This document shows, piece by piece, positions 1-64,000 of a stretch of DNA of 64,000 nucleotides. Each line of letters starts with the position of its first letter. Position 1 is the first letter of the stretch. The position numbers and the translations under genes were made by a program. Source of the DNA: Arthrobacter sp. zg-Y238 (GTDB lineage: Bacteria; Actinomycetota; Actinomycetes; Actinomycetales; Micrococcaceae); the NCBI RefSeq assembly GCF_024385525.1, contig NZ_JANFLU010000001.1, positions 558,001-622,000 of the forward strand, written 5' to 3'. The notes beneath the pieces were generated by a model. That model saw only the letters and a list, made by a program, of their open reading frames with translations, ran no database searches and was not told the DNA's origin.

Positions 1-1
1 C

Positions 2-928
2 ACCGTGCTGCTCAAGCACGCGAACAACTGCCCGCAGTCCGCCCTGGCGATGGCACAGATCTTCGCCGACGCCGGCGTGCCCGAGGGCGCTTATATCAAC
101 CTGTTCGCCACCAACGAGCAGGCCGCGGACATCATCGCGGACGCCCGGATCCAGGGCGTTTCCCTGACCGGCTCCGAGCGGGCAGGCTCCGCCGTCGCCG
201 AGGTGGCCGGCCGGAACCTGAAGAAGTACGTCCTCGAATTGGGCGGCAGCGATCCGTTCATCGTCCTGGACACCCAGGACCTCGACGCCACGGTCAAGGC
301 CGGAGTCCTCGGCCGGATGGGCAACGGCGGGCAGGCCTGCAACGCCGCCAAGCGCTTCATCGTGATGGAGGACCTTTACGACGATTTCGTGGAGAAGTTC
401 ACCGCCCGGATGTCCGCCATTGAACCCGGCGATCCGCTGCAGCCGGAGACCCGCTTCGGCCCGCTCTCCACGCAGGCTGCCGCAGACGGCCTGGTGGAGC
501 AGATCCGCGACGCCGTGGACAAGGGCGCCACTCTGCACACCGGCGGCAGCCTGATCGACGGGCCGGGTGCCTTCGTACAGCCGACCGTGCTGACCGATGT
601 CACGCCGGAAATGCGGGCCTTCTCCGAAGAGCTGTTCGGCCCGGCCGCCGTCATCTACAAGGTGTCCAGCGAGGAAGAAGCCATTGAACTGGCCAACAAC
701 TCCCCGTTCGGTCTGGGCGGAGCGGTGTTCAGTGCCGACGAAGACCGCGCCCTGAACGTCGCCGACCAGCTGGAAAGCGGCATGGTCTGGATCAACGGCA
801 CCTCCGGTACCCAGGAGGACCTGCCCTTCGGCGGCGTCAAGCGCTCCGGCGTGGGCCGCGAGCTGGGCCGCTTCGGCATGGCCGAGTTCGTCAACAAGAA
901 GCTGATCCGCACCCCGCAGAAGCGGTAG
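2..928 (+). CDS. NAD(P)-dependent aldehyde dehydrogenase, probably succinate-semialdehyde dehydrogenase (5'-truncated)
   Basis: The frame is open to the window edge, so the N-terminal third (most of the first cofactor-binding part) is missing. About 308 of the usual 450-460 residues are present. The active-site glutamate lies in LELGG and the nucleophilic cysteine in [12 protein letters not shown], about 34 residues later, as expected for the ALDH superfamily. The wording around the cysteine resembles GabD1-type succinate-semialdehyde dehydrogenases, which oxidise succinate semialdehyde to succinate in GABA and polyamine catabolism. The exact substrate is inference. A GTG at 5 could be read as a start, but this segment normally lies deep inside ALDHs. 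A strong terminator follows the stop codon. Confidence 0.8.
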
Positions 929-941
929 GTCCGGTAAAAAG

Positions 942-974
942 AACCCGGGGCGGGTCTACCGCCCCGGGTTTTTT
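942..974. terminator. Bidirectional rho-independent terminator between convergent genes
   Basis: A perfect 11-bp stem (942-952 with 960-970) encloses a 7-base loop and is followed by six T on the plus strand. A run of five A at 936-940 gives a U-tract for the minus-strand transcript. The stop codon of the minus-strand binding-protein gene lies inside the T-tract. Confidence 0.9.
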
Positions 975-2016
975 ATGCCTGCGAGGTTTTGAGGACGAAA
1001 CCGGCGTAGTCCGGTGCCTCTTCCACCAACCCGGAGTCGGTGTGGAAGGCCGACGCCACTTTGTAGGACTCCTCGGTGACCTTCGTGGAGGTGGCGATTT
1101 CCTTGGGCAGCAGGGCCACCAGCGCGTCCACGGTCTCCGGTTGGGTGTCCTTCAGATACTCGCCCAGGAGGGTCCGGGCCTTTTCCGGGTCGTCCTGGAT
1201 CAGTGCCAGCGACTTATCCAGTGCCCGGTTGAATCCGTCCACCAGATCCTGTTTGGCCTCGATCTGGGCACCCGTGCTGAACACTGCGCCGTGGATAGGG
1301 GACCGCAGGGTTTCGACATCGCCGCGGGTCGGCGAGATGTAGATGCTGCCCTCGCCTGCGGTTTCCACCTGTTGCCCGATCGGCTGGAAGAAACACAGCG
1401 CGTCTACCCTGCCGGCGGTCAGGGCGCCGATAGCAGCGGTGGCGGCGCTGCCGATGTTGACCATGGTGGAATCTGTCTGGGCGTTCTTGCCGATCTTCTT
1501 GAACAGGTACGTCATCAGCGCTTCTGTTCCGCTGCCCGGTCCGGTGATGCCGATCTGCTTACCCACCAGGGCTTCGATCCGTTCCTCCAGCGGTGCGTCA
1601 GCAGAGGGTCCGTCAAAGTTGTTCCCCACCACCACGTCCACGTAGTACTCGGTGACCAGGCCGCTGACCAGCTTCGCGTCGTCGTCGATCTTGTACAGAT
1701 TGAACGCGTCCGTAATGACGCCGGCGCCGAGATCGATGCTGCCGGACTTCAGGGCGGCAGCCACCTTGGCACCCGTTCCGAGCCGGGGGCGTTCTCCCAT
1801 GGTGACTCCTTCAGCGGTGAAGAAGCCCTCCTGCTCGGCTACGAACAAGGGGAAAAACGCGATCGAGTCGCTGATCTGGCCCACATTCAGCACTCCCGAA
1901 TCGGAGCTGCCGGCGTTGTTGGCGCAGGAGGCCAGGGCAGGGACGGCGGCGATGGCGGGAAGGACGAGCATCGACTTGAGCATGGTGCGTCTGGAGGGGG
2001 TAACCGTTTCAAGCAT
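973..2016 (-). CDS. NitT/TauT-type ABC transporter substrate-binding lipoprotein
   Basis: A 347-residue extracellular binding protein of the NMT1/THI5-like type, which captures small organic ions or heterocycles for an ABC importer. The start chosen is the ATG at 2016 because it places a signal peptide at the N-terminus: a twin-arginine-like SRRTMLK stretch, a hydrophobic segment, and the lipobox ALASC. The frame stays open further upstream, but that part lies inside the permease gene and is antisense-like. It is the last gene of a four-gene operon (DUF6282, ATPase, permease, binding protein), 26 bases after the permease. The ligand cannot be deduced. A Tat-exported lipoprotein is possible but not certain. 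Confidence 0.85.
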   Translation of the reverse strand: MLETVTPSRRTMLKSMLVLPAIAAVPALASCANNAGSSDSGVLNVGQISDSIAFFPLFVAEQEGFFTAEGVTMGERPRLGTGAKVAAALKSGSIDLGAGVITDAFNLYKIDDDAKLVSGLVTEYYVDVVVGNNFDGPSADAPLEERIEALVGKQIGITGPGSGTEALMTYLFKKIGKNAQTDSTMVNIGSAATAAIGALTAGRVDALCFFQPIGQQVETAGEGSIYISPTRGDVETLRSPIHGAVFSTGAQIEAKQDLVDGFNRALDKSLALIQDDPEKARTLLGEYLKDTQPETVDALVALLPKEIATSTKVTEESYKVASAFHTDSGLVEEAPDYAGFVLKTSQA

Positions 2017-2042
2017 TGGAGTTCCAATCTGTGGAGGAAGAG

Positions 2043-2936
2043 TTAGTGCTCGTCCAGCGGCTTCCAGCGGTTGATCCGCTTGCTGAGGACGGCGACGCCG
2101 GAGTTCAGGATGGTGGCAACGATGGTCAGCACCACCAGGGTCGCGAAGACGCCGGCAGTGTCGAACTGTGCGGCGGAGGCGTTGATCAGGTAGCCGAGTC
2201 CTTGGTTGGACGCGACGAGCTCGCCGATGACCGCACCGATCAGTGCGTACGGGATGGCTACCTTCAAGCCGGTAAGGAACCCGGTCATGGAGGAGGGCAG
2301 TACCACCTTGAAGGCAACATGGCGGCGGTTGCCGCCCATCAGCCGGACGGCGTCGATCAGGCCGCGGTCCACTTCGCGGACCCCGGCGGCGGTATTGAGG
2401 AAGACGAGGAAGAAGACCGTGGCGGCTGCCAGCAGCACCTTCATGTCCATGCCGATGCCGAACCACACAATGAACAGCGGTGCCAGGGCAACCTTGGGGA
2501 TGGAATACAGGGCGAGCATAAACGGATCCAGCACCTGGTAGAGCAGGTTGAACGAGGCCAGCAGGTATCCCACCAGGGCACCGGCGAGTGCTCCGAAGAA
2601 GAACCCGAGGAGGATCTCCTGCAGGGTGATCCAGGTGTGTGTCCAGAGCGTGCCGTCAGTTATCCAGTCCACCAGCCGTTCCAGGATCAGGCTGGGCTTG
2701 CTGACGAAGGTGATATCGATGACCGGCCCTGCGGTGATCTGCCACAGGGTCAGGAAGGCCACCAGCACTGCCGCACGCAGGCCCCAGACAATGGTTGAGT
2801 GGCCGAACTTGTCCCACCAGGTGCGGTTCAGGTCTTCCTTGACCGGACCGGACCCGGCCGACAGCGGCGGTACCCGGTCCGTTCCCGGTGCCGTTGCCGC
2901 CGGCAGTGCCGGCTCGGCCGCGGATGCAGCACTCAT
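2043..2936 (-). CDS. NitT/TauT-type ABC transporter permease
   Basis: A 297-residue inner-membrane permease of the SsuC/TauC family. A hydrophilic N-terminal tail of about 50 residues precedes five to six hydrophobic segments. The cytoplasmic coupling region with the EAA-like stretch DAVRLMGGNRR lies at about residues 195-205. The start ATG overlaps the stop of the ATPase gene by four bases (ATGA), so the two are probably translationally coupled. Together with the neighbouring ATPase and binding protein it forms a complete importer. The substrate is unknown. Confidence 0.88.
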   Translation of the reverse strand: MSAASAAEPALPAATAPGTDRVPPLSAGSGPVKEDLNRTWWDKFGHSTIVWGLRAAVLVAFLTLWQITAGPVIDITFVSKPSLILERLVDWITDGTLWTHTWITLQEILLGFFFGALAGALVGYLLASFNLLYQVLDPFMLALYSIPKVALAPLFIVWFGIGMDMKVLLAAATVFFLVFLNTAAGVREVDRGLIDAVRLMGGNRRHVAFKVVLPSSMTGFLTGLKVAIPYALIGAVIGELVASNQGLGYLINASAAQFDTAGVFATLVVLTIVATILNSGVAVLSKRINRWKPLDEH

Positions 2937-3700
2937 GCCGTGGATCCTTCCTTGAGGGCGGCAGCAAGTTTCTTATGCAGTGCCACGAATGTCGGGTCAA
3001 TCCGGGTTTCATCCACCGACCGGGGACGCGGAATGTTGATCGGCTCATCCAGCAGGATCCGGCCGAGCTGGCCCAGGACCACAACACGGTCGCCCAGGAG
3101 GAGGGCCTCCTCGATGTCATGGGTGACAAAAACCACCGTCTGCCCGGAGCCCTGCCACAACCGCAGCAGTTCCTCCTGAAGTTCGTTGCGCAGCTGCGCA
3201 TCCAGTGCACCGAAAGGCTCGTCCATCAGGAGGGTTTTCGGCGCCCCTGCCAGCATTCGGGCGAGGCTGGCGCGGCGCCGCATTCCGCCGGAGAGCTCCC
3301 GGGGATAGTGGTTCTCGAATCCGGACAGTCCGACCTTGGCGATGAGTGCCTGCGCCACCTCCCGGCGCTTCTCCTTGGATTCGCCGCGGATTTCCAGCGG
3401 CATTTCGACATTGCGAACGACGTCGCGCCACGGCATAAGCGTGTCCGACTGCGTCAGGTAGCCGATATCCACGTTGGGTCCGTTGAGTACCGAGCCTTGG
3501 TAATGCACGGTTCCCGAGCTGGGCCGGGTAAGCCCGGAGAGCAGGTTCAGCATGGTGGATTTCCCGCAGCCGCTGCGGCCGAGGATGCTGACGAATGTGC
3601 CTTCCTCGATGGAAAGGTCAAAGTCCCGCAGGGCAACCGTGGCGGTATTATCGCGCTCGAACTGCTTGCTCAGTCCGGAGATTTCCAGTAGGGAGCTCAT
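2933..3700 (-). CDS. NitT/TauT-type ABC transporter ATP-binding protein
   Basis: A 255-residue cytoplasmic ATPase of the SsuB/TauB family that energises the adjacent permease. Walker A is GRSGCGKST (41-49), the Q-loop region reads YLTQSD, the signature is LSGGMRRR, Walker B is TLLMDEPFGALD, and the switch histidine is in FVTHDIEEA. Length is normal for the family. It overlaps the upstream DUF6282 gene and the downstream permease gene by four bases each, so all four genes form one tightly coupled operon. Confidence 0.92.
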   Translation of the reverse strand: MSSLLEISGLSKQFERDNTATVALRDFDLSIEEGTFVSILGRSGCGKSTMLNLLSGLTRPSSGTVHYQGSVLNGPNVDIGYLTQSDTLMPWRDVVRNVEMPLEIRGESKEKRREVAQALIAKVGLSGFENHYPRELSGGMRRRASLARMLAGAPKTLLMDEPFGALDAQLRNELQEELLRLWQGSGQTVVFVTHDIEEALLLGDRVVVLGQLGRILLDEPINIPRPRSVDETRIDPTFVALHKKLAAALKEGSTA

Positions 3701-4662
3701 ACGGCCTGCACCTTGCTCCGGTGGTGGGACGGGGCATCCGGGAGCGGTTCCGCGCCGGCCAGCCAGCGGCTGTTATGCACCGTCATCAGCCGGACCTCTT
3801 CCTCCGTGAAATCCTGCGCCAGCAGCAGGTCCGCGGCGATGGCCAGCCCGTCCTCGACGGGAGGGTTGAAGGGCTGTCCGAGGTCACTGCTGATGACTGA
3901 GTTCTCAGGGCCGGCATGGCGGATGTTGGAGAACCAGAGGTCCCAGGAGACCTTGCCGGTAAGGGGAGTGGTCAGGCACCGCTCCAGCAGGGCTCCCTGC
4001 TCCGCCAGCTCCCGCTGCTGATCCAGCAACATGCGCTGGGAGGTGAACTCCGGGTGGGTAATCACCATCCGGCGTACGCCCAACTCCACGGCTGCCGGAA
4101 TCAGGCTGCCCGATTCGTCGGCGTGCAGGTGGCCGGTTGCGAGCGTCATGTCGTGCTTTGCGATCAGCTCCAGGACCTGGCGGGCCTCTGGAACGAGTCC
4201 GCCCCCGGATTCCACCTCCACAGCGGGTGCGGCCATGCCGGCGGCGCGCAGGTCCTCCTGCAGCTGGGCCCACATGGGCGGGGTGGCGCCTTCGGGTTCT
4301 TCCGAGAGGCAGGACCGCTGGTTTGAGCTGTCCACGGTTGGCAGCCAGACAAACTGCGCTCCGCCACGGGCGGCGATCTCCACGGCGATAGGGTTCAGGC
4401 CCCCCACGGAGGCGTTCAGGGTGATGGCCCCAAGGACATCCACGTCCGGGTGTACCTTGCGGACGACGGCGGCGCGCTCTGCGGTGGGCGTGTAGTGGGA
4501 CTTGAGCACAAATCCGGCCATTCCGAGCTCCGCGAAACGGGCGGCTAGATCAATATCGTCAATTCGGCGGCGCATAACGTCCGGTGCAATGTGCACGTGG
4601 ACGTCATAGGCGTCCCGGACCAGGTCCCGTGCGCGGGCGGAGGGCTGGTGATGGTCGGACAT
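3697..4662 (-). CDS. DUF6282 family protein, putative metal-dependent hydrolase
   Basis: A 321-residue protein with an amidohydrolase/PHP-like pattern. An HVHIAPD motif near residue 22 could supply two metal-ligand histidines, TGHLHADES and THPEF add further histidines, and SSDLGQ near the C-terminus could supply the usual acid. I recognise it as DUF6282, a family without an assigned reaction. It is the first gene of the operon with the ABC importer, with a good ribosome site (AGGGAG) before its ATG and a promoter-like region upstream. The setting suggests that it hydrolyses the imported compound or a derivative, but that is inference. Confidence 0.75.
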   Translation of the reverse strand: MSDHHQPSARARDLVRDAYDVHVHIAPDVMRRRIDDIDLAARFAELGMAGFVLKSHYTPTAERAAVVRKVHPDVDVLGAITLNASVGGLNPIAVEIAARGGAQFVWLPTVDSSNQRSCLSEEPEGATPPMWAQLQEDLRAAGMAAPAVEVESGGGLVPEARQVLELIAKHDMTLATGHLHADESGSLIPAAVELGVRRMVITHPEFTSQRMLLDQQRELAEQGALLERCLTTPLTGKVSWDLWFSNIRHAGPENSVISSDLGQPFNPPVEDGLAIAADLLLAQDFTEEEVRLMTVHNSRWLAGAEPLPDAPSHHRSKVQAV

Positions 4663-4697
4663 AAGGCTCCCTTGCCTGTTCAGCGGTTGGTGCCCAA

Positions 4698-4727
4698 ATT
4701 GTCGCCAATAATGTCAACGGTTGTCAA
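4698..4727 (-). promoter_or_regulatory. Promoter with overlapping operator-like element of the DUF6282-ABC operon
   Basis: On the minus strand a perfect TTGACA (4727-4722) and GACAAT (4703-4698, four of six matches to TATAAT) are 18 bases apart, about 36 bases upstream of the DUF6282 start. TTGACA occurs twice, ten bases apart. The block 4712-4726 is a 15-base palindrome with one mismatched pair centred on CAACCGTTG, so a repressor could bind within the promoter spacer. The regulator is not identified. Confidence 0.5.
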
Positions 4728-4834
4728 TGTTCAAAAGTGACCTGCTTCACAATCGCCCGCAATTCGGGCAGGACAATGAACAGCGCCGACGCGAAATGCG
4801 CCGGCGCGGGGATTCTGGTGGCGGCGGGGTGCGG

Positions 4835-5305
4835 CTAAGCCGAGCGGACGTTGTCCGGTTCCGATTGCCCCGCGCGTTCGCTTCGCCCGTTGAACACCAC
4901 ATACCGGTAGGCGAAATAGCGGAAGATATTGCCCAAGGCGATTCCCACCACGTTGCCGGAAATGTTGTCCGCAAACGTGCTGCGGAAACCCAGCACGTAG
5001 TGGGAGATGTACAGGCAGCCGGTGGAAATGAGCAGTCCCACCAGGTTGGTGAGGGCGAACAGCAGCGTCTCGCTGCGGATGCTCCGGGTGCGCAGCTTCC
5101 GGAAGGTCAGGTAACGGCTGCCCAGCCAGGAAACGGTCGTGGCCGCCGCCACGGAGATGGTCTTGGCAAGAATCGGGCTGTCCGGTACCAGGGTGGCGGA
5201 GAGAATATTGAACAGGCCTACGTCAACCACGAAGGCGACGGCGCCGACTGCCGAAAACGAGCCCAGACGGCGGACGATTGCGCGCACCTTGCTGGTTTCT
5301 GCCAT
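4835..5305 (-). CDS. GtrA-like family membrane protein
   Basis: A 156-residue protein with four predicted hydrophobic segments (about 20-38, 45-65, 80-100, 110-128). It has typical GtrA wording: FSAVGAVAFVVDVGLF at the first segment and a RYLTFRK loop between segments two and three. GtrA proteins are thought to flip or assist lipid-linked sugars in cell-envelope glycosylation. No glycosyltransferase is adjacent, so the partner is unknown. The C-terminal tail is charged and cytoplasmic-looking. Confidence 0.85.
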   Translation of the reverse strand: MAETSKVRAIVRRLGSFSAVGAVAFVVDVGLFNILSATLVPDSPILAKTISVAAATTVSWLGSRYLTFRKLRTRSIRSETLLFALTNLVGLLISTGCLYISHYVLGFRSTFADNISGNVVGIALGNIFRYFAYRYVVFNGRSERAGQSEPDNVRSA

Positions 5306-5447
5306 TACCGAAAAATCCGTTCAACGCATTGCTGCGGGACGCAGCTTCCTGCCCTTGCCGGTGCGCACACGCGGGGAGGGACTTTTACCTTTCGGATGAT
5401 GGCACAAAGTGGATTTGGCCTCAAAATCCGTGCCGATGCAAGCCGGA

Positions 5448-7010
5448 TCAGGGCAATGTGACCGTAAATACAGTGCCTTTGCCGGCCTCGCTTTCCATTG
5501 CGATGGTGCCCCCGTGCTCTTCCACAATGCGCTTGGTGATCACCAGGCCGAGCCCGACGCCGGGGATCTGCGCCCGGCGTGCGGTTCCGGAGCGGAAGAA
5601 CTTGGTGAAGACCTCCGCCTGCTCGGCCTCGGTCATGCCAATGCCGGCGTCCGCTACCCGAAGGACAGTGGAGCCGCCTTCGGTGCGCCAGGCGCTGACC
5701 GTCACCTGGCCGCCGTCGGGCGAGTATTTCACCGCGTTGGAGAGCAGGTTATCCAGCACCTGGGAAATGCGCTTGGGATCGACCATTGCAGGCAGGGTCT
5801 CGGGGACCTCGGCAACGATGGTGACCGCGTTGATTTCGGCACGTGGTGCGGCGGAGGTGATGCCGGAGCGGACCAGATCGCTGAGGTCCGTGACTTCCTG
5901 CTGAACGTTGGCGGAACCGGCTGCGGCCGTGAGCAGGTCCGAGACCAGGTGCAGCAGCTTCTCGGAATTCCGCTGGGCCACCTTCAGCGAGGAGGCCACA
6001 TATGCCGGGATCGCATCCTCTTCATCCAGCGCCAGTTCCAGATAGCCCATGATCGAGGTCAACGGGGTACGCAGTTCGTGGGACACGTTCGCCACGAAAT
6101 CGTCCTTCGCCGCCACGGCGTTCACCAGGCCGGTGACGTCGCTGTAGGCGATCACGGAACCGCGGAAGGCGTCGCCGTCGCCCTTGACGGAGCGGGCCGA
6201 GACGCTCAGCGCCTTCTGCTCTTCGCCGGTCCCGTACCAGACCAGTTGGTCGGAAAAGGACTGGCCCCGGGCTGCCCGCTTCACCGGGCGCTGGTCCACC
6301 GGGATGGGCGTGGTGCGGTCCGGCCCGAAAATGTACATCTCCGCTTCGGTGGGGCGGGTGGTGAAGGAAGGGGCGGCGAGGCGTTCGTGGAGCTGCTGGC
6401 GCGAATTAGTCAGGATGCGTCGGCCGTCCCCGTCAATGACCGCCACCCCCACCCGGATGGTGTTCAGGATGGTTTCCAGCATCGATTCCTTGCGCAGGCT
6501 CTCCATCAGCGAAGCCTGCAGGACAACGTCCTTTTCCTGCAGCACCACTGCCTGGGCGGTGAGGCTGGCCTCAGCCTCGGCGCGGGCGGCCTCGGCGTCC
6601 TCGGCGGTGCGCAGGGCCGAGATGAGGTCACGCTCATACAACCGGCGCTCGTGCGCATAGAAGGCAACCACCTGGTCAAGGGCCGGCCGGCCGCCGGCTG
6701 CGGGGGAGCGGGTGGCGGAGAGCAGGACCGGGATGCGCTGGCCTTCGGGGCCCAAAAGGTCGACGGCGAGTTCGGCAAACGCGGCGTTCAACGCCAGCTG
6801 CGGCATGGCGTGGGTGGTGTAGACAATCCGGTCGCCCACGGGCAGCAGCTTCAGGAAGCTGGTGCCGCGGACCTCGTCCAACGCCTTGCCGATCCATTTC
6901 TGCGCGGTGCCGTTGGCGTCCACCACCGTGCCGTCCGTCAGGGTGATGAAATAGCCCGCCGGAGCGGTTTGGGACAGGGCGCGGTAGTCGAGCCGGAAAT
7001 CCAGGTCCAC
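5448..7010 (-). CDS. Soluble PAS-domain sensor histidine kinase
   Basis: A 520-residue kinase without membrane segments. Order: PAS domain (about 8-120), helical linker rich in Glu/Ala/Arg (about 120-180, probably coiled coil), a second PAS-like domain (about 180-295), HisKA with phospho-acceptor His311 in VSHELRTPL, and HATPase with the N-box NLLSNAVKYSPDGG and a GVGLGL box. The GTG at 7010 is chosen because an in-frame ATG at 7079 lies inside the upstream hydrolase gene and adds a shadow sequence. It starts 7 bases after the RsbQ-like hydrolase gene, so the two are co-transcribed. No response regulator is adjacent. By analogy with RsbQ-RsbP the N-terminal PAS may receive its signal from the hydrolase (inference). 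Confidence 0.85.
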   Translation of the reverse strand: MDLDFRLDYRALSQTAPAGYFITLTDGTVVDANGTAQKWIGKALDEVRGTSFLKLLPVGDRIVYTTHAMPQLALNAAFAELAVDLLGPEGQRIPVLLSATRSPAAGGRPALDQVVAFYAHERRLYERDLISALRTAEDAEAARAEAEASLTAQAVVLQEKDVVLQASLMESLRKESMLETILNTIRVGVAVIDGDGRRILTNSRQQLHERLAAPSFTTRPTEAEMYIFGPDRTTPIPVDQRPVKRAARGQSFSDQLVWYGTGEEQKALSVSARSVKGDGDAFRGSVIAYSDVTGLVNAVAAKDDFVANVSHELRTPLTSIMGYLELALDEEDAIPAYVASSLKVAQRNSEKLLHLVSDLLTAAAGSANVQQEVTDLSDLVRSGITSAAPRAEINAVTIVAEVPETLPAMVDPKRISQVLDNLLSNAVKYSPDGGQVTVSAWRTEGGSTVLRVADAGIGMTEAEQAEVFTKFFRSGTARRAQIPGVGLGLVITKRIVEEHGGTIAMESEAGKGTVFTVTLP

Positions 7011-7017
7011 GATGCGC

Positions 7018-7833
7018 CTACTTCGACTGTTGCAGGTAGGCGAGGATGATGTCTGCGGTCTCCTCGGGCGCACTGACATGGGGGAGATGGCCGGTGGCCT
7101 TCATCTGCACCAGCGTGCTTTGCGGAATGTGTTCCTGCAGGTAGCGGCCCACATGGTCCGGGGCCAGCAGGTCCGCGGATGCCTGCATGATCAGCGCGGG
7201 GACAGACACCCGGGGCAGCAGGCTCCTGACATCGGTCAGGAATGCCACGCGGGCAAACTGGCGGGCGATGCCGGGGTTGACCCGGCAGAAACTGCCTTCG
7301 AGTTCGGCGCCCAAAGCCGGAGCTGCCGGGTTGCCCATGATTACCGGCGCCATGGTGGCGGCCCAGACGAGGTAATTGGTGTCCAGGGAAACAAGAAGTT
7401 CGTCCAGGTCCGCCCGGCTGAAACCGCCTTCGTAGCCGTCCTCGGGATAGTCCAGGTAACTGGGCGACGGGGCTACCAGGATGATCCGGGCAAAGCGTTC
7501 CGAATCGGTGGCCCCGGCAGCAATGGCCATCATGGCGCTGACACTGTGGCCGATAAAGGTGACGTCCCGCAGGTCCAGATCAACACACAGTTTCAGGACA
7601 TCGGCTACGTAGCCGTCCAGCGTGGCGTACTTCGCCGGGGTGTAGGCAGCGAGGTCGGAACCCCCGGCACCGACGTGGTCGAAGAGAACCACTTTGTACT
7701 CGTCGGTGAAACGGGGCAGTACCCGGGACCACATGCCCTGGTCGCAGCCGAAACCGTGGGCGAAAAGCAGTACCGGTCCGTCCGCTCGTCCCAGTACGCG
7801 AACATTGTTCCGGGTGCGGATATCAGTCTTCAT
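7018..7833 (-). CDS. RsbQ-type alpha/beta hydrolase (sensor hydrolase)
   Basis: A 271-residue alpha/beta hydrolase that closely resembles Bacillus RsbQ and the plant KAI2/D14 fold. The blocks HGFGCDQGMW, FDHVGAGGSDL, YATLDGYVADVL and IGHSVSA follow RsbQ almost word for word. The predicted triad is Ser97, Asp221, His249, nearly the same spacing as in RsbQ. RsbQ does not act as a bulk catabolic enzyme. It is required for signalling through the PAS domain of the phosphatase RsbP under energy stress. Here the partner encoded 7 bases downstream is a PAS histidine kinase, so this is probably the sensing half of a two-part sensor. The natural ligand is unknown. Confidence 0.88.
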   Translation of the reverse strand: MKTDIRTRNNVRVLGRADGPVLLFAHGFGCDQGMWSRVLPRFTDEYKVVLFDHVGAGGSDLAAYTPAKYATLDGYVADVLKLCVDLDLRDVTFIGHSVSAMMAIAAGATDSERFARIILVAPSPSYLDYPEDGYEGGFSRADLDELLVSLDTNYLVWAATMAPVIMGNPAAPALGAELEGSFCRVNPGIARQFARVAFLTDVRSLLPRVSVPALIMQASADLLAPDHVGRYLQEHIPQSTLVQMKATGHLPHVSAPEETADIILAYLQQSK

Positions 7834-8025
7834 TAACCTGTACGCCTGCTTTTCTTCTTATTCCGTGCCCGCATTGCCGTGAGCCGAGTCTCAGCAAATA
7901 TTACAGGTCCAATACCGCTTAAACGGCCAGCGGGGACGCATATGGAAATGCGCTGTCGAGGGCCGGTGGTAATGCCGGGAAAACGGTTGTACTTCCGGCC
8001 CCACTCACCAATCGAAAGTGCATCA

Positions 8026-8055
8026 GTTACCGTTTAGCACCCCGAAAACGGTAAC
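8026..8055. repeat. Perfect 10-bp inverted repeat downstream of the RibD-type reductase gene
   Basis: GTTACCGTTT (8026-8035) and its exact reverse complement (8046-8055) are separated by ten bases. The right arm ends on the stop codon of the minus-strand reductase gene. There is no T-tract on the minus strand, so it is either a weak terminator or a protein-binding palindrome for the RsbQ-like gene, whose start is 190 bases away. Confidence 0.5.
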
Positions 8056-8597
8056 TACCGCTTTTTCGCCACGGCATAGCGGAGTTCCGCTGCGCCGCCG
8101 TCGAACTGCGTGCTGGCGATCATGCGCATGGGGGCGGTGGGACCGGACACCGGCAGGAGGCGCCGCCCGCTGCCCAACGCCACCGGCATGTAAGTGACCC
8201 ACAGTTCGTCCAGCAGTCCGGCTTGGGCGAACTGCGCCGCCACGTTGCCTCCGCCCACCACCCAGATGTTCCCTTCTCCCGCCGCATCACGAGCCGCCTC
8301 GAAGACCTTCCGTACGTCACCGGAGGCAAACCGTACGTCCCCCTGCGCCGGAGCGGACTCCTTCCCGTGCGTGAGTACCCAGCACGGCTGGGTGTACTCC
8401 CAGCTTTCCGGTTGCTCCGCCCGGACCCAGCGGTAGGTTTCCGCCCCCATAACCACCGCGCCGACGTCGGCCATGAACCTGTCGTAGTGGTCCTGGAACG
8501 CCTCGAAACCGAACTGGAGCAGCCAGTCCAGGCGGTCGTCATCGGTGGCAATAAAACCGTCAAGGGAGGATGCGACGTAATAGATGACCTTGGGCAT
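8055..8597 (-). CDS. Dihydrofolate reductase / RibD C-terminal domain family protein
   Basis: A 180-residue protein with the RibD-C/DHFR-like fold: KVIYYVASSLDGFIA at the N-terminus, VVMGAETYRWV around residue 55, and the NADPH-binding loop NIWVVGGGNVAAQF around 120. Such small stand-alone proteins are common in actinobacteria and are presumed NAD(P)H-dependent reductases of unknown substrate. The start is the ATG at 8597 (MPKVIYY), since the open frame upstream has no similarity to the family and would add about 59 residues. Confidence 0.8.
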   Translation of the reverse strand: MPKVIYYVASSLDGFIATDDDRLDWLLQFGFEAFQDHYDRFMADVGAVVMGAETYRWVRAEQPESWEYTQPCWVLTHGKESAPAQGDVRFASGDVRKVFEAARDAAGEGNIWVVGGGNVAAQFAQAGLLDELWVTYMPVALGSGRRLLPVSGPTAPMRMIASTQFDGGAAELRYAVAKKR

Positions 8598-8827
8598 GGG
8601 ATGAGGATAGTCCTCGGCAACGGGAGGGAAGTAGTGGCGGGCGGGCTTAGCAGGCCGGAATGGAATTACTTGCCCAAGAATGTTCCGAGCGGAGTCTTTC
8701 GCGGCTGCAGGGGGGCGTTCGACCAAGCATCTGGGATAGGTTGATAGGCAGTGAACCATAAGTAGCCTGATCATTTCCGAGTCGGTGATTTCAGCCGGCC
8801 GGGCGCGACAGTACGGAAGGAAAAAAC

Positions 8828-10621
8828 ATGAGTGAGCGGCTCGTAGCGGATCTGATTGTCGAACGACTGCAGGCCTGGAACGTGGACCGGGTGTTCGGCT
8901 ACAGCGGAGACGGCATTAACACGGTCCTGGGCGCGATGCGCCGCAGCGGCGACCCCGAGTTCATCCAGGTCCGGCACGAGGAGAACGCCGCATTCATGGC
9001 GGTGGGGCACGCGAAGTACACCGGCGGGGTAGGGGTGATGATGTCCACCCAGGGGCCCGGGGCAATCCACCTGCTCAACGGCCTGTACGACGCCAGGCTG
9101 GACGGGGCGCCCGTGGTGGCCATTGTCGGACAGCAGTCCCGCAGCGTGCTGGGGTCCTCCTACATGCAGGAGGTGGATCTGATGAACCTGACCCGGGACG
9201 TTGCCTCGGCGTTCCGCCAGCAGATCAATTCCCCGGAGCAGGTCCCGCTGGTGCTGGACCGCGCGTTCAAGAAGGCGCTGGCCACCGGCACGCCCGCCGT
9301 CGTCATCATCCCGCATGACGTGCAGCAGGCCCCGGCGCCGGAACTGGAACAGGAGCACGGCATCCTGAACACCGTCCCGGTGTTCAGCCCCGCGCGGACC
9401 TCACCGGACGAAGCGGACATCCGGGCTGCCGCGGATCTGATCAATTCCGGCGAGCGGGTGGCCCTGCTGGTTGGGCAGGGCGCCCGCGACGCCCGCGCCC
9501 AGGTTGCCGCCCTGGCCGAGAAGATCGGTGCGGGCATCACCACCAGCCTGCTCGGCAAACCGTACGTGGATGAAACCCTGCCGCTCGCCGCCGGAACCAT
9601 GGGGCACCTTGGCACCAGTTCCGCCGGCTACGTGATGGACAACTGCGACACCCTGCTGATCATCGGGTCCAGCGACCCATGGACGGAGTTCTATCCCAAG
9701 CCGGGGACCGCGCGCGGGGTGCAGATTGACCGGGACGCTTCGGCAATCGGGAACCGCTACCCGGTGGAGGTCGGCATCACGGGAGATGCCGTAGCCAGCC
9801 TGGACGCCCTGATTCCGTTGCTGGAAGCTAAACCGGATGCCCCCTGGCGGCGGCAGGTGGAGGAAAGCGTGCGCCGCTGGCACGACCTGGCCCGGGTGCG
9901 GGCCATGACGCCGGCCGATCCGGTGAACCCCGAACGCGTGGTCTATGAGCTGAACCGCCGCCTGCCGGACAATGCGCAGGTGGCGGTCGACGTCGGCAGT
10001 TCCGTGTACTGGTACGCGCGGCAGCTGCACCTTCCGGAGGGCGTGCCGGCGCACCTGTCCAGCACGCTGGCCAGCATGGGCTGCGCCGTGCCGTACGGAC
10101 TGGCCGCGAAGCTCGCCTATCCGGACCGTCCGGTGGTGGCGCTCTCCGGCGACGGCGCCATGCAGATGGCCGGGGTGACCGAACTGATCACCCTCAGCCG
10201 GCTCTGGCAGAAGTGGGAGGATCCGCGGTTCGTTCTCTGCGTACTGAACAACCGCGAGCTGGCCGAGGTCACCTGGGAACAGCGCGAGATGGAGGGCGAT
10301 CCCCGGTTCGAGGACAGCCAGTCGCTGCCGGACTTCAAGTACGCCGAGTACGCCAAGCTGCTGGGACTGGAAAGCATCCGGGTGGAGGATCCTGAGCTCC
10401 TGGGCGAGGCCTGGGACGTGGCGCTCGCCGCCACCCGGCCGTTCCTGATCGAGGTAATCACCGATCCCGCAGTACCGCTGCTTCCGCCGTTCCCCAGCGG
10501 GGCCGCCCAGGCCGAAACCATGAAGGACGGCCTGGCGCAGGAGGGCGCCGCGGGCGAGCACGCGCGCCGGCTGCTGGATATTTACCTGGAGCAGGAAGAA
10601 GGCCTGTACCGGGACCTCTGA
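8828..10621 (+). CDS. Thiamine-diphosphate-dependent enzyme, pyruvate oxidase/acetolactate synthase family
   Basis: A 597-residue, three-domain ThDP enzyme. The N-terminal pyrimidine-binding domain carries the cofactor-activating glutamate Glu51 in VRHEENAAF. The middle domain (about 195-330) is of the FAD/nucleotide-binding type. The C-terminal pyrophosphate-binding domain shows SGDGAMQM followed by the metal-binding asparagines in CVLNNRELAEV. Overall wording is closer to PoxB-like pyruvate oxidases (often labelled ThDP-requiring protein in actinobacteria) than to biosynthetic acetolactate synthase, and no small regulatory subunit is adjacent. It probably decarboxylates pyruvate or another 2-oxo acid. 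A GGAAGG ribosome site precedes the ATG. Confidence 0.8.
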   Translation: MSERLVADLIVERLQAWNVDRVFGYSGDGINTVLGAMRRSGDPEFIQVRHEENAAFMAVGHAKYTGGVGVMMSTQGPGAIHLLNGLYDARLDGAPVVAIVGQQSRSVLGSSYMQEVDLMNLTRDVASAFRQQINSPEQVPLVLDRAFKKALATGTPAVVIIPHDVQQAPAPELEQEHGILNTVPVFSPARTSPDEADIRAAADLINSGERVALLVGQGARDARAQVAALAEKIGAGITTSLLGKPYVDETLPLAAGTMGHLGTSSAGYVMDNCDTLLIIGSSDPWTEFYPKPGTARGVQIDRDASAIGNRYPVEVGITGDAVASLDALIPLLEAKPDAPWRRQVEESVRRWHDLARVRAMTPADPVNPERVVYELNRRLPDNAQVAVDVGSSVYWYARQLHLPEGVPAHLSSTLASMGCAVPYGLAAKLAYPDRPVVALSGDGAMQMAGVTELITLSRLWQKWEDPRFVLCVLNNRELAEVTWEQREMEGDPRFEDSQSLPDFKYAEYAKLLGLESIRVEDPELLGEAWDVALAATRPFLIEVITDPAVPLLPPFPSGAAQAETMKDGLAQEGAAGEHARRLLDIYLEQEEGLYRDL

Positions 10622-10659
10622 GCAGGCGGAGGGGGAGGCAGGGAACAACCCCGGACACC

Positions 10660-10694
10660 GGAACGGGCGCACCCGCGGTGGGTGCGCCCGTTCC
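10660..10694. terminator. Terminator hairpin between convergent ThDP enzyme and amt
   Basis: A perfect 15-bp stem (10660-10674 with 10680-10694) with a five-base loop lies between the two converging genes. There is no long U-tract, but the stem is very stable. Confidence 0.8.
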
Positions 10695-10711
10695 TCCGTT
10701 CGGTGCCCGTC

Positions 10712-11998
10712 CTAGGTGCGGGTCGGCGCGCCGAGCTCCACGGGTTCCTCATCATTCAGGTAGGCAGACTCGGAGTGGGCCATGAGGTCGATGCCCCGAA
10801 GTTCACTTTCCTCGGGGATGCGCAGGCCGATGGTCAGCTGCAGCACCTTGGCAATCAGCCAGGTCACCACGAAGGAGTAGACCAGTACGGCTCCGCAGGC
10901 GATTGCCTGGCTGCCGAGCAGGGAGAAGCCGCCGCCGTAGAAGAGGCCGCTGACTCCGTTAGGTGCCGCCTCGGTGGCGAACAGGCCAATCAGGAGGGTG
11001 CCCAGCAGGCCGCCGACGGCGTGTACCGCCACCACGTCCAGCGAGTCGTCGAAGCCAAGGCGGAACTTCAACTCGATGGCCAGCGAGCAGACCAGTCCGG
11101 CGATCGCACCGATGGCGACGGCGCCCAGGGGGCTGACCGCCCCGCAGGCGGGGGTGATGGCCACCAATGCGGCGATCAGGCCCGACGCCGCCCCCAGACT
11201 CGAGGAGCGGCCCAGCCGCAGGCGTTCCATCAGCATCCAGCCGAGCATGCCCGCAGCTGCCGCGACTGCCGTATTAAGGAAGACAACGGCGGCTGAGTGG
11301 CCGGCGCTGAGGGCGGAACCGGCGTTGAAGCCGTACCACCCGATCCAGAGCAGGCTTGCTCCCAGCAGGATCAGCGGGCGGCTGTGCGGCTGGCCGTGCG
11401 AGTGCGGCCAGCCTTTGCTGCGGCCCAGGACCAGTGCCAGGGCCAGGGCGGCAACGCCGGCGTTCAAGTGCACCGCGGTACCGCCGGCGAAGTCGATGGC
11501 GCCCAGCTGGTTGGCGATCCAGCCGCCGACGACGGTGCCCTCGGCGTTGTCGAAAGCGAACACCCAGTGCGCCACCGGGAAGTAGACCAGCGTGGCCCAG
11601 AGCCCGGCGAAGACCATCCAGGCCCCGAACTTCATCCGTCCGGCCGCGGAGCCGGCAACCAGGGCGGTGGTTACACACGCAAACATCAGCTGGAAGACGG
11701 CAAACAGAGCCACCGGGATGGATGCGGCCGGATCTTCTGTAAGGAGTTCGGAGAGGCCGAGGTATTCCAGCGGGTCGCCCAGCAGGCCCATGCCGCCCAG
11801 CGAGTCGCCGAACGCGGCGGAATAGCCGTAAAGCACCCAAAGGACGGCCACGAGGCTGGCCCCGCCAAAGCACATCATCATCATGTTCAGGATCCGCCGT
11901 GAGCCCACCATGCCGCCGTAGAAGAAGGCGATTCCGGGGATCATCAGGCAGACCAATGCGGAGCTGGCCAGCAGCCAGGCCGTGTTTCCAGAGTCCAT
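10712..11998 (-). CDS. amt: Ammonium transporter Amt
   Basis: A 428-residue channel for ammonium/ammonia with about eleven hydrophobic segments. It has the Amt hallmarks IPGIAFFYGGMVG in the first membrane helix, GGTAVHLNAG (first pore histidine, about residue 155) and VAVHAVGGLLGTLL (second pore histidine, about residue 305). The C-terminal tail with LRIPEESELRGIDLMAHSE is the conserved cytoplasmic tail that couples to PII proteins. No glnK or glnD lies next to it, unlike in many actinobacterial amt operons, so this is probably a second, stand-alone amt copy (inference). Confidence 0.93.
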   Translation of the reverse strand: MDSGNTAWLLASSALVCLMIPGIAFFYGGMVGSRRILNMMMMCFGGASLVAVLWVLYGYSAAFGDSLGGMGLLGDPLEYLGLSELLTEDPAASIPVALFAVFQLMFACVTTALVAGSAAGRMKFGAWMVFAGLWATLVYFPVAHWVFAFDNAEGTVVGGWIANQLGAIDFAGGTAVHLNAGVAALALALVLGRSKGWPHSHGQPHSRPLILLGASLLWIGWYGFNAGSALSAGHSAAVVFLNTAVAAAAGMLGWMLMERLRLGRSSSLGAASGLIAALVAITPACGAVSPLGAVAIGAIAGLVCSLAIELKFRLGFDDSLDVVAVHAVGGLLGTLLIGLFATEAAPNGVSGLFYGGGFSLLGSQAIACGAVLVYSFVVTWLIAKVLQLTIGLRIPEESELRGIDLMAHSESAYLNDEEPVELGAPTRT

Positions 11999-12159
11999 GG
12001 AGGTACTCCCGTTCGGGTTGTGCGCCCGTTCCTGCCTCTGCCGATGCAGCCGGGCGGAGAATATGGACGGGCCAGCCCCCCGCGGCTGGCCGGCACCCCG
12101 GTACCGGCGGCGCTGGTTTAAGCATGGGGCCGGTATGTTTCGGCCGGGAGCGCCTGCAG

Positions 12160-12176
12160 GTTAGCGCTGCGTTAAC
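12160..12176. promoter_or_regulatory. Inverted repeat in the amt upstream region
   Basis: GTTAGCGC-T-GCGTTAAC is a 17-base palindrome with one mismatched pair, about 160 bases upstream of the amt start. Nitrogen regulators such as GlnR or AmtR are expected to act on amt genes, but the match to their sites is not good enough to assign one. Confidence 0.35.
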
Positions 12177-12242
12177 GCGGTCTGGATGTCTGCTGGGAGG
12201 TTTCTGGACGTGCAGGGCGGAGGCGCGGGTGCCGACCGCGGA

Positions 12243-12839
12243 CTAAGCGTTACGGGGCATGCCGCGGCCGAAGGCAAAGGCTCGGACAATCTGGATTGCG
12301 CCCAGGACAACAAGGAAGATCCCGCCGTAAATCACCAGAACCGCGAGGGTCTCCAAGGGGAGGAAGAGCACCACTATTCCGGCGAGGATGCTCAGGATGC
12401 CCAGCACAATGGCGAACCAGCGGGAGCCGCCGCGGTCGGACTCGGCCAGGGCCATCACGCCCTCCACAATCCACGCGATCCCGATTACCAGCCCGAGCGC
12501 CGTCAGGCTTTCCATGGGGTTGCGCATGGCGATCACGCCGACCACCAGCAGGGCAAGGCCCACCAGGATGTTGAGGATCTTCAGCCCTGCGCCCAATCCG
12601 GTGAAAACGCCGAGCAGGATGCGGACGGCACCGGCAATGAGGAAATACAGGCCGAAGAGGACCGCGAGCACCTCGAGCGTCGCTCCGGGCCAGAAGAGGA
12701 TAAGCAGCCCCAGGACCACGGAAACCAGACCGGTGATGCCCAGTCCGAGGCGGATTCCCCGCACTACGGACTTGGCCAGGTTCAGGGCGTCCAATGCGAA
12801 CCCGCCCTGTTGATGGAACTCGCTGCCTGAAGCGGACAT
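12243..12839 (-). CDS. HdeD-like DUF308 membrane protein
   Basis: A 198-residue membrane protein with six hydrophobic segments arranged in three similar pairs, each with patterns such as LVSVVLGLLILFWPGATLEVLAVLFGLYF and GILSILAGIVVLFLP. This is the DUF308/HdeD architecture, linked to acid resistance in enterobacteria and of unknown role in actinobacteria. The ATG at 12839 is preferred over an in-frame TTG two codons earlier because a GGAGG lies eight bases before it. A 244-base gap separates it from amt, so the two are probably independent. Confidence 0.82.
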   Translation of the reverse strand: MSASGSEFHQQGGFALDALNLAKSVVRGIRLGLGITGLVSVVLGLLILFWPGATLEVLAVLFGLYFLIAGAVRILLGVFTGLGAGLKILNILVGLALLVVGVIAMRNPMESLTALGLVIGIAWIVEGVMALAESDRGGSRWFAIVLGILSILAGIVVLFLPLETLAVLVIYGGIFLVVLGAIQIVRAFAFGRGMPRNA

Positions 12840-13003
12840 CCTCAAGACCTCCAGAGAGATTCCCCCATCGGCCCGGCGGGGCGCCGGTCTCCCCAGTATC
12901 CGATGCCAACACCCTGCTTCTCTAGGGAACAGCCGCAGAACCGGCCGGCCGGACCCGGATCACCACTGCGGCTGCCCGGCACCGTCGGGAACAGGTGCAC
13001 CCG

Positions 13004-13681
13004 TTAGAAACCCAGCAGGTCCCGGACCTCGGCATCGGTGGTCTGGCCGAACCGGCGGTACGCCAGTCCCACGGCGTCCAGTCCGCTGTGCGGCCAGGGC
13101 ACCACGACGTCGTCTGCCGGTGGGCTGAGCAGCTCCGCCGCACTGCCGCACGCTACCGGCGCGGCGGCGACCAGCCGGGCCGGGTCCAGCTGCCGGACGG
13201 CACCAAGTGCCGCGCGCATGGTCGCTCCGGTGGCCAGCCCGTCATCCACCGCAATGACCGTGCAGCCGGCAATGCGACGTTCCGGTAATCCGTGGCGGAA
13301 CAGCTCCTCCCGTCTCCGGACCTCGCCGAGCTGTTCCTCGGCGGCGGCCGCGAACAGGGCCTCTGCGTCCTGCGTGCGGCTGCGCCAATACCGGAGCACG
13401 TCCTCATTGCGGACAGTGCAGACCGTTCCCGCGATGCCGGCCACTGCGCCGGCGGCCAGTTCGGGCTGTTCCGGATAGCCGATCTTCCGCACCACCACCA
13501 CATCCAGCGGCGCGGACAATGCGCGGGCCACCTCGGCCGCCACCGGAATCCCGCCGCGGGGGAGGCCCAGCACCAGCAGGCCCGGTACACCCGCGTAAGC
13601 CGACAGCCCGACGGCGAGCGCGCGGCCGGCGTCGGCGCGGTCCTGCCAGCGGGGGGAGGGGGCGGAGGAGGAGAAGAACAT
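13004..13681 (-). CDS. Phosphoribosyltransferase family protein
   Basis: A 225-residue type I phosphoribosyltransferase-fold protein. The PRPP-binding loop is CTVIAVDDGLATGATM at about residues 140-155, and a Rossmann-type core starts with LVLGLPRGGIPVAAEVA. Proteins of this size in actinobacteria often sit near stress genes and have no proven substrate. The N-terminal arm with FFSSSAPSPRWQDRADAGRALA fits the usual RDRxDAGRxLA start of this subfamily. It is divergent from the SDR gene that follows. Confidence 0.85.
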   Translation of the reverse strand: MFFSSSAPSPRWQDRADAGRALAVGLSAYAGVPGLLVLGLPRGGIPVAAEVARALSAPLDVVVVRKIGYPEQPELAAGAVAGIAGTVCTVRNEDVLRYWRSRTQDAEALFAAAAEEQLGEVRRREELFRHGLPERRIAGCTVIAVDDGLATGATMRAALGAVRQLDPARLVAAAPVACGSAAELLSPPADDVVVPWPHSGLDAVGLAYRRFGQTTDAEVRDLLGF

Positions 13682-13815
13682 GGGATGGGGTTATCCGGTG
13701 GGACGGAGAATGGGGTTCGGTGCTCCTCCCAAGCTAGGGACCGCGGCAGGCACCGGCAAGGGGTCCACCCAACCGCCGCGTTGCCAAACCGGGGCCGGCA
13801 TAGAAAGGTGGCCTT

Positions 13816-14568
13816 ATGACGCAGACAGCAGTGATTACAGGAGCCACTTCCGGAATAGGTGCCGAGTTCGCCCGCCAGCTGGCACAGCGCGGCTATGACC
13901 TGGTGCTCACCGGCCGGAATACCGAGCGGCTGGAATCCACTGCGGCGGAACTGGCCAGGGACTACTCCGTGAAGACCGAGTGGATCGCGGCCGACCTCGC
14001 CACCCGGGAGGGAGTGGACGCCGTCGCCGACCGCGTGCAGAAGCCCGACGTCGGACTCCTGGTCAACAACGCCGGATACGGCTTGAAAAACGATTTTGCC
14101 CGGAACGAGCTGCAGGCTGAGATCGACCACCTGAACGTGCTGGTGGGGGCACCGCTGCAGCTGAGCCACACTGCACTGAACGCGATGCAGTCCAACGGCG
14201 GCGGCCGGATCATCAACGTGGCCTCGGTGGCCGGCTTCATTCCCCGCGGAACCTACAGTGCAGCCAAGGCGTGGGTGATCAACTTCAGCCGCTGGGCCAA
14301 CCTCTACTACCGGGGCCGCGGCATCACCGTGACCGCGGTATGCCCGGGCTTCGTGCACACGGAATTCCACGCACGGATGGAAATGGACAAGAGCCTTTAC
14401 CCCAAGTGGATGTGGCTCAATGCGGACCGCGTGGTGCGCGAAGCCCTGGCGGACGCCTTCGCGGGCAAGGGCGTCTCGATTCCGTCCAAGCGGTACCGGG
14501 TCCTGGCCACGGTGGGCAGCCGGGCGCCGCAGGCACTGGTGGCCCGGCTGGCGGGCCGGGGGCGGTAG
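13816..14568 (+). CDS. Short-chain dehydrogenase/reductase
   Basis: A classical 250-residue SDR. The cofactor motif is TGATSGIG (8-15), NNAG follows around residue 92, and the catalytic Ser and the YxxxK motif in TYSAAKAW are intact. Arg at the end of the second strand (LTGRNTERL) suggests NADP(H) preference. It resembles the actinobacterial group labelled SDR family NAD(P)-dependent oxidoreductase, with a PKWMW insertion before the C-terminus. The substrate is unknown. AGAAAGGTGG serves as ribosome site. Confidence 0.85.
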   Translation: MTQTAVITGATSGIGAEFARQLAQRGYDLVLTGRNTERLESTAAELARDYSVKTEWIAADLATREGVDAVADRVQKPDVGLLVNNAGYGLKNDFARNELQAEIDHLNVLVGAPLQLSHTALNAMQSNGGGRIINVASVAGFIPRGTYSAAKAWVINFSRWANLYYRGRGITVTAVCPGFVHTEFHARMEMDKSLYPKWMWLNADRVVREALADAFAGKGVSIPSKRYRVLATVGSRAPQALVARLAGRGR

Positions 14569-14651
14569 GGGAGCGGCCGACGTCGGACGTCACGGAAGCT
14601 GGCGCAGCCGTGGCAGCGGGCCTAGGCACGGCCCTTTCCCTCCGGCGCCGC

Positions 14652-15524
14652 TTAACGCCGGTTCGAAACCGGAGGTATGCCAAAGGTGCGGAATTCCTCG
14701 GGACGGTAGGAACCCCACATGTTCCACCAATTCTCCTCCGCGCCCCATTTCACCGGTGGGCGGGTGTCATCGTAGACCTGTTCCAGGTCGGTATAGAGCT
14801 CCACCACTGCGCCGGAGGTTTCAACATAATAGGCGGCAATGTTGTGCCCGGCGCCGTGGCGCACCGGTCCCCAGATCAGCTCGCGGCCAACCCGGTTCAA
14901 CCGGTCCCCGAGTTTTCCGAGGTCAGCTATGGACTGGGTCTGCCAGGCGTGGTGGTGGAATGTACCGCGGCCCTGGATGAGGGCGATGCCATGGTGGTCG
15001 GCATTACAGCGCATGAAATAGGCAAAGTCATCACCAATGACATCGGAGAGCCGGAAATCCAGTACACGGGCCAGGAACTCCATCATTCCGCGCACGTTGC
15101 GGGGGTGGAGATTCACATGGCCGTACCGGTCCGGACCGAAGGACAACGCCCCGGGCCGGTGTGGCTGCGGGTCGGTATAGATATCGAAGACCCATCCTTC
15201 TGGCCCAATGAAACTGAAGCCGTCCTGCACTCCGCCAAGCGGCTTGTCGCTGATCACGGGCAGGTTCTCGGCTTCCACCCGCCGTCGGATTTCCTTGAGG
15301 GCGTCTCCGTCACGCGCCACCAGACCCAGCGCATGGATCCCGTTGGTATCCGATTCCACGTACACCAGTTCATGGTGAACTGCCGCCGCTGCCAGGTAAA
15401 CCTCGCGTCCTGCCTGTTCCGTGACACGCAGTCCAAGAAGCCCGGTTGCATCAGCGATCGACGCTTCGATGTCAGTTGTCTGGATGGCCACATGGCCCAT
15501 TTCCCGAATTAAACCCCACGACAT
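14652..15524 (-). CDS. VOC family extradiol ring-cleavage dioxygenase
   Basis: A 290-residue, two-module vicinal-oxygen-chelate protein like catechol 2,3-dioxygenases and 2,3-dihydroxybiphenyl dioxygenases. Each half begins with a GHV motif (GHVAIQTTD near 10, GHVNLHPRN near 135). The C-terminal half supplies the probable iron ligands: the GHVNLH histidine, a histidine in TFHHHAWQ and the glutamate in VVELYTD. It would open a catecholic ring next to the hydroxyls. It is the last gene of a three-gene operon, nine bases after the FAD hydroxylase gene, which could produce the catechol, and is followed by no obvious strong terminator. Confidence 0.85.
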   Translation of the reverse strand: MSWGLIREMGHVAIQTTDIEASIADATGLLGLRVTEQAGREVYLAAAAVHHELVYVESDTNGIHALGLVARDGDALKEIRRRVEAENLPVISDKPLGGVQDGFSFIGPEGWVFDIYTDPQPHRPGALSFGPDRYGHVNLHPRNVRGMMEFLARVLDFRLSDVIGDDFAYFMRCNADHHGIALIQGRGTFHHHAWQTQSIADLGKLGDRLNRVGRELIWGPVRHGAGHNIAAYYVETSGAVVELYTDLEQVYDDTRPPVKWGAEENWWNMWGSYRPEEFRTFGIPPVSNRR

Positions 15525-15533
15525 GAGTGCTCC

Positions 15534-17144
15534 TTAGCTGGTTTGTTGTAGCGGTTTGCCGGACGGATTCGGTGCCGAAGGGGCACCCTGTTCCGTCCCG
15601 GGGTGCAAACCGGGGACGAGGCGGGACAAATCCGCCAAAGCGGCCTGCTCCGCTGCGGCGGGGACTGCAGCAGCGACATACCGGTCGGGGCGGACAATGA
15701 GCGAGGTGCCTGCAGGCAGCCCGTTGAAAGCACCGCCGGTGTCGGTGATCCCGGCAGCAGCTGTGCGGGCATCCGAACCTGCCGGAAGTGGAATAACCTC
15801 AAAGCGGCTGTTTCCGTGAAAGCGCAGCATGCTCCAGCCCTGCCCGAGCAGGGAATCGAGAGAATCGGTGCTGCCGGAATCGGATTGCACCGCAGGTTGG
15901 GGCAGCGCACGTCCAATGAAAGCAGCCACCGCCGTGGCCTGGCGGGATCCTGCGTTCACCAGGCACCCGTCGGAGTAGTGGGGCTGCTTGAGGAACCTCA
16001 TCCCTGTGACCCAGCGTTTCAGCGGCGGGACCAGTGCTGTCGCGGAAAGGAGTCCATCCCTCACCGTGGCGGCCAGCGGATTCGTGGCCATAACCACCTT
16101 TCCGATGAGGTGCGAGAGGCGCACCATTTCCGCGGTGTGGGGCCTGCGTTCTGCGGCGTACGTGTCCAGCAGGGTCTCAGGGGCGCCGTCCAGGACATTG
16201 GCGGCAAGCTTCCAGGAGATGTTTGCGGCATCCCTTATGCCTGCATTCAATGCCTGGCCTGCGAACGGCGGCATCAGATGCGCAGAATCGCCGGCAAGGA
16301 TCACCCGTCCCTGCCGGTAAGACTCGGCAATCCGCTGGTGGGCAACGTACACCGCGGCGCGGCGGATATTCTGGGGCTCTACGGATTCGAACGGTGACAC
16401 GAGGCTTTGAATGAAGTCGGGCGCGGTGACATCACCGGCCGTTTCTCCCGGGAGCAGCATGAACTCGTAACGCCGCCGTCCGTTCGCCCCGGGGACCACG
16501 ACCACGGGCCGGCTGGCGTTGCAATGGAACTCGGCGAATTTCTCCGTTGGAACCTGTGAATTGATGATGTCTACGACGATCCAGTGCTGGGTTTGGGTGC
16601 TGCCTTCCAACGCGATACCGAGCTGGGAGCGGATCGGGCTCCGGCCGCCGTCGCAGGCCAGAACCCACTGCGAGCGCACCGTTGTCTTTCCATCCCGGCC
16701 CGACAGGACGGTTTCTGCATGATTGCCGTGCTCTGAGATCTGCAGGGCCTCCGTGCTGAACCGCAGATCGATGGTGGATGACCGCCGGCGCACTGCGTCG
16801 AGGAGCAGGGATTCCATCACCGGCTGGTCGAACTGCGATTTGCCCGGGTGGCCCAGTCGGGCCTGGCCGGGACGTACCTCGGCAAGAAGCTGCCCCCGGC
16901 GCCCGTAGTACCGCGCACCGGTGTCCATCAGCATCTCCGGGGCAAGCCGGTCCAGCACCCCGATTTGCGCCATGACACGCAGCGTCTCATCGGTAGCGCT
17001 TATGGCGCGGGGCGCATCGCTGGTCGATGCCTGCTTCTCGACGAGGACTACCTTCAGTCCATGGTCAGCAAGCAGCGCAGCTGCAGTCAACCCGATAGGT
17101 CCGGCCCCCACAACCAGTATGTCCGTGTCGATCACCTGTTCCAC
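15534..17144 (-). CDS. FAD-dependent aromatic hydroxylase (MhpA/PheA-like flavoprotein monooxygenase)
   Basis: A 536-residue class A flavoprotein monooxygenase. The FAD dinucleotide fold is VVGAGPIG (11-18), the middle motif is the CDGGRSPIR type, and the second FAD motif is ILAGDSAHLMPPFAGQALNAGIRDA. The GTG at 17144 is chosen: it has GGAAGGA eight bases upstream, and the open frame that continues upstream runs antisense-like through the FAH-family gene. The C-terminal thioredoxin-like domain is present but divergent. The enzyme probably ortho-hydroxylates a phenol or aromatic acid to a catechol for the adjacent dioxygenase. The substrate is not identifiable. Confidence 0.85.
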   Translation of the reverse strand: MEQVIDTDILVVGAGPIGLTAAALLADHGLKVVLVEKQASTSDAPRAISATDETLRVMAQIGVLDRLAPEMLMDTGARYYGRRGQLLAEVRPGQARLGHPGKSQFDQPVMESLLLDAVRRRSSTIDLRFSTEALQISEHGNHAETVLSGRDGKTTVRSQWVLACDGGRSPIRSQLGIALEGSTQTQHWIVVDIINSQVPTEKFAEFHCNASRPVVVVPGANGRRRYEFMLLPGETAGDVTAPDFIQSLVSPFESVEPQNIRRAAVYVAHQRIAESYRQGRVILAGDSAHLMPPFAGQALNAGIRDAANISWKLAANVLDGAPETLLDTYAAERRPHTAEMVRLSHLIGKVVMATNPLAATVRDGLLSATALVPPLKRWVTGMRFLKQPHYSDGCLVNAGSRQATAVAAFIGRALPQPAVQSDSGSTDSLDSLLGQGWSMLRFHGNSRFEVIPLPAGSDARTAAAGITDTGGAFNGLPAGTSLIVRPDRYVAAAVPAAAEQAALADLSRLVPGLHPGTEQGAPSAPNPSGKPLQQTS

Positions 17145-17172
17145 GCCGTGGTTCCTTCCGCCGTTCCGATGA

Positions 17173-18027
17173 CTAGGCCACGCGTTCGACGGTGTTGCGA
17201 AGCACCCCGAGGCCGCTGATTTCGACCTCCACGACGTCTCCGTCATTGAGCAGCCCCTGCGGTTCCATGAAGAGTCCAACCCCGCCCGGAGTACCAGTGA
17301 CAATGACGTCTCCGGCTGAGAGCTTCGTGAAGCCGGTGACGTATTCAATGAGGTCCGGAATCGGGAAGTAGAGATCGCGCAGCGAGGCTTTCTGCCGGAC
17401 TTCGCCGTTGACCCGGGTCTCCAGGACCATTGAGTCCAGCTCCTCAACATCGGCGGCCGGCACGAGGTAGGGACCGAACGCTCCGGTGTCAGGGAAGTTC
17501 TTTCCGGGAATCCACTGCGACGCGGCGCGCTGCCAGTCACGGACGGAGAAGTCGTTGTAGGCCGCATAGCCGGCCACGTAGTCAAAAGCCTCGTCCTTTG
17601 ACACATGCCACGCGTCTCGGGCGATGACCAGCGCCATTTCGCCTTCGTAATCGAACTGGGTGGTGCTGTCCGGCATTCCGGCGGGCTGAAGGTGTCCCAT
17701 TTGCGTATCCGCGAACCGGGTAAAGACGGTCGGTGCCTTCTGCTCTGTCTTGCCGGTCTCCTCCTGGTGGCTGCGGTAGTTGACCCCAATGCAAATGATC
17801 TTGCCCGGCGCCGTGATGGGCGGCAGGAACGTAATGGCATCCTCATTGCTGGCGGGGGCTGCGGCGTACTGTTCCCGGGTGACCGTGCCGAAGACGCCGC
17901 TGCTGACCGCGTCGGCCAGGGTGGGCGCCAGATTAAGGCCGCTGGGACCGAGATCGTAGGCAGTGCCGTTCTCCACGATTCCCCAAGTGCGGTTTCCTTC
18001 AGTTGACACGAAACTTGCGTAATTCAT
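17173..18027 (-). CDS. Fumarylacetoacetate hydrolase family protein
   Basis: A 284-residue FAH-fold enzyme. The conserved block CIGVNYRSHQEET starts the catalytic domain at about residue 75. The metal ligands sit in YEGEMALVI (Glu, Glu) and an Asp in YAAYNDFSVRDWQ. The C-terminal end TGTPGGVGLFMEP is the family signature. Such enzymes hydrolyse acylpyruvates or decarboxylate/isomerise ring-cleavage products. The start at 18027 has AAGGACC just upstream; the open frame before it lacks family similarity. It is the first gene of the operon with the FAD hydroxylase and VOC dioxygenase, so a role after ring cleavage is likely. Confidence 0.88.
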   Translation of the reverse strand: MNYASFVSTEGNRTWGIVENGTAYDLGPSGLNLAPTLADAVSSGVFGTVTREQYAAAPASNEDAITFLPPITAPGKIICIGVNYRSHQEETGKTEQKAPTVFTRFADTQMGHLQPAGMPDSTTQFDYEGEMALVIARDAWHVSKDEAFDYVAGYAAYNDFSVRDWQRAASQWIPGKNFPDTGAFGPYLVPAADVEELDSMVLETRVNGEVRQKASLRDLYFPIPDLIEYVTGFTKLSAGDVIVTGTPGGVGLFMEPQGLLNDGDVVEVEISGLGVLRNTVERVA

Positions 18028-18071
18028 GGCGGTCCTTTTTTCGGTGTTCCGGGAAAACAAACTCATATGTG

Positions 18072-18113
18072 TGTGACAGGTCACAACCCTAGGTCAGCAA
18101 TAGACTACTAGTC
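18072..18113. promoter_or_regulatory. Two perfect palindromes in the gntR / FAH-operon divergent promoter
   Basis: TGTGAC-AG-GTCACA (18072-18085) is a perfect 14-base palindrome and GACTA-C-TAGTC (18103-18113) a perfect 11-base one. Both lie in the 162-base region between the divergent FAH-family gene and the GntR gene, in A/T-rich surroundings unlike the coding DNA. They are natural candidate sites for the adjacent GntR regulator, which would then control both directions (inference). Confidence 0.55.
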
Positions 18114-18189
18114 AACAAATAAAATACTATTTACCTATTGGGGGTAGGCCCGGTGTAGGTTTAGGCGGAATTCGGACGAGGGAGATGCA

Positions 18190-18864
18190 GTGGCGAGTAC
18201 CGGATACCGCGTAGTGGGCCAGATACGCGAGCAGATCCTGAGAGGCGAATGGGGGCCGGGCGTGCGTCTTCAACCGGTCGCGATGGCAGCAGTGTTGGGC
18301 ACCAGCAGCACGGTTGTCCGCGAGGCCCTGGCCCGCCTGGCCGGAGACGGCCTGGTGACCACAAAGCCCAATCGGGGCTTTTTCGTACGTGACCTTAATC
18401 TGCAGGAGCTTTCGGATCTGACCGAGCTGCGGTGCGTCACCGAGGAGCTGGCCGCCAGACTGGCCCTTAGCCGGGGGGATGTAGCGTGGGAATCCGAGCT
18501 CATCGCCGTGCATCACCGACTTGCACGCATACCGCGGCGTTCAGCCGAGGACCCCGGGCACGTGGATGCCGCATGGCAGAAGGCGCATAAGGCGTTCCAC
18601 CTCAAGTTGCTCGAGGCCTGTGCGTGCCAGCCGATGCTAAAGCTCGCATCTGATCTTTCCGATTCCACCGAGCTGTACCGCTGCTGGGCGGCGCCCCACG
18701 TGGAGCCCGGCAGCCGGGACGTGGAGGGGGAGCACCGGGCAATACTGAATGCGGCTTTGGGTCGGCATGCCGATGAGCTGGTCCGGCTGCTGCGGGAGCA
18801 CTACGAGACAACGGTGCGGGTGGTATTGGACTCAGGCATAGCCGAAGAGTCCGCAGGGAGCTGA
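18190..18864 (+). CDS. GntR family transcriptional regulator (FadR/FCD type)
   Basis: A 224-residue regulator. The winged helix domain (about 5-70) has the GntR pattern QIREQILRGEW, LQPVAMAAVLGTSSTVVREALARLAGDGLV and GFFVRD. The C-terminal helical FCD domain (about 80-210) carries histidines in FHLKLLEACA and EHRAILNAA that would bind a metal and an organic acid effector. The start is a GTG at 18190 preceded by GAGGGAG. It is divergent from the FAH/hydroxylase/VOC operon and is the obvious candidate for its regulator, with the effector likely a pathway intermediate. Confidence 0.88.
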   Translation: MASTGYRVVGQIREQILRGEWGPGVRLQPVAMAAVLGTSSTVVREALARLAGDGLVTTKPNRGFFVRDLNLQELSDLTELRCVTEELAARLALSRGDVAWESELIAVHHRLARIPRRSAEDPGHVDAAWQKAHKAFHLKLLEACACQPMLKLASDLSDSTELYRCWAAPHVEPGSRDVEGEHRAILNAALGRHADELVRLLREHYETTVRVVLDSGIAEESAGS

Positions 18865-18871
18865 ACTTCCA

Positions 18872-18898
18872 GTGCCCGGCTGCCGCCCAGCCGGGCAC
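18872..18898. terminator. Terminator hairpin between convergent gntR and SDR genes
   Basis: A perfect 11-bp GC-rich stem (18872-18882 with 18888-18898) and a five-base loop sit eight bases after the gntR stop. The U-tract is short. Confidence 0.75.
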
Positions 18899-18923
18899 GG
18901 AACGTTTACCTCCGAAAGGTCGG

Positions 18924-19640
18924 TTACACGGCGCGGGTGACTCCGCCGTCCACACGGATATTCTGGCCCGTCACGTAGCTGGACTCTTGGCCGGCCAGGA
19001 ACCGCACCACCTGGGCTATTTCCTGGGTGCTGGCTGCCCGCCGCAAGGGGATCCGCTGAGTCCACTCGGGCGGCACAGTGCTTGGATCCTCCTTCGTGTA
19101 TCCAGGCAGAACGTTGTTCATTCGGATCCCCGCTGGCCCGAATTCGTCCGTGTAGAGCTTGGTAAAAGACGCCAGAGAGGCGCGGAACACGGCGGAAACC
19201 GGGTAGCGCGGGTTTGGTTCAAGGGGTGAACTTGTCGAAATGTTCACTATCGACCCGCCGCCGGCCTTCTCAAAATACGGGGTGACAATGCGGGCCATGC
19301 GCACCACGTTCATCAGGAACCCGTCCATTCCATCTTCCCAATCGGCATCCGACAGATCCAGGACCGGGCCGGACGCCCCGTGGCCGGTCCCGTTGATCAC
19401 TGCGTCAATCCGGCCAAACTCCGTCAGGGCCAGGTCAACAATGGACTGCAGATCCTGTACTGACCTGTTGGAGCCGGTCAGGCCAACGCCTCCGTGCTCC
19501 CGGGCCAGCTCTGCGGCCCGCCCGGAGGGCGAAAGTGCTGCAACCCGATACCCGTACGACGAAAGGTCCCGCACCACGGCTGCACCGATACCCGAGCCGC
19601 CGCCCACAACCACGGCTGCTCTTTTCAGTACTTCTGTCAT
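18924..19640 (-). CDS. SDR family protein with non-canonical active site
   Basis: A 238-residue SDR-fold protein with the cofactor motif VGGGSGIG (12-19) and the C-terminal VTGQNIRVDGG. The usual YxxxK catalytic pair is absent. Aligning back from LASFTKLY puts Ser149 and Arg153 (in SAVFRASL) where Tyr and Lys belong. A related SDR subgroup carries the same kind of VFRA motif, so this may be a family trait rather than decay. The reaction is therefore uncertain. It overlaps the TetR gene by four bases and is downstream of the large catabolic operon. Confidence 0.8.
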   Translation of the reverse strand: MTEVLKRAAVVVGGGSGIGAAVVRDLSSYGYRVAALSPSGRAAELAREHGGVGLTGSNRSVQDLQSIVDLALTEFGRIDAVINGTGHGASGPVLDLSDADWEDGMDGFLMNVVRMARIVTPYFEKAGGGSIVNISTSSPLEPNPRYPVSAVFRASLASFTKLYTDEFGPAGIRMNNVLPGYTKEDPSTVPPEWTQRIPLRRAASTQEIAQVVRFLAGQESSYVTGQNIRVDGGVTRAV

Positions 19641-20287
19641 TGTTTCTCCTCGTCGGCAGCAACAGCGGCGGCCCGCCGGGCTATAAGTGCCTCCACCGCC
19701 GAGGCGGAGAGATCGGCAAACTCTAGAAAATCGATATCGTCGCCTGAGGACGCGGCGATGTAGAAACCATCCGTAAGTGCCCGGCCCAGCACCACCATTT
19801 TCCGGCCGAATTCGGGGTCCACGGCAAGCACTGAGTCCGGGATCTGCGGTTCCACCCGCTCGACCATCAACTCGAACATCTGCTTGCGGACTTCCAAGTA
19901 CCGTTCACGGGCCAGGTTGCCGGTCAGCCGCTTTTCGAGTGCGAAGAGCAGCGCCAAAATCCAGAACGCCTCAGCCTTGTTTTCCGGATTTACCGACCCG
20001 CCGGCGGATCCGGCAATGCTGCGGCGGAGCAGGTCGCGGTTGGTGGGGCCGGTGTGGTCCGCTTTCCATGTTTCGAAGCAGTAATCGATCAGCTCCGAAA
20101 AGAGCTGTTCCTTGTTATTGAAGTGCCAGTAGACGGATCCCACCGGCAGCCCGGACAGGCGTGCCACCTCTGCCATGGTGGTTCCCTCGTAGCCGGCAGT
20201 CACGGCCAGGGTCAGGGCTGCATCCAAAATCGCCTGCTCGTTGCTGGGAGTGGACTGATGCGTGCGGCTTCTCCTTGTCACGGTCAT
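19637..20287 (-). CDS. TetR family transcriptional regulator
   Basis: A 216-residue TetR regulator. The N-terminal helix-turn-helix domain (about 15-62) reads ILDAALTLAVTAGYEGTTMAEVARLSGLPVGSVYWHFNNKEQLF. The C-terminal ligand domain is all-helical. The ATG at 20287 has a near-perfect GAGGAGGG ribosome site; the longer open frame upstream is not supported. It overlaps the following SDR gene by four bases and lies 93 bases downstream of the Baeyer-Villiger monooxygenase gene, so it either ends the large operon or has its own promoter in that gap. It is the nearest regulator for the operon. Confidence 0.87.
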   Translation of the reverse strand: MTVTRRSRTHQSTPSNEQAILDAALTLAVTAGYEGTTMAEVARLSGLPVGSVYWHFNNKEQLFSELIDYCFETWKADHTGPTNRDLLRRSIAGSAGGSVNPENKAEAFWILALLFALEKRLTGNLARERYLEVRKQMFELMVERVEPQIPDSVLAVDPEFGRKMVVLGRALTDGFYIAASSGDDIDFLEFADLSASAVEALIARRAAAVAADEEKQ

Positions 20288-20380
20288 TTCCCTCCTCTCT
20301 CGATCCGTAGTAGTACACGCCGACGATACGTTATTCCGATCTTGCCCTTTGTAGCCGCGGCGCCGGCCCCGGAGCCGCAT

Positions 20381-22360
20381 TCAGGCGAGGAACTCATAAT
20401 CCTCCGGGTCGATTGATTCGGTTGCGTCCCAGTATTCGATATTGGTGAATGGCCAAATCTGGGATACGCGGCCGGCGCTGTTCTGGTACCAGGTGCGCAC
20501 ATAGGGCTGTCCCCAGGCCATTTGCCTGTTTTCGCTGTCCACCCATGCCGTGAACCGTTCCAGCGCAGCCTGCTTGACGTCGAGCGCGCTTGCCCGACGT
20601 TCAAGAAGTTCGCGGACCGCTTTGAGGGCATATTCGCCTGCCCTCTCAAGCATAAAGTGGAGGCTTCCGGCCACGACCCCGCCAACGTTGGGTCCGTAGA
20701 CCATAAAGAAGTTCGGGAATCCCGGGACGGTGACTCCGTTGTACGCACGAGCGTCCCCTTCCCAAACGTCATGGATTTCGTGCCCGCCGCGGCCGAGAAT
20801 CTCCATTCCTTCGAGGTACTCGGAAGGGCGGAATCCGGTGGCGTAGACGATGATGTCGACGGCGTGTTCGGTGCCGTCTTCAGTCACGATGCCATTGGGC
20901 GTCAACTCACGGATTGGGGACGTAGCGAGCGTGGTGTGGGCGGAAGTGAGGGCCTTGGCCCAGACACCGTTGTCCCGCAGCATCCGCTTGGCCCCCGGCG
21001 GGTATACAGGGATTGCATGCTTGAGCAGCTCTGGATATCCGGCAAACTGCTCGGTGAGAATACGGGTCAGTTCCTCCCTGACCTCCTGGTTTTTCCGTGA
21101 CACGCTCAGAGGTGCGCCCTCCCAGCCGCTTTCGGCACGGACCGTGTGGAACCGGCCGGGGATTCCCAGGATCAGGACCCAAAGTCGGAACCATTGGGCG
21201 TAGTGCGGCACTTTGCGCGCCAGCCATGAGAATGTCTCACTCATTCCATCGTGGTAGTTCGGTGCGGGCAGCATCCATGGTGCACTGCGCTGGAAGACCA
21301 CCAAGCTGTCAACGTCATCACAGACGGCGGGGACAATCTGGTACGCGCTGGCACCGGTGCCGATGACAGCTACCCGCTTTCCGCGCCAGTCCACGGATTC
21401 GTCCCAGTCCTGGGAATGCATGGCAATGCCGGTGAATGAGTCCTGTCCGGGGAAATCCGGAATATTGGGAATGTCCAGTTGGCCGCACGCGCTGATAACC
21501 GCGTTGAACTCACGCGTTTTCTCGCCGCCGTCTCCGCTCCGGGTGGTCACTCGCCAGACGCGTGCCGATTCGATCCACTCGGCCCGGACCAGACGGCTGC
21601 CAAACTCGATGCTTTCATCCAAGCCTGCCCTGCGCGCCACTGTTTCGAGATACTCCCGGATTTCACACCCCTGGGCGAACTGATGGGGCCAGTCAGCGCG
21701 CTGCGCAAAAGAGTATGAGTAGCCAAAGGTCGGTGTGTCCAGGCGTACTCCGGGATACCGGTTTTTCTGCCAGGTGCCGCCCAAGCGGTCTCCGGCCTCG
21801 ATGATTGTCAGAGGAACGCCGGCTTGGCTGAACCGATGTGCCGCGGCAATGCCTGCTACACCCGAGCCGACGATAAGCACCGAGAAGTCCCGCCCGTCGG
21901 CGATGTCCTCAAAGCGCCATTGCGGGGCGCCGCCTTTGTTGGGTGCCAGGTCAAGCTCGTGCTGCAGCATGCCGGTCCACTCGCTGTGTCCATTGCAGAG
22001 GAACTCAAGAATCGTGTTGGTGTCGTCCGCGGAGAGGATACCCACGCTGGTGATTTCCTCGTCGCGCAGACGGCGCAACGCGCTGAGGGCCGTGCGCCGC
22101 CCCCGTTCTTGTTGGTCGGGGGTCATCCCGCCGTGGGGGTGGTTGACGGTATCAACGGGAACCAGCGGCGGGCGCAGGTTCGGTGTAAGGATGGTTGTGT
22201 CTCCCGTGGCGGCTGCCAGTGCCGCAAGGAGCGCCGGGAGGTCGGCCCCTTCGACAATCCGCAGAAGTTCCTCATCCGACTCGATGACCGGTTCGTAAGT
22301 GTCCTGCCAGAACAAGTCATCGGCGGCAGCCTGTACGGAGCGCACCCCGGCGGCGCTCAT
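20381..22360 (-). CDS. Type I Baeyer-Villiger monooxygenase (4-hydroxyacetophenone monooxygenase-like)
   Basis: A 659-residue flavoprotein that would insert an oxygen next to a carbonyl, turning a ketone into an ester using NADPH and O2. An N-terminal extension of about 155 residues precedes the first dinucleotide fold GSGVAG (165-170), as in the HAPMO subgroup. The BVMO fingerprint FxGxxxHxxxW reads FTGIAMHSQDWD (309-320), and the NADPH fold GTGASA is at 334-339. It is the last gene of the 11-gene operon, overlapping the ABC ATPase gene by four bases. An aryl ketone is a likely substrate by subgroup; the divergent HSL-type esterase could hydrolyse the ester product (inference). Confidence 0.88.
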   Translation of the reverse strand: MSAAGVRSVQAAADDLFWQDTYEPVIESDEELLRIVEGADLPALLAALAAATGDTTILTPNLRPPLVPVDTVNHPHGGMTPDQQERGRRTALSALRRLRDEEITSVGILSADDTNTILEFLCNGHSEWTGMLQHELDLAPNKGGAPQWRFEDIADGRDFSVLIVGSGVAGIAAAHRFSQAGVPLTIIEAGDRLGGTWQKNRYPGVRLDTPTFGYSYSFAQRADWPHQFAQGCEIREYLETVARRAGLDESIEFGSRLVRAEWIESARVWRVTTRSGDGGEKTREFNAVISACGQLDIPNIPDFPGQDSFTGIAMHSQDWDESVDWRGKRVAVIGTGASAYQIVPAVCDDVDSLVVFQRSAPWMLPAPNYHDGMSETFSWLARKVPHYAQWFRLWVLILGIPGRFHTVRAESGWEGAPLSVSRKNQEVREELTRILTEQFAGYPELLKHAIPVYPPGAKRMLRDNGVWAKALTSAHTTLATSPIRELTPNGIVTEDGTEHAVDIIVYATGFRPSEYLEGMEILGRGGHEIHDVWEGDARAYNGVTVPGFPNFFMVYGPNVGGVVAGSLHFMLERAGEYALKAVRELLERRASALDVKQAALERFTAWVDSENRQMAWGQPYVRTWYQNSAGRVSQIWPFTNIEYWDATESIDPEDYEFLA

Positions 22361-23190
22361 GCGAGCACCTGCCTGGCCGGCTCAACCTCGCCGTTGATGT
22401 TGGTCTTGGCGAACTGCACTCGTTCGTAGACCTCCGCGCGCAGTTCGGCAAAGCGCGGCGCCGAGCGGGTCACCAGTTGGTCGCGTTCCTCCGGCAGATC
22501 AATCTTGATGTCGTTCTGGATTACGGTGGGCGAGCTTGAAAGGACCAGCACGCGTTCAGCCAGGTACACGGACTCATCGATGTCGTGGGTCACGAACAGG
22601 ATGGTCATGTTGTGTTCTTTCCAGATTCGGCGGACGAGGTCCTCAAGCTCGGCACGCGTCTGGGCATCGACGGCGGCGAAGGGCTCATCCATCAGCAGCA
22701 CACTCGGCCGGGCAGCGACGGCGCGGGCAATCGCCACACGCTGCTGCATTCCGCCCGAGAGCTGCCACGGATACTTCGCTCCGGCAGCGCCGAGTCCCAC
22801 GGCTTCCAAGGCCTCGCGCACACGTCCAGCACGCTCGGACTTGGGGACCCCGCCCGTTTTCAGCGGAAGACCCACATTGGCGGCAACTGTCATCCACGGG
22901 AACAGGCTGCGCCCGTATTCCTGGAACACAACGGCCATGCCGGCGGCGGGCCCGGAGACCGGGGACCCATCCAGCGCCACCTCACCCGAGGTTGTCTGCA
23001 TCAGGCCGGCGATGCACTTAAGAAGCGTTGTCTTCCCGCTTCCGGACGGGCCCACCAGACAGGCGAATTCACCGTCATGCAGATCGAAGGTCAGGGACCG
23101 AACCGCTTCGAACCGGGTGCCTGATCCTGTCTGGTAAATCTTCTGGACCCGCTTTACGCTGAGCCGGACCTGCTGGGATCCACTAGTCAT
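22357..23190 (-). CDS. ABC transporter ATP-binding protein (NitT/TauT type) of the catabolic operon
   Basis: A 277-residue ATPase with Walker A GPSGSGKTT (47-55), signature LSGGMQQRVAIARA, Walker B VLLMDEPFAAVD and the switch histidine in FVTHDIDES. It is of the SsuB/TauB type. It overlaps the first permease gene by eight bases and the BVMO gene by four, so transport and catabolism are made from one message. The C-terminal 40 residues beyond the core are slightly longer than usual. Confidence 0.92.
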   Translation of the reverse strand: MTSGSQQVRLSVKRVQKIYQTGSGTRFEAVRSLTFDLHDGEFACLVGPSGSGKTTLLKCIAGLMQTTSGEVALDGSPVSGPAAGMAVVFQEYGRSLFPWMTVAANVGLPLKTGGVPKSERAGRVREALEAVGLGAAGAKYPWQLSGGMQQRVAIARAVAARPSVLLMDEPFAAVDAQTRAELEDLVRRIWKEHNMTILFVTHDIDESVYLAERVLVLSSSPTVIQNDIKIDLPEERDQLVTRSAPRFAELRAEVYERVQFAKTNINGEVEPARQVLA

Positions 23191-23956
23191 TTTCGTTCTC
23201 CTTCAATCCTTCGTACCAGGCAAGAATTCGTTTCTGAATCCAGTGGAAAACCACTGAAAGGACGACGCCAATAATGCCCAGCAGCAAAATACCGCTCCAC
23301 ATTTCAGGTATGGCGACGCGGTTCTGGAAATTGATTGTCCAGTGGCCGATCCCGTCGGTGGACGCGAACATCTCCGAAACCACCATCAGGATGAGCGCCA
23401 CGGCCAGGCTCTGGCGGATTCCCGCCATGATCTGCGGCGAAGCGGCCGGGAGCACGAGATAGCGCATGCGGTCCAGCTTTTTGAGCCCTATGACTTTCGC
23501 TGTGTTCTGCAGGACCTCATCGATGGACGTCACACCGGCAACGGTGTTCAGCAGAATGGGCCAGATGCAACTGCAGACGATCAGGGTGATCTTCATGGCG
23601 TCATTGATCCCGATCAGCAGCAGGAGCACCGGGATGAGGATGGTAGAGGGAACCGCTCGAATGAACTCGAAGAGCGGCTCGAACAGCCACCGGATCCAAC
23701 GCACGTAGCCGATAATCACACCGATGGTGACGCCGGCGACGATGGACAGCCCCAGCCCCGCAAGAAGCCTGCCAATGCTGGGGAGCACATCGGACATCAG
23801 GCGTTCGGAAAACCAGATGTGGAAAAAACGGTCGGCCAGCACAGCCGGTTCGGGGATGAAGAAGTTTGTCTGAACGGACGTGTAGCCGATCCATGCTGCC
23901 AGCAGGATCAGGGGGAGCCCCAGAAAGTATCCGGCTCTCTTCAGTGTTGATATCAC
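23183..23956 (-). CDS. ABC transporter permease 1 (NitT/TauT type)
   Basis: A 257-residue permease with about six hydrophobic segments and an EAA-type loop around residues 155-175 (TAKVIGLKKLDRMRYLVLPAASPQIMAGIR). It pairs with the second permease encoded just upstream with a four-base overlap, suggesting a heterodimeric membrane channel instead of the homodimer usual for one-permease NitT/TauT systems. Confidence 0.88.
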   Translation of the reverse strand: MISTLKRAGYFLGLPLILLAAWIGYTSVQTNFFIPEPAVLADRFFHIWFSERLMSDVLPSIGRLLAGLGLSIVAGVTIGVIIGYVRWIRWLFEPLFEFIRAVPSTILIPVLLLLIGINDAMKITLIVCSCIWPILLNTVAGVTSIDEVLQNTAKVIGLKKLDRMRYLVLPAASPQIMAGIRQSLAVALILMVVSEMFASTDGIGHWTINFQNRVAIPEMWSGILLLGIIGVVLSVVFHWIQKRILAWYEGLKENEND

Positions 23957-24777
23957 GCTGCTCCTCCGCGTACGGACTCATGCCAGAAAAGGGATTTACG
24001 CTCGATGAACCGCATGAGTGAGTTGATTGCGATTCCCAGCAGGCCGCTGGTGATGATCAGGGCATAGATGGCCGGTGCCGATCCGTTGATCTGGGCAAAG
24101 GCAACCTCCTGGCCAAGACCCGGTGTGCCGACAATCAGCTCAACACTGATGGCAAGGACCAGGGCCACCGTGGCGGCCAGGCGCAGGCCGGTCATGAGGT
24201 ACGGAAGCAGCGTCGGGAAAACGACGTACCGGACCCGCTGGAGGAAACTCAGGCGCAGGGTCCGAGCTGTGTCCATTGCAACCCGGTCGAGGTCTGCAAT
24301 GCCGTACAGCACCTGAATCAGTACGACCCAGAAACAGGCGTAAATGATAATCATCAGCTCGGATCCGAGGCGGGGGCCGAAAAGCAGCGCAGCGAGGGGG
24401 ATCAGCGCCACGGCCGGAATGGGACGCAGGAATTCGATGGTTGAATGCGTTGCCCGAACTAGGAACCGGCTGGAGCCGATGATGACGCCCAGGACCAGGC
24501 CGCCCACCGAGGAAATCAGGACGCCCAGTATCCAGGCACGCAACGTGTGTCCTGTGGCTACCCAGAACTGCGTGTAGGCCAGGTTCTCGAAGAACCGTGC
24601 AAAGACCACCGTGGGCGGCGGCAGGTGCCGGGGATCAACAATCCCCGTGACGGAAGCCGCCTGCCAGATGCCTAGGAATCCGAGGATCCCGCAGGTTCCC
24701 AGAAGCGCCGGCCCAAACCTGAGCCAGAGCAATGAACGTCGGGCGCCAAGCGGCACCGATGTCGTCGGGTTGGTCAT
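23953..24777 (-). CDS. ABC transporter permease 2 (NitT/TauT type)
   Basis: A 274-residue permease with six hydrophobic segments and an EAA-type loop (DTARTLRLSFLQRVRYVVFPTLLPYLMTGLR) around 155-185. The ATG at 24777 is preferred because AAGGGGAG lies nine bases upstream and the first hydrophobic segment then starts about 20 residues in. The longer frame has no support. An 82-base gap with a stable hairpin separates it from the binding-protein gene upstream. Confidence 0.87.
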   Translation of the reverse strand: MTNPTTSVPLGARRSLLWLRFGPALLGTCGILGFLGIWQAASVTGIVDPRHLPPPTVVFARFFENLAYTQFWVATGHTLRAWILGVLISSVGGLVLGVIIGSSRFLVRATHSTIEFLRPIPAVALIPLAALLFGPRLGSELMIIIYACFWVVLIQVLYGIADLDRVAMDTARTLRLSFLQRVRYVVFPTLLPYLMTGLRLAATVALVLAISVELIVGTPGLGQEVAFAQINGSAPAIYALIITSGLLGIAINSLMRFIERKSLFWHESVRGGAA

Positions 24778-24817
24778 GATGACCAGCTCCCCTTTCAGTT
24801 TTTGTGATCGTGCCCAG

Positions 24818-24852
24818 GGCGGGCGGCCGTTCCCACGGAGAGGCCGCCTGCC
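24818..24852 (-). promoter_or_regulatory. Intergenic hairpin between binding-protein and permease genes
   Basis: An 11-bp stem with one G-U pair (24818-24828 with 24842-24852) lies in the only sizeable gap of the operon, and no U-tract follows. Hairpins at this place commonly stabilise the upstream message so that binding protein is made in excess of the membrane parts. That role is inferred. Confidence 0.55.
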
Positions 24853-24859
24853 TCCGCCG

Positions 24860-25858
24860 TTACTTGCTCCAGACCGTGGCATCAAGGTCCGGGCGCGTCT
24901 CGACGATGCCGTGTTTCGTCATGAGATCGGCAAACTGTTTCAGGGCGTCAACATCCAGGTGGGCGTTCCACGCAATGAAGTCTGTTTTGGCCGCCATCTC
25001 GGGGGACGTTCCGAGAACTTCGGGCAGTAGGTCCCGCACCTCGTCCTGATGCTCTTCTGCGTAGCTGAGGGTCTTGTCCAGGGCGGAAATGAAACTTTCC
25101 ACCACCTCCGGATCCTGTTCGACGAGGGCGCCGCTGGAAGCGATGACCAGTTCCGCGCCGCCGAGCCCGGCCTCCTGGATAAAGTCGCTAATGACAGCAC
25201 CGCCGTCAGCGGTGATCTGCTGCATGAACGGAGGGCCCACCATTCCGGCCTGGATCTGGCCGCTCTCAAGCTGGGCTCCGACCTCGTTGAAACCGAGCTG
25301 CACAAAGGTCACCTTGTCGGGGTCGCCGCCGTCGAGCTCAACGGCTTCGCGGATACCGATGTCCCCGATACTGCCCAGGGCGTTGATGGAGACTGTTTTG
25401 CCCTCCAGGTCCTTCGCCCTGTGAATGTCGGAGTTGGGACCGACCATCACCGCGACGGAGTCTTCGACCATTTCCGGCCGATTGCTGGCGTATCCGGAGA
25501 CGATCTTCAAGTCGAGCCCCTGGGCCGTGGCCACCAGTGGGGTGGTGGGGCTCGAGAGCATGAAGTCCAGGCTGCCGGAACTCAACGAGGGCAACTGGGC
25601 GGCGCTTCCCTGTCCCAGGAGCATTTCGAGGTTCAGGCCTTCCTCTTCGAAATAGCCCTTGTTAACGCCCAGCTGAATAGCAGCCACAGCCGACGAGGGG
25701 AACAGGCCAATCTTGACGTCGCGGAGCTCGGAGTCGGATGCACTGCCGCCTGCACCTGTGTCCGCGCCTCCGGAGATGGAACCGGATGCGCAACCGGTCA
25801 GGGTGAGTGCGGCGGCGAGCGCGCCGCTGCCTAGCAAGCGGAGGGTTCGAGTGGTCAT
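24860..25858 (-). CDS. NitT/TauT-type ABC substrate-binding lipoprotein of the catabolic operon
   Basis: A 332-residue extracellular binding protein of the NMT1-like superfamily. The signal peptide ends in the lipobox LTLTGC, followed by a Gly/Ser/Ala linker. The core opens with VKIGLFPSSAVAAIQLGVNKGYF, the typical first strand and helix of this family. The ATG at 25858 overlaps the stop of the mhpA-like gene by four bases. Being embedded between an aromatic hydroxylase and two permeases, it most likely captures the aromatic growth substrate (inference). Confidence 0.88.
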   Translation of the reverse strand: MTTRTLRLLGSGALAAALTLTGCASGSISGGADTGAGGSASDSELRDVKIGLFPSSAVAAIQLGVNKGYFEEEGLNLEMLLGQGSAAQLPSLSSGSLDFMLSSPTTPLVATAQGLDLKIVSGYASNRPEMVEDSVAVMVGPNSDIHRAKDLEGKTVSINALGSIGDIGIREAVELDGGDPDKVTFVQLGFNEVGAQLESGQIQAGMVGPPFMQQITADGGAVISDFIQEAGLGGAELVIASSGALVEQDPEVVESFISALDKTLSYAEEHQDEVRDLLPEVLGTSPEMAAKTDFIAWNAHLDVDALKQFADLMTKHGIVETRPDLDATVWSK

Positions 25859-27570
25859 GACGTGAGTTCTCTCTTCCTTGAGGAAACGAAGTGTGAAGAA
25901 TCTGTCCCGGGGCCGGACCCCGCGGGGAGTGGAGTGCCATCTGCCGGGAGCAGATAGGCACTGCCGAAGACCTTCTGCAGAGTACGGTTCAGGTCCTGAG
26001 CCAGGCATTCGGCGGCAATGACGTGGTCAGGCCGGACGATCGCGACGGAAACCGGACGCGCATGGAACCAGGACTTCAACATTCCCGAAGCGTCTCCGAC
26101 CACACACACGCCCGGGGTTGCATGGGCGGCGGTCCAACGGAGCTGGGTTGCCGGCACCGCATGGACGAGGGTGGCGTCCAAAGCGGTCAGGGCAGCGAGG
26201 GAATCCGCGGAAAGGAAATGCTCCGGGTTGTTGTTCCAGACGAAGATCCGCCATCCGTCACCCGTGACGTCGTCGAGCAGGACATCCTCTCCATCAGCGG
26301 TGCGGACGTGCGGCTGCGGGAACAGCGTGCCCGTGCCCGGCTGCACTCCGTCCTCGATGGGCACCGACTTCGACTCCGGCCACTTTCCCGGGACGACCAC
26401 GCCGCGGGTGTACTTCGGCATGGGTTTGAATCCCTGGCCCGAGACGTAGGACTTGAGTTTTGGCAGGCGGTCGATCACGGCGGCTGCGGTGTCACGTACT
26501 GCAGACGTGACCTTGCTCCGGTTCGTCACGACCTTGGACATTCCTACCGACAGGTCGATCATTGCCTTGACATGGTCGCGGCGTTCCTCCGCATAGGTGT
26601 CGAGCAGCCGGTCATCGGCCAGCCCTCGGACAACTGCCGGCAGCTTCCAGCCAAGGTTCAGGGCGTCACGGATGCAGGAATTCCATCCCTGCCCGGCGAC
26701 CACCGGCATTACATGGGCGGCGTCGCCGGCCAACAGGACCCGCCCGTCCCGGAAACGGTCCGCAAGGCGCGCGTGGTGCTCGTAGACGCGGCGGCGGATG
26801 ACATCCAACTCGGCCGGCTCCGCCACATGGTCCCGGAGCAGTTGATGGAGAAATTCGTCGCTGTTGATTAGGTCGTCGTCCTCGCCGTCCAGCAGCATGA
26901 ACTCCCACCGGCGTATGCCGTGCGGCAGGCTTAGGGTGGCGTATCCCCGGGTGGGGTCCCCGCCGAAGACCGCGTGGGGTGTCCCCAGCGGATCATTGGC
27001 GACGTCGATCACCAAACCGCGTTGGCGCCGGGTCTCGCCGGTGAAGGGAATCCCCAGCTTTTGGCGGGTGAATGAGCGCCCGCCCTCGCAACCCACCAGG
27101 TATTCCGCGCGAATGGAGGAGTCTTTGCCTTGGGAATGCACCGTGACAGTGACTCCGTCGGCGTCCTGAACCACATCGGTGGCCTTGGCTCCGAGGCGGA
27201 CCTCGACGCAGTCATAGCGCTGTGCGCCTTCCAGGAGGATCTGGTCCACCAGCGGCTGCACGAATCCGTTGCGGCGGGGCCAGCCAAACTCGCGGGTGGT
27301 TGGATTGATTCCGGCGATGATCTTGCCCGCACCGTTGACGATGCGGATCTGCTGATCGGGGACAGTGTGCTCAAGCACCTTGTCCACCAGTCCCAGCCCC
27401 TGCATGGCGCGCAGCGACTCGTCGTCGATGCCAACGGCCCGCGGGTAGTCGATGAGCTTGTCCCGTGCCTCGATGAGGATGGTACGGATGCCCCGGCGGC
27501 CCAGCAGATTGGCCAGCGTCAGCCCGGTGGGTCCCGCTCCGATGATCAGGATTTCGGTTTGTTCCGTCAT
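25855..27570 (-). CDS. mhpA: 3-(3-hydroxyphenyl)propionate hydroxylase-like flavoprotein (MhpA family)
   Basis: A 571-residue FAD monooxygenase close to MhpA, which hydroxylates 3-(3-hydroxyphenyl)propionate to the 2,3-diol. The FAD fold is IIGAGPTG, the middle motif is the CEGGRSFTR type, the MhpA-specific stretch PHAVFGGDPTRGYATLSL is present, and the second FAD motif reads LLAGDAAHVMPVVAGQGWNS. Length is slightly above the 554 residues of the Escherichia coli enzyme. It overlaps the aldolase and the binding-protein genes by four bases each. Because a Baeyer-Villiger enzyme is in the same operon, the true substrate may differ from 3HPP. Confidence 0.85.
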   Translation of the reverse strand: MTEQTEILIIGAGPTGLTLANLLGRRGIRTILIEARDKLIDYPRAVGIDDESLRAMQGLGLVDKVLEHTVPDQQIRIVNGAGKIIAGINPTTREFGWPRRNGFVQPLVDQILLEGAQRYDCVEVRLGAKATDVVQDADGVTVTVHSQGKDSSIRAEYLVGCEGGRSFTRQKLGIPFTGETRRQRGLVIDVANDPLGTPHAVFGGDPTRGYATLSLPHGIRRWEFMLLDGEDDDLINSDEFLHQLLRDHVAEPAELDVIRRRVYEHHARLADRFRDGRVLLAGDAAHVMPVVAGQGWNSCIRDALNLGWKLPAVVRGLADDRLLDTYAEERRDHVKAMIDLSVGMSKVVTNRSKVTSAVRDTAAAVIDRLPKLKSYVSGQGFKPMPKYTRGVVVPGKWPESKSVPIEDGVQPGTGTLFPQPHVRTADGEDVLLDDVTGDGWRIFVWNNNPEHFLSADSLAALTALDATLVHAVPATQLRWTAAHATPGVCVVGDASGMLKSWFHARPVSVAIVRPDHVIAAECLAQDLNRTLQKVFGSAYLLPADGTPLPAGSGPGTDSSHFVSSRKRELTS

Positions 27571-28313
27571 GATGCCTCCTTGAGAGCCGCGAGGGAGGCG
27601 CGGGCCTGTTTGCTGATGAACATCAGGTCGATGCCCAGTCCCACATAGTCCAGGCCGGTCTGCAGTATCTGCCCGGCGGCGAAGGCGGGGTCGCTGCAGT
27701 ACAGGCCCACTTTGACTCCGTGGACCCGTGCCCTTTCGGCGAGGTGGGCGACGGCGTCGGCAACCGGGCCGTCGGACCAGTCCGGGCGCCCGGGTAGGCC
27801 GTAGGAGACCGCCAGGTCGGAGGGTCCGATGTAGAGCGAGTCCACACCGTCCACACTGAGTATCCGGTCTGCTGCTTCAACACCGGCAGCGGTTTCAATT
27901 TGCACCACTGTGGATACAGCTTCGTTCCCCGCAGCGCAGTAGTCGGCTCCGGAGTAGAGGGCGGGCCGGCTGGGGCCAAGGCTGCGTCGACCGAGCGGCG
28001 GGTACTTTGTAGCCGATACCAGTGCCTGTGCCTGTTCCGCGGATTCGACCGTGGGAGCGACTATCCCGCGGGCGCCGCTGTCCAGCAGCCGCCCGATGAC
28101 ACCGGAGTCAATGCAGGCGACGCGGGCAAACAGGTATGCATTGCCTCGGGGTATGGACCGCAGCATGTTGCTTGCCTGGTCCAGTCCGATCTCTCCGTGC
28201 TGCAGGTCGAGCATGACGCCGTCGTAACCGGCGTCCAACGCGTTTTCAGCGGCAGCCATTGAGGGTGTGGCAATGTGAAGCAGCACAGGCGCTGCCGACT
28301 GGCCGAGACTCAT
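27567..28313 (-). CDS. HpcH/HpaI family pyruvate aldolase
   Basis: A 248-residue class II (metal-dependent) aldolase. The family wording is GYDGVMLDLQHGEIGLDQ, LFARVACIDSGVIGRLLDSGARGIVAPTVESAEQA, and the active-site glutamate in VVQIETAAGVEAADRI. These enzymes split 4-hydroxy-2-oxo acids into pyruvate and an aldehyde. In the operon it follows the hydratase MhpD, so it takes the place of MhpE, which belongs to a different (DRE-TIM) aldolase family and usually works with the acetaldehyde dehydrogenase MhpF. No MhpF is present here. Confidence 0.88.
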   Translation of the reverse strand: MSLGQSAAPVLLHIATPSMAAAENALDAGYDGVMLDLQHGEIGLDQASNMLRSIPRGNAYLFARVACIDSGVIGRLLDSGARGIVAPTVESAEQAQALVSATKYPPLGRRSLGPSRPALYSGADYCAAGNEAVSTVVQIETAAGVEAADRILSVDGVDSLYIGPSDLAVSYGLPGRPDWSDGPVADAVAHLAERARVHGVKVGLYCSDPAFAAGQILQTGLDYVGLGIDLMFISKQARASLAALKEAS

Positions 28314-28762
28314 TTGGCCTCTCCTGCGGCTATGCGCTGTGCGTGGGCAGCGGCGTTTGCCGCGCCGAAAATCGGAGCGATCTCACGGCGATGGATAAGC
28401 CACCGGCCATCCACTTGGGTGTACTGCTCACGGAACTCTCCCACGCTGGCCGGATGGAGCGGATCGGACTGACTGTCCCGAAAGGTCATGTAGTAGGTGG
28501 TGCCGCACAGGACGCCGTTTTCGAAGGCCAACCGGGTTCCCCCGGAAAAGTGCCGGACGACCCCCGCATCCATCTTTGCCCGGCGTTCGCCCCAGGCCTT
28601 CACGGCCTCCCGGCCGTCCATCGTTCCCAGCGGCCCGGTGGACACCGCGTCCTCCGCGTACAGCGTGTACAAACGGTCGGCATGCCCATGGTCAAGCAGC
28701 CAGTGGTGCTCCGTGACAAGCTGTTCAATTTCAGCGCGTATTTCGCTGGTGACTTCAGGCAT
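28310..28762 (-). CDS. SnoaL-like / NTF2-fold protein
   Basis: A 150-residue protein of the SnoaL-like NTF2-fold group: an N-terminal helix pair ending in HWLLDHGHADRLYTLYAEDAV, then TMDGREAVKAWGERR and a C-terminal strand pair ending in DGRWLIHRREI. The fold serves isomerases, dehydratases and cyclases as well as small subunits of ring-hydroxylating enzymes. No catalytic assignment is possible. The ATG at 28762 overlaps the mhpD stop by eight bases, and its stop overlaps the aldolase start by four. Confidence 0.8.
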   Translation of the reverse strand: MPEVTSEIRAEIEQLVTEHHWLLDHGHADRLYTLYAEDAVSTGPLGTMDGREAVKAWGERRAKMDAGVVRHFSGGTRLAFENGVLCGTTYYMTFRDSQSDPLHPASVGEFREQYTQVDGRWLIHRREIAPIFGAANAAAHAQRIAAGEAK

Positions 28763-29555
28763 GGTGTAGATCCTTGGAATCGAGAGTGGCTGACACGGAA
28801 CCGAATCCGTGCGAGTAAACAGCGGTGTAGGGGACATCGGTCTCCCAATCGACGATCATGCCGATTGATCCGGAGAGTAGGATTTCGCCGGCACGCAGCG
28901 GCTTATTGATCCGAAGCGATGTCTCGGCGAGCCACTGGATGGCGTTGACCGGACCGGCCAGGACATTCCTGCCGATGCCCCGGGTCACTTCCTCGTCGCC
29001 GCGGTACAGGATCATTTCGACCTCGTTGAGGTCGATTTCACCGTAAGGTTTGCGGACCGCCCCGGTCACCACGCCCTCACAGGCCGCGTTGTCCGCGACG
29101 GTATCGAGAATGCTCATTCCGTAGTTGTGGTACCGGCAGTCCACGAGCTCTATCGCGGGCACCACGTAATCGATGGCAGCTTCAACGGCAGCGAGGTCCG
29201 AGGAGAGCAGGTCTTCCTTGAGGACGAAAGCGAGCTCCGCCTCGATCTTCGGTTTGATGAATGCGGATCTCGGACGGACCACGCCTCCCGGGAAAACCAT
29301 GTCCTCGAGAATGATGCCGTAGTCGGGCTGATCCACACCGGCCTTTTTTTGCACCATGGGATTGGTCAGGCCGACTTTGCGGCCAACACGCCGAAGCTTC
29401 TGCTCCTGGACCCGCCGTTGGGTGTTGATCTCGGAGATTGCATAGGCGGCAGCCAGATCGCCACCGGGCAGCTGATGCCGGATGTGGTCAATCGGTGTGA
29501 GGTTCTGCCGGGCCGCATAGAGGTCGTCGGCAATTTTTTGGATAATCGGTGACAT
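28755..29555 (-). CDS. mhpD: 2-keto-4-pentenoate hydratase (MhpD family)
   Basis: A 266-residue hydratase that adds water to 2-hydroxypenta-2,4-dienoate to give 4-hydroxy-2-oxovalerate. Family blocks are GRKVGLTNPMVQKKAGVDQPDYG, the metal-binding EAELAFVL, and PAIELVDCRYHN; the C-terminus has the characteristic AGEILLSGSIG. Length fits MhpD. It lies three bases after the mhpC-like gene and provides the substrate for the HpcH/HpaI aldolase two genes downstream. Confidence 0.92.
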   Translation of the reverse strand: MSPIIQKIADDLYAARQNLTPIDHIRHQLPGGDLAAAYAISEINTQRRVQEQKLRRVGRKVGLTNPMVQKKAGVDQPDYGIILEDMVFPGGVVRPRSAFIKPKIEAELAFVLKEDLLSSDLAAVEAAIDYVVPAIELVDCRYHNYGMSILDTVADNAACEGVVTGAVRKPYGEIDLNEVEMILYRGDEEVTRGIGRNVLAGPVNAIQWLAETSLRINKPLRAGEILLSGSIGMIVDWETDVPYTAVYSHGFGSVSATLDSKDLHHA

Positions 29556-29558
29556 CCG

Positions 29559-30425
29559 TCACCCCTTTCTTGCCAGGAAATCGAGGGCGCATTCGTTGAA
29601 GGCCTCTGGGTCTTCCCACTGGGGCCAGTGGGCTGCGTTGCGGATAACCAGCAGTTCGCCGTCGGGTATTGCCGCTGCGAACCGTTCGCCCGTCTCGATG
29701 CCGCCCGAGGGCTCATGATCCGTCCACACGAGCAGAGTCGGGACGGTCAGGGCCGCGTAATCTTCCTCAGTGACTCGGTTGCGGAAGCGGATCTCCGGCT
29801 GCTGCAGGGCCAGGATGTGATCCATGGAGCGGGCAAAACCCTCCCGGCTGTAGACGGCCTGGCGCATGTGCACTAGCTCGTCAGTGATGAGCTCGGGATC
29901 ATGGATGACTACCTGCAGCCTCGCTTTGACGTTGGTAAAGGTTGGATTCTCGACGGCCTCGCGGCTGACCGAACGCGCCTTACCCATCGCTGAGGTTTTG
30001 ATGATCTGCCCGCCCGGAGCGCTCAGGATCAAGGTCCTGACCCGATCCGCGTGTGACTGGGCAAACTTCAGTGCGATCCATCCGCCGAGCGATTCACCGC
30101 AGAGATGTGCCCGGTCGACATTCAGGGCATCCAGCAGCCCGACCAGGTGTTTTTCATAGTCCGCTATCTCGAGGTCGGCTCCTGCCAGACTGGAGAATCC
30201 GTGGCCGGGGTAGTCGTAGGCGATCACGGTGTGGGTCCGGGCCAGCGCCCGAATGTTCTGTGTGAAGGCCTCGAGGTGACCGCTGGTACCGGCCATCATC
30301 ACGATGGTGTCGCTGCCCTCGCCCACCGACAGGACGCGGGTACGCCAGCCCCCGATCTCGAGATAGAACAGTTGATGGGGGAGGTCCCCGATCTGCTGCC
30401 ACAGCGACTCAAGCTGATGGCTCAT
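29559..30425 (-). CDS. mhpC: Alpha/beta hydrolase, meta-cleavage product hydrolase (MhpC-like)
   Basis: A 288-residue alpha/beta hydrolase, exactly the length of Escherichia coli MhpC. The nucleophile is Ser112 in CGESLGGW, a probable acid lies in LLVWTDHEPSGG, and the catalytic histidine is in NAAHWPQWEDPEAFNE, a C-terminal signature shared with MhpC. It would hydrolyse the carbon-carbon bond of the ring-cleavage product made by MhpB, releasing a dicarboxylic acid and 2-hydroxypentadienoate. It overlaps mhpB by four bases. The side chain accepted may differ from that of the 3HPP pathway. Confidence 0.85.
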   Translation of the reverse strand: MSHQLESLWQQIGDLPHQLFYLEIGGWRTRVLSVGEGSDTIVMMAGTSGHLEAFTQNIRALARTHTVIAYDYPGHGFSSLAGADLEIADYEKHLVGLLDALNVDRAHLCGESLGGWIALKFAQSHADRVRTLILSAPGGQIIKTSAMGKARSVSREAVENPTFTNVKARLQVVIHDPELITDELVHMRQAVYSREGFARSMDHILALQQPEIRFRNRVTEEDYAALTVPTLLVWTDHEPSGGIETGERFAAAIPDGELLVIRNAAHWPQWEDPEAFNECALDFLARKG

Positions 30426-31366
30426 GCAGCGCTGTCCGTGACTGCTGCAACTACACCGAATCCGGCACCCCAGGTTTCAACCGGCCAGTAGCGGTCAACC
30501 TGGAAGCTGTAGCTGCCGGCAGTGGACAGGGCGCTGAAAGCAGCGATCCAGGTGCGCACCTCATGTGCTCCGCTGCCGCCTTCGGCGCCGAACCACTCGT
30601 TGGTCCACGAGTCCACGACAGTCATATCGCCGGCACGGAAGACGTCGAGCACCTTGGTGTCCCACTCGGCATTGAGGGGCTGGGTGGTCGCCTTTCCCTC
30701 AGCAAACTTCCGGATGTTGTTGAGCATCGTGGATTCGCGGACCTCGCGCTGTTCCGGCGTCATTTCCAAGTGGATGAGCCGTTCCTTCACCTCGTCGGAC
30801 GCGCCGTCCCAGACCGGGATGGGAGGGTTGTGAGACAGCCCGCCGGAGGCGAAGATCAGAACCTTCTTGTCGAGTTTCTGCGCGGCCCGGCCCACTGCTT
30901 CGCCAAAGGCACGAACACGGTTCATGGGTGTGAGCGGCAGCCCCACAGAGTTCACGAAAATGGGTACAAACGGATTCTTGAAGTCGTGTCCGTAGACAAA
31001 CTCCAGGGGCTGTAGTACCCCGTGATCCACCTGAAGCCGTTCGGACCGGGCGATGTCGATACCGTCCTCGAGGATGAGTCGGTGCAGCTCCCGCGCGGTA
31101 TCGCTGTCAACGGGCAGCGGGCCGGCAGCGGTGCCCCAGTCTCCGACTCCGTTGGCCTGCGCACCTACGCAGAACGGGGGCATCATCTCGTACATCACGC
31201 CATTGAAGTGATCCGGTCCCAGCGCGATGGTGACGTCCGGCGCGAAATCCTCAACGAAAGCCCGGACGTCGTCAATTGCCGAATTGATTTCAGCAAAAAT
31301 CGTTCCGCCCGGATCTACGTTTCCGAAGGAGGGGGCGTGGGACATTGCGGCCACTGCAAGAGTCAT
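30422..31366 (-). CDS. mhpB: 3-carboxyethylcatechol 2,3-dioxygenase (MhpB family)
   Basis: A 314-residue class III (LigB-type) extradiol dioxygenase that opens a catechol ring beside the hydroxyls. It matches MhpB along its length: SHAPSFG at the N-terminus, LGPDHFNGVMYEMMPPFCVGA, the catalytic histidine in QVDHGVLQPLEF, a second in GGLSHNPPIP, and ending in HEVRTWIAAFSAL. It is the first gene of the 11-gene operon and follows a promoter region with clear inverted repeats. It is unrelated in fold to the VOC dioxygenase at 14.7 kb, so two ring-cleavage solutions sit within 17 kb. Confidence 0.93.
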   Translation of the reverse strand: MTLAVAAMSHAPSFGNVDPGGTIFAEINSAIDDVRAFVEDFAPDVTIALGPDHFNGVMYEMMPPFCVGAQANGVGDWGTAAGPLPVDSDTARELHRLILEDGIDIARSERLQVDHGVLQPLEFVYGHDFKNPFVPIFVNSVGLPLTPMNRVRAFGEAVGRAAQKLDKKVLIFASGGLSHNPPIPVWDGASDEVKERLIHLEMTPEQREVRESTMLNNIRKFAEGKATTQPLNAEWDTKVLDVFRAGDMTVVDSWTNEWFGAEGGSGAHEVRTWIAAFSALSTAGSYSFQVDRYWPVETWGAGFGVVAAVTDSAA

Positions 31367-31439
31367 GGCGTCATTTCCTCTCAGGCCTCTGGGGCCATTT
31401 GATGAGTTTTCGGCGAGTCTCGGTTCTGGACTACGTCGT

Positions 31440-31492
31440 CTAGAATGTTGATTCTAGTGAATTACATCACATCTGGCTAGAGGCAATGTGAT
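31440..31492. promoter_or_regulatory. Operator-like inverted repeats in the mhpB / esterase divergent region
   Basis: Two inverted repeats lie side by side: CTAGAAT-GTTG-ATTCTAG (31440-31457, perfect 7-bp arms) and ATCACAT-N13-ATGTGAT (31466-31472 with 31486-31492, perfect 7-bp arms). Both arms of the second are followed within a few bases by CTAG on the plus strand. The block is A/T-rich and lies 74 bases upstream of the mhpB start, where an activator or repressor of the operon would bind. The regulator is unknown; the TetR protein at 19.6 kb is one candidate. Confidence 0.6.
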
Positions 31493-31591
31493 CTAGACAA
31501 CAGTGGAGCCCCTCCGGCCGATCGTGTGGCCGCTGCGCAAGCCCCAAACGGCGAACCAGGAACCCAGTAACGAACAAGGAGAAGGACATCC

Positions 31592-32587
31592 ATGAACGGA
31601 ACACCGGTACGGCCGCCCTACGACCCGCAGATTTCCGAAATCTTCCGGGCCAAGTACGCCGGCGGCGCCGGCTTCACCATGGAATCGCTGGCAGCGGTCC
31701 GCCAGGCATCAACGTCGTCTCCGTCCGACGTCGCAGGCCTGCTGAAGTCCGCGGGCCTGCCAATCGTGGCGGAGCACCATGAGATCCCCGGATACCAGGG
31801 CGGCCGAATCGGGCTGTCCGTCTTGAGGGGAACACCCACCCCCACCGGTCCGCTGATCTATCACAGCCACGGCGGAGGCATGGTGGCAGGAGACCGTTGG
31901 AGCGGGATAACAGCGTTCCTGGACTGGATTGAGATGTTTGATGCCGCCATCGTCACTGTCGAGTACAGATTGGCCCCTGAGTTTCCCGACCCCTTTCCCC
32001 GCGAAGACGCCTACGCGGGACTGGAATGGACTGTTGCCCAGGCGGAACGGCTCAACCTTCGCAGACAGCCGCTGATTGTCGCCGGACAGAGTGCTGGCGG
32101 CGGCATCACGGCATCCCTGGCCTTAATGGCGAGGGACCGGAGGGGCCCGCGGATTTCGGGACAGCTTCTGCTAAGCCCCATGCTCGATGACCGCGACGCC
32201 ACCGAATCCTTGCGCCAGTTTGACGGCACGGGTGGATGGGACCGGCAGGCGAACCGGTTTGGCTGGAGTGCGCTCCTCGGGCAGGACCACGGGCGGCGGG
32301 CGACGGATCCGTATGCGGCACCAGCACGGACGGGGAACCTCGCCGGCCTGCCGCCGGCTTTTCTCGAGTGCGGCACCGCGGAGGTCTTCCGTGATGAAAC
32401 CGTCGCCTACGCTGCGGATTTGTGGGCTGCCGGTAATGATGCCGAACTGCACATGTGGGCCGGCGGCTTCCACCGCTACGACCAGCTGGCACCGGACAGT
32501 GAGATAACGGCCAGCACCATCAGGACCCGCGCCGCATGGATGGGCCGGCTACTGCGTGAACGGTCTGCTACCCGTGTCCGACTTTGA
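31592..32587 (+). CDS. HSL-type alpha/beta hydrolase (esterase)
   Basis: A 331-residue esterase of the hormone-sensitive-lipase family. The oxyanion motif is HGGG (93-96), the nucleophile Ser167 is in GQSAGGG, the acid is probably the glutamate in CGTAEVFRDETV, and the histidine is in AGGFHRYDQL. The ribosome site AAGGAGAAGG is strong. It is divergent from the mhpB-led operon and shares its promoter region, so it is a good candidate to hydrolyse the ester formed by the Baeyer-Villiger monooxygenase (inference from context and enzyme types). Confidence 0.85.
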   Translation: MNGTPVRPPYDPQISEIFRAKYAGGAGFTMESLAAVRQASTSSPSDVAGLLKSAGLPIVAEHHEIPGYQGGRIGLSVLRGTPTPTGPLIYHSHGGGMVAGDRWSGITAFLDWIEMFDAAIVTVEYRLAPEFPDPFPREDAYAGLEWTVAQAERLNLRRQPLIVAGQSAGGGITASLALMARDRRGPRISGQLLLSPMLDDRDATESLRQFDGTGGWDRQANRFGWSALLGQDHGRRATDPYAAPARTGNLAGLPPAFLECGTAEVFRDETVAYAADLWAAGNDAELHMWAGGFHRYDQLAPDSEITASTIRTRAAWMGRLLRERSATRVRL

Positions 32588-32726
32588 TGTCTGCACCGCG
32601 CGGTGCAGCGTCTGGGCCCTTGTTGCCGCGCGTCATGGAAGCTGGCGCGGTTTCCCCGCCGGCCCTAGGGTGGCTTTGTATCCCGGCCTTCCCGGGCCGA
32701 CGACGAAACCGGTGAAAGCGAGTCCC

Positions 32727-33692
32727 ATGAGCACCCCCACGGTCTATGCCCTGCATGAGAATCCCGAATGGTTCCCGCCCTTTGCCCGCGCCTTTGAGGC
32801 CGAAGGCGTGCATGTGGAGGAATGGCTGCTGACGGACGGCGTCCTGGATCTGGACTCGGTGCCGCCGGAGGGCATTTTCTGGTCCCGGATCAGCGCCTCC
32901 TCGCACACCCGGGACCACGGGTTGTCCAAGGACTACGCCCGGGCGGTGCTGTCCTGGCTGGAAGCGCATGGACGGCGCACGGTCAACGGCCGCCGGGTGC
33001 TGGAACTGGAAATGAGCAAGGTGGACCAGCTGACCGCCCTGCGTGCCGCGGGCATCGACACCCCGCGCACCGTGGCCGCCGTCGGGCGCCACCAGATCCT
33101 AGCCGCGGCTAAGGAATTCCCCGCACCGTTCATCACCAAGCACAACCAGGGCGGCAAGGGCCTCGGGGTGCGGAAGTTCGAATCGCACGGGGAACTGGCG
33201 GACTACGTGGCGTCGGAGGAGTTCGAGGAGCCTGCGGACGGCATCACCCTGATCCAGGAATACATTGTTGCGGCCGAACCCTTCATTACGCGGGCGGAGA
33301 TTGTGGGCGGGGAATTCGTCTATGCCATCAAGGCGGACACGGCCCGCGGGGGCTTCCAGCTCTGCCCCGCCGATGCCTGCGCCATCGACCCGTCCACCGG
33401 CAAGCCGATCATGCCGCCCGGCGCCACCATTGCACCGGACGCGGACACCCAGCTGTTCAGCCTGCGCGAGGACTTCGACCACCCGGTGCTCGGCAAGTAT
33501 TTGGAGTTCGCCCGCCGGAACCGGTTGGAGGTCTGCGGCATAGAGTTCATCGAGGCCGCGGACGGTCGGCTGCTGACCTATGACGTCAACACGAACACCA
33601 ACTACAACGCCGCCGTCGAAGCAGTGGCTCCGCGGTCCGCGCCCCGTGCCCTGGCCCGGTATCTCGCGTCCCTGGTGCCGGCCGCGGAATAG
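32727..33692 (+). CDS. ATP-grasp domain protein (RimK-like ligase)
   Basis: A 321-residue ATP-grasp enzyme. An N-terminal pre-ATP-grasp part (about 1-100) is followed by the nucleotide-binding segment FITKHNQGGKGLGVRKF, an adenine-contact strand ITLIQEYIV, and the metal-binding end GIEFIEAADGRLLTYDVNTNTNYN. It would form an acid-amine or acid-thiol bond through an acyl-phosphate. It resembles RimK-type alpha-L-glutamate ligases, but the substrates are unknown. The ATG at 32727 is chosen because it begins the recognisable domain; the frame is open 57 codons further upstream without similarity. Confidence 0.78.
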   Translation: MSTPTVYALHENPEWFPPFARAFEAEGVHVEEWLLTDGVLDLDSVPPEGIFWSRISASSHTRDHGLSKDYARAVLSWLEAHGRRTVNGRRVLELEMSKVDQLTALRAAGIDTPRTVAAVGRHQILAAAKEFPAPFITKHNQGGKGLGVRKFESHGELADYVASEEFEEPADGITLIQEYIVAAEPFITRAEIVGGEFVYAIKADTARGGFQLCPADACAIDPSTGKPIMPPGATIAPDADTQLFSLREDFDHPVLGKYLEFARRNRLEVCGIEFIEAADGRLLTYDVNTNTNYNAAVEAVAPRSAPRALARYLASLVPAAE

Positions 33693-33773
33693 CGTGGTGC
33701 GGCTCAACTTTTTTATCCACAGGGCTGCGGCCTCGATATAGTCGTGGTATTGCCCAACTTGAAGGAGACCGCC

Positions 33774-35462
33774 ATGTCCGCTGCCCTGGAGCCGCATTGG
33801 GTCAAGAACTACCAGCCCGGCGTTCCCGCGCAGATTGAGCTGCCCACCGAATCCCTCACCGCCATGATGGAAGACGCCGTGGAGCGGTTCGGCAGCAAGG
33901 TGGCCCTGGAGTTCTTCGGTGCTGAAACCACCTACAAGGACCTGGGGGACCGGATCAACCGGGCCGCCGAAGGCCTGCGCAAGCTGGGCGTGCGGAAAGG
34001 CCACCGGGTGGCGGTCATCCTGCCCAACTGCCCGCAGTACCTCATCGCGTTCTACGCCGTGCTCCGGCTGGGCGCCGTCGTCGTCGGCCACAACCCGCTC
34101 TACACGGAGCGCGAGCTGCGCCACCAGTTCGAGAACCACGGCGCCAAGGTGGCCATCGTCTGGGACAAGGCAGTGGAGAAGGTGCAGGATTTCCCCGGCG
34201 ACGTGGCCGTGGAAACCATCGTGGCCGTGAACATCACCAAGGCGATGCCGCGGATCAAGCGGATGGCACTGGCCCTTCCGGTTCCCTCCCTGCGGCGCAC
34301 CCGCGCGGGCCTGACCGCCAAGACCGAGCGCACCATGTCCTGGGAGGAACTGCTCGACAACGCTCCGCTGTCCGCGGACCACCCCCGCCCGTCCGTTTCC
34401 GACCTGGCGGCCCTGCAGTACACCTCGGGCACCACCGGCATCCCCAAGGGCGTTATGCTGACGCATTACAACCTGCGGTCCAACGCACTGCAGGGCAAGG
34501 CCTGGATGCACGGCGCGCAGGAGGGCAAGGAAGTCATTTACGGCGTGCTGCCCATGTTCCATGCCTTCGGCCTCACCCTCTACCTGACCTTCTCCGTCCT
34601 CACCGGGTCGCGGCTCGTCTTGTTCCCCAAGTTCGACGTGGATCTGGTCCTGTCCGCCGCGAAGAAATCCAAGCCCACCGTCTTCTGCGCCGTCCCGCCG
34701 ATCTACGAAAAGACCGCACACGAGTCCAAGAAGCGCGGCGTGGACCTGTCTACCATCCGCTACGCCATTTCCGGGGCCATGACCCTCCCGGCCGCCACGG
34801 TGAAGCTCTGGGAAGAGGTCTCCGGCGGTCTGCTGGTCGAGGGGTACGGCCTGACCGAATCCTCTCCGGTGGCCCTGGGCAACCCCTTCGCCGAATCGCG
34901 CCGCAACGGCACCATCGGTGTTCCGTTCCCCAGCACCGAGATGCGCGTGGTGGACCCGGAAAATCCGGTGAACGACGTCGAACCCGGCGCCGCCGGCGAG
35001 CTCCTGGTCCGCGGGCCGCAGGTCTTCGCCGGTTACTGGAACAACCCCGAGGACACAGCGGAGGTGCTGCTCGACGGCGGCTGGCTGCGGACCGGCGACA
35101 TTGTCACCGTCGATGAGGACGGCTTCGTGAAGGTGGTGGACCGCCGCAAGGAACTCATCATCACCGGCGGTTTCAACGTTTCGCCGTCGGAGGTTGAGGA
35201 CGTGCTGCGCACCCACCAGCACATCCTCGACGCCGCCGTGGTGGGCCTGCCCCGGGCCGACGGCGGCGAGCAGGTGGTGGCCGCCGTCGTCCTGCAGGAA
35301 GGTGCCGAGCTCGATGAAGCAGCTCTGCGTGCCTACTGCCGTGAGCGGCTCACGCCTTACAAGGTGCCCCGGAAGATCGTGGTGATCGAGGACCTGCCCA
35401 AGTCCATGCTGGGCAAGGTGCTGCGCCGCCAGGTGCGGGACGCACTGCTGCAGGACGCGTAG
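33774..35462 (+). CDS. Long-chain fatty-acid/aromatic acid CoA ligase (AMP-dependent synthetase)
   Basis: A 562-residue acyl-CoA ligase of the ANL superfamily, which activates a carboxylic acid with ATP to an acyl-adenylate and then loads CoA. Motifs: phosphate loop YTSGTTGIPKG, GYGLTESSP, the ATP-binding TGDIVTVDEDGF, the hinge DRRKELIITGG and the catalytic lysine near the C-terminus in PKSMLGKVLRR. The ATG at 33774 has AAGGAG six bases upstream. The wording is that of FadD-type long-chain ligases common in Arthrobacter; the true chain is not certain. Confidence 0.9.
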   Translation: MSAALEPHWVKNYQPGVPAQIELPTESLTAMMEDAVERFGSKVALEFFGAETTYKDLGDRINRAAEGLRKLGVRKGHRVAVILPNCPQYLIAFYAVLRLGAVVVGHNPLYTERELRHQFENHGAKVAIVWDKAVEKVQDFPGDVAVETIVAVNITKAMPRIKRMALALPVPSLRRTRAGLTAKTERTMSWEELLDNAPLSADHPRPSVSDLAALQYTSGTTGIPKGVMLTHYNLRSNALQGKAWMHGAQEGKEVIYGVLPMFHAFGLTLYLTFSVLTGSRLVLFPKFDVDLVLSAAKKSKPTVFCAVPPIYEKTAHESKKRGVDLSTIRYAISGAMTLPAATVKLWEEVSGGLLVEGYGLTESSPVALGNPFAESRRNGTIGVPFPSTEMRVVDPENPVNDVEPGAAGELLVRGPQVFAGYWNNPEDTAEVLLDGGWLRTGDIVTVDEDGFVKVVDRRKELIITGGFNVSPSEVEDVLRTHQHILDAAVVGLPRADGGEQVVAAVVLQEGAELDEAALRAYCRERLTPYKVPRKIVVIEDLPKSMLGKVLRRQVRDALLQDA

Positions 35463-35486
35463 TCCCCTCCTCGCAGTAAGTACCTA

Positions 35487-35515
35487 TTGACGGGTATCCG
35501 GCGGAGGGCTGGAAT
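35487..35515 (+). promoter_or_regulatory. Candidate promoter of the PRC-barrel/DUF2382 gene
   Basis: TTGACG (35487-35492) and TGGAAT (35510-35515) are 17 bases apart. The long 5' leader (about 160 bases) up to the gene start carries no other feature I can name. Confidence 0.35.
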
Positions 35516-35678
35516 TGTAAGTGGGCTTGGTATGTATGCCAGGTTCCTCACCAGTCAACCAGCCGGCCCGGAGCCGCAGGCGGATACCGACCGCCTCGTC
35601 GTCTGTCTCCGAACAGGCCGGTGGTGAATCACCGTCGGTCAACCGATTCGGCGGATTCGCTGTCGCGAGGAGAACAAG

Positions 35679-36641
35679 ATGATCACGAATCAGCAGGTCG
35701 AAGGACTCATGAGCGGTTCGGGCAGTGTAGTTGGCTCGAACGGTGACCGAATCGGTTCCGTTGGTACCTTCTACCTGGACGACCAGACCGACGAACCGGC
35801 ATGGGTCACCGTGAACACCGGCCTCTTCGGCACGTCGGAAACGTTTATCCCCCTCAGTGAGGCAACCGTCGAGGGCGCCGACGTCCTGGTGCCCTACTCC
35901 AAGGAAGAGGTCAAGAACGCGCCGCACATTGAAAGCGACGGTTCGATCAGCCCCGATGAGGAAGTCACGCTCTACCGGTACTACGGCTTCAGTTACGACG
36001 ACGGTTCTTCGGAATCCGTTTCGGAAACCGATACCATTACCGAGACGCGGGACAGCGGCATGCGGGGCAGTGACATGAGCAGCGGCACCTCCACGGTGTC
36101 GGAGAGCCAGACATCCGGGACCTCCAGCAGCAGCGGCACGTCCGGCCTTTCCTCGTCCTCCGGTTCCTCCGGTTCGGGATCCAGCGGGGACGACGCGATG
36201 ACCCGTTCGGAGGAGCGCCTCAACGTCGGCACCGAGAACCGCGCTGTGGGCAAGGCCCGGCTGCGCAAGTACATCGTGACGGAGACCGTCACCAAGCAGG
36301 TGCCGGTCAGCCACGAGGAAGTGCGGATCGAGCGGGAGCCCATCACGGACGCCAACGCGGGGGATGCCCTGTCAGGTGCCGAACTCAGCGAAGACGAGCA
36401 CGAGGTGACGCTCCACGCCGAGGAAGCTGTGGTTTCCAAGCACACCGAGCCGGTGGAACGCGTTCGCCTGGACACCGAGACGGTGAGCGGCACCGAGAGC
36501 GTTTCCGAAGAGGTCCGCAAGGAGCAGATCGACACGGACGTCAACGATTCCTCCTCCCACGGGAAAAAGTCCGGCGGGTCGGGGTCCTCGGGGTCCTCGG
36601 GGTCCGGGTCGGGGTCCGGGTCCGGCGGCAGCCGCCGCTAG
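35679..36641 (+). CDS. PRC-barrel and DUF2382 (YsnF/AvaK) domain stress protein
   Basis: A 320-residue protein. The N-terminal PRC-barrel (about 10-90) has GDRIGSVGTFYLDDQTDEPAWVTV and FIPLSEA. A serine-rich low-complexity linker covers about 105-170. The DUF2382 domain (about 180-290) has the family wording RSEERLNVGTENRAVGKARLRKYIVTE and VPVSHEEVRIEREP. The C-terminus is a Gly/Ser repeat encoded by near-identical GGGTCC/GGGTCG units. Such proteins are general-stress proteins in actinobacteria and have no known reaction. A terminator follows. Confidence 0.88.
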   Translation: MITNQQVEGLMSGSGSVVGSNGDRIGSVGTFYLDDQTDEPAWVTVNTGLFGTSETFIPLSEATVEGADVLVPYSKEEVKNAPHIESDGSISPDEEVTLYRYYGFSYDDGSSESVSETDTITETRDSGMRGSDMSSGTSTVSESQTSGTSSSSGTSGLSSSSGSSGSGSSGDDAMTRSEERLNVGTENRAVGKARLRKYIVTETVTKQVPVSHEEVRIEREPITDANAGDALSGAELSEDEHEVTLHAEEAVVSKHTEPVERVRLDTETVSGTESVSEEVRKEQIDTDVNDSSSHGKKSGGSGSSGSSGSGSGSGSGGSRR

Positions 36642-36679
36642 GTCCTAGCTCTTCAACGTACGACGGCTTCATCAGCACG

Positions 36680-36714
36680 ACGGCGGGTCCCGGGTTTCCG
36701 GGGTCCGCCGTTTT
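36680..36714 (+). terminator. Terminator of the DUF2382 gene
   Basis: Arms 36680-36693 and 36697-36710 pair over about 14 bases with two mismatches (ACGGCGG outer stem perfect) and are followed by four T. Confidence 0.7.
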
Positions 36715-36873
36715 GCTGTGTCCGGTCGGGGGCTGCTTTGTTGCTCCGCTGGCCGGGGCACCTGAGCGGACGATGGGGTTTCTGCGGGCGGCCCGCACTT
36801 TGCGCGGGGCTCCCGGATCTATTGAGCGGGCTTATCCGCGGGGTTCCCGGATTTGTCCGCGGGGTTCCTGCAA

Positions 36874-36931
36874 CTAGTGAGCAGATAACGGGCTTATGGA
36901 GCGGCCATAACCCCAATAACTGTTCAGTGGA
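36874..36931. repeat. REP-like palindrome, copy 1
   Basis: CTAGTGAGCAGATAACGGG pairs imperfectly with the complementary end CCCC-AATAACTGTTCAGTGG; the loop reads CTTATGGAGCGGCCATAA. It is followed by a second perfect hairpin, CTGGAACA-TCCGC-TGTTCCAG (36945-36965). Copies 2 and 3 lie at 37120 and 61875. Confidence 0.75.
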
Positions 36932-36970
36932 TGAGTTGTGCAGACTGGAACATCCGCTGTTCCAGCACAG

Positions 36971-37390
36971 CATCCCACAGGGTGGGGTCTGTTGCCTCGT
37001 GGGACCCCATCTGCCACAACGGCACCGCGTGGTGGGATCCTCTGTCCGCTGCCGGCCCCGGGCCGGGGGTTCCCGGATCTATTGGGCAGATAACGGGCTT
37101 ATCCGCGGGGTTTCTGCATCTAGTGAGCAGATAACGGGCTTATGGAGCGGCCATAACCCCACTAACTGCTCAGTGGATGAGTTGTGCGAGCTGGAATATC
37201 CGCAGTTCCAGCACAGCAGCATCCCACAAGGTGGTGCTGCTGTGGCCTCGTAGGACCCATCGGTCACAACAGCACCACGTGGTGGGATCCTCTGTCCGGG
37301 TGTCGGCACAGCATCCCACAGGGTGGGGTTGCTGTTGCTCGTGGGACCCCATCTGCCACAGCGGCACCACGTGGTGGGATCCTCTGTCCG
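36971..37390. repeat. Three copies of a ~79-base structured repeat
   Basis: Copies at 36971-37048, 37220-37298 and 37312-37390 all begin CATCCCACA and end GTGGTGGGATCCTCTGTCCG. Each can fold with ATCCCAC near the start pairing with GTGGGAT near the end. Copies 1 and 3 also have an inner GGGGT/ACCCC stem. Copies 2 and 3 are in tandem with a 13-base spacer; copy 1 is separated from copy 2 by the leader and palindrome units. Confidence 0.82.
37120..37177. repeat. REP-like palindrome, copy 2
   Basis: Nearly identical to copy 1 over 58 bases (about three differences), including the following hairpin CTGGAATATCCGCAGTTCCAG, in which the stem is mostly kept although the sequence has drifted. Confidence 0.78.
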
Positions 37391-37458
37391 ATGCCGGCCC
37401 GGCTGGAGCCCGGCACCCGGCCGAAGCCCGACGGCGGCCCAAGCCCACGGTCCCGACA

Positions 37459-37516
37459 TTCATAGTGCAGTAGACGCAGCCTGGCCCCTCACCGGCAGCA
37501 TCTACTGCACAATGAA
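37459..37516. repeat. Long imperfect palindrome upstream of the lipoprotein gene
   Basis: Two 19-base arms (37459-37477 and 37498-37516) are complementary except at two positions, around a 20-base loop. The arm core is TGCAGTAGA / TCTACTGCA. It lies about 95 bases before the lipoprotein start and could be a terminator-like element or another repeat family. Confidence 0.65.
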
Positions 37517-37609
37517 TCCGAAGCCCGGCTCCGCAGCGGGACCAAAACCCCCGCCGGTCCGATGCAGGTGCTAGGTTGGGGCAACTGTCCACGAAGTCCC
37601 GGGGGAACC

Positions 37610-38425
37610 ATGAAAAAAACCGCAGCCATTCCGGCCTTGGCCCTGCTGTTAGTCACGGGCTGCGGCGCAGAAGCAGCGGAGCCCGGACCTGCCTCCGCCG
37701 GTGCCTCCGCCCCTGCTTCCGCCGCGGCAGCTGCCGGGTCAACCGCCGAGACGGTGGCACTGGACTCGGCAGAGGGAACGTGCCGCAAGCTCCTAGGGAC
37801 TGACGGTAACGGCCCCCTCTATCGGGCCATCTACTTCGTGAAAGACAACGGTTCAACGTTCGGCTTCGAGGGCTCCGACGGTACGGGTGCAAACGCGCTC
37901 AACACGGAAGTCCGCGGTATAGCCGACAGCGCGCCGGAGGGCATGGACGTCCTGCTAAAGGAGTTGTCGGCCCCGATTGAAAGCGTCATACCGGTGGCCG
38001 GGGAGTCCGGTTCCGCCTCGTACTTCGATATCTACGCCTGGAGAAACGCTGTTTCGGAGATCCTGGCCCAGTGCGCGCCCTACGAGGTCACGGCCAGCGA
38101 CGCCGGCGCGGCACCCGATGCGTCTGCCCCGTCCAAAGCGGCCGAGGCCAGCGCCGCGTTCCCGGGCTACCCACTGATCGTGAACGCCGCCTCTGTGGAC
38201 TATCGGGTGGCCGGCTGGTTCGACAGCAAGCTCGTTGACGGGCTGGTGGTTGCACTGGCGCCGGGACTCTACGCGCCATACGACCCCAACGTTCCTGACC
38301 TGTTGTCTTACTACGTTCCGGGCGGCGTGGCCGGGGACCGCGCCATGAAGGCAACCCTCTTTCCCGACGCCGGGGGTGCCGCCAGCTGGTCCGGCGTGAA
38401 GCCGGGACCTGAGGAACCGCAATAG
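37610..38425 (+). CDS. Hypothetical secreted lipoprotein
   Basis: A 271-residue protein with a short signal peptide and lipobox LLLVTGC, followed by a Pro/Ala/Ser-rich linker of about 45 residues typical of exposed actinobacterial lipoproteins. No family is recognised. The body has two cysteines (TCRKLLG near 63 and LAQCAPYEV near 156) that could form a disulfide. The ATG at 37610 follows GGGGGAA and starts the signal peptide; a longer open frame begins upstream but lacks support. Function unknown. Confidence 0.75.
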   Translation: MKKTAAIPALALLLVTGCGAEAAEPGPASAGASAPASAAAAAGSTAETVALDSAEGTCRKLLGTDGNGPLYRAIYFVKDNGSTFGFEGSDGTGANALNTEVRGIADSAPEGMDVLLKELSAPIESVIPVAGESGSASYFDIYAWRNAVSEILAQCAPYEVTASDAGAAPDASAPSKAAEASAAFPGYPLIVNAASVDYRVAGWFDSKLVDGLVVALAPGLYAPYDPNVPDLLSYYVPGGVAGDRAMKATLFPDAGGAASWSGVKPGPEEPQ

Positions 38426-38540
38426 GGCGGTAAGCCGGTGGGCTCATCGGCGGTCGCTGGCATACGCGGGCTTGAACCCTCCGGTTTGGGTCAAATCGAC
38501 TGGGGGGAACCCTGCCACTGCGCAGCGGAGGGATTTTCCA

Positions 38541-38634
38541 AACCGGCAGGAGAACCCCACCGGGGGGGATTTCCAACCAGCAGGAGACCCCACAACTGGC
38601 AGGATTTCCCCAACCGGCAGGAGAATCCCCACCC
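38541..38634. repeat. Four degenerate copies of a 20-base direct repeat
   Basis: Units beginning AACCGGCAGGA or close variants (AACCAGCAGGA, AACTGGCAGGA) and mostly ending in CCCCAC start at 38541, 38575, 38594 and 38612. They fill the gap between the lipoprotein gene and the stop of the LysR gene. A partly complementary segment (GGGGGGAACCCTGCC) lies just upstream near 38500. The rest of 38426-38540 holds nothing I can name. Confidence 0.65.
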
Positions 38635-38647
38635 AGCCGGCACGCCC

Positions 38648-39553
38648 CTACGCGGAGGACAGCAGCCGGGCTGTCCGCTCCAGGACCTCCCGGCACGCGA
38701 GGATGGCTGGACGCTGGCTCCCCGCTTCCCGGACCGATGTGAAGATGGTCCGCCGCGGCCGACCCGGCAGATCCAGCAGCCGGACCGTCGGTGTGCGGCC
38801 CGTCCACACCAACTCCGGCATCAGGCCGACGGCGTTGCCGGACTCGATCAGCCGGATCTGCGCCTGCAGGTCGGCCGTTTCATACCGGACGTCCGGCTCG
38901 AACCCGGCCTGCCGGCACGCCTGCTCCGCCCAATGCCGGGAGGCCGCGCCGCGGGGTTCCATCACCCAGGCTCGGGAGGCGGTGTCCGCGATGGAGCGGA
39001 TGTCCCCGCCGCCCAGGGACTCGGCGGGCACCGCCAGATGGATGGCATCCGTGGTGAGCTGCACGCGGTCCAGGCCGGGATGCCGGGGTGCGGCATGCCC
39101 GGGGTACTGTTCGGCGATCACCAGGTCGAAATCCCGGGCCCAGGTTTCATACAGTGCGGTTTCGGGTTCGCGCTGGGTCATTTCGATCCGCACCTCGGGA
39201 TAGTCCCGCCCCAGGATGGTGAGGGCATCGGGCATCAGGGCCAGTGCCGCTGACTGGAAGACGGCCACCCGGACCGTTCCCGTCACGGTGGTCAGGGACT
39301 CGGCCAGATCCGCTTCCGCCCGCTCCATGGCGTCCAGGATTCCGGCGGCGTGGTCCACCAGGATTTCGGCCTGCGGTGTGAGGGTGACCCGGCGTCCGGT
39401 CTTGCGCAGCAGGGGCACCCCTACCTCGTTCTCCAGCAGTGCCAACTGCTGCGACACCGAGGACGGACTGAAGTTCAGGGCCGCGGCAACGGATGCCAGC
39501 GTGCCCCGGACCTTGAGTTCGCGCAGCAGCCGCAGCCGGCGGATATCGAGCAC
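38648..39553 (-). CDS. LysR family transcriptional regulator, probably of putA
   Basis: A 301-residue LysR regulator. The helix-turn-helix is in the first 60 residues (LRELKVRGTLASVAAALNFSPSSVSQQLALLE). The effector domain starts around residue 90 with VRVAVFQSAALALMPDAL. It starts with GTG at 39553, with AAAGGTG six bases upstream. It is divergent from putA with a 140-base gap, the usual arrangement for a regulator controlling its neighbour. Proline or its oxidation product is the natural effector guess. Confidence 0.87.
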   Translation of the reverse strand: MLDIRRLRLLRELKVRGTLASVAAALNFSPSSVSQQLALLENEVGVPLLRKTGRRVTLTPQAEILVDHAAGILDAMERAEADLAESLTTVTGTVRVAVFQSAALALMPDALTILGRDYPEVRIEMTQREPETALYETWARDFDLVIAEQYPGHAAPRHPGLDRVQLTTDAIHLAVPAESLGGGDIRSIADTASRAWVMEPRGAASRHWAEQACRQAGFEPDVRYETADLQAQIRLIESGNAVGLMPELVWTGRTPTVRLLDLPGRPRRTIFTSVREAGSQRPAILACREVLERTARLLSSA

Positions 39554-39565
39554 GCGGGCACCTTT

Positions 39566-39648
39566 CTAATTAGTAAGCAGAGCCAAACTGTATCGGTCGG
39601 AAAAGATCGCTTTATCTAATTGAACAACAGGCGGATACTGAGTCAGTA
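39566..39648. promoter_or_regulatory. Operator-like palindromes between lysR and putA
   Basis: CTAATTAG (39566-39573) is a perfect 8-base palindrome, a related CTAATTGA lies 50 bases downstream (39616-39623), and TACTGA-G-TCAGTA (39636-39648) is a perfect 13-base palindrome 45 bases before the putA start. Such spaced sites fit a LysR activator, but no site is proven. Confidence 0.45.
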
Positions 39649-39693
39649 CCTCCGGGGGGATAACTGCCTGTTAGATGAAAAGAGCACCAACTC

Positions 39694-42600
39694 ATGACCG
39701 ATACCTTTGAGGACCGCGCCAGCGCCGACGCCGCCCCCAGCGCCGAGCTGGCAGAGCAGTCCGTAGCCCTCGTCCGCCGCTGGCTGACCGAGGCCTCGGC
39801 CGTCCCCGTGGACGCCTCTGCCGCGCAGCTGGCCGGCGTCCTGAAGGACCCGGACGGCCTGGGCTTCACCGTGGGCTTCGTGGACGGCGTCGTGCGCCCC
39901 GAAGATATCCGCGTGGCAGCCCGCAACCTCGCCGCCCTGGCTCCCCGCGTTCCCGGATTCCTGCCCTGGTACATGCGCGCGGCTGTGCGCGCCGGCGGCA
40001 TCCTCGGTCCCGTGGTCCCGCAGATTGTCATTCCCGCCGCCCGCAAGGTGCTGCGCGAAATGGTCGGGCACCTGATTGTCGACGCCACGGACGCGAAGCT
40101 GGGCAAGGCCATTGCCGGCATCCGCAAGGACAACACCCGGCTGAACATGAACCTCCTCGGCGAGGCCGTCCTCGGCCAGCATGAGGCAGCCCGCCGGCTG
40201 GAAGGCACCCATGCCCTCCTGGCCCGAGACGACGTCGACTACGTCTCCATCAAGGTGTCCTCCACCGTGGCCCCGCACTCCCCGTGGGCTTTCAACGAGG
40301 CCGTGCAGCACGTCATTGAATCCCTGACCCCGCTCTTCCGCCGCGCCGCGCAGTCCCCGGTGAAGAAGTTCATCAACCTGGACATGGAGGAGTACAAGGA
40401 CCTGGAGATGACCATGGCGGTCTTCACCGGAATCCTCTCGCAGCCCGAGTTCAAGGACCTGGAAGCCGGCATCGTGCTCCAGGCCTACCTCCCGGATGCC
40501 CTCTCGGCCATGATGCGCCTGCAGGAATTCGCTGCCGAGCGCCGCGCCGACGGCGGTGCCGCCATCAAGGTCCGCGTGGTCAAGGGCGCCAACCTGCCCA
40601 TGGAACAGGTGGAAGCCTCCCTGCACGGCTGGCCGCTGGCCACCTGGCACACCAAGGCGGACAGCGACACCAACTACAAGCGCGTTATCAACTACGCCCT
40701 GCACCCGGACCGCATCAAGAACGTGCGGATCGGCGTCGCCGGACACAACCTGTTCGACGTCGCGTTCGCCTGGCTGCTGGCCGGGGAACGCGGCGTCCGG
40801 GACGGCATCGAGTTCGAAATGCTGCTCGGCATGGCCGCCGGCCAGGCCGAGGTGGTGCGCCGCGACGTCGGCAGCCTGCTGCTCTACACCCCGGTAGTGC
40901 ACCCGGCGGAATTCGACGTCGCCATCGCGTACCTGATCCGCCGGCTGGAGGAAGGCGCCAGCTCGGAGAACTTCATGTCCGCCGTGTTTGAACTGGCCGA
41001 CAACGAGGCATTGTTCGAACGCGAGAAGCTGCGCTTCCTGGCCTCGCTGGAGAATCTGGACACCGCTGTTCCCGCCCCGCACCGCGTGCAGGACCGCAGT
41101 CTCCCCGCAGCGGCTGCCGCCACGGACAGCTTCGACAACACCCCGGACAGCGATCCGTCGCTGCCCGCCAACCAGGCCTGGGGCCGGGGCATCCTCGCCC
41201 GCGTCCCCGGATCCGAACTAGGCAAGGCCGCCGTGGCCGCTGCCGCCGTCGGCACCGAGGCGGAGCTCGACGCCGTCATCAACACCGCCGTCACCAAGGG
41301 CAAGGCATGGGGTGCACTCAGCGGTGCCGAACGCGCCGAGGTCCTGCACCGCGCAGGTGAAGTCCTCGAGGCACGCCGCGCCGACCTGATGGAGGTCATG
41401 GCCGCCGAAACCGGCAAGACCCTGGACCAGTCGGACCCCGAGGTTTCGGAAGCCATCGACTTCGCGCATTATTACGCCGAGCTCGCCCGCGAACTCGACA
41501 ACGTGGAGGGCGCCCGCTTCGTCCCGTCCCGCCTGACCGTGGTCACCCCGCCGTGGAACTTCCCGGTAGCCATCCCCGCCGGCTCGACCCTCGCCGCCCT
41601 GGCCGCCGGGTCCGCCGTCGTCATCAAGCCCGCCCGCCAGTCCGCCCGCTGCGGTGCGGTCATGGTGGAAGCGCTCTGGGAAGCCGGCATTCCGCGCGAC
41701 GTCCTGCAGTTCGTCCAGCTGGGTGAAAAGGAACTCGGCCGCCAGCTGATTTCCAACCCGGCCGTGGACCGCGTGATCCTGACCGGCGGCTACGAAACCG
41801 CCGAGCTGTTCCGCTCCTTCCGTCACGACCTGCCGCTGCTGGCGGAAACGTCGGGCAAGAACACCGTGATCGTCACCCCGAGCGCGGACTTCGACCTCGC
41901 CGCCCGCGACGTCGCCGCGTCCGCCTTCGGGCACGCCGGGCAGAAATGCTCCGCGGCCTCCCTGGTGATCCTCGTCGGTTCCGTGGCCAAGTCCCCGCGC
42001 TTCCGGAACCAGCTCGTGGACGCCGTCCAGTCATTGAAGGTCGGCTACCCCGAAGACCCCACCACGCAGATGGGCCCGGTCATCGAGCCCGCCGCCGGCA
42101 AGCTGCTTCGAGGCCTCACCGAGCTGGGTGAAGGCGAGGCCTGGCTGCTGCAGCCCGAACAGCTCGACGAGAGCGGCCGGCTGTGGAGCCCGGGCATCCG
42201 CACCGGCGTCCGCCGCGGCTCGGAGTACCACCTCACCGAGTACTTCGGCCCGATCCTCGGCGTCATGACCGCCGAGACCCTCGAAGAGGCCATCGATATG
42301 GCCAACGACATCGACTACGGCCTCACCGCCGGGCTGCATTCCCTCGAGCCGGCGGAAATGGACGTCTGGCTGAACCGCATCCAGGCAGGCAACCTGTACG
42401 TGAACCGCGGCATCACCGGCGCCATCGTCCGCCGCCAGCCCTTCGGCGGCTGGAAGAAGTCCGCCGTCGGTGCGGGCACCAAGGCCGGCGGCCCGAACTA
42501 CCTGATCGGCCTGGGCAACTGGGAAGCAGTGAACGGGACCTCCGAGGCACCCGCCGAGCTGCCCGCCGCGGCGCCGGCTGCACGCCTGATCGCCGCCGCG

Positions 42601-43158
42601 GAATCGGCAGGCTCGGCCTTCACCGCCGACGACGCCGCCTTCCTCCGCCGCGCCGCGAACAGCGACGCGCGGGCCTGGAACGGCGAATTCGGCACCGCCA
42701 AGGACGTGTCCGCCCTGTCCGCCGAGCGCAACGTCTTCCGGTACGTACCCGTTCCGGTGACTGTCCGCCTCGCCGAAGGCCAGCCCGCAGCCCTGCTGGT
42801 CCGGGTCCTGGCCGCAGCGCTGACTGCCGGATCGGCAGTCAGCGTGTCCACCGCCGTCGACCTCCCGGCCGGCCTGCGGGCCGTGCTGACCGAACTCGGA
42901 CTTCAGTTCCGGGTTCAGGACGACGCCGCGTGGCTGGCTTCCGCTGCCTCGCTGACGTCCGGACGGGTCCGGCTGATCGGCGGCTCCGCACAGGCGCTGG
43001 CCGAAGCCACCGGCGGCACTCCGGACATTGCCGTCTACGCCCAGCCCGTCACCGAATCCGGCCGCCTGGAGCTGCTGCCGTTCCTGCATGAGCAGGCCGT
43101 CAGCATCACCGCGCACCGCTTCGGAACGCCGAACTTCCTCTCGGACGCCCTGATCTAG
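39694..43158 (+). CDS. putA: Bifunctional proline dehydrogenase / delta-1-pyrroline-5-carboxylate dehydrogenase
   Basis: A 1,154-residue fusion enzyme oxidising proline to glutamate in two steps. Residues of about 90-450 form the FAD-dependent proline dehydrogenase barrel, with IKVSSTVAPHSPWAF, VRVVKGANLPME and the substrate-binding IAYLIRRLEE. Residues of about 490-1000 form the aldehyde dehydrogenase, with catalytic Glu718 (AETSGKN) and Cys752 (GQKCSAASL). A C-terminal domain of about 150 residues resembles the PutA structural flap. There is no DNA-binding domain at the N-terminus, so regulation probably falls to the divergent LysR protein. Its stop overlaps the stop of the convergent acyl-CoA synthetase gene. 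Confidence 0.95.
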   Translation: MTDTFEDRASADAAPSAELAEQSVALVRRWLTEASAVPVDASAAQLAGVLKDPDGLGFTVGFVDGVVRPEDIRVAARNLAALAPRVPGFLPWYMRAAVRAGGILGPVVPQIVIPAARKVLREMVGHLIVDATDAKLGKAIAGIRKDNTRLNMNLLGEAVLGQHEAARRLEGTHALLARDDVDYVSIKVSSTVAPHSPWAFNEAVQHVIESLTPLFRRAAQSPVKKFINLDMEEYKDLEMTMAVFTGILSQPEFKDLEAGIVLQAYLPDALSAMMRLQEFAAERRADGGAAIKVRVVKGANLPMEQVEASLHGWPLATWHTKADSDTNYKRVINYALHPDRIKNVRIGVAGHNLFDVAFAWLLAGERGVRDGIEFEMLLGMAAGQAEVVRRDVGSLLLYTPVVHPAEFDVAIAYLIRRLEEGASSENFMSAVFELADNEALFEREKLRFLASLENLDTAVPAPHRVQDRSLPAAAAATDSFDNTPDSDPSLPANQAWGRGILARVPGSELGKAAVAAAAVGTEAELDAVINTAVTKGKAWGALSGAERAEVLHRAGEVLEARRADLMEVMAAETGKTLDQSDPEVSEAIDFAHYYAELARELDNVEGARFVPSRLTVVTPPWNFPVAIPAGSTLAALAAGSAVVIKPARQSARCGAVMVEALWEAGIPRDVLQFVQLGEKELGRQLISNPAVDRVILTGGYETAELFRSFRHDLPLLAETSGKNTVIVTPSADFDLAARDVAASAFGHAGQKCSAASLVILVGSVAKSPRFRNQLVDAVQSLKVGYPEDPTTQMGPVIEPAAGKLLRGLTELGEGEAWLLQPEQLDESGRLWSPGIRTGVRRGSEYHLTEYFGPILGVMTAETLEEAIDMANDIDYGLTAGLHSLEPAEMDVWLNRIQAGNLYVNRGITGAIVRRQPFGGWKKSAVGAGTKAGGPNYLIGLGNWEAVNGTSEAPAELPAAAPAARLIAAAESAGSAFTADDAAFLRRAANSDARAWNGEFGTAKDVSALSAERNVFRYVPVPVTVRLAEGQPAALLVRVLAAALTAGSAVSVSTAVDLPAGLRAVLTELGLQFRVQDDAAWLASAASLTSGRVRLIGGSAQALAEATGGTPDIAVYAQPVTESGRLELLPFLHEQAVSITAHRFGTPNFLSDALI

Positions 43159-44787
43159 GCGTTCACCGGAGGTTCGGAATCCGACGCCGAGCGGGAAGCA
43201 CGCAGCACGAAACGCTGCAGCTTCCCGCTCGGCGTTTTGGGTAGCTCGTCCACAAAGTGCACGGCCCGCGGGTAGGCGTGGGCGGCGTACTGGGTTTTCA
43301 CCAGCTGCTGCAGTTCCGCCGCCAGCTCGGGGGAGCCGGAGCCCGAGCGGAGCACCACGTACGCTTCAAGCCGTTCCCCGCGCAGCTCGTCCGGTACGCC
43401 GATCACGGCGCTCTCGGCCACCTCCGGGTGCGTGGCCAGCACGGATTCGACCTCGAACGGGCCGATCCGGTAGCCGGCCATGATGATCACATCGTCATCC
43501 CGGGCGGAGAAATAGGTGTAGCCGTCGTCATCCCGCGAACCGGTCGCCGGTGTAGTACCAGCGGCCGTCGCTGCTGTAGCGTTCGGCGGTTTTCTCCGGA
43601 TTGTCCGTGTAACCGCTAAACCACATCAGCGGGCTGGCCGGAACATCAATGGCCACCCGTCCCTTCTCGCCCGTCGCGGCCGGGGAATCTTCTTCCAGCG
43701 ACAGCACTTCGGTGCGGTAGCCGGGCAGGGCATGGCCCATCGAGCCGGGCCGGATCTCCCGGGACACGGACGCTTCCCAGCCGTTCACAATGCACATCCC
43801 CATTTCCGTCTGCCCGTAGTGGTCCCGCACGGCGGTGCCCAGGCAGCGCGTGGCCCAGTTGATGGTTTCCGCGTCGAGGGGCTCGCCAGCGCTGGAGGCG
43901 CGCTGCAGGGCCAGGGGGCCGACGCCGTCGGACGCCTCGGCCCGGAGCGAGCGGAAGATGGTGGGCGCGGCCGCAAAGTTCGTGACGCCGAACCGCTCCA
44001 GCACCTGCCAGCACAGCTTCGCGCTGAAGCCGCCACGCAGCAGCAGGTTCCGGCGGCCCGCGGCCATCGGCGCCAGGATCCCGTAGTAGAGGCCGTAGGC
44101 CCAGCCCGGATCGGCGGCGTTCCAGAACACGTCCTCCTGCTGCACGTCCAGTCCGTAGTGGAAGTAGGCGGAAAACGCTTCGAGGGCCCGCACCGGTACG
44201 GGAACGCCCTTCGGTGCGCCGGTGGTGCCCGACGTGAAGATCTCCACGAGCAGGTCCTCCGGGTCCAGGACTGCCGCCGGCATGCCGGGCTGCTCGGCGG
44301 AGAGCAGCTGAGCCCAGTCCAGGGCATCCGCGGCCCCGGCAGCGTCGGCATCCGCCGCACCGTCCGTTCCGACAGCCAGGACCGTGAGGCCCAGCTCCGG
44401 GACCAGGGGCGCCACTTTGGCCAGCTGGTTTCCGTCGGCGACCACCAGCCGGGCACCGCTGGAGGACAGGCGTACGGAAATGGCCGGCGTGGCAAACGCC
44501 GTGAACAACGGCACGTGAACCGCGCCCAGGCGCCACAGGCCCAGCAGCACCGTCACCAGATCACCGCTCTTGCCCATCAGGGTTGCCACCCGGTCCCCGG
44601 GGCGTACCCCCAGCCGGGCGAAGGCCGCGGCGGCCCGCTCCGAACCCTCCCGCAGCTCCCCGTAGGTCAGGTCCGTGGCCGAGAGGTCCTGCTCAATGAC
44701 GGTAAAAGCAACCGAGTCTGCGGGATGCCGGTCGCACAGCAGTGCGGCAGGCGCCACCGGTTCCTGGACAGTGAGGGCGTTGAACAT
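43155..44787 (-). pseudogene. Acyl-CoA synthetase (AMP-forming) interrupted by a one-base frameshift
   Basis: The N-terminal 419 residues (44787 to 43528) carry IFTSGTTGAPKG, the DHYGQTEMGM motif and WYYTGDRF. The reading frame then hits a stop. The missing C-terminal hinge and domain (RDDDGYTYFSARDDDVIIMAGYRIGP to PSGKLQRF) continue at once in the next frame to 43155. Removing one base near 43536, in TCCCGCGAA, restores a single frame of 543 residues. The protein is of the acetyl/medium-chain acyl-CoA synthetase type. Codon use is normal on both sides, so the shift is recent or a sequencing/assembly error. Confidence 0.8.
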
Positions 44788-44976
44788 CTTATGCGGCTCC
44801 GTTCCATCAAGTGTGCCGTGGATCACTCCCGGCCGTAGTCTCCATGCTAGGCCCGCTCGGGCGGGGACAGGACATTGCCTCCTCGCCGGGCGCGGTCCAT
44901 GATGGGGACCGAAAGCCGTCGGGGACGGATCGGGACGGTCGGGCCGTGACCGGCAGGGCAACCGGGAGGCGGGACC

Positions 44977-45738
44977 ATGGAGCAACTGCTCATCGGGAAG
45001 AACGCGGTGGTCTACGGCGGCGGAGGAGGCATCGGCGGCGCCGTGGCGCAGGCCTTCGCCCGGGAAGGCGCGCGGGTTTTCCTTGCCGGACGCACGCCGG
45101 AGCCGCTCGAGGCCGTGGCGGAGCGGATCCGGCATGCCGGGGGTATGGCGGACATCGCGCTGCTGGATGCCACCAACGAGCGGGCGGTTAACGAACATGC
45201 CGACGACGTCGCGGCCGCCGCCGGGAGCCTGGACATCTCCATGAATGTGATCCAGCACGGGGACGTGCAAGGCACGCCCATGGCTGAAATGTCCGTCGCC
45301 GATTATCTGCGGCCCGTTTCCACGGCCGTTCAGACCTTTTTCCTGACCTCGCAGGCGGCCGCCCGGCATATGATACGCCAGCACTCCGGCGTGATCCTGG
45401 CGTTCGGCGGTTCGGGTGACCCGGTGCCCGGTCTGTACCTGGGCGGGCTGCAGACGGCGTTTGAAGCGATGGAGTCCATGCGCCGCCAGCTTTCCAGCGA
45501 ACTGGGAACCCACGGGATCCGGGTGGTGACCCTGCGCAGCGGCGGTGTCCCGGAGACTCTGCCGGAAAACATGGAAGGCGCCGGCGAGATCGCCGACGCC
45601 ATGATTCGCTCCACCATGCTGGGCCGCGCCGCCACGCTGGAGGATGTGGGCTATGCAGCAGCCTTCGCTGCTTCGGACCGGGCTGCCAGCATGACCGCCG
45701 CAACGCTGAACATCAGTGCCGGTGCCCTGATCGACTGA
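44977..45738 (+). CDS. Atypical short-chain dehydrogenase/reductase-like protein
   Basis: A 253-residue SDR-fold protein with a very Gly-rich cofactor loop (YGGGGGIGGAVA, 13-24) and C-terminal LNISAGALID. The expected catalytic lysine is missing: the YxxxK position reads YLGGL (Tyr154, Leu158), and the NNAG block is replaced by NVIQHGD. It may bind NAD(P) without classical dehydrogenase activity, or it may be an enoyl-reductase-like SDR. It is divergent from the frameshifted acyl-CoA synthetase. Confidence 0.78.
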   Translation: MEQLLIGKNAVVYGGGGGIGGAVAQAFAREGARVFLAGRTPEPLEAVAERIRHAGGMADIALLDATNERAVNEHADDVAAAAGSLDISMNVIQHGDVQGTPMAEMSVADYLRPVSTAVQTFFLTSQAAARHMIRQHSGVILAFGGSGDPVPGLYLGGLQTAFEAMESMRRQLSSELGTHGIRVVTLRSGGVPETLPENMEGAGEIADAMIRSTMLGRAATLEDVGYAAAFAASDRAASMTAATLNISAGALID

Positions 45739-45762
45739 CCAGGTTCCACGGCAGGGGTGCCG

Positions 45763-45996
45763 CTACAGCTTCCAGAGGGTGAAATCGTCCATGCTGGCCG
45801 CAGTCCGCTGGCCGGTGGATTCATCGCGGATCCAGACGGTGGACAGACCCGGGGCCGTGTCCTGGACCTCGCCGTGGAAATAGATTGTGCCGCCGCTGCG
45901 CGCTTCAACAATGTCTCCGCGGCGGAGGGAACGGATGCTGCGCACGCGCTTTGCACGTGCTTTCGTGGAGGGGGAGTGGGCACTGGCTACCGGCAA
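45763..45996 (-). CDS. Small conserved hypothetical protein, SH3-like
   Basis: A 77-residue protein starting with TTG at 45996; a clean AGGAG lies seven bases upstream, which decides this start. The N-terminus is short, basic and probably unstructured (TKARAKRVRSIRSLRRG). The rest is a beta-rich body (GDIVEARSGGTIYFHGEVQDTAPGLSTVWIRDESTGQR) that looks like a small SH3-type barrel seen in Arthrobacter hypothetical proteins. Function unknown. It is convergent with the SDR gene. Confidence 0.65.
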   Translation of the reverse strand: MPVASAHSPSTKARAKRVRSIRSLRRGDIVEARSGGTIYFHGEVQDTAPGLSTVWIRDESTGQRTAASMDDFTLWKL

Positions 45997-46109
45997 AAGG
46001 CATCTCCTGAATTAGTTGATACTTACACTAACCAGCGCATAGCCCTTAAATATTCCCGTTCGCGTATGGACCCCTGACCGGCGGGCAGTGCGCCGGGTAG
46101 GATTCGGCC

Positions 46110-46436
46110 ATGGATATCGTCGATTTCCTGGTCACGCGTTTCCAGGAAGACATCTCCGAGGCCCGCAAACTACTCGCATCCTCCGACGTTTCGCTCTCCG
46201 ACCGCTGGTACGAGGAGCGGCTGTTGAAGGAATGCGAAACGAAGCTCATGCTCATCGAGATCATCGGGGGCGCCCGCCGCCATGCCCTCTCGCGCATGAT
46301 TGTGGACCCGGACGACGATCCCCAATTCCGTGAGGAGCTGGAGTGGACCCGGCTGGCGCTCTCCGCCCTCGCCGCCGTGCACGAGGACCATCCGGACTTC
46401 CAGGACAACTGGCGCCTGACGCAGGAACGGCCCTAA
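46110..46436 (+). CDS. DUF6221 family protein
   Basis: A 108-residue, mostly helical acidic protein. The start MDIVDFLVTRFQEDISEARKLL and the end LAAVHEDHPDFQDNW match the DUF6221 pattern known from Streptomyces and Arthrobacter (a small cytoplasmic protein with a DHPDY/F signature). In between is a helix typical of the group (EERLLKECETKLMLIEI). Function unknown. It sits 65 bases upstream of malQ and could share its transcript. Confidence 0.7.
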   Translation: MDIVDFLVTRFQEDISEARKLLASSDVSLSDRWYEERLLKECETKLMLIEIIGGARRHALSRMIVDPDDDPQFREELEWTRLALSALAAVHEDHPDFQDNWRLTQERP

Positions 46437-46500
46437 CGGTCCGTTCGCTGCCAGCGATGCCGAAGGTGCGGCACCGGCCTGCGGGCCATAGATTGGTTGC

Positions 46501-48687
46501 ATGAGTGAAAAGCCAAAAGCCCCGTCCGCCCAACCTGTTCCGGACGCCGCCGGCCTCCTCCGCCAGCTTGCCGACTTTCACAAGGTAGCCACCACGTTCA
46601 CCGGCTGGGATGGTTCCGAGCAGCAGGTATCCGACGCCACGCTGCGCAGCGTCCTTTCCGCGCTGGGCCTGGCCGTCGAATCGGAACAGGACCTGGAACG
46701 GTCCCTCGCGGAGTCAAAGGCGGCTGCCTGGAAGCGCCCGCTGCCGCCGACCGCCGTCGTACGCCAGGGCAAGCCCGGCAGCGTGCCCGTCCACCTGCCG
46801 CCCGGCAGCACTGCGAAACTGACCCTGCGGCTGGAAGACGGCTCAGAGCAGGAACTCGCGTGGCCGGAGCAGCCTGAGGAGGAACGGGACATCGACGGCT
46901 CGGCCGTGGCACGTACCCTGGTTCCCCTGCCCGAGGGGCTGGAACTGGGTTGGCACCGGCTGGACGTGGCAAGCGGCGACATCTCCGGCAGTGCCGTGCT
47001 GGTGGTCACCCCGGACCGGCTCGACACCGCGGATAAGCTGGAAACCGATCGCGCCTGGGGCGTGCAGGCCCAGCTCTACTCGGTCCGCTCTTCCCGATCC
47101 TGGGGGATCGGCGACCTGACCGACCTGGCGGATCTCGCCGCCGTCGCCGGCACGGATTACGACGCCGGGTTTGTCCTCATCAATCCGCTGCACGCCGCGG
47201 AACCGGTGCCGCCCATTGAACCCTCCCCGTACCTACCCACCACGCGGCGGTTCTTCAACCCGCTGTACATCCGGGTGGAAGCAGTGCCGGAATACGCCTA
47301 CCTGACCGACGGCCAGCGGCAGGCCGCCGAAGAGGCAGCCCGATCCCTGTACCCGGCCAACACCTCCGCGGCGGAACTGGACCGCAACGCCAGCTATGCG
47401 GCCAAGCTCCGCGTGCTGCAGGACGTGTACCAGGTGGAACGCAGCCCGAGTAGGCAGAAACAGTTCGACGCCTTCAAGGCCGACGCCGGGCAGGGCCTGG
47501 AGAACTTCGCCCGCTGGTGCGCCCTGGCCGAGGAACTGGCCCCCGACGCACCGGAATGGGCCGAGGCCACGGGCCCGGAGAGCGACTACGTGGTCCGTCA
47601 GCTGCCCCGGCTGCAGGAACGCATCGACTTCTTCAAGTGGCTGCAGTGGATTTGCGACGAACAGCTTGAGGGCGTGCAACTGGCCGCGAAGAAGGCGGGC
47701 ATGGGGATCGGTGTGATCCACGACCTCGCCGTGGGTGTGCACCCGAGCGGCGCCGATGCGTGGATGCTCCGCGACGTGCTGACCTCCGGCATCTCCGTCG
47801 GCGCCCCGCCGGACATGTTCAACCAGCGCGGCCAGGACTGGAGCCAGCCGCCGTGGCACCCCGGACGGCTGGCCGAGTCCGGCTATGCCGCCTACCGGGA
47901 CATGATCCGCACCATCCTCCGGCACGCCGGCGGCATCCGGGTGGACCACATCCTGGGCCTGTTCCGGCTCTGGTGGATCCCGCAGGACGCCGCTTCACCG
48001 GGCGAGGGCGCGTATGTCTACTACGACCACGAGGCGATGATCGGCATCCTCGCGCTGGAAGCGCAGCGGGCCGGCGCCGTCGTTATCGGTGAGGACCTGG
48101 GCGTCTTTGAACCGTGGGTCCAGGAATACCTCGGGGAGCGCGGGGTGCTGGGCACCTCCATCCTGTGGTTCGAGCAGACCGAGGACGGCCCGCGCGATCC
48201 GGAGGAATACCGGGTGGGCGCCCTGACCAGCGTCAACACCCATGACCTCCCGCCGACCGCCGGCTACCTGGCCGGTGAACACGTGAACCTGCGCGAGTCC
48301 CTCGGCCTGCTCAACCGTCCCGTGGAGGAAGAGCGGAAGGCGGACAGCGAAGCGCAGGAAGCCGTCCTGGAGGCGCTCCGGCAGCGCGGGCTGCTGCCCG
48401 AATCCGCCTCAGACCAGGTGGCCGGCCAGATGCACGGCGAGGAAGTGCAGCAGACGGTGGAGGCGCTGCACGAGTTCATCCTGCAGACGCCGTCGGTGCT
48501 TCTCGGCGTGGCCCTGGCCGACCTGGTGGGCGAGAAAAAGACCCAGAACCAGCCGGGGACCGCCGATGAGTATCCGAACTGGCGGATTCCCCTCTGCGGT
48601 CCCGACGGCGAGGCGGTGCTGCTGGACGACCTGGAGCAGAACGAAAGGTTCCGCTCCCTGGCCGCCCTGATGCAAAAGGGAATCTAG
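46501..48687 (+). CDS. malQ: 4-alpha-glucanotransferase (amylomaltase)
   Basis: A 728-residue GH77 enzyme that transfers alpha-1,4-glucan segments and disproportionates maltodextrins. An N-terminal extension of about 170 residues, common in actinobacterial MalQ, precedes the barrel, which starts at RAWGVQAQLYSVRSSRSWGIGDL. The catalytic nucleophile is the aspartate in IRVDHILGLFRLWW, the acid/base is in GEDLGVFEPWV, and the third acid is in NTHDLPPTAGY. No glycogen genes are adjacent. A terminator follows. Confidence 0.94.
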   Translation: MSEKPKAPSAQPVPDAAGLLRQLADFHKVATTFTGWDGSEQQVSDATLRSVLSALGLAVESEQDLERSLAESKAAAWKRPLPPTAVVRQGKPGSVPVHLPPGSTAKLTLRLEDGSEQELAWPEQPEEERDIDGSAVARTLVPLPEGLELGWHRLDVASGDISGSAVLVVTPDRLDTADKLETDRAWGVQAQLYSVRSSRSWGIGDLTDLADLAAVAGTDYDAGFVLINPLHAAEPVPPIEPSPYLPTTRRFFNPLYIRVEAVPEYAYLTDGQRQAAEEAARSLYPANTSAAELDRNASYAAKLRVLQDVYQVERSPSRQKQFDAFKADAGQGLENFARWCALAEELAPDAPEWAEATGPESDYVVRQLPRLQERIDFFKWLQWICDEQLEGVQLAAKKAGMGIGVIHDLAVGVHPSGADAWMLRDVLTSGISVGAPPDMFNQRGQDWSQPPWHPGRLAESGYAAYRDMIRTILRHAGGIRVDHILGLFRLWWIPQDAASPGEGAYVYYDHEAMIGILALEAQRAGAVVIGEDLGVFEPWVQEYLGERGVLGTSILWFEQTEDGPRDPEEYRVGALTSVNTHDLPPTAGYLAGEHVNLRESLGLLNRPVEEERKADSEAQEAVLEALRQRGLLPESASDQVAGQMHGEEVQQTVEALHEFILQTPSVLLGVALADLVGEKKTQNQPGTADEYPNWRIPLCGPDGEAVLLDDLEQNERFRSLAALMQKGI

Positions 48688-48741
48688 GGTTACACCCGCC
48701 CTCGCCTTTGGGCGTTGCGGCGGTCAAGATCAAGTGCCGGT

Positions 48742-48778
48742 GCGGCGGTCTGCTTTTGCGGACCGCCGCGCCGTTTTT
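48742..48778 (+). terminator. Terminator downstream of malQ
   Basis: GCGGCGGTCTGC (48742-48753) pairs with GCGGACCGCCGC (48758-48769) with one mismatch; five T follow at 48774-48778. Confidence 0.75.
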
Positions 48779-48822
48779 CGTGCGCTTGCTGAGCCCCTGG
48801 CGGTATGCGGGAAACAATACTG

Positions 48823-48851
48823 TTGACATTCTCAACGATCCGGGGTGACAT
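48823..48851 (+). promoter_or_regulatory. Candidate promoter of the orphan binding-protein/ligase pair
   Basis: A consensus TTGACA (48823-48828) is followed after 17 bases by TGACAT (48846-48851, three of six). The -35 box lies inside a small inverted repeat GTTGA-N5-TCAAC. Confidence 0.4.
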
Positions 48852-48939
48852 GGAGCCATCCGCCGTCGCGGGTTCCGGGATTCCCCGTCCGGGTAACGGC
48901 CAGGGCACCACTCTTACCACCACAATGAAGAGGTAGGTC

Positions 48940-49953
48940 ATGAGGAACACGATCACCAGGAAACTGTCCACGGCTGCGGCAGGCGGAGTTCTGCTGGCAC
49001 TGGCACTGACCGGCTGCTCCGGCGGTTCGACCGCCGGATCCGACGCCGAGTCGTCGCCGTCGGGCAGCGAAAGTTCCGGCAGCGGTGAACTCCAGCAGGT
49101 AGTGGTGGGGGTGTTGTCCATCGCACCGTCCTCGGCCATGCAGTACGGCATCGATGAAGGCATTTTCGAGAAGCACGGGCTGGAGATCGAGCTCCAGCGC
49201 GGCACCGGCGGGGCAGCCATGCTGCCGGCGGTCTCCACCGGCGACATCCATTTTGCCGTGGGTAACCCGCTGTCGGTCATGGTGGCCAAGGACAAGGGCC
49301 TGGATATGAAGATCGTGTCCGGGTACTCCAATTCCTTCGCCGAAGGCGACGACATCAACGGCGTGGTGGCGCGTGCGGACTCCGGGATCACGTCCTTCGC
49401 CGATCTGGAAGGCAAAACCACCACCGTCAACGCGGTCAACACCCAGGGCGATCTGACCATCATGGAAAGCGCCGCCCTGGCCGGCGCCGATCCGGAGCAG
49501 CTCAACTTCAACGAGCTGCCGTTCCAGGACATGGAAGCCGCGCTCGAGCGAGGCAATACGGACGCGGTCTGGCTGCCCGAGCCTTTCCTGAGCCGCGCCC
49601 TGGCCAATCCCGACTACGTCCTGGTGGGCTATCCGAACCAGGAAGCGGTCGCCGGGATGCCAACGATGGTCACGTTTACCTCCGGCCGGTATGCGGACGA
49701 AAACGAGGAAACCGTGGCGGCGTTCAAGGAGGCCGTCACCGAAACACTCACCCAGGCACAGGCCAACGTCGACGACGTCCGCGCCACCCTTCCGACGTTT
49801 ATGGGGATGGACGCGGCGGTCGCCGAGAACCTGAAGATGGAGGAGTTCGACGGCGAACTCCGAAGCGACGAGCTGGATGACCTGGGCGCACTCATGCTGA
49901 AGTACGAGTTCGTGGCAAAGGAACCGGACGTCGATGCCATGACGGTGCAGTAG
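48940..49953 (+). CDS. Orphan ABC-type substrate-binding lipoprotein (NitT/TauT type)
   Basis: A 337-residue binding lipoprotein. The signal peptide ends in LALALTGC and is followed by a Ser/Gly linker. The core opens with VVGVLSIAPSSAMQYGIDEGIFEKHGLEIELQRG, as in the NMT1/SsuA type. It has no permease or ATPase gene nearby. Only four bases downstream starts an acyl-CoA ligase gene, which implies co-expression. It may use transporter parts encoded elsewhere or act as a sensor. A GAGGTAGG ribosome site precedes the ATG. Confidence 0.88.
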   Translation: MRNTITRKLSTAAAGGVLLALALTGCSGGSTAGSDAESSPSGSESSGSGELQQVVVGVLSIAPSSAMQYGIDEGIFEKHGLEIELQRGTGGAAMLPAVSTGDIHFAVGNPLSVMVAKDKGLDMKIVSGYSNSFAEGDDINGVVARADSGITSFADLEGKTTTVNAVNTQGDLTIMESAALAGADPEQLNFNELPFQDMEAALERGNTDAVWLPEPFLSRALANPDYVLVGYPNQEAVAGMPTMVTFTSGRYADENEETVAAFKEAVTETLTQAQANVDDVRATLPTFMGMDAAVAENLKMEEFDGELRSDELDDLGALMLKYEFVAKEPDVDAMTVQ

Positions 49954-49957
49954 CGCC

Positions 49958-51562
49958 ATGGAGAACCAGGGGCTGGGATCGTGGATACACCGCCGGCGCC
50001 TGAAGTCCGCCGGCCGGACGGCGCTGGTCTTCCAGGGCCGGGGCATCAGCTACACGGAGCTGGACGAGCGGATCAACCGGCTGGCACAGGCACTGCGGGC
50101 AGCCGGTGTGGACCACGGCTCCCGGGTGGCTTTCCTCGGGGATAACCATCCCGCATTCCTGGAGACGTTTTTCGCCGCCGGAACGCTGGGCGCCGTCTTT
50201 GTTCCGTTGAACACCCGCCTGGCGCCGCCCGAGATTCAGTTTGCGCTGCAGGATTCGGGCAGTTCGGTGCTGGTGTACACCGGTGCGCTCACCCGGCTGG
50301 CACAGCTGGGGTCAGCCGGCACCTCGGTGACGGTGCGGCTGGAGGTGGCCGACGGCGCGGCGCAAGCCGGCGGCGCGGCGCAAGCCGGCGGCGCGGCGTC
50401 GGCCGACGGTCCGGCAGCGGCCGAGGAGGGCGGATCGGGCGGAGAAAATGTGTCCGACTTCGACGCCGTGATCGCCGCGGCATCCCCTGACCGGCTGGAC
50501 CTGCCGGTCGGGGGAGACGACGGCGCGATGATCCTCTATACCTCCGGCACCACCGGCCGGCCCAAAGGCGCCCTGCTGTCCCACGCCAACCTGGCCTGGA
50601 ACTGCTACAACGTGCTGGTGGACTATGACGTGTCCGGGACGGAGGTCGCACTGATGATCTCCCCGATGTTCCATGTCGCTTCCCTGGACATGGGCGTCCT
50701 GCCGGTGCTCCTCAAGGGCGGGACGGTGGTGCTGGAAACCAGGTTCGAACCGGGACGCACGCTTGCCGCGATTGAACAGTATGCAGCCACCTACATCAGC
50801 GGCGTTCCCACCACGTACCAGATGCTGTGTGAACATCCGGACTGGGACAAGCGGGACATCAGCTCGCTGACCACCATCACCTGCGGCGGATCCGCGGTGC
50901 CCCTGCGGGTCCTGGAAGCCTATGAAGCCCGCGGCCTGTCCTTCTCCAACGGCTACGGAATGACCGAAACGGCCCCGGGAGCCACGGCGCTTCCGGCCGC
51001 CCGGTCCAGGGAAAAGGCCGGTTCCGCCGGATTGCCGCACTTCTTTACGGACGTTCGGATCACGGGTCCGGACGGCGGGGTGCTCCCGGCGGGTGAGGTG
51101 GGGGAGATCCAGATTTCCGGCCCCAACGTCGTCCGCTCCTATTGGAACCGGCCCGACGCCACTGCGGAAGCCTATGCGGAGGACGACTGGTTCCGGTCAG
51201 GCGACATGGGCTATTTCGACGACGACGGGTACCTGTTCATTTCCGACCGGCTCAAGGACATGATCATTTCCGGCGGGGAAAACATTTATCCGGCCGAGGT
51301 CGAGCAGGTTATCGCGGAGCTGGAGGCCGTGGCAGCCGTTGCCGTGATCGGGGTGCCGGACAGCAGATGGGGTGAAGTTCCCCGCGCGGTCATCAGCCTG
51401 CGGGAGGGATACGCGCTGACGGCCGAAGAAGTGCAGGAACACCTCTTCGGCCGCCTGGCCCGGTACAAGGTGCCGCGCACCGTGACGATGGTGGAGGACT
51501 TTCCCCGGACGGCGAGCGGAAAGATCCGCAAGGCCGAGCTGCGCCGGCAATACCCGGACTGA
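49958..51562 (+). CDS. AMP-dependent acyl-CoA ligase
   Basis: A 534-residue ANL-superfamily ligase. The phosphate loop is LYTSGTTGRPKG, then SNGYGMTETAPGA, SGDMGYFDDDGYLFISDRLKDMIISGGENIYPAEVE, and the catalytic lysine in PRTASGKIRKAEL. A low-complexity insert of about 27 residues near 128-155 contains two GGAAQA repeats and an Ala/Gly-rich stretch, absent from ordinary members. It starts four bases after the binding-protein stop, so it probably activates the carboxylic acid that this protein captures (inference). Confidence 0.88.
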   Translation: MENQGLGSWIHRRRLKSAGRTALVFQGRGISYTELDERINRLAQALRAAGVDHGSRVAFLGDNHPAFLETFFAAGTLGAVFVPLNTRLAPPEIQFALQDSGSSVLVYTGALTRLAQLGSAGTSVTVRLEVADGAAQAGGAAQAGGAASADGPAAAEEGGSGGENVSDFDAVIAAASPDRLDLPVGGDDGAMILYTSGTTGRPKGALLSHANLAWNCYNVLVDYDVSGTEVALMISPMFHVASLDMGVLPVLLKGGTVVLETRFEPGRTLAAIEQYAATYISGVPTTYQMLCEHPDWDKRDISSLTTITCGGSAVPLRVLEAYEARGLSFSNGYGMTETAPGATALPAARSREKAGSAGLPHFFTDVRITGPDGGVLPAGEVGEIQISGPNVVRSYWNRPDATAEAYAEDDWFRSGDMGYFDDDGYLFISDRLKDMIISGGENIYPAEVEQVIAELEAVAAVAVIGVPDSRWGEVPRAVISLREGYALTAEEVQEHLFGRLARYKVPRTVTMVEDFPRTASGKIRKAELRRQYPD

Positions 51563-51579
51563 CTGCAGTACAAATGAAA

Positions 51580-51607
51580 CAGGCGGGGAGCCGATGCTCC
51601 CCGCCTG
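51580..51607. terminator. Terminator between convergent acyl-CoA ligase and ABC permease genes
   Basis: A perfect 12-bp stem (51580-51591 with 51596-51607) has a CGAT loop. T-rich sequence follows on the minus strand, so it works best for the exporter operon. Confidence 0.85.
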
Positions 51608-51630
51608 CCTCTGAGATTCTCCCGCCGGGG

Positions 51631-52860
51631 CTACTGCTCCAGCTTCATGGCCTTGCGCAGCGTCAGCGAGCCTCCGCTCTGCAGCACGGCCCGCCGGTAG
51701 ATCTTCGCGGCAAAGCCCAGCAGGGCGTACGCAGCGGCCAGCGCGATGGCCAGCGAAGCGAAGGTCTGCCAGAGCGGCACCTCCGAGCTGAGCATCCGGA
51801 TAGGCATGGCCACTGAGGAAATCACCGGCACAAACGAGGCGATGACCAGCAGCTGCCCCTTGGCGAACATGCCGGCAAACAGGGCGGCGAAGATGACCGC
51901 CATCACCGGGGTGGAGCTGCTGTTCAGGTCCTCTGAACGGCTGGCCATGGAGCCGAGCATCGCCCAGCCGGCGGCCAGGATCAGGAACCCGATCAGGAAG
52001 AAGACCAGGAACCAGCCCGAGATCGGAATGATGGATCCCACCATGTCCGCGGTACCGGTGAGGTTCAGCGCCAGGAGGGCCGCTCCGCCGTAGAGTGCCA
52101 GCTGCACCACGGCCAGGACGGTGTTGCCGATCACCTTGCCGTAGAGGAGCTGGCGGATGGGGATGGCGGTGGCGAGGATTTCCACCACCCGGTTCTGCTT
52201 TTCCTCCAGCACGGAGGTTGCGATCGCCAGGCCGAAGATGATCGTGGCCATGTAGAAGAGGAAGCTGAACGCGAAGCCGACGGCGGCCGCGATTCCGGCC
52301 TGCTCGGCGTCGCCTTCCAGCAGCGCTTCTTCGAGCTCGCTGCCGGCGGTCAGCTCCGCTGCGGTGGTGCCGGCCGCAGCGGCGTTGGCACTGATGACGT
52401 AGCTGGTCAGGGCCTCGGAGACAGGTCCGCGGATCCCGGAACCGATTTCGTCCTTCCCGGTCAGGGTCCAGCTGCCGTCATCGTCCTGAATCAGGGCCGC
52501 GTCGGCTTCTTCATCGCGGACCAGCTGCAGGGCGGCTTCGGGGGAGTCTGCCGTTACGGCTTCGAAGGTGGTGTTCCCGTCTCCCTCCTGGCCGGCGGCA
52601 TCGGCGGCAGTGATGATCTCCGTGGCGGCGGTATCTGCCACAGCCACGGTATGGTCCGAGCCGCGGGATGACATATAGGCGTTGAACAGGATCGTGCCCA
52701 CGATGAGGACCAGGGTCGCGACTGTGGACAGCAGATAGGTGCGGTCACGCATTTTGACCATGACTTCGCGCAGCGTCACGATTGCCCAGGCCGGCGTGGT
52801 ATCCGGGGCATCGGGTGCCTGCCCGGGTTTGGCTACGGGAGTGCGGGTTTCGGTGCTCAT
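51631..52860 (-). CDS. ABC-2 type exporter permease (NatB-like)
   Basis: A 409-residue membrane protein. The first membrane helix (about 42-60) is followed by a large extracytoplasmic domain of about 140 residues. Five further helices lie in the C-terminal half, starting at AGIAAAVGFAFSFLFYMATIIFGLAIATSV with the typical EEKQNRVVEILATAI amphipathic stretch of ABC-2 permeases such as NatB. It forms an export pair with the ATPase encoded upstream (four-base overlap). The exported substrate (sodium, drug or peptide) is open. Confidence 0.87.
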   Translation of the reverse strand: MSTETRTPVAKPGQAPDAPDTTPAWAIVTLREVMVKMRDRTYLLSTVATLVLIVGTILFNAYMSSRGSDHTVAVADTAATEIITAADAAGQEGDGNTTFEAVTADSPEAALQLVRDEEADAALIQDDDGSWTLTGKDEIGSGIRGPVSEALTSYVISANAAAAGTTAAELTAGSELEEALLEGDAEQAGIAAAVGFAFSFLFYMATIIFGLAIATSVLEEKQNRVVEILATAIPIRQLLYGKVIGNTVLAVVQLALYGGAALLALNLTGTADMVGSIIPISGWFLVFFLIGFLILAAGWAMLGSMASRSEDLNSSSTPVMAVIFAALFAGMFAKGQLLVIASFVPVISSVAMPIRMLSSEVPLWQTFASLAIALAAAYALLGFAAKIYRRAVLQSGGSLTLRKAMKLEQ

Positions 52861-53738
52861 GCTGTCACCTCACGGTAGATGTCGCTCAGGGACGGGCGGA
52901 TGGGGGCGAATTCCTGCACCGTGCCGCGGGAGAGGGCGGCGGCCAGGGTGCGCTGGGCGTGCGCGTCGTCGTCGAACTCCACGAGTGCGGAGGGACCGGC
53001 GACGTCGATGACGGTGAGTCCGGTTTCCTCGCGCAGCCAGCCGGCGTCGGGGGAGACCGTGATGCGGTGGCGGCGGGGTGCCGTGGCACGAAGTTCGTCG
53101 CCGCTGCCGGCAGCCATGAGGCGCCCGCCTTGCAGGACCACCAGGTTGTCGCAGAGCCGGTCCACCAGGTCCAGCTGGTGGCTGGAGAACAGTACCGGGA
53201 CACCGGCGGCGGTCCGTTCGCGCAGCAGCTCCACCATGGAGTCGACGGCGATCGGGTCCAGGCCGGAGAACGGCTCGTCCAGGATCAGGGCGGTGGGACG
53301 GTGCAGCAGTGAGGCGGCGATCTGCACGCGCTGCTGGTTGCCCAGGGAGAGCGATTCGAGCTTGTCCTTGCTCCGGTCGGCCAGATTAAACCGGTCCAGC
53401 AGTTCCATTGCCTCGCGCCGGGCCGAGGACTGGCTCATCCGGTGCAGCTGGCCGAGGTAGACCAGCTGGTCGATGATGGGCTGCTTGGGGTAGAGGCCGC
53501 GCTCTTCGGGCATGTATCCGAATTGTGCGCGCTGCGCGGCGGTCACGGGGGCCCCGTCCAGCAGCACATCGCCGGCCGTGGCGGTCAGGACGCCCATGAT
53601 CATGCGCATGGTGGTGGTTTTACCGGCGCCGTTCGCGCCGACGAAGCCGGTCATGCGGCCGGACGGAATGTCGAACGTGACGTCGTCGACGGCGGTTTTG
53701 TCCCCGAAGCGTCGGGTGAGATTGCGGACCTGCAGCAT
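52857..53738 (-). CDS. ABC exporter ATP-binding protein (NatA-like)
   Basis: A 293-residue ATPase. Walker A is GANGAGKTT (34-42), the signature is LSLGNQQRVQIAASL, Walker B is ALILDEPFSGLDP and the H-loop is LFSSHQLD. The C-terminal DUF4162-like part (about 215-290) is typical of ABC-2 exporter ATPases. A 107-base gap separates it from the response-regulator gene, which probably controls it. Confidence 0.92.
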   Translation of the reverse strand: MLQVRNLTRRFGDKTAVDDVTFDIPSGRMTGFVGANGAGKTTTMRMIMGVLTATAGDVLLDGAPVTAAQRAQFGYMPEERGLYPKQPIIDQLVYLGQLHRMSQSSARREAMELLDRFNLADRSKDKLESLSLGNQQRVQIAASLLHRPTALILDEPFSGLDPIAVDSMVELLRERTAAGVPVLFSSHQLDLVDRLCDNLVVLQGGRLMAAGSGDELRATAPRRHRITVSPDAGWLREETGLTVIDVAGPSALVEFDDDAHAQRTLAAALSRGTVQEFAPIRPSLSDIYREVTA

Positions 53739-53845
53739 GTGCTGCTCCTTCCCCGGAAGAAGCCGGGCCTAGTGATGAACTTCTGCTTCGAGCTTAGGCA
53801 GAAGAGCAGCACGGCGGATCGGCCGCGGGATGGAACCTGCCCGGG

Positions 53846-54601
53846 TCAGCCGGAGGTCGGTTTGTCCCCCGGGAGGATGAGGCCGGACTCGTAGGCGAAC
53901 ACCACTGCCTGCACCCGGTCCCGGACCTGGATCTTGCCCAGCAGGTTGGAGACATGGGTCTTGACGGTCGCCTCGGCTACGAACATCCCCGCCGCGATCT
54001 CGGCGTTGCTCCGGCCCGCGGCAACGTTCACGAGCACTTCGCGCTCGCGGGAAGTCAGCGAGTCCAGCAGTTTCTGCTGCTGAGCGGACCCCGACGGCGG
54101 ACGGGTCCCGACGGCGGCGGGGGTGGCGGTTGGGCGGCCGTTTGGGTGGGCAGCCGCGCCGGCAGCCTCTGCGTGCAGCTGCCGGGCAAAGCGTTCGATG
54201 ACCCGCACCGTCATTTCCGGTGCCAGCAGGGCGTGGCCGCCGGCGACGGCGTGGACCGCTGCCACCAGGTCGTCCGGGTCGGAGTTCTTCAGCAGGAAGC
54301 CGCTGGCGCCGGCGCTGATGGCATCAAAAAGGTAGTCGTCTCGTTCAAAGGTGGTGAGGATGATGACCTTCGCGGTGCCGGCCCGCACCACCTGCTCGGT
54401 GGCCCGGATCCCGTCCAGGACCGGCATCTGCACGTCCATGAGGATGATGTCCACGGGGTGTGCGGCGGCAAAGTCCACGGCTTCGGCGCCGTTGGCGGCC
54501 TGGCCCACCACCTCGATTTCGTCCTCCACTGAGAGCATCATGGCAAAGCCCGCCCGCAGCAGGGCCTGGTCATCAGCCAGCAGGACGCGGATCGGTTCCA
54601 T
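53846..54601 (-). CDS. NarL/LuxR family response regulator
   Basis: A 251-residue regulator. The receiver domain has the acidic pair Asp10-Asp11, the phospho-acceptor Asp56 in ILMDVQMPVLDG and the conserved lysine in FLLKNSDP. The C-terminal LuxR helix-turn-helix is LTSREREVLVNVAAGRSNAEIAAGMFVAEATVKTHVSNL. Between them lies an unusually long, Ala/Pro/Gly-rich linker of about 40 residues (around 145-185). It is paired with the histidine kinase 71 bases upstream. Confidence 0.93.
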   Translation of the reverse strand: MEPIRVLLADDQALLRAGFAMMLSVEDEIEVVGQAANGAEAVDFAAAHPVDIILMDVQMPVLDGIRATEQVVRAGTAKVIILTTFERDDYLFDAISAGASGFLLKNSDPDDLVAAVHAVAGGHALLAPEMTVRVIERFARQLHAEAAGAAAHPNGRPTATPAAVGTRPPSGSAQQQKLLDSLTSREREVLVNVAAGRSNAEIAAGMFVAEATVKTHVSNLLGKIQVRDRVQAVVFAYESGLILPGDKPTSG

Positions 54602-54672
54602 TACTTACGCTTCTCCCTTTCGAAGGAGTTCTGCCGGCCGCAGTATGCGGCCTTCGGCAACCACGGTAACGG

Positions 54673-56076
54673 TCAGTGCAGCGGAAACCGGACCCGGACG
54701 CGCCAGCCGCCGCCGGAACGCGGTCCGATTTCGGTGATGCCGCCGTGCAGGTCGGCCCGTTCCCGGATACCGCGGATGCCGAAGCCGGAACCGGCGGTGC
54801 TGCCGGTGCGCGGCCTGCCGTTGTCCACGGTCTCCACCTCCACCCAGCTGTTGCCGGTCCCCGTGGTGCCCGTGCGGAGTGCGACGACGGCGGAGCCTGC
54901 GGTGGAGTGCCGGCGGACGTTGGCGAGGGACTCCTGGACGGTTCGGTAAATCGAGAGGCCCAGCGGTGCGGGGACCCGGTCCAGCGAGCCGGGCACGTCT
55001 TCGGACCGGTGGTAGGACACGGACAGGCCCAGTTGCCCGTGCTCTGCCACCAGTGCCGGGAGGTCCGCGAGGCCGGGCTCGGGGGTTCGCCGCGCACCGC
55101 CGTCGGACTCCGATCCCGGTTCCTCGCCCGCGCGGAGTACGCCCAGCAGGGAACGCATCTGTTCCACTGCTTCGCGGGAGGATGCCTCGATGGTCTGCAG
55201 GGCGCCCGCGGTGGCCTCGGGTTTCTTCTCCAGCACCCGCCGGGCTGCGCCGGCCTGGACACCGATCACCGCGATGTGGTGCGCGACGACGTCGTGCAGT
55301 TCCCGGGCGATGCGCAGCCGCTCATCCAGCACCGCCTGCCGGGCCAGTTCCGTCGCCTGTATTTCCAGCTGGGCGGACTGTTTGACCAGCAGCTCGCGCT
55401 GGTGCGCGCTGCGCCAGGCGCTCATGCCGAACATAATGGCTCCGCCGAAGAAAGCGGCGTTGATGGCGAAGTTGTAGAGCGCCAGGGATGCCAGCGGCGG
55501 CAGGAAACCGCGGTAGGTGTCATCGCCCTCCATGACCCGTTCCAGCATGCCGTCATAGGCGGAGGAGACGGTGAAGGCAAGGATAATCCACAGTGCCATC
55601 ACGGCAATGACCACGGTGGTGCCGAGCCAGAGCATCCTGCGGTCCTTCGCCCAGGCCACGGCGGTGTAGAGCGACGCAAAATAGGCAGCCTGGAAGCTCG
55701 TCTGCGTGGCAACCATGGGCACCAGCAGTCCCAGGCCCAGGAACGCGGCGCTGCAGACCAGCATCACGGCCACCGGGTAACGGCGGCGCACCGCCAAGGG
55801 CAGGATGATCAGGGCCAGCGCCAGATGCTGGAGCCAGATGGGCCGGGTTTCCCCGGCGAGGGCACCGATTCCGCGGCTCACCTCCATAACGAGAGCGGAG
55901 ACCAGCAACACGACCAGGGTTCCGATGACGTCGTGGCGCTGCTGCGCGACGGTAGGCCCCGGGCGTTCCCAGTCCTCCCCGGTTCGCCAGGGGAGGCGGG
56001 CGAGCCAGCCGGGCCGGGTCCGTGCGTGCTGTTCCGACCCGGCGTCGGCCGTGTCGAAGGCCATGGTCTCGATCAT
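54673..56076 (-). CDS. Sensor histidine kinase (HisKA_3 type)
   Basis: A 467-residue NarX-like membrane kinase. About five hydrophobic segments lie between residues 45 and 225. A cytoplasmic coiled-coil leads into the dimerisation domain with the phospho-acceptor histidine in IARELHDVVAHHIAVIGVQ. A HATPase domain follows, with the G-box GSGFGIRGIRERADLHGG. There is no separate extracellular sensor domain, so it probably senses the membrane or an exporter substrate. It is followed by the response regulator and the exporter genes, a layout typical of drug or antimicrobial-stress detoxification modules. Confidence 0.9.
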   Translation of the reverse strand: MIETMAFDTADAGSEQHARTRPGWLARLPWRTGEDWERPGPTVAQQRHDVIGTLVVLLVSALVMEVSRGIGALAGETRPIWLQHLALALIILPLAVRRRYPVAVMLVCSAAFLGLGLLVPMVATQTSFQAAYFASLYTAVAWAKDRRMLWLGTTVVIAVMALWIILAFTVSSAYDGMLERVMEGDDTYRGFLPPLASLALYNFAINAAFFGGAIMFGMSAWRSAHQRELLVKQSAQLEIQATELARQAVLDERLRIARELHDVVAHHIAVIGVQAGAARRVLEKKPEATAGALQTIEASSREAVEQMRSLLGVLRAGEEPGSESDGGARRTPEPGLADLPALVAEHGQLGLSVSYHRSEDVPGSLDRVPAPLGLSIYRTVQESLANVRRHSTAGSAVVALRTGTTGTGNSWVEVETVDNGRPRTGSTAGSGFGIRGIRERADLHGGITEIGPRSGGGWRVRVRFPLH

Positions 56077-56225
56077 GGTGCCCAGTCTAGGAGTTGCACC
56101 GCCGGCGGGGGCTCCGCCGCAGGGATGAACGACGTGCGGCGGATCCAGTGGGCAGGTCTCTCGGTGACCTGCGCGGTCGAACCGGTTACGCGGATTCTCT
56201 GCATTGGAACCGTACTACCGGCTGC

Positions 56226-56867
56226 TCATGGGGTGGAGACTGCGCCGGAACCGTCTGCCTTTTCGGCGTTGTGGTCATAGTGCTGGCTGAAGGAACCGTA
56301 CTCCGGGTCCAGGCTGGAGCGGATCATCTGGTGGTCATCGGGGTTTTCCACGCAGGGCGACGTGATGACCAGCTCCACAAAACGCCTTCCGTCACGGGCG
56401 GCGTGATCGTATCGAGCGGTAAGGGACAGCTCATCCTTGTGGAAGCTGACCTCGTAGACCACCCCGTTATTGTTCTCCTCGTTCCGCACCTCATCATCCA
56501 GTGCCCAGCCGTCCTCCTGCAAATAGGCCTTTAGCGCGTCCATTGATCCCTGGGCGGACGGGTGATCAGCGTACCTGCCGTCCACCGATGCCATGGTTCG
56601 AGTGAGGGTGTTCCAATTGTCATCGTGCGTGAGGTCCAGACAGGATTCTTCTTTCGCGTCGCTGATCCGCAGGGGCGACCCTTCGCCGGCCGCCTCGAGG
56701 AGGTTGGGCAGGAGGGGGTCCAAGCCGGGCAGCACGGCAGCCGCGGGGCGGGCGGACGGCGAGGCGGATTCGGCGGTGCCCGGCGACAGCGCGGGGGCGC
56801 ATGCTCCGAGGGCAGCAACCGGCAGCACGATAAGGCACATGAGGAGGGAGCGACGCATTGTCCTCAC
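56226..56867 (-). CDS. Hypothetical lipoprotein of the DUF1023 operon
   Basis: A 213-residue predicted lipoprotein with lipobox AALGAC. The body includes two cysteines (in ESCLDL and SPCVEN) that may form a disulfide, and no family is recognised. The GTG at 56867 overlaps the stop of the DUF1023 gene by four bases (GTGA), which suggests coupled translation. An ATG three codons later (56858) also has a GAGG four bases upstream and is equally plausible. It is the last gene of the three-gene operon. Confidence 0.72.
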   Translation of the reverse strand: MRTMRRSLLMCLIVLPVAALGACAPALSPGTAESASPSARPAAAVLPGLDPLLPNLLEAAGEGSPLRISDAKEESCLDLTHDDNWNTLTRTMASVDGRYADHPSAQGSMDALKAYLQEDGWALDDEVRNEENNNGVVYEVSFHKDELSLTARYDHAARDGRRFVELVITSPCVENPDDHQMIRSSLDPEYGSFSQHYDHNAEKADGSGAVSTP

Positions 56868-58765
56868 TTCCCGGAACCTGGAATTGAGTGCATCCGGTGC
56901 CCCTTGTAAGCCTCCGGGGTTTCCTCCAGCGGATTACTCAACACGACACCCCCTTCAGTGATGAGGTAGTTGTCCGGTCCATAAGGTACGAAGGGATAAA
57001 GTTCCTGCCCGTAAATCACGCCCCGCATGTTCCTCATCGCCGTAGAGTCCTTACGGAAGTATTCCGTGTGCCCGCTCACCACTTCTCCGCCGTCGTCGTG
57101 ATTGATGAAACCTGATTCCAGACGTGTCACGCCCATATCGTTGGGATCAGCGCCCTGGAATATCCCGCCGCCCCACAGGGCCAAGTTGATCGGATCATCC
57201 CGGGACTGGATCCAGTATCGGTTTGCGTCCGGGGTGGTCGTGTTTTCGACGCTGCTAACCCCTTCACCCACTCCCGAAGGTGCCAGATAAATTACGTTGT
57301 CGATATCCAGGCCCATCCGTTCCGCCGTGCCCAACATAGCCGCTCCGGCGCTGTAACCGATGCCTGTGGTGGATGCGTCTGACGGCAGTTCAAGGTCCAG
57401 TGCCGCGTCGAAGGCGGCCAGTTTTCGTCCGCCCTCCGTGTTGTAGTAACCCGTGGCGTTGCTGCCTATCTTGTCGGGAAGGTCTGCGCCCTGCCAGTAG
57501 AAGGAGAGATCGTCTGCTCCTGCCCCGGCCGTGAGGTCCGCCAGCTTGCCGGTGTAATCCCCCACGCTGGCCAGATCGGCCTCCGTCCCGGGGACCAGCA
57601 AGGTGCTGGTCCTGGTGCGGGGCGAGGGGGTCCCGTTCATGGTGACTATGCTCCCATCCGCCTCAATGTTGACCATCACCGTCTGCAGGTCGTTGTTGAT
57701 GACGTGGTCGAGGCCCTGCTTCTTTTTGGTAAGCGACTCCCGGATCTCCTGGCCCCTTTTACTCCCGTCGCCCTCGCCCAGAGCCGCCAGCTGCCGGGTA
57801 AGTTCTTCGCGGTAGCCGGCCGCCGTCACCGTGTTTGCACGGGCCCGCTGGGCCATGGGCACACCGTTGAGGTTTCCGAAGACAGCCGGATACAGCAGGA
57901 GAAGCCGCTTCTGATCATCCTCCGAGAGCAGTCCCCAGGCCTCGTTGATCTTCCTGATGCCTTCGGCGGCCAGATCGGCGGGCAGATCAGGTGTCCCCCG
58001 GGGGCGGTCATACATGGTGTTCATGACCTCCAGCATCGCTGCCTCGGCAGACCCCGGAGGCGGTGGTTCGGGAAGTTTATTGTTCGAGAGCAGCAGGGCT
58101 GCTTCGGGATTCACCTTTGCCCACTCGCGCAGTTCCTCTTCGTTCAGATCGATGAGCGAGGCGGCCACGGCCGCGGGATCCAATTCCCCGAAATCGTCCA
58201 GGGTGGAGGTCAAGCCGATCCAGTCGGGGGAGGGAAGCACCGGGCCGCCCAGGGCAGCAAGCACCGGCAGGGTATCCCCTGTTCCGCCGGATATCAGAGA
58301 CAAATCCGAGACGGCGGTTTCCACAGTCTGGGACCAGTTGCGCTGCAGGCTCAGAACCCGTTCGTTGAGCTCCGAGACTTCACGGTTCAGCGCGTCCTGC
58401 GCTTCATCATCACCGGGAATATCGGAGGACGCGGTTCTGCTGAGCAGCCCGGTCCGCTCCGTCTTGAGGGTTTCGGCCTCCTGCTGCAGCGGCTTACCGG
58501 TTACGGCGAAGTCCTCGAGTACGGCTGCGGCGGAAGAGAGCGCAACTGCCCAGTCAACGGCAGGGTCGCGCAGGTCCGTGAGCGCAGCGTAGACCCGGTC
58601 CTGTGTGTGACTTTCCTTGTAGGCCTGCTGCAGCCCATCCCATGCAGCGGAGGCAGCATCAAGTTGACTGATTGCAGAAGAAGCCTTGTCCCGCATGACG
58701 GCAGCCGCCTCGCCCAGTTTCTCCCACGGTACGTCGATGTCCGGAATGCTTTCTATGACGGCCAT
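56864..58765 (-). CDS. DUF1023 alpha/beta hydrolase with WXG-like N-terminal region
   Basis: A 633-residue protein. The helical N-terminal 160 residues, with AAWDGLQQAYK at about 40-50, look like WXG100/ESX-substrate regions. The C-terminal alpha/beta hydrolase (about 385-600) has the nucleophile Ser472 in IGYSAGAAML, the probable acid in QSRDDPI and the histidine His566 in VVSGHTEYF. This is the DUF1023 family, found next to type VII secretion-type small proteins in actinobacteria, with unknown substrate. The gene starts four bases after the small upstream gene, so they form one operon. Confidence 0.82.
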   Translation of the reverse strand: MAVIESIPDIDVPWEKLGEAAAVMRDKASSAISQLDAASAAWDGLQQAYKESHTQDRVYAALTDLRDPAVDWAVALSSAAAVLEDFAVTGKPLQQEAETLKTERTGLLSRTASSDIPGDDEAQDALNREVSELNERVLSLQRNWSQTVETAVSDLSLISGGTGDTLPVLAALGGPVLPSPDWIGLTSTLDDFGELDPAAVAASLIDLNEEELREWAKVNPEAALLLSNNKLPEPPPPGSAEAAMLEVMNTMYDRPRGTPDLPADLAAEGIRKINEAWGLLSEDDQKRLLLLYPAVFGNLNGVPMAQRARANTVTAAGYREELTRQLAALGEGDGSKRGQEIRESLTKKKQGLDHVINNDLQTVMVNIEADGSIVTMNGTPSPRTRTSTLLVPGTEADLASVGDYTGKLADLTAGAGADDLSFYWQGADLPDKIGSNATGYYNTEGGRKLAAFDAALDLELPSDASTTGIGYSAGAAMLGTAERMGLDIDNVIYLAPSGVGEGVSSVENTTTPDANRYWIQSRDDPINLALWGGGIFQGADPNDMGVTRLESGFINHDDGGEVVSGHTEYFRKDSTAMRNMRGVIYGQELYPFVPYGPDNYLITEGGVVLSNPLEETPEAYKGHRMHSIPGSGK

Positions 58766-58769
58766 GGCG

Positions 58770-59132
58770 CTAGTCCAGCGGGGTCAGCGGTTGGGGGCGG
58801 AAAAGCGGGGGAACATAGCCGGTGTCTACCCGCGTCATGATGCTGTGGGCGTTGTAGTGCATCTCATCGTCTCCGGCCAGGAATGCCTGGGTAGCCACGG
58901 CAACTGTCTCTGCCTTCCGGAAGACCAGGCTGGATATCCTCTGGCCCACGTCGGCGCGCGGAGTCCAGAACGAGGTAAAGGCTTCCGCCACTTCCGTTGC
59001 GGTACCGAACTGGCCAGCGGTGTCATCCCCGCCGGTTTTGGCTGCGTTGACGGCGTCGTGGAGCGCCGTGCCCTCCGTGGCCACAGCCATCAGTATGGCC
59101 TGCAACGACGGAACATCTATGTCGTAAGACAT
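58770..59132 (-). CDS. Small WXG-like protein, possibly DUF6507 family
   Basis: A 120-residue, mostly helical protein (YDIDVPSLQAILMAVATEGTALHDAVNAA, then AFTSFWTPRADVGQRISS and AFLAGDDEMHYNA). The size, helix pattern and position four bases before a DUF1023 gene fit small ESX-associated proteins; DUF6507 is my best guess. No WXG motif is present in full (SFWTP is the nearest). Promoter-like A/T-rich sequence (TATAGT on the minus strand near 59164) lies upstream. Confidence 0.6.
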   Translation of the reverse strand: MSYDIDVPSLQAILMAVATEGTALHDAVNAAKTGGDDTAGQFGTATEVAEAFTSFWTPRADVGQRISSLVFRKAETVAVATQAFLAGDDEMHYNAHSIMTRVDTGYVPPLFRPQPLTPLD

Positions 59133-59388
59133 TCCCTTCCCCCCCTTTATGTGCGGTCACTATACATAACCTCGGGGTGGTCAATAACGTCCATGGGGAG
59201 AAGTACCCATGGACGCGTGGCGGGCAGGCGGTGGGACCGGCGTCCTAAGGCGTTGGTCCCGACTATTACCGCCCGGCTGCGCCGGACTGTCTGCAAGGCT
59301 GTGCTGGAGGCGAAGGAGTGATTTACTGCGTAGGTAGCGGCAGCCCGAACGGCGGCCGGCCATCAGCGTAGATGACAGGACTTCAAGC

Positions 59389-60564
59389 ATGTTTGTACAG
59401 GAAGCACAGGCGATCCTGCCTGAACTGGTGGCCCTGCGGCGGGAGCTGCACCGGGATCCGGAGACCGGAATCAACCTGCCCCGCACCCAGGAAAAGGTCC
59501 TCGCCGCCCTTGAGGGGCTGGGCCTGGAAATCACCCTGGGCGTGAAGACCACCTCCGTGGTCGCCGTGCTCCGCGGCGCCGAGCCCGGGCCCACCGTCCT
59601 GCTGCGCGGGGATATGGACGCGCTGCCGGTGAGCGAGCTGACCGATCTGGACTATGCCTCCACCAACGGCGCCATGCACGCCTGCGGCCATGACCTGCAC
59701 GTCGCCGGCCTGGTCGGCGCTGCCCGGCTGCTCAGCGCCCAGCAGCAGGACCTCTCCGGCAACGTGATCTTTATGTTCCAGCCGGGGGAGGAGGGCCACG
59801 ACGGCGCGAGCCTGATGATTGACGAGGGAGTGCTCGACGCCGCGGGGGAACGTCCCGTAGCCGCCTACGGCATCCACGTCCGGCCCGGCCCGCTGGGAGT
59901 CTTCCGCACCAAGCCCGGCACGCTGATGGCCGGCGCGAACGAACTGCGGATCACCGTGAAGGGCTCCGGCGGGCACAGCTCGCAGCCGCAGACGGCCATC
60001 GACCCCGTTCCGGCCCTCACCGAAATCGCCACGGCGCTGCAGACCATGGCCACCCGCCGGTTCTCCGCCTTCGACCCGATCGTGCTTACCGTGACCCAGC
60101 TTTCCGCAGGGGAAGCGATCAACGTCATCCCGGATACGGCCAGCCTCGGCGCCTCGGTCCGCACCCTCTCGGAGGAATCCCTGGACCGGGTGATTGTGGA
60201 ATCCAAGGCGCTCGCCGAGGGCATCGCCGCCGCGCACGGCTGCAGCGCGGAGGTGGACTTCACCATCCGCTACCCCGTCACCTGCAACGATCCCGACCGG
60301 ACCCGGGAAGCCGTCACCGGGCTGCGGCAGATCTTCGGCGAGGACCGGGTGCTGGAATCCCGCGATCCGCTGATGGGATCGGAGGACTTTTCGCTGGTGC
60401 TCAACGAGGTCCCCGGCACCTTCATCTTCCTCGGTGCGACCCCGCCGTCGGTCAATCCGGTCACCGCCGCCTGGAACCACTCCCCGCGGGTGGTTTTTGA
60501 TGACGCGGTGCTGGGGGACCAGGCCGCCGCCCTGGCGCAGCTGGCTTACAACCGGCTCACCTAG
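59389..60564 (+). CDS. M20 family amidohydrolase (hippurate hydrolase/IAA-amino acid hydrolase type)
   Basis: A 391-residue M20D metallopeptidase-like amidohydrolase that cleaves N-acyl amino acids. The metal-binding and catalytic motifs are RGDMDALPV, the ACGHDLHVAGL histidines, and the FQPGEEGHDGA glutamates. Lid/dimerisation domain residues of about 185-295 include GSGGHSSQPQTAIDP. Near the C-terminus GSEDFSL and AAWNHSP complete the site. The ATG at 59389 begins the domain. The following DoxX gene begins 58 bases after it, which permits co-transcription. Confidence 0.9.
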   Translation: MFVQEAQAILPELVALRRELHRDPETGINLPRTQEKVLAALEGLGLEITLGVKTTSVVAVLRGAEPGPTVLLRGDMDALPVSELTDLDYASTNGAMHACGHDLHVAGLVGAARLLSAQQQDLSGNVIFMFQPGEEGHDGASLMIDEGVLDAAGERPVAAYGIHVRPGPLGVFRTKPGTLMAGANELRITVKGSGGHSSQPQTAIDPVPALTEIATALQTMATRRFSAFDPIVLTVTQLSAGEAINVIPDTASLGASVRTLSEESLDRVIVESKALAEGIAAAHGCSAEVDFTIRYPVTCNDPDRTREAVTGLRQIFGEDRVLESRDPLMGSEDFSLVLNEVPGTFIFLGATPPSVNPVTAAWNHSPRVVFDDAVLGDQAAALAQLAYNRLT

Positions 60565-60622
60565 GCGGCTGCGGTGCGCCCGGCTCCTGCGGGCGTTCGG
60601 GGCAGGGTGTAGCGTCGGGCAC

Positions 60623-61081
60623 ATGTCCGCCCTGAAGAAGGTCCTTGCCCTTGCCGCCCGCCCCGCGCCGCCGACGTCGAAACCACGCCGCTGGGCCGCC
60701 GTCGGACTTGGGACGTTCCTAGCCTTCGCCGGCACCTCGCACCTGACCTTTGCCCGGCAGGAATTCCAGGCGCAGGTGCCGGACTGGGTCCCGCTGAACG
60801 AGGACGCCGTGGTGCTGCTCTCCGGGGTGGCCGAAATCAGCCTCGGCGCAGCGTTGATCCTGCTGCCGAAGCGGCGGGTGCCGGTGGGCCTGGCTGCGGC
60901 TGCATTCTTCATCGCGATCTTTCCGGGCAACATTTCCCAGTACGTGACGCATACGGACGCGTTCGGTCTGGAGTCCGACGGCGCCCGACTGGCCCGGCTG
61001 TTCTTCCAGCCGCCGCTGGTGGTGTGGGCACTCTGGTCCACCGGTGCGTGGAAGGCGCTGCGGGCGGGGCTGAAGGGCTAG
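60623..61081 (+). CDS. DoxX-like membrane protein
   Basis: A 152-residue membrane protein of the DoxX/DoxD type with four predicted hydrophobic segments (about 25-40, 64-82, 86-102, 125-140). An N-terminal TFLAFAGTSHLTFARQEF is typical of actinobacterial DoxX members of unknown function. The start at 60623 is supported by the domain beginning there. Its stop overlaps the stop of the convergent gene by two bases. Confidence 0.75.
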   Translation: MSALKKVLALAARPAPPTSKPRRWAAVGLGTFLAFAGTSHLTFARQEFQAQVPDWVPLNEDAVVLLSGVAEISLGAALILLPKRRVPVGLAAAAFFIAIFPGNISQYVTHTDAFGLESDGARLARLFFQPPLVVWALWSTGAWKALRAGLKG

Positions 61082-61626
61082 TAGTGCGAGGTTTTTTCCC
61101 AAATGACCTTCTGATCAACCTCGACGACTATCCAGGGTTCAAGCGGACCCTTTTCCTGAAGCCGGATCCGGCGTCTTTCAGCCCGGGGCAGTTTCCGGAG
61201 GCGCTTGCGTCTGGCACGGCGCACTTCCGCCTCCCGGTCGTCGCGCTCGTTGATCGGGTCCTCCCAGTCCCGGTACCACTGAGGCAGCAGGAGGGGCCGG
61301 AGGACCTTTGGGAGGAAAAAGACGTGCATCATCGCTATGGGCACGCACAACATAAAAGGAGCCAGGCCGAGATCCCTTGTCACGGAGGCGTCCACCCCCA
61401 GTGCCTCCAGTCCGAGGAGAACATCCATCACGGTCATCGGCGCGCCGGCCCAGAACATCATGAAACCCAGCCGGGAGTGCTTTGCCGTCGACTTGGGGCC
61501 GGAGGGGCCTACCCAAGACGTCCAGCGGCCGGAATATGCGAGAACACCCGGCACGAGCAGGGCGGGACCGATGCATATGACGAGGGCAGTGAACGCAATG
61601 AGGGCAATTTGGGGCGGCGAGTCCAT
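61078..61626 (-). CDS. Hypothetical membrane protein with basic cytoplasmic tail
   Basis: A 182-residue protein, not recognised. Three hydrophobic segments (about 5-25, 50-65, 85-110) are followed by a very basic stretch (RRARRKRLRKLPRAERRRIR, about 133-152) and a polar C-terminus. The ATG at 61626 is preferred because the frame upstream is proline-rich and antisense-like. Function unknown; the basic tail could contact nucleic acid or lipids. Confidence 0.6.
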   Translation of the reverse strand: MDSPPQIALIAFTALVICIGPALLVPGVLAYSGRWTSWVGPSGPKSTAKHSRLGFMMFWAGAPMTVMDVLLGLEALGVDASVTRDLGLAPFMLCVPIAMMHVFFLPKVLRPLLLPQWYRDWEDPINERDDREAEVRRARRKRLRKLPRAERRRIRLQEKGPLEPWIVVEVDQKVIWEKTSHY

Positions 61627-62474
61627 GGCGATCACTCTAGGGGACGGGGGCGGGCCAACCGGGATTGGTGGGCCGGAATCTGTACACTCCTGGTTCAGGA
61701 AAGACGGAGGGCAGGGGGGGGGCAGACGCGGGCGGGCAAGCTGATGGCCCGCAATCGCCGGCACCACCCAATTTCCCGGCTCCGCGCTATGGACATGGTC
61801 CTGTGGATGCGAGGCCGGGAAGCGGCGTAGCCCGGAAGCCAGCGGAGACGAAGCAATTTGCGCGTGCAGACGGTCTACTGAGTAGATAACGGGCGTATCC
61901 GCGCGGAATAACCCCGTTACCTGCTCAGTAGATGCCGCTGGCCCCCGTTATTCTTTGGCGCTCTGCATCGTCCCCGCGACACTTCTATTCATTGGACGAG
62001 GATTTCTTCGACACCTGGGCCGGGGGTAGATGGCGCTTCTGTATACGCCCATGTACATGGGACGAAGCTTCATTAGAGCGGTTTTGACTTTCCTGGCGGA
62101 CGGGGTCGGAAGGCTGCGGGCCCTTCGGCCGATCTTGGAACCCATCTCCCAGTAAACCCATCGAGTACGTCCTCCGGGCCAGGCAAACTCCATCCAGAAA
62201 CCGTTGCGAAACCGTTCCGCTTTGGTGTCTCTGCGGTGGTGAAGGATGTGACGGCAGGGGTTGCTTGGTGGGTTCCGGCCGCCCGCGATCAACGAGTTGC
62301 CCGCAGCATCCCGCCGCTGCTGCAGTCGCAGACATTCATGGCTGGAGGGAGAAGAGGCTTGGGCGCCGCCGGGTGGGGGTATTGCGCATTAGGCTACTGG
62401 TCGGTACAGTGCAGAAACCGATAATGTCTGGTGTCTTTCGCAGGCAATGCTGCCCCTGTGCACAAGGAGATTCA
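61627..62474. other. Gene-free region with one repeat
   Basis: About 850 bases without a convincing gene. It contains the palindromic repeat at 61875-61931. Two overlapping minus-strand open frames between about 61948 and 62335 lack ribosome sites and recognisable similarity. The last 80 bases lead into the sugar-binding protein gene and hold a weak TTGCGC-N17-TACAGT (62382-62410) promoter-like pair. Confidence 0.5.
61875..61931. repeat. REP-like palindrome, copy 3
   Basis: CTACTGAGTAGATAACGGG pairs with CCCCGTTACCTGCTCAGTAG (about 19 bp with two mismatches) around a 15-18 base loop. The left arm and the loop start GC(G)TATCC resemble the copies at 36874 and 37120, 25 kb away. Confidence 0.75.
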
Positions 62475-63446
62475 ATGAAGAATACTCGCGCCCTCACAAT
62501 CGCAGGCACCGCGCTCGCGGTCAGCCTGTTGACCCTTCCCGGATGCGCCGCATCCGAGGAAGCGGCTGCCGAGCCCGCCGGTTCCGCCGGAGCGGAGTCG
62601 AAGGGAGAGATTGCCTTCTTCACTCCGTCCTCCCAGATCGACGTCGTCGCGGCGCTAGCTGACGGCGTGGTCGAGTACTTCGAGGGTGAGGGTTATACCG
62701 TCACCATCCAGGACGCGGGCTTCGACGCGGTGAAGCAGGCCCAGCAGATCCAGCAGGCCATCGACACGCGCAGCATCGTGGGGGCGTGGATCATGCCCGT
62801 GGCGCCTGAGACCGCCGCTCAGAGCCTCGCGGCGCTGCAGGCGGCGAAGATTCCCGTGGTTGTGGAGGGTCCGCCCATGTCGGTCGGATTGGAGGGACCT
62901 CAGCCGGGAATTGCGTTCGACGAGCCGGACTTCATGAAGTACGGGACGATGATCGGCGACACCGCAGCGAAGTGCGCCGTTGACGGCGAAGGGCGCGAGG
63001 CGCTGTTCCTGATGCCGCCTGATGCCGCCGGCGGCACAGAGCAGGTCATCGGTGCCATCGAGAATTCCTTTGCAGCCGGAGCCCCGGACGTCCCCATCGT
63101 CGCGACCGGCGAGGCTGCGGACATTTCGAGTGCACAGACCACCGTCTCGCAGCTCCTCATCGCCAACCCTGATGCGAACGTCATCATTGCGGCGAGCGAC
63201 GAGACCGCGCTCGGTGCGGCGGGTGCCTTCAAGGCTGCCAACAAGACTCCGGCCTGCATCGTGGCCGGCGGCGGCGGTGACGGGGCCGTGGCCGCGCAGG
63301 AGGCCGGAGACATCACGGCTGTCGTCAGCTGGGACTACTCCAGCGCCGTTGACGAGGCCGGAGCAGACCTCATTCGCCTGATCTCTGACCCCACATCCCA
63401 GGGCGGGATCATCGAGACTCCGGTTAAGGCTACGGGCGGTAACTGA
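62475..63446 (+). CDS. Sugar ABC transporter substrate-binding lipoprotein (type 1 periplasmic-binding fold)
   Basis: A 323-residue ribose/galactose-type binding lipoprotein. The lipobox is LLTLPGC, followed by an Ala/Glu-rich linker and a core beginning EIAFFTPSSQIDVVAALADGVVEYF. VIIAASDETALGAAGAF is the typical second-domain motif of the family. The ATG at 62475 has AAGGAG five bases upstream, so a longer open frame is rejected. The permease gene begins two bases after the stop. Confidence 0.88.
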   Translation: MKNTRALTIAGTALAVSLLTLPGCAASEEAAAEPAGSAGAESKGEIAFFTPSSQIDVVAALADGVVEYFEGEGYTVTIQDAGFDAVKQAQQIQQAIDTRSIVGAWIMPVAPETAAQSLAALQAAKIPVVVEGPPMSVGLEGPQPGIAFDEPDFMKYGTMIGDTAAKCAVDGEGREALFLMPPDAAGGTEQVIGAIENSFAAGAPDVPIVATGEAADISSAQTTVSQLLIANPDANVIIAASDETALGAAGAFKAANKTPACIVAGGGGDGAVAAQEAGDITAVVSWDYSSAVDEAGADLIRLISDPTSQGGIIETPVKATGGN

Positions 63447-63448
63447 AT

Positions 63449-64000
63449 ATGGCGCTTGTTACCCGGGCCGACACGGTGAGTCAGCTCTCGCCGAACAACG
63501 CCCTGCCGTGGAAGATCCGTGGGCTGCTCCTGATCCGTGACCAAGGCCTCCTGGCACTCTTCCTCGCGATCATCGCCGTCTTCGCGTTCTGGGGGGCACC
63601 GTACTTCCTCACCCTGCCCACCGCTATCTCGATATTGAACGCGGCAGCGATCGCGAGCATCTTCGCCGCGGGTGTCGCTGTGGGGATCATGACGGGAGTG
63701 CTGGACCTCTCGGTGCCTGGCACAGCCGCATTGGCCGGCGTCGTCACCGGGCGCCTCCTTCAGGAGGGGCTGCCGGTGGGGGCGGCTATCATGTGCGGCT
63801 TGCTGGTGGGACTCGTCGTGGGTCTTGTCAACGCCGTGGTCGTACTCCGGGGGTTCAATCCCCTCATCGTCACCATCGCCATGCTCAGCGTGCTCAGCGG
63901 TGCATCGCTCCTGATCGCCGGCAGTTACAACATCTCGGGGCTCACCCAGCTGGTGTTCATGGGAACGCGGACATACTTCGGCATTCCCGCACCGGTGTAC
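63449..64000 (+). CDS. Sugar ABC transporter permease (RbsC type), 3'-truncated
   Basis: An ATG at 63449 opens a frame that reads without stop through the window end (184 codons). Conserved RbsC-type features: a hydrophobic helix (LLALFLAIIAVFAFWGAPYF), then FAAGVAVGIMTGVLDLSVPGTAALAGVVTG, which is the permease signature of branched/ribose-type importers, and NPLIVTIAMLSVLSGASLLIAG. The start is two bases after the binding-protein stop. The remaining third and the ATPase gene should lie just outside the window. Confidence 0.9.
   Translation, partial: MALVTRADTVSQLSPNNALPWKIRGLLLIRDQGLLALFLAIIAVFAFWGAPYFLTLPTAISILNAAAIASIFAAGVAVGIMTGVLDLSVPGTAALAGVVTGRLLQEGLPVGAAIMCGLLVGLVVGLVNAVVVLRGFNPLIVTIAMLSVLSGASLLIAGSYNISGLTQLVFMGTRTYFGIPAPVY

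Follow-up and report, generated by a model that had tools for sequence, protein, structure and literature searches.

A conserved gene set of Arthrobacter-related actinobacteria uniting mhp-type ring cleavage, an ABC importer and a Baeyer-Villiger monooxygenase, a candidate system for splitting aromatic ketones

Arthrobacter-related soil actinobacteria possess a conserved, apparently undescribed gene set which probably imports and splits a plant-type aromatic ketone. In the window, the 64,000-nucleotide stretch of Arthrobacter sp. zg-Y238 that was analysed, it includes a run of mhp-like, ABC importer and Baeyer-Villiger monooxygenase (BVMO) genes (module 1) and, directly downstream, a second ring-cleavage module (module 2). 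The reading that we prefer, with a probability of roughly 0.45, is that the region from 14.6 to 32.6 kb forms one catabolic system by which a two-ring aryl ketone would be imported and split, each half being degraded by its own module.

All eleven genes proposed in the sequence-only reading were recovered by ORF and domain or profile searches, in the families named and on the minus strand between 20381 and 31366, in the order mhpB-C-D-SnoaL-HpaI-mhpA-SBP-permease-permease-ATPase-BVMO (Table 1). From mhpB to the BVMO gene the junctions measure -4, 3, -8, -4, -4, -4, 82, -4, -8 and -4 bases (negative values being overlaps) when internal starts are chosen for the SnoaL-like protein (28762), the binding protein (25858) and permease 1 (24777); nine of the ten overlap or lie at most 3 bases apart, and the single 82-base gap agrees with the spacing described before. 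Begun at 25858, the binding protein has a lipoprotein-type N-terminus (MTTRTLRLLG...LTGC). Behind the BVMO gene come first the TetR gene, after a gap of 93 bases, and then the SDR gene, overlapping it by 4 bases; both had been placed downstream, and the HSL-type esterase gene is divergent, as previously noted.

Table 1. Features of the two modules and their surroundings (positions within the window)
Feature	Position	Strand	Evidence
C23O-like VOC extradiol dioxygenase, module 2	14652..15524	-	PF00903; TIGR03211 110 bits, below cut-off 320
Second MhpA-like FAD hydroxylase, module 2	15534..17144	-	PF01494; 34% to E. coli MhpA
FAH-family hydrolase, module 2	17173..18027	-	PF01557 220 bits; HpaG/HpcE-like structures
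GntR/FCD-type regulator between the two modules	18190..18864	+	PF00392 and PF07729
SDR dehydrogenase	18924..19640	-	PF13561
TetR regulator	19637..20287	-	PF00440
Type I BVMO, FMO-like	20381..22360	-	Fingerprints, Rossmann motifs, PDB relatives
ABC ATPase	22357..23190	-	PF00005
ABC permease 2	23183..23956	-	PF00528 (BPD_transp_1)
ABC permease 1	23953..24777	-	PF00528 (BPD_transp_1), scanned on longer ORF to 24885
NMT1/SsuA-type substrate-binding lipoprotein	24860..25858	-	PF09084
mhpA-like FAD hydroxylase	25855..27570	-	NF004831 552.5 bits, above cut-off 546; 43% to E. coli MhpA
HpcH/HpaI-type hydroxyketoacid aldolase, in MhpE's place	27567..28313	-	PF03328; TIGR02311 139 bits, below cut-off 369
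SnoaL-like protein (SnoaL_4)	28310..28762	-	PF13577, scanned on longer ORF 28310-28837
mhpD-like 2-hydroxypentadienoate hydratase (FAH superfamily)	28755..29555	-	NF008461 205 bits, below cut-off 350; 40% to E. coli MhpD
mhpC-like meta-cleavage-product hydrolase	29559..30425	-	Pfam Abhydrolase_1; 28% to E. coli MhpC
mhpB-like class III (LigB) extradiol dioxygenase, module 1	30422..31366	-	NCBIfam NF009910 431 bits, cut-off 291
Palindrome CTAGAAT-N4-ATTCTAG, candidate TetR operator	31440..31457		Conserved; upstream of mhpB
HSL-type esterase, divergent	31592..32587	+	PF07859; LipP1 154 bits, below cut-off 350

The mhpB-like product is 38.5% identical to E. coli MhpB and keeps D114, H115, H179 and P181, with K267 replaced by S; His115 and His179 are the residues which we take to mark the MhpB class III dioxygenases. 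Among solved structures the mhpC-like product matches HsaD/BphD (up to 91 bits) and MhpC (84.5 bits), and at just 28% identity to the E. coli enzyme it may release an acid other than succinate. The closest structure to the HpaI-type aldolase is hydroxyketoacid aldolase 6r62 (155 bits), the best-scoring model for the mhpA-like hydroxylase is NF004828 (675 bits, below its cut-off of 853), and a SnoaL-like gene is present in the module-1 clusters read. A binding protein, two permeases and an ATPase in one gene run have the make-up of an NMT1/SsuA-type ABC importer; the binding protein has only a weak match (46 bits) to a pyrimidine-binding protein in the PDB, from which its ligand cannot be inferred. 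In the BVMO both BVMO fingerprints, as given in the excerpt of PMC9836352, and two Rossmann motifs were found (residues 194, 309, 165 and 334), the FAD domain beginning near residue 158 of 659 after an N-terminal extension of about 158 amino acids. Its PDB relatives are steroid, cyclohexanone and phenylacetone monooxygenases.

Module 2 (14652-18864), which the sequence-only reading did not include, consists of a FAD hydroxylase, a C23O-like dioxygenase, a FAH hydrolase and a GntR regulator. The hydroxylase reaches 459 bits with NF004831 when scanned on the longer ORF 15534-17846 (cut-off 546). In the VOC dioxygenase His136, His190-192 and Glu242 are invariant across six aligned sequences, and orthologues of the GntR/FCD regulator are 80-81% identical in genomes G172 and G272 and 49-63% elsewhere.

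In the proposed pathway the importer would take up a two-ring aryl ketone, the SDR would interconvert alcohol and ketone, the BVMO would put oxygen between ring and carbonyl, and the ester so formed would be hydrolysed by the HSL esterase, releasing an arylalkanoic acid together with a phenol. Of these, the acid would be hydroxylated by MhpA, cleaved in the ring by MhpB, hydrolysed by MhpC and hydrated by MhpD, the final split falling to the HpaI-type aldolase in place of MhpE. The phenol would be taken by the second FAD hydroxylase, then by C23O-like cleavage and FAH hydrolysis of an acylpyruvate-type product. We infer each of these reactions and the flow between the modules, as well as the substrate. 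A dihydrochalcone-like substrate, Ar-CO-CH2-CH2-Ar', would yield an arylpropionate, the type known for MhpABCD enzymes, and appears to fit best. MhpB-type enzymes are known for catechols with a carboxyethyl side chain, and a ring that bears a side chain is the expected substrate of both MhpB- and MhpC-type enzymes. Of the substrates suggested earlier, a simple acetophenone would give a phenol lacking a carbon side chain, a poor fit to an MhpB-type enzyme.

A side-chain-requiring MhpB after a BVMO would also be accounted for by a fused aryl ketone such as a 1-indanone, tetralone or chromanone. The BVMO would convert it to a lactone, and the esterase would open this to a hydroxyphenylalkanoate that keeps its side chain on the ring and enters MhpA-D, with module 2 serving a second ring or another substrate; SDR, BVMO and esterase are the classic cyclic-alcohol triad. 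However, the window MhpA is 43% identical to E. coli MhpA, a meta-hydroxyphenyl hydroxylase, whereas a 2-hydroxyphenyl route would rather need a hydroxylase of the kind found in Rhodococcus and Gordonia clusters, which presumably follow that route and whose hydroxylases are 26-28% like the window MhpA. Module 2 is left unexplained, and we regard the fused-ketone reading as very doubtful.

The 13-gene order (the eleven genes plus TetR and SDR) is kept in 6 of 295 genomes of the family, in three genera; because it recurs in five further genomes, four at 68-91% protein identity and the fifth, of the same species, at 99-100%, the arrangement is more than chance. Relatives lacking the BVMO and transporter beside mhp genes throughout, the outcome that would have spoken against the sequence-only reading, were not what was found. 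BVMO matches at E 1e-60 occurred in 55 of the 295 genomes, 28 of which were left out of the count by a cut of at least 49% identity, chosen after the gap between 49% and 41% among the matches. The 27 genomes retained are the same 27 that carry the module-2 VOC dioxygenase; the module-2 hydroxylase is found in these plus one (the family-wide count of module 2 covers these two genes), and in 23 of the 27 both lie at most 40 kb from a BVMO gene. MhpB at 63% identity or more, a cut chosen after the gap between 63% and 44%, occurs in eight genomes, all inside the 27 (Fisher P 1.7e-9, uncorrected for phylogeny), and all eight module-1 genomes also have module 2. The remaining cuts were E-value limits set before each search.

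Of the single pathway proposed earlier, one part is supported: a catabolic unit that is conserved and includes both an importer and a BVMO. The linear route on one ring is not supported; the hydroxylase and dioxygenase of the second module are present in all 27 BVMO genomes. On the latter route SDR and BVMO would turn a one-ring ketone or alcohol into an ester, and the phenol from its hydrolysis would be hydroxylated and meta-cleaved by MhpABCD, with module 2 separate. The gene set and the esterase suit it, and SDR, BVMO and TetR genes travel with mhp, but the co-occurrence of BVMO and module 2 (27 and 27 of 295) and the merged clusters described below are unexplained, and the enzymes' need for a ring side chain speaks against it; we think it quite unlikely.

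In three other genomes, two of them from other families, the module-2 hydroxylase and FAH genes lie within the mhp cluster or border on it. The merged order in G691 is FAH-mhpB'-mhpB-C-D-SnoaL-HpaI-mhpA-SBP-perm-perm-ATPase-mhpA2-BVMO-carboxylesterase-TetR-SDR-GntR, and the modules are also merged in G686 and Arthrobacter sp. MAHUQ-56. These mergers, like the co-occurrence in the family, favour the two-module reading. Two details of these clusters count against it: about 48 kb around that of G686 yielded neither a VOC nor a second LigB gene, and the VOC copy inside that of MAHUQ-56 gave fragment matches only.

The palindrome, which the TetR protein may bind, also occurs in related loci of other families; in the window it is a single copy before mhpB, with none elsewhere, including before module 2. 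It gives no tie of both modules to one regulator, and its distribution, together with the GntR gene of module 2, is a point against joining the modules. In G104 and G135 module 2, with a second BVMO gene about 20 kb away, is far from mhp; in G126 the distance from module 2 is about 98 kb to a second BVMO gene and about 110 kb to the BVMO gene linked to mhp, which argues that module 2 also serves another pathway and likewise weighs against the two-module reading.

Two neighbouring but independent pathways, the TetR protein governing mhp/ABC/BVMO and the GntR protein hydroxylase/VOC/FAH, might be co-located since both serve plant phenolics. The two regulators, the palindrome before mhpB only and the separation in G126, G104 and G135 all favour this, and the 27 BVMO genomes show a mild enrichment even of the canonical MhpB, which is unrelated (4/16, P 0.047). 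Against it stand the three merged clusters, the presence of module 2 in 8/8 module-1 genomes, and the VAO-type oxidase of related BVMO/VOC clusters, which had no match at E 1e-60 in the window genome (G000), G279, G172, G272, G691 or G686, so that the other pathway does not explain module 2 there. On balance independence seems rather unlikely.

In the BVMO tree the mhp-linked enzymes are spread over three parts, the pattern that repeated recruitment of a BVMO would produce, which favours the two-module reading. Genome G787 has mhpBCD-SnoaL-HpaI-mhpA-TetR-SDR and no BVMO of the window type (best match 36%), an observation at odds with the two-module reading. Orthologues of the HSL esterase (57-59%) occupy the corresponding position in G172 and G272, and the G151 and G126 stretches contained none; its position adjoining mhpB was seen only in the window's genus, which, like the low identity of MhpC to the E. 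coli enzyme, is a further point on that side. A contig search with the BVMO alone as query gave no relative, and one with the VOC dioxygenase alignment gave 33 loci.

Should the preferred reading of one system with two modules be true, it would offer a genetic handle on the breakdown of two-ring phenolic ketones by soil actinobacteria: a single 18-kb region would encode the degradation of both BVMO products, a phenol and an arylpropionate, and the BVMOs may accept bulky aryl ketones. A more speculative and rather unlikely extension is a hitherto undescribed actinobacterial system, mobile by horizontal transfer, for the aerobic use of dihydrochalcone-like plant polyphenols, in which the BVMO would part the rings and send each half to a dedicated module, the arylpropionate via an MhpE/F-independent MhpABCD plus HpaI aldolase. 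The locus also advises caution with automatic naming, since mhpB passes the cut-off of the 3-carboxyethylcatechol dioxygenase model and yet the pathway appears to be different.

The E. coli mhpABCDFE genes for 3-(3-hydroxyphenyl)propionate (NC_000913) share with the window the hydroxylase, class III dioxygenase, hydrolase and hydratase at 43, 38.5, 28 and 40% identity, but where the window has the HpaI aldolase, SnoaL, ABC importer, BVMO, TetR and SDR, E. coli has MhpE, MhpF, MhpT and MhpR. In the window genome the MhpE model TIGR03217 scored at best 32.6 bits (cut-off 286; Gordonia positive control 547 bits) and the MhpF model TIGR03215 had no match, a positive control being obtained for the MhpE model only. 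The window MhpB is separated in the tree from those of MhpE/F-bearing clusters (support 100/99), and G151 carries a canonical mhp cluster (L059) besides one of the window type. The canonical 3-hydroxyphenylpropionate pathway was rejected on these three grounds. The Rhodococcus/Gordonia plasmid neighbours of MhpB proved to be another cluster type with different hydroxylases.

4-Hydroxyacetophenone monooxygenase (HAPMO), which converts an aryl ketone to an aryl ester, also has a long N-terminal extension before its FAD domain, and the window BVMO is likened to it by this feature rather than by sequence; the HAPMO pathway is not known to include an mhp module. On Rhodococcus antarcticus plasmid NZ_CP110616 (L057) SBP, two permeases, ATPase and BVMO (41%) follow in the same order, with gentisate-pathway genes in place of mhp. 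The lumichrome (lum) pathway was dismissed, its P450, TPP and Rieske enzymes, as named in the excerpt of PMC12752717, being missing among the window genes. The ifc/fde systems for A-ring cleavage of isoflavones and naringenin resemble module 2, in architecture only, in pairing a FAD hydroxylase with an extradiol dioxygenase of the glyoxalase family; the excerpt of PMC11069340 does not mention a BVMO and has cupin proteins acting later.

Such a route has been described for two pollutants, bisphenol F and anthraquinone, with no tie to an MhpA-MhpB pair among the matches listed. For bisphenol F in Sphingobium yanoikuyae DN12 (bpfABCD), the excerpt of PMC12724174 has a BVMO and a hydrolase (bpfCD) cleave a diaryl ketone to yield two products of one ring each, a precedent for our preferred reading; unlike the window, that pathway starts with a PCMH-type oxidase, and built-in ring-cleavage modules or an ABC importer are not mentioned there. 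A search of the window genome for a VAO/PCMH-type FAD oxidase, with the relative from L049 as query, gave no match at E 1e-60, a limit that a distant oxidase would escape. The gene combination, which the sequence-only reading did not know as a described system, is likewise without a published description among the literature matches listed. The nearest published union of a BVMO with mhp-type genes among them is that for anthraquinone in Sphingobium sp. AntQ-1, as far as the excerpt of PMC9836352 describes it: its first BVMO is luciferase-like (type II), its catechol is cleaved by XylE, and it has no MhpA-MhpB pair and no mention of an ABC transporter, but, like the window, it brings together a type I BVMO and a hydrolase with mhp-type genes; in AntQ-1 these lie on one plasmid, the meta-cleavage genes including mhpDEF, and are induced together.

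The gene list of the sequence-only reading, eleven minus-strand genes running from mhpB to a Baeyer-Villiger monooxygenase (BVMO), was correct on re-reading. The window covers positions 558001–622000 of contig C1 in a genome of 3.55 Mb. The junctions of the eleven genes measure -4, 3, -8, -4, -4, -4, 82, -4, -8 and -4 bases, negative values being overlaps. A TetR gene follows 93 bases behind the BVMO and overlaps the SDR gene by 4 bases; the BVMO itself possesses both type I fingerprints. Adjoining the SDR is a GntR/FCD gene, followed on the minus strand by an FAH hydrolase, a second, MhpA-like FAD hydroxylase and a C23O-like VOC extradiol dioxygenase, here called module 2 (the mhpB–BVMO operon being module 1). 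His136, His190–192 and Glu242 of the dioxygenase are kept in six aligned sequences, and three of its conserved His and Glu residues we take to be metal ligands.

Features discussed in the text (window coordinates unless a comparison locus is named)
Feature	Position	Strand	Remark
NMT1-type binding protein and ABC ATPase	973–4662		further pair, adjoining a DUF6282 protein; unrelated to the operon
Module 2	14652–18027	minus	
FAH hydrolase	start 18027	minus	
GntR/FCD gene	beside SDR		family search
Region of lower G+C	16001–32000		
mhpB to BVMO operon	20381–31366	minus	
Palindrome CTAGAAT-N4-ATTCTAG	31440–31457		
HSL esterase	31592–32587	plus	divergent, beside mhpB
Second LigB-type dioxygenase of G691	L061, 10473–11396		by FAH
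VOC dioxygenase fragments of MAHUQ-56	L118, 4779–5169		

Conservation was assessed in 295 genomes of the family. A BVMO of at least 74% and an MhpB of at least 86% identity occur in the same six (G000, the window's own, G279, G172, G272, G151 and G126), all of which keep the full order mhpB-C-D-SnoaL-HpaI-mhpA-SBP-perm1-perm2-ATPase-BVMO-TetR-SDR. Arthrobacter sp. 11W110_air, a cultivable member, carries this cluster on its contig. Genomes G104 and G135 possess a version of mhpBCD-SnoaL-HpaI-mhpA at 53–65%, accompanied by TetR and SDR genes and by a BVMO from a different lineage; in G104 an MFS-family transporter stands before mhpB in place of the ABC importer, and in G135 some 40 kb lie between the BVMO locus and mhpB. 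Beyond the family, all 13 genes occur in G691 (55–77%), their order unchanged apart from insertions. G686 has the set without the ABC importer and with MFS genes near, and G787 has the mhp set, TetR and SDR with an MFS gene before mhpB. A search of the G787 genome revealed no BVMO of the operon type. At E 1e-70, MhpB matched in 5 of 337 genomes of the order and 37 of 335 of the class (the window's genome counted in both); besides the latter, G691, G787 and G686, the matches showed 39–51% identity. Gene neighbourhoods were examined in stretches of ten of these MhpB-matching genomes and of two more family genomes. The G+C content of the region containing the operon is 61–64% versus 64–69% elsewhere in the window (except at 56–60 kb, 63.8%), which together with the patchy distribution suggests horizontal gain.

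In the tree, MhpB proteins from the 12 module-1 loci group in a single clade (support 100/99) that excludes those of E. coli, of the MhpE/MhpF-bearing clusters and of Rhodococcus plasmid clusters; immediately outside this clade falls a second LigB protein, encoded by G691. Using E. coli queries, neither MhpE nor MhpF was found in the 11 of these 12 loci that were searched (all save L032), and both were found in loci L055, L059, L071 and L072. In the window genome no MhpE was detected: the best score, 32.6 bits, fell short of the model's cut-off of 286, and the same model gave the Gordonia enzyme 547 bits. The MhpF model had no match in the window genome and likewise none in the E. coli control genome. 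An HpaI-type aldolase is present in every operon examined and presumably stands in for MhpE. The operon is not simply a replacement of the canonical mhp cluster, since G151 carries the latter (L059) as well. In three Rhodococcus and Gordonia plasmid loci (L054, L055 and L056), MhpB of about 50% identity is accompanied by an LLM flavin oxidoreductase and by a hydrolase that is either isochorismatase-type or a cysteine hydrolase. These two may be a RutA/RutB-like pair, and the clusters perhaps serve a nitrogen-containing aromatic.

The spacer upstream of mhpB is poorly conserved save for a few blocks, the clearest of which is the palindrome CTAGAAT-N4-ATTCTAG. Allowing two mismatches, it is matched once in the whole window (0.01 expected). 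Twelve loci (L032–L036, L046, L047, L058, L061–L063 and L118) were compared with 80 others, totalling 1.2 Mb, with 26 overlapping loci left out. With at most one mismatch there were 11 matches, in 10 of the 12 loci, versus none in the 80, and with at most two, 19 versus one. At the latter threshold the palindrome precedes mhpB, or in G787 the transporter gene leading into mhpB, in 12/12 module-1 mhpB loci (the window plus 11 of the set), and also precedes TetR in G104 and G135 and SDR in G787. It is taken as a candidate TetR operator. No copy was found before module 2 in the window.

Family-wide counts of module 2 were made with the dioxygenase and the hydroxylase, FAH being left out. The dioxygenase (E 1e-60) occurs in 27 of the 295 genomes, the same 27 that carry a BVMO of at least 49% identity, and the hydroxylase (E 1e-90) in those 27 and G275. 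The 27 are spread over ten genera; in the window's own genus the BVMO is present in 5 of the 24 genomes listed. In 23 genomes both module-2 genes are found no more than 40 kb from a BVMO; the remaining four are two fragmented assemblies (G148, G087) and two in which they are about 100 kb off (G126, G074). The 27 include all eight genomes that hold module-1 MhpB, and 4 of the 16 other MhpB-bearing genomes (P 0.047; relatedness is ignored in the P values).

In several genomes the two modules are merged. G691 has the second hydroxylase between ATPase and BVMO, a carboxylesterase adjoining the BVMO, and FAH with the second LigB dioxygenase at the opposite operon end. This dioxygenase lies where other genomes have the VOC enzyme, and may be a non-homologous substitute for the ring-cleavage enzyme of module 2. 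In G686, FAH and the second hydroxylase lie between mhpA and BVMO. Arthrobacter sp. MAHUQ-56 has the single-strand order mhpB-C-D-SnoaL-HpaI-mhpA-SBP-perm-perm-ATPase-TetR-SDR-(VOC fragments)-FAH-hydroxylase-BVMO; the VOC dioxygenase is seen there as fragment matches only, with full-length copies elsewhere on the contig (L101, L117). In G151 the dioxygenase precedes mhpB by about 7 kb, and the hydroxylase and FAH follow SDR at a distance of about 9 kb. The BVMOs of ABC-bearing clusters form one clade (98/98), with those of G104/G135 and of G686 elsewhere in the tree, the G686 branch being long and its placement unsure. A Rhodococcus antarcticus plasmid (NZ_CP110616.1, L057) has SBP-permease-permease-ATPase-BVMO in the same order, next to a flavin hydroxylase and genes of the gentisate pathway. 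Importer and BVMO look like a cassette coupled to differing ring-cleavage routes.

Module-1 MhpB is absent from the other 19 of the 27 genomes. Many of these further family clusters (L049, L050, L098, L102 and others), judged from 13 of the 19 and from loci of named records, contain a VAO-type oxidase, NtaA-type monooxygenase, HpaB-type hydroxylase, PrpD-family protein, carboxylesterase and often an NMT1-type importer, though not all in each. Among solved structures, the oxidase comes closest to an 'oxidoreductase', to VAO and to eugenol oxidase. This cluster type, which may itself be undescribed, looks like one for alkylphenol or diarylmethane degradation, bisphenol F being a described case (PMC12724174). 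Among 15 genomes searched at E 1e-60, the VAO gene is present in eight and was not matched in G000, G279, G172, G272, G691, G686 and G787; at this threshold, then, the VAO pathway is missing as an explanation of module 2 in the window's genus and in G691 and G686, where that module adjoins the mhp genes. In G151 and MAHUQ-56, mhp-type and VAO-type clusters stand together.

The best explanation is a two-ring aryl ketone, each half of which would enter its own ring-cleavage module. BVMO and esterase would cut the ketone, releasing an acid and a phenol. Since enzymes of the MhpA-MhpB type are known for acting on aryl-propionates, the acid half would be the natural input of module 1. The phenol half would pass to module 2, where hydroxylation and extradiol cleavage would yield a 2,4-dioxo acid for hydrolysis by the FAH-type acylpyruvate hydrolase. 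This scheme assigns a proposed role to every gene except SnoaL, and would explain why the BVMO (at least 49%) and module 2 are never apart in the 295 genomes. Our best guess for the substrate, predicted from gene content, is a dihydrochalcone-like skeleton; a diaryl ketone with a different spacer is also possible. Since MhpC identity is only 28%, the acid half may be something other than a plain propionate.

Among the matches listed in the open-access literature, no described pathway joined MhpA/MhpB-type genes with a BVMO. Both words occur in two genome surveys (PMC13055320, PMC13101518). The nearest system among those listed is anthraquinone degradation, with mhpDEF induced along with two BVMOs (PMC9836352). 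We judge the cluster to be of an aromatic catabolic type already known, in a gene combination that is apparently new.
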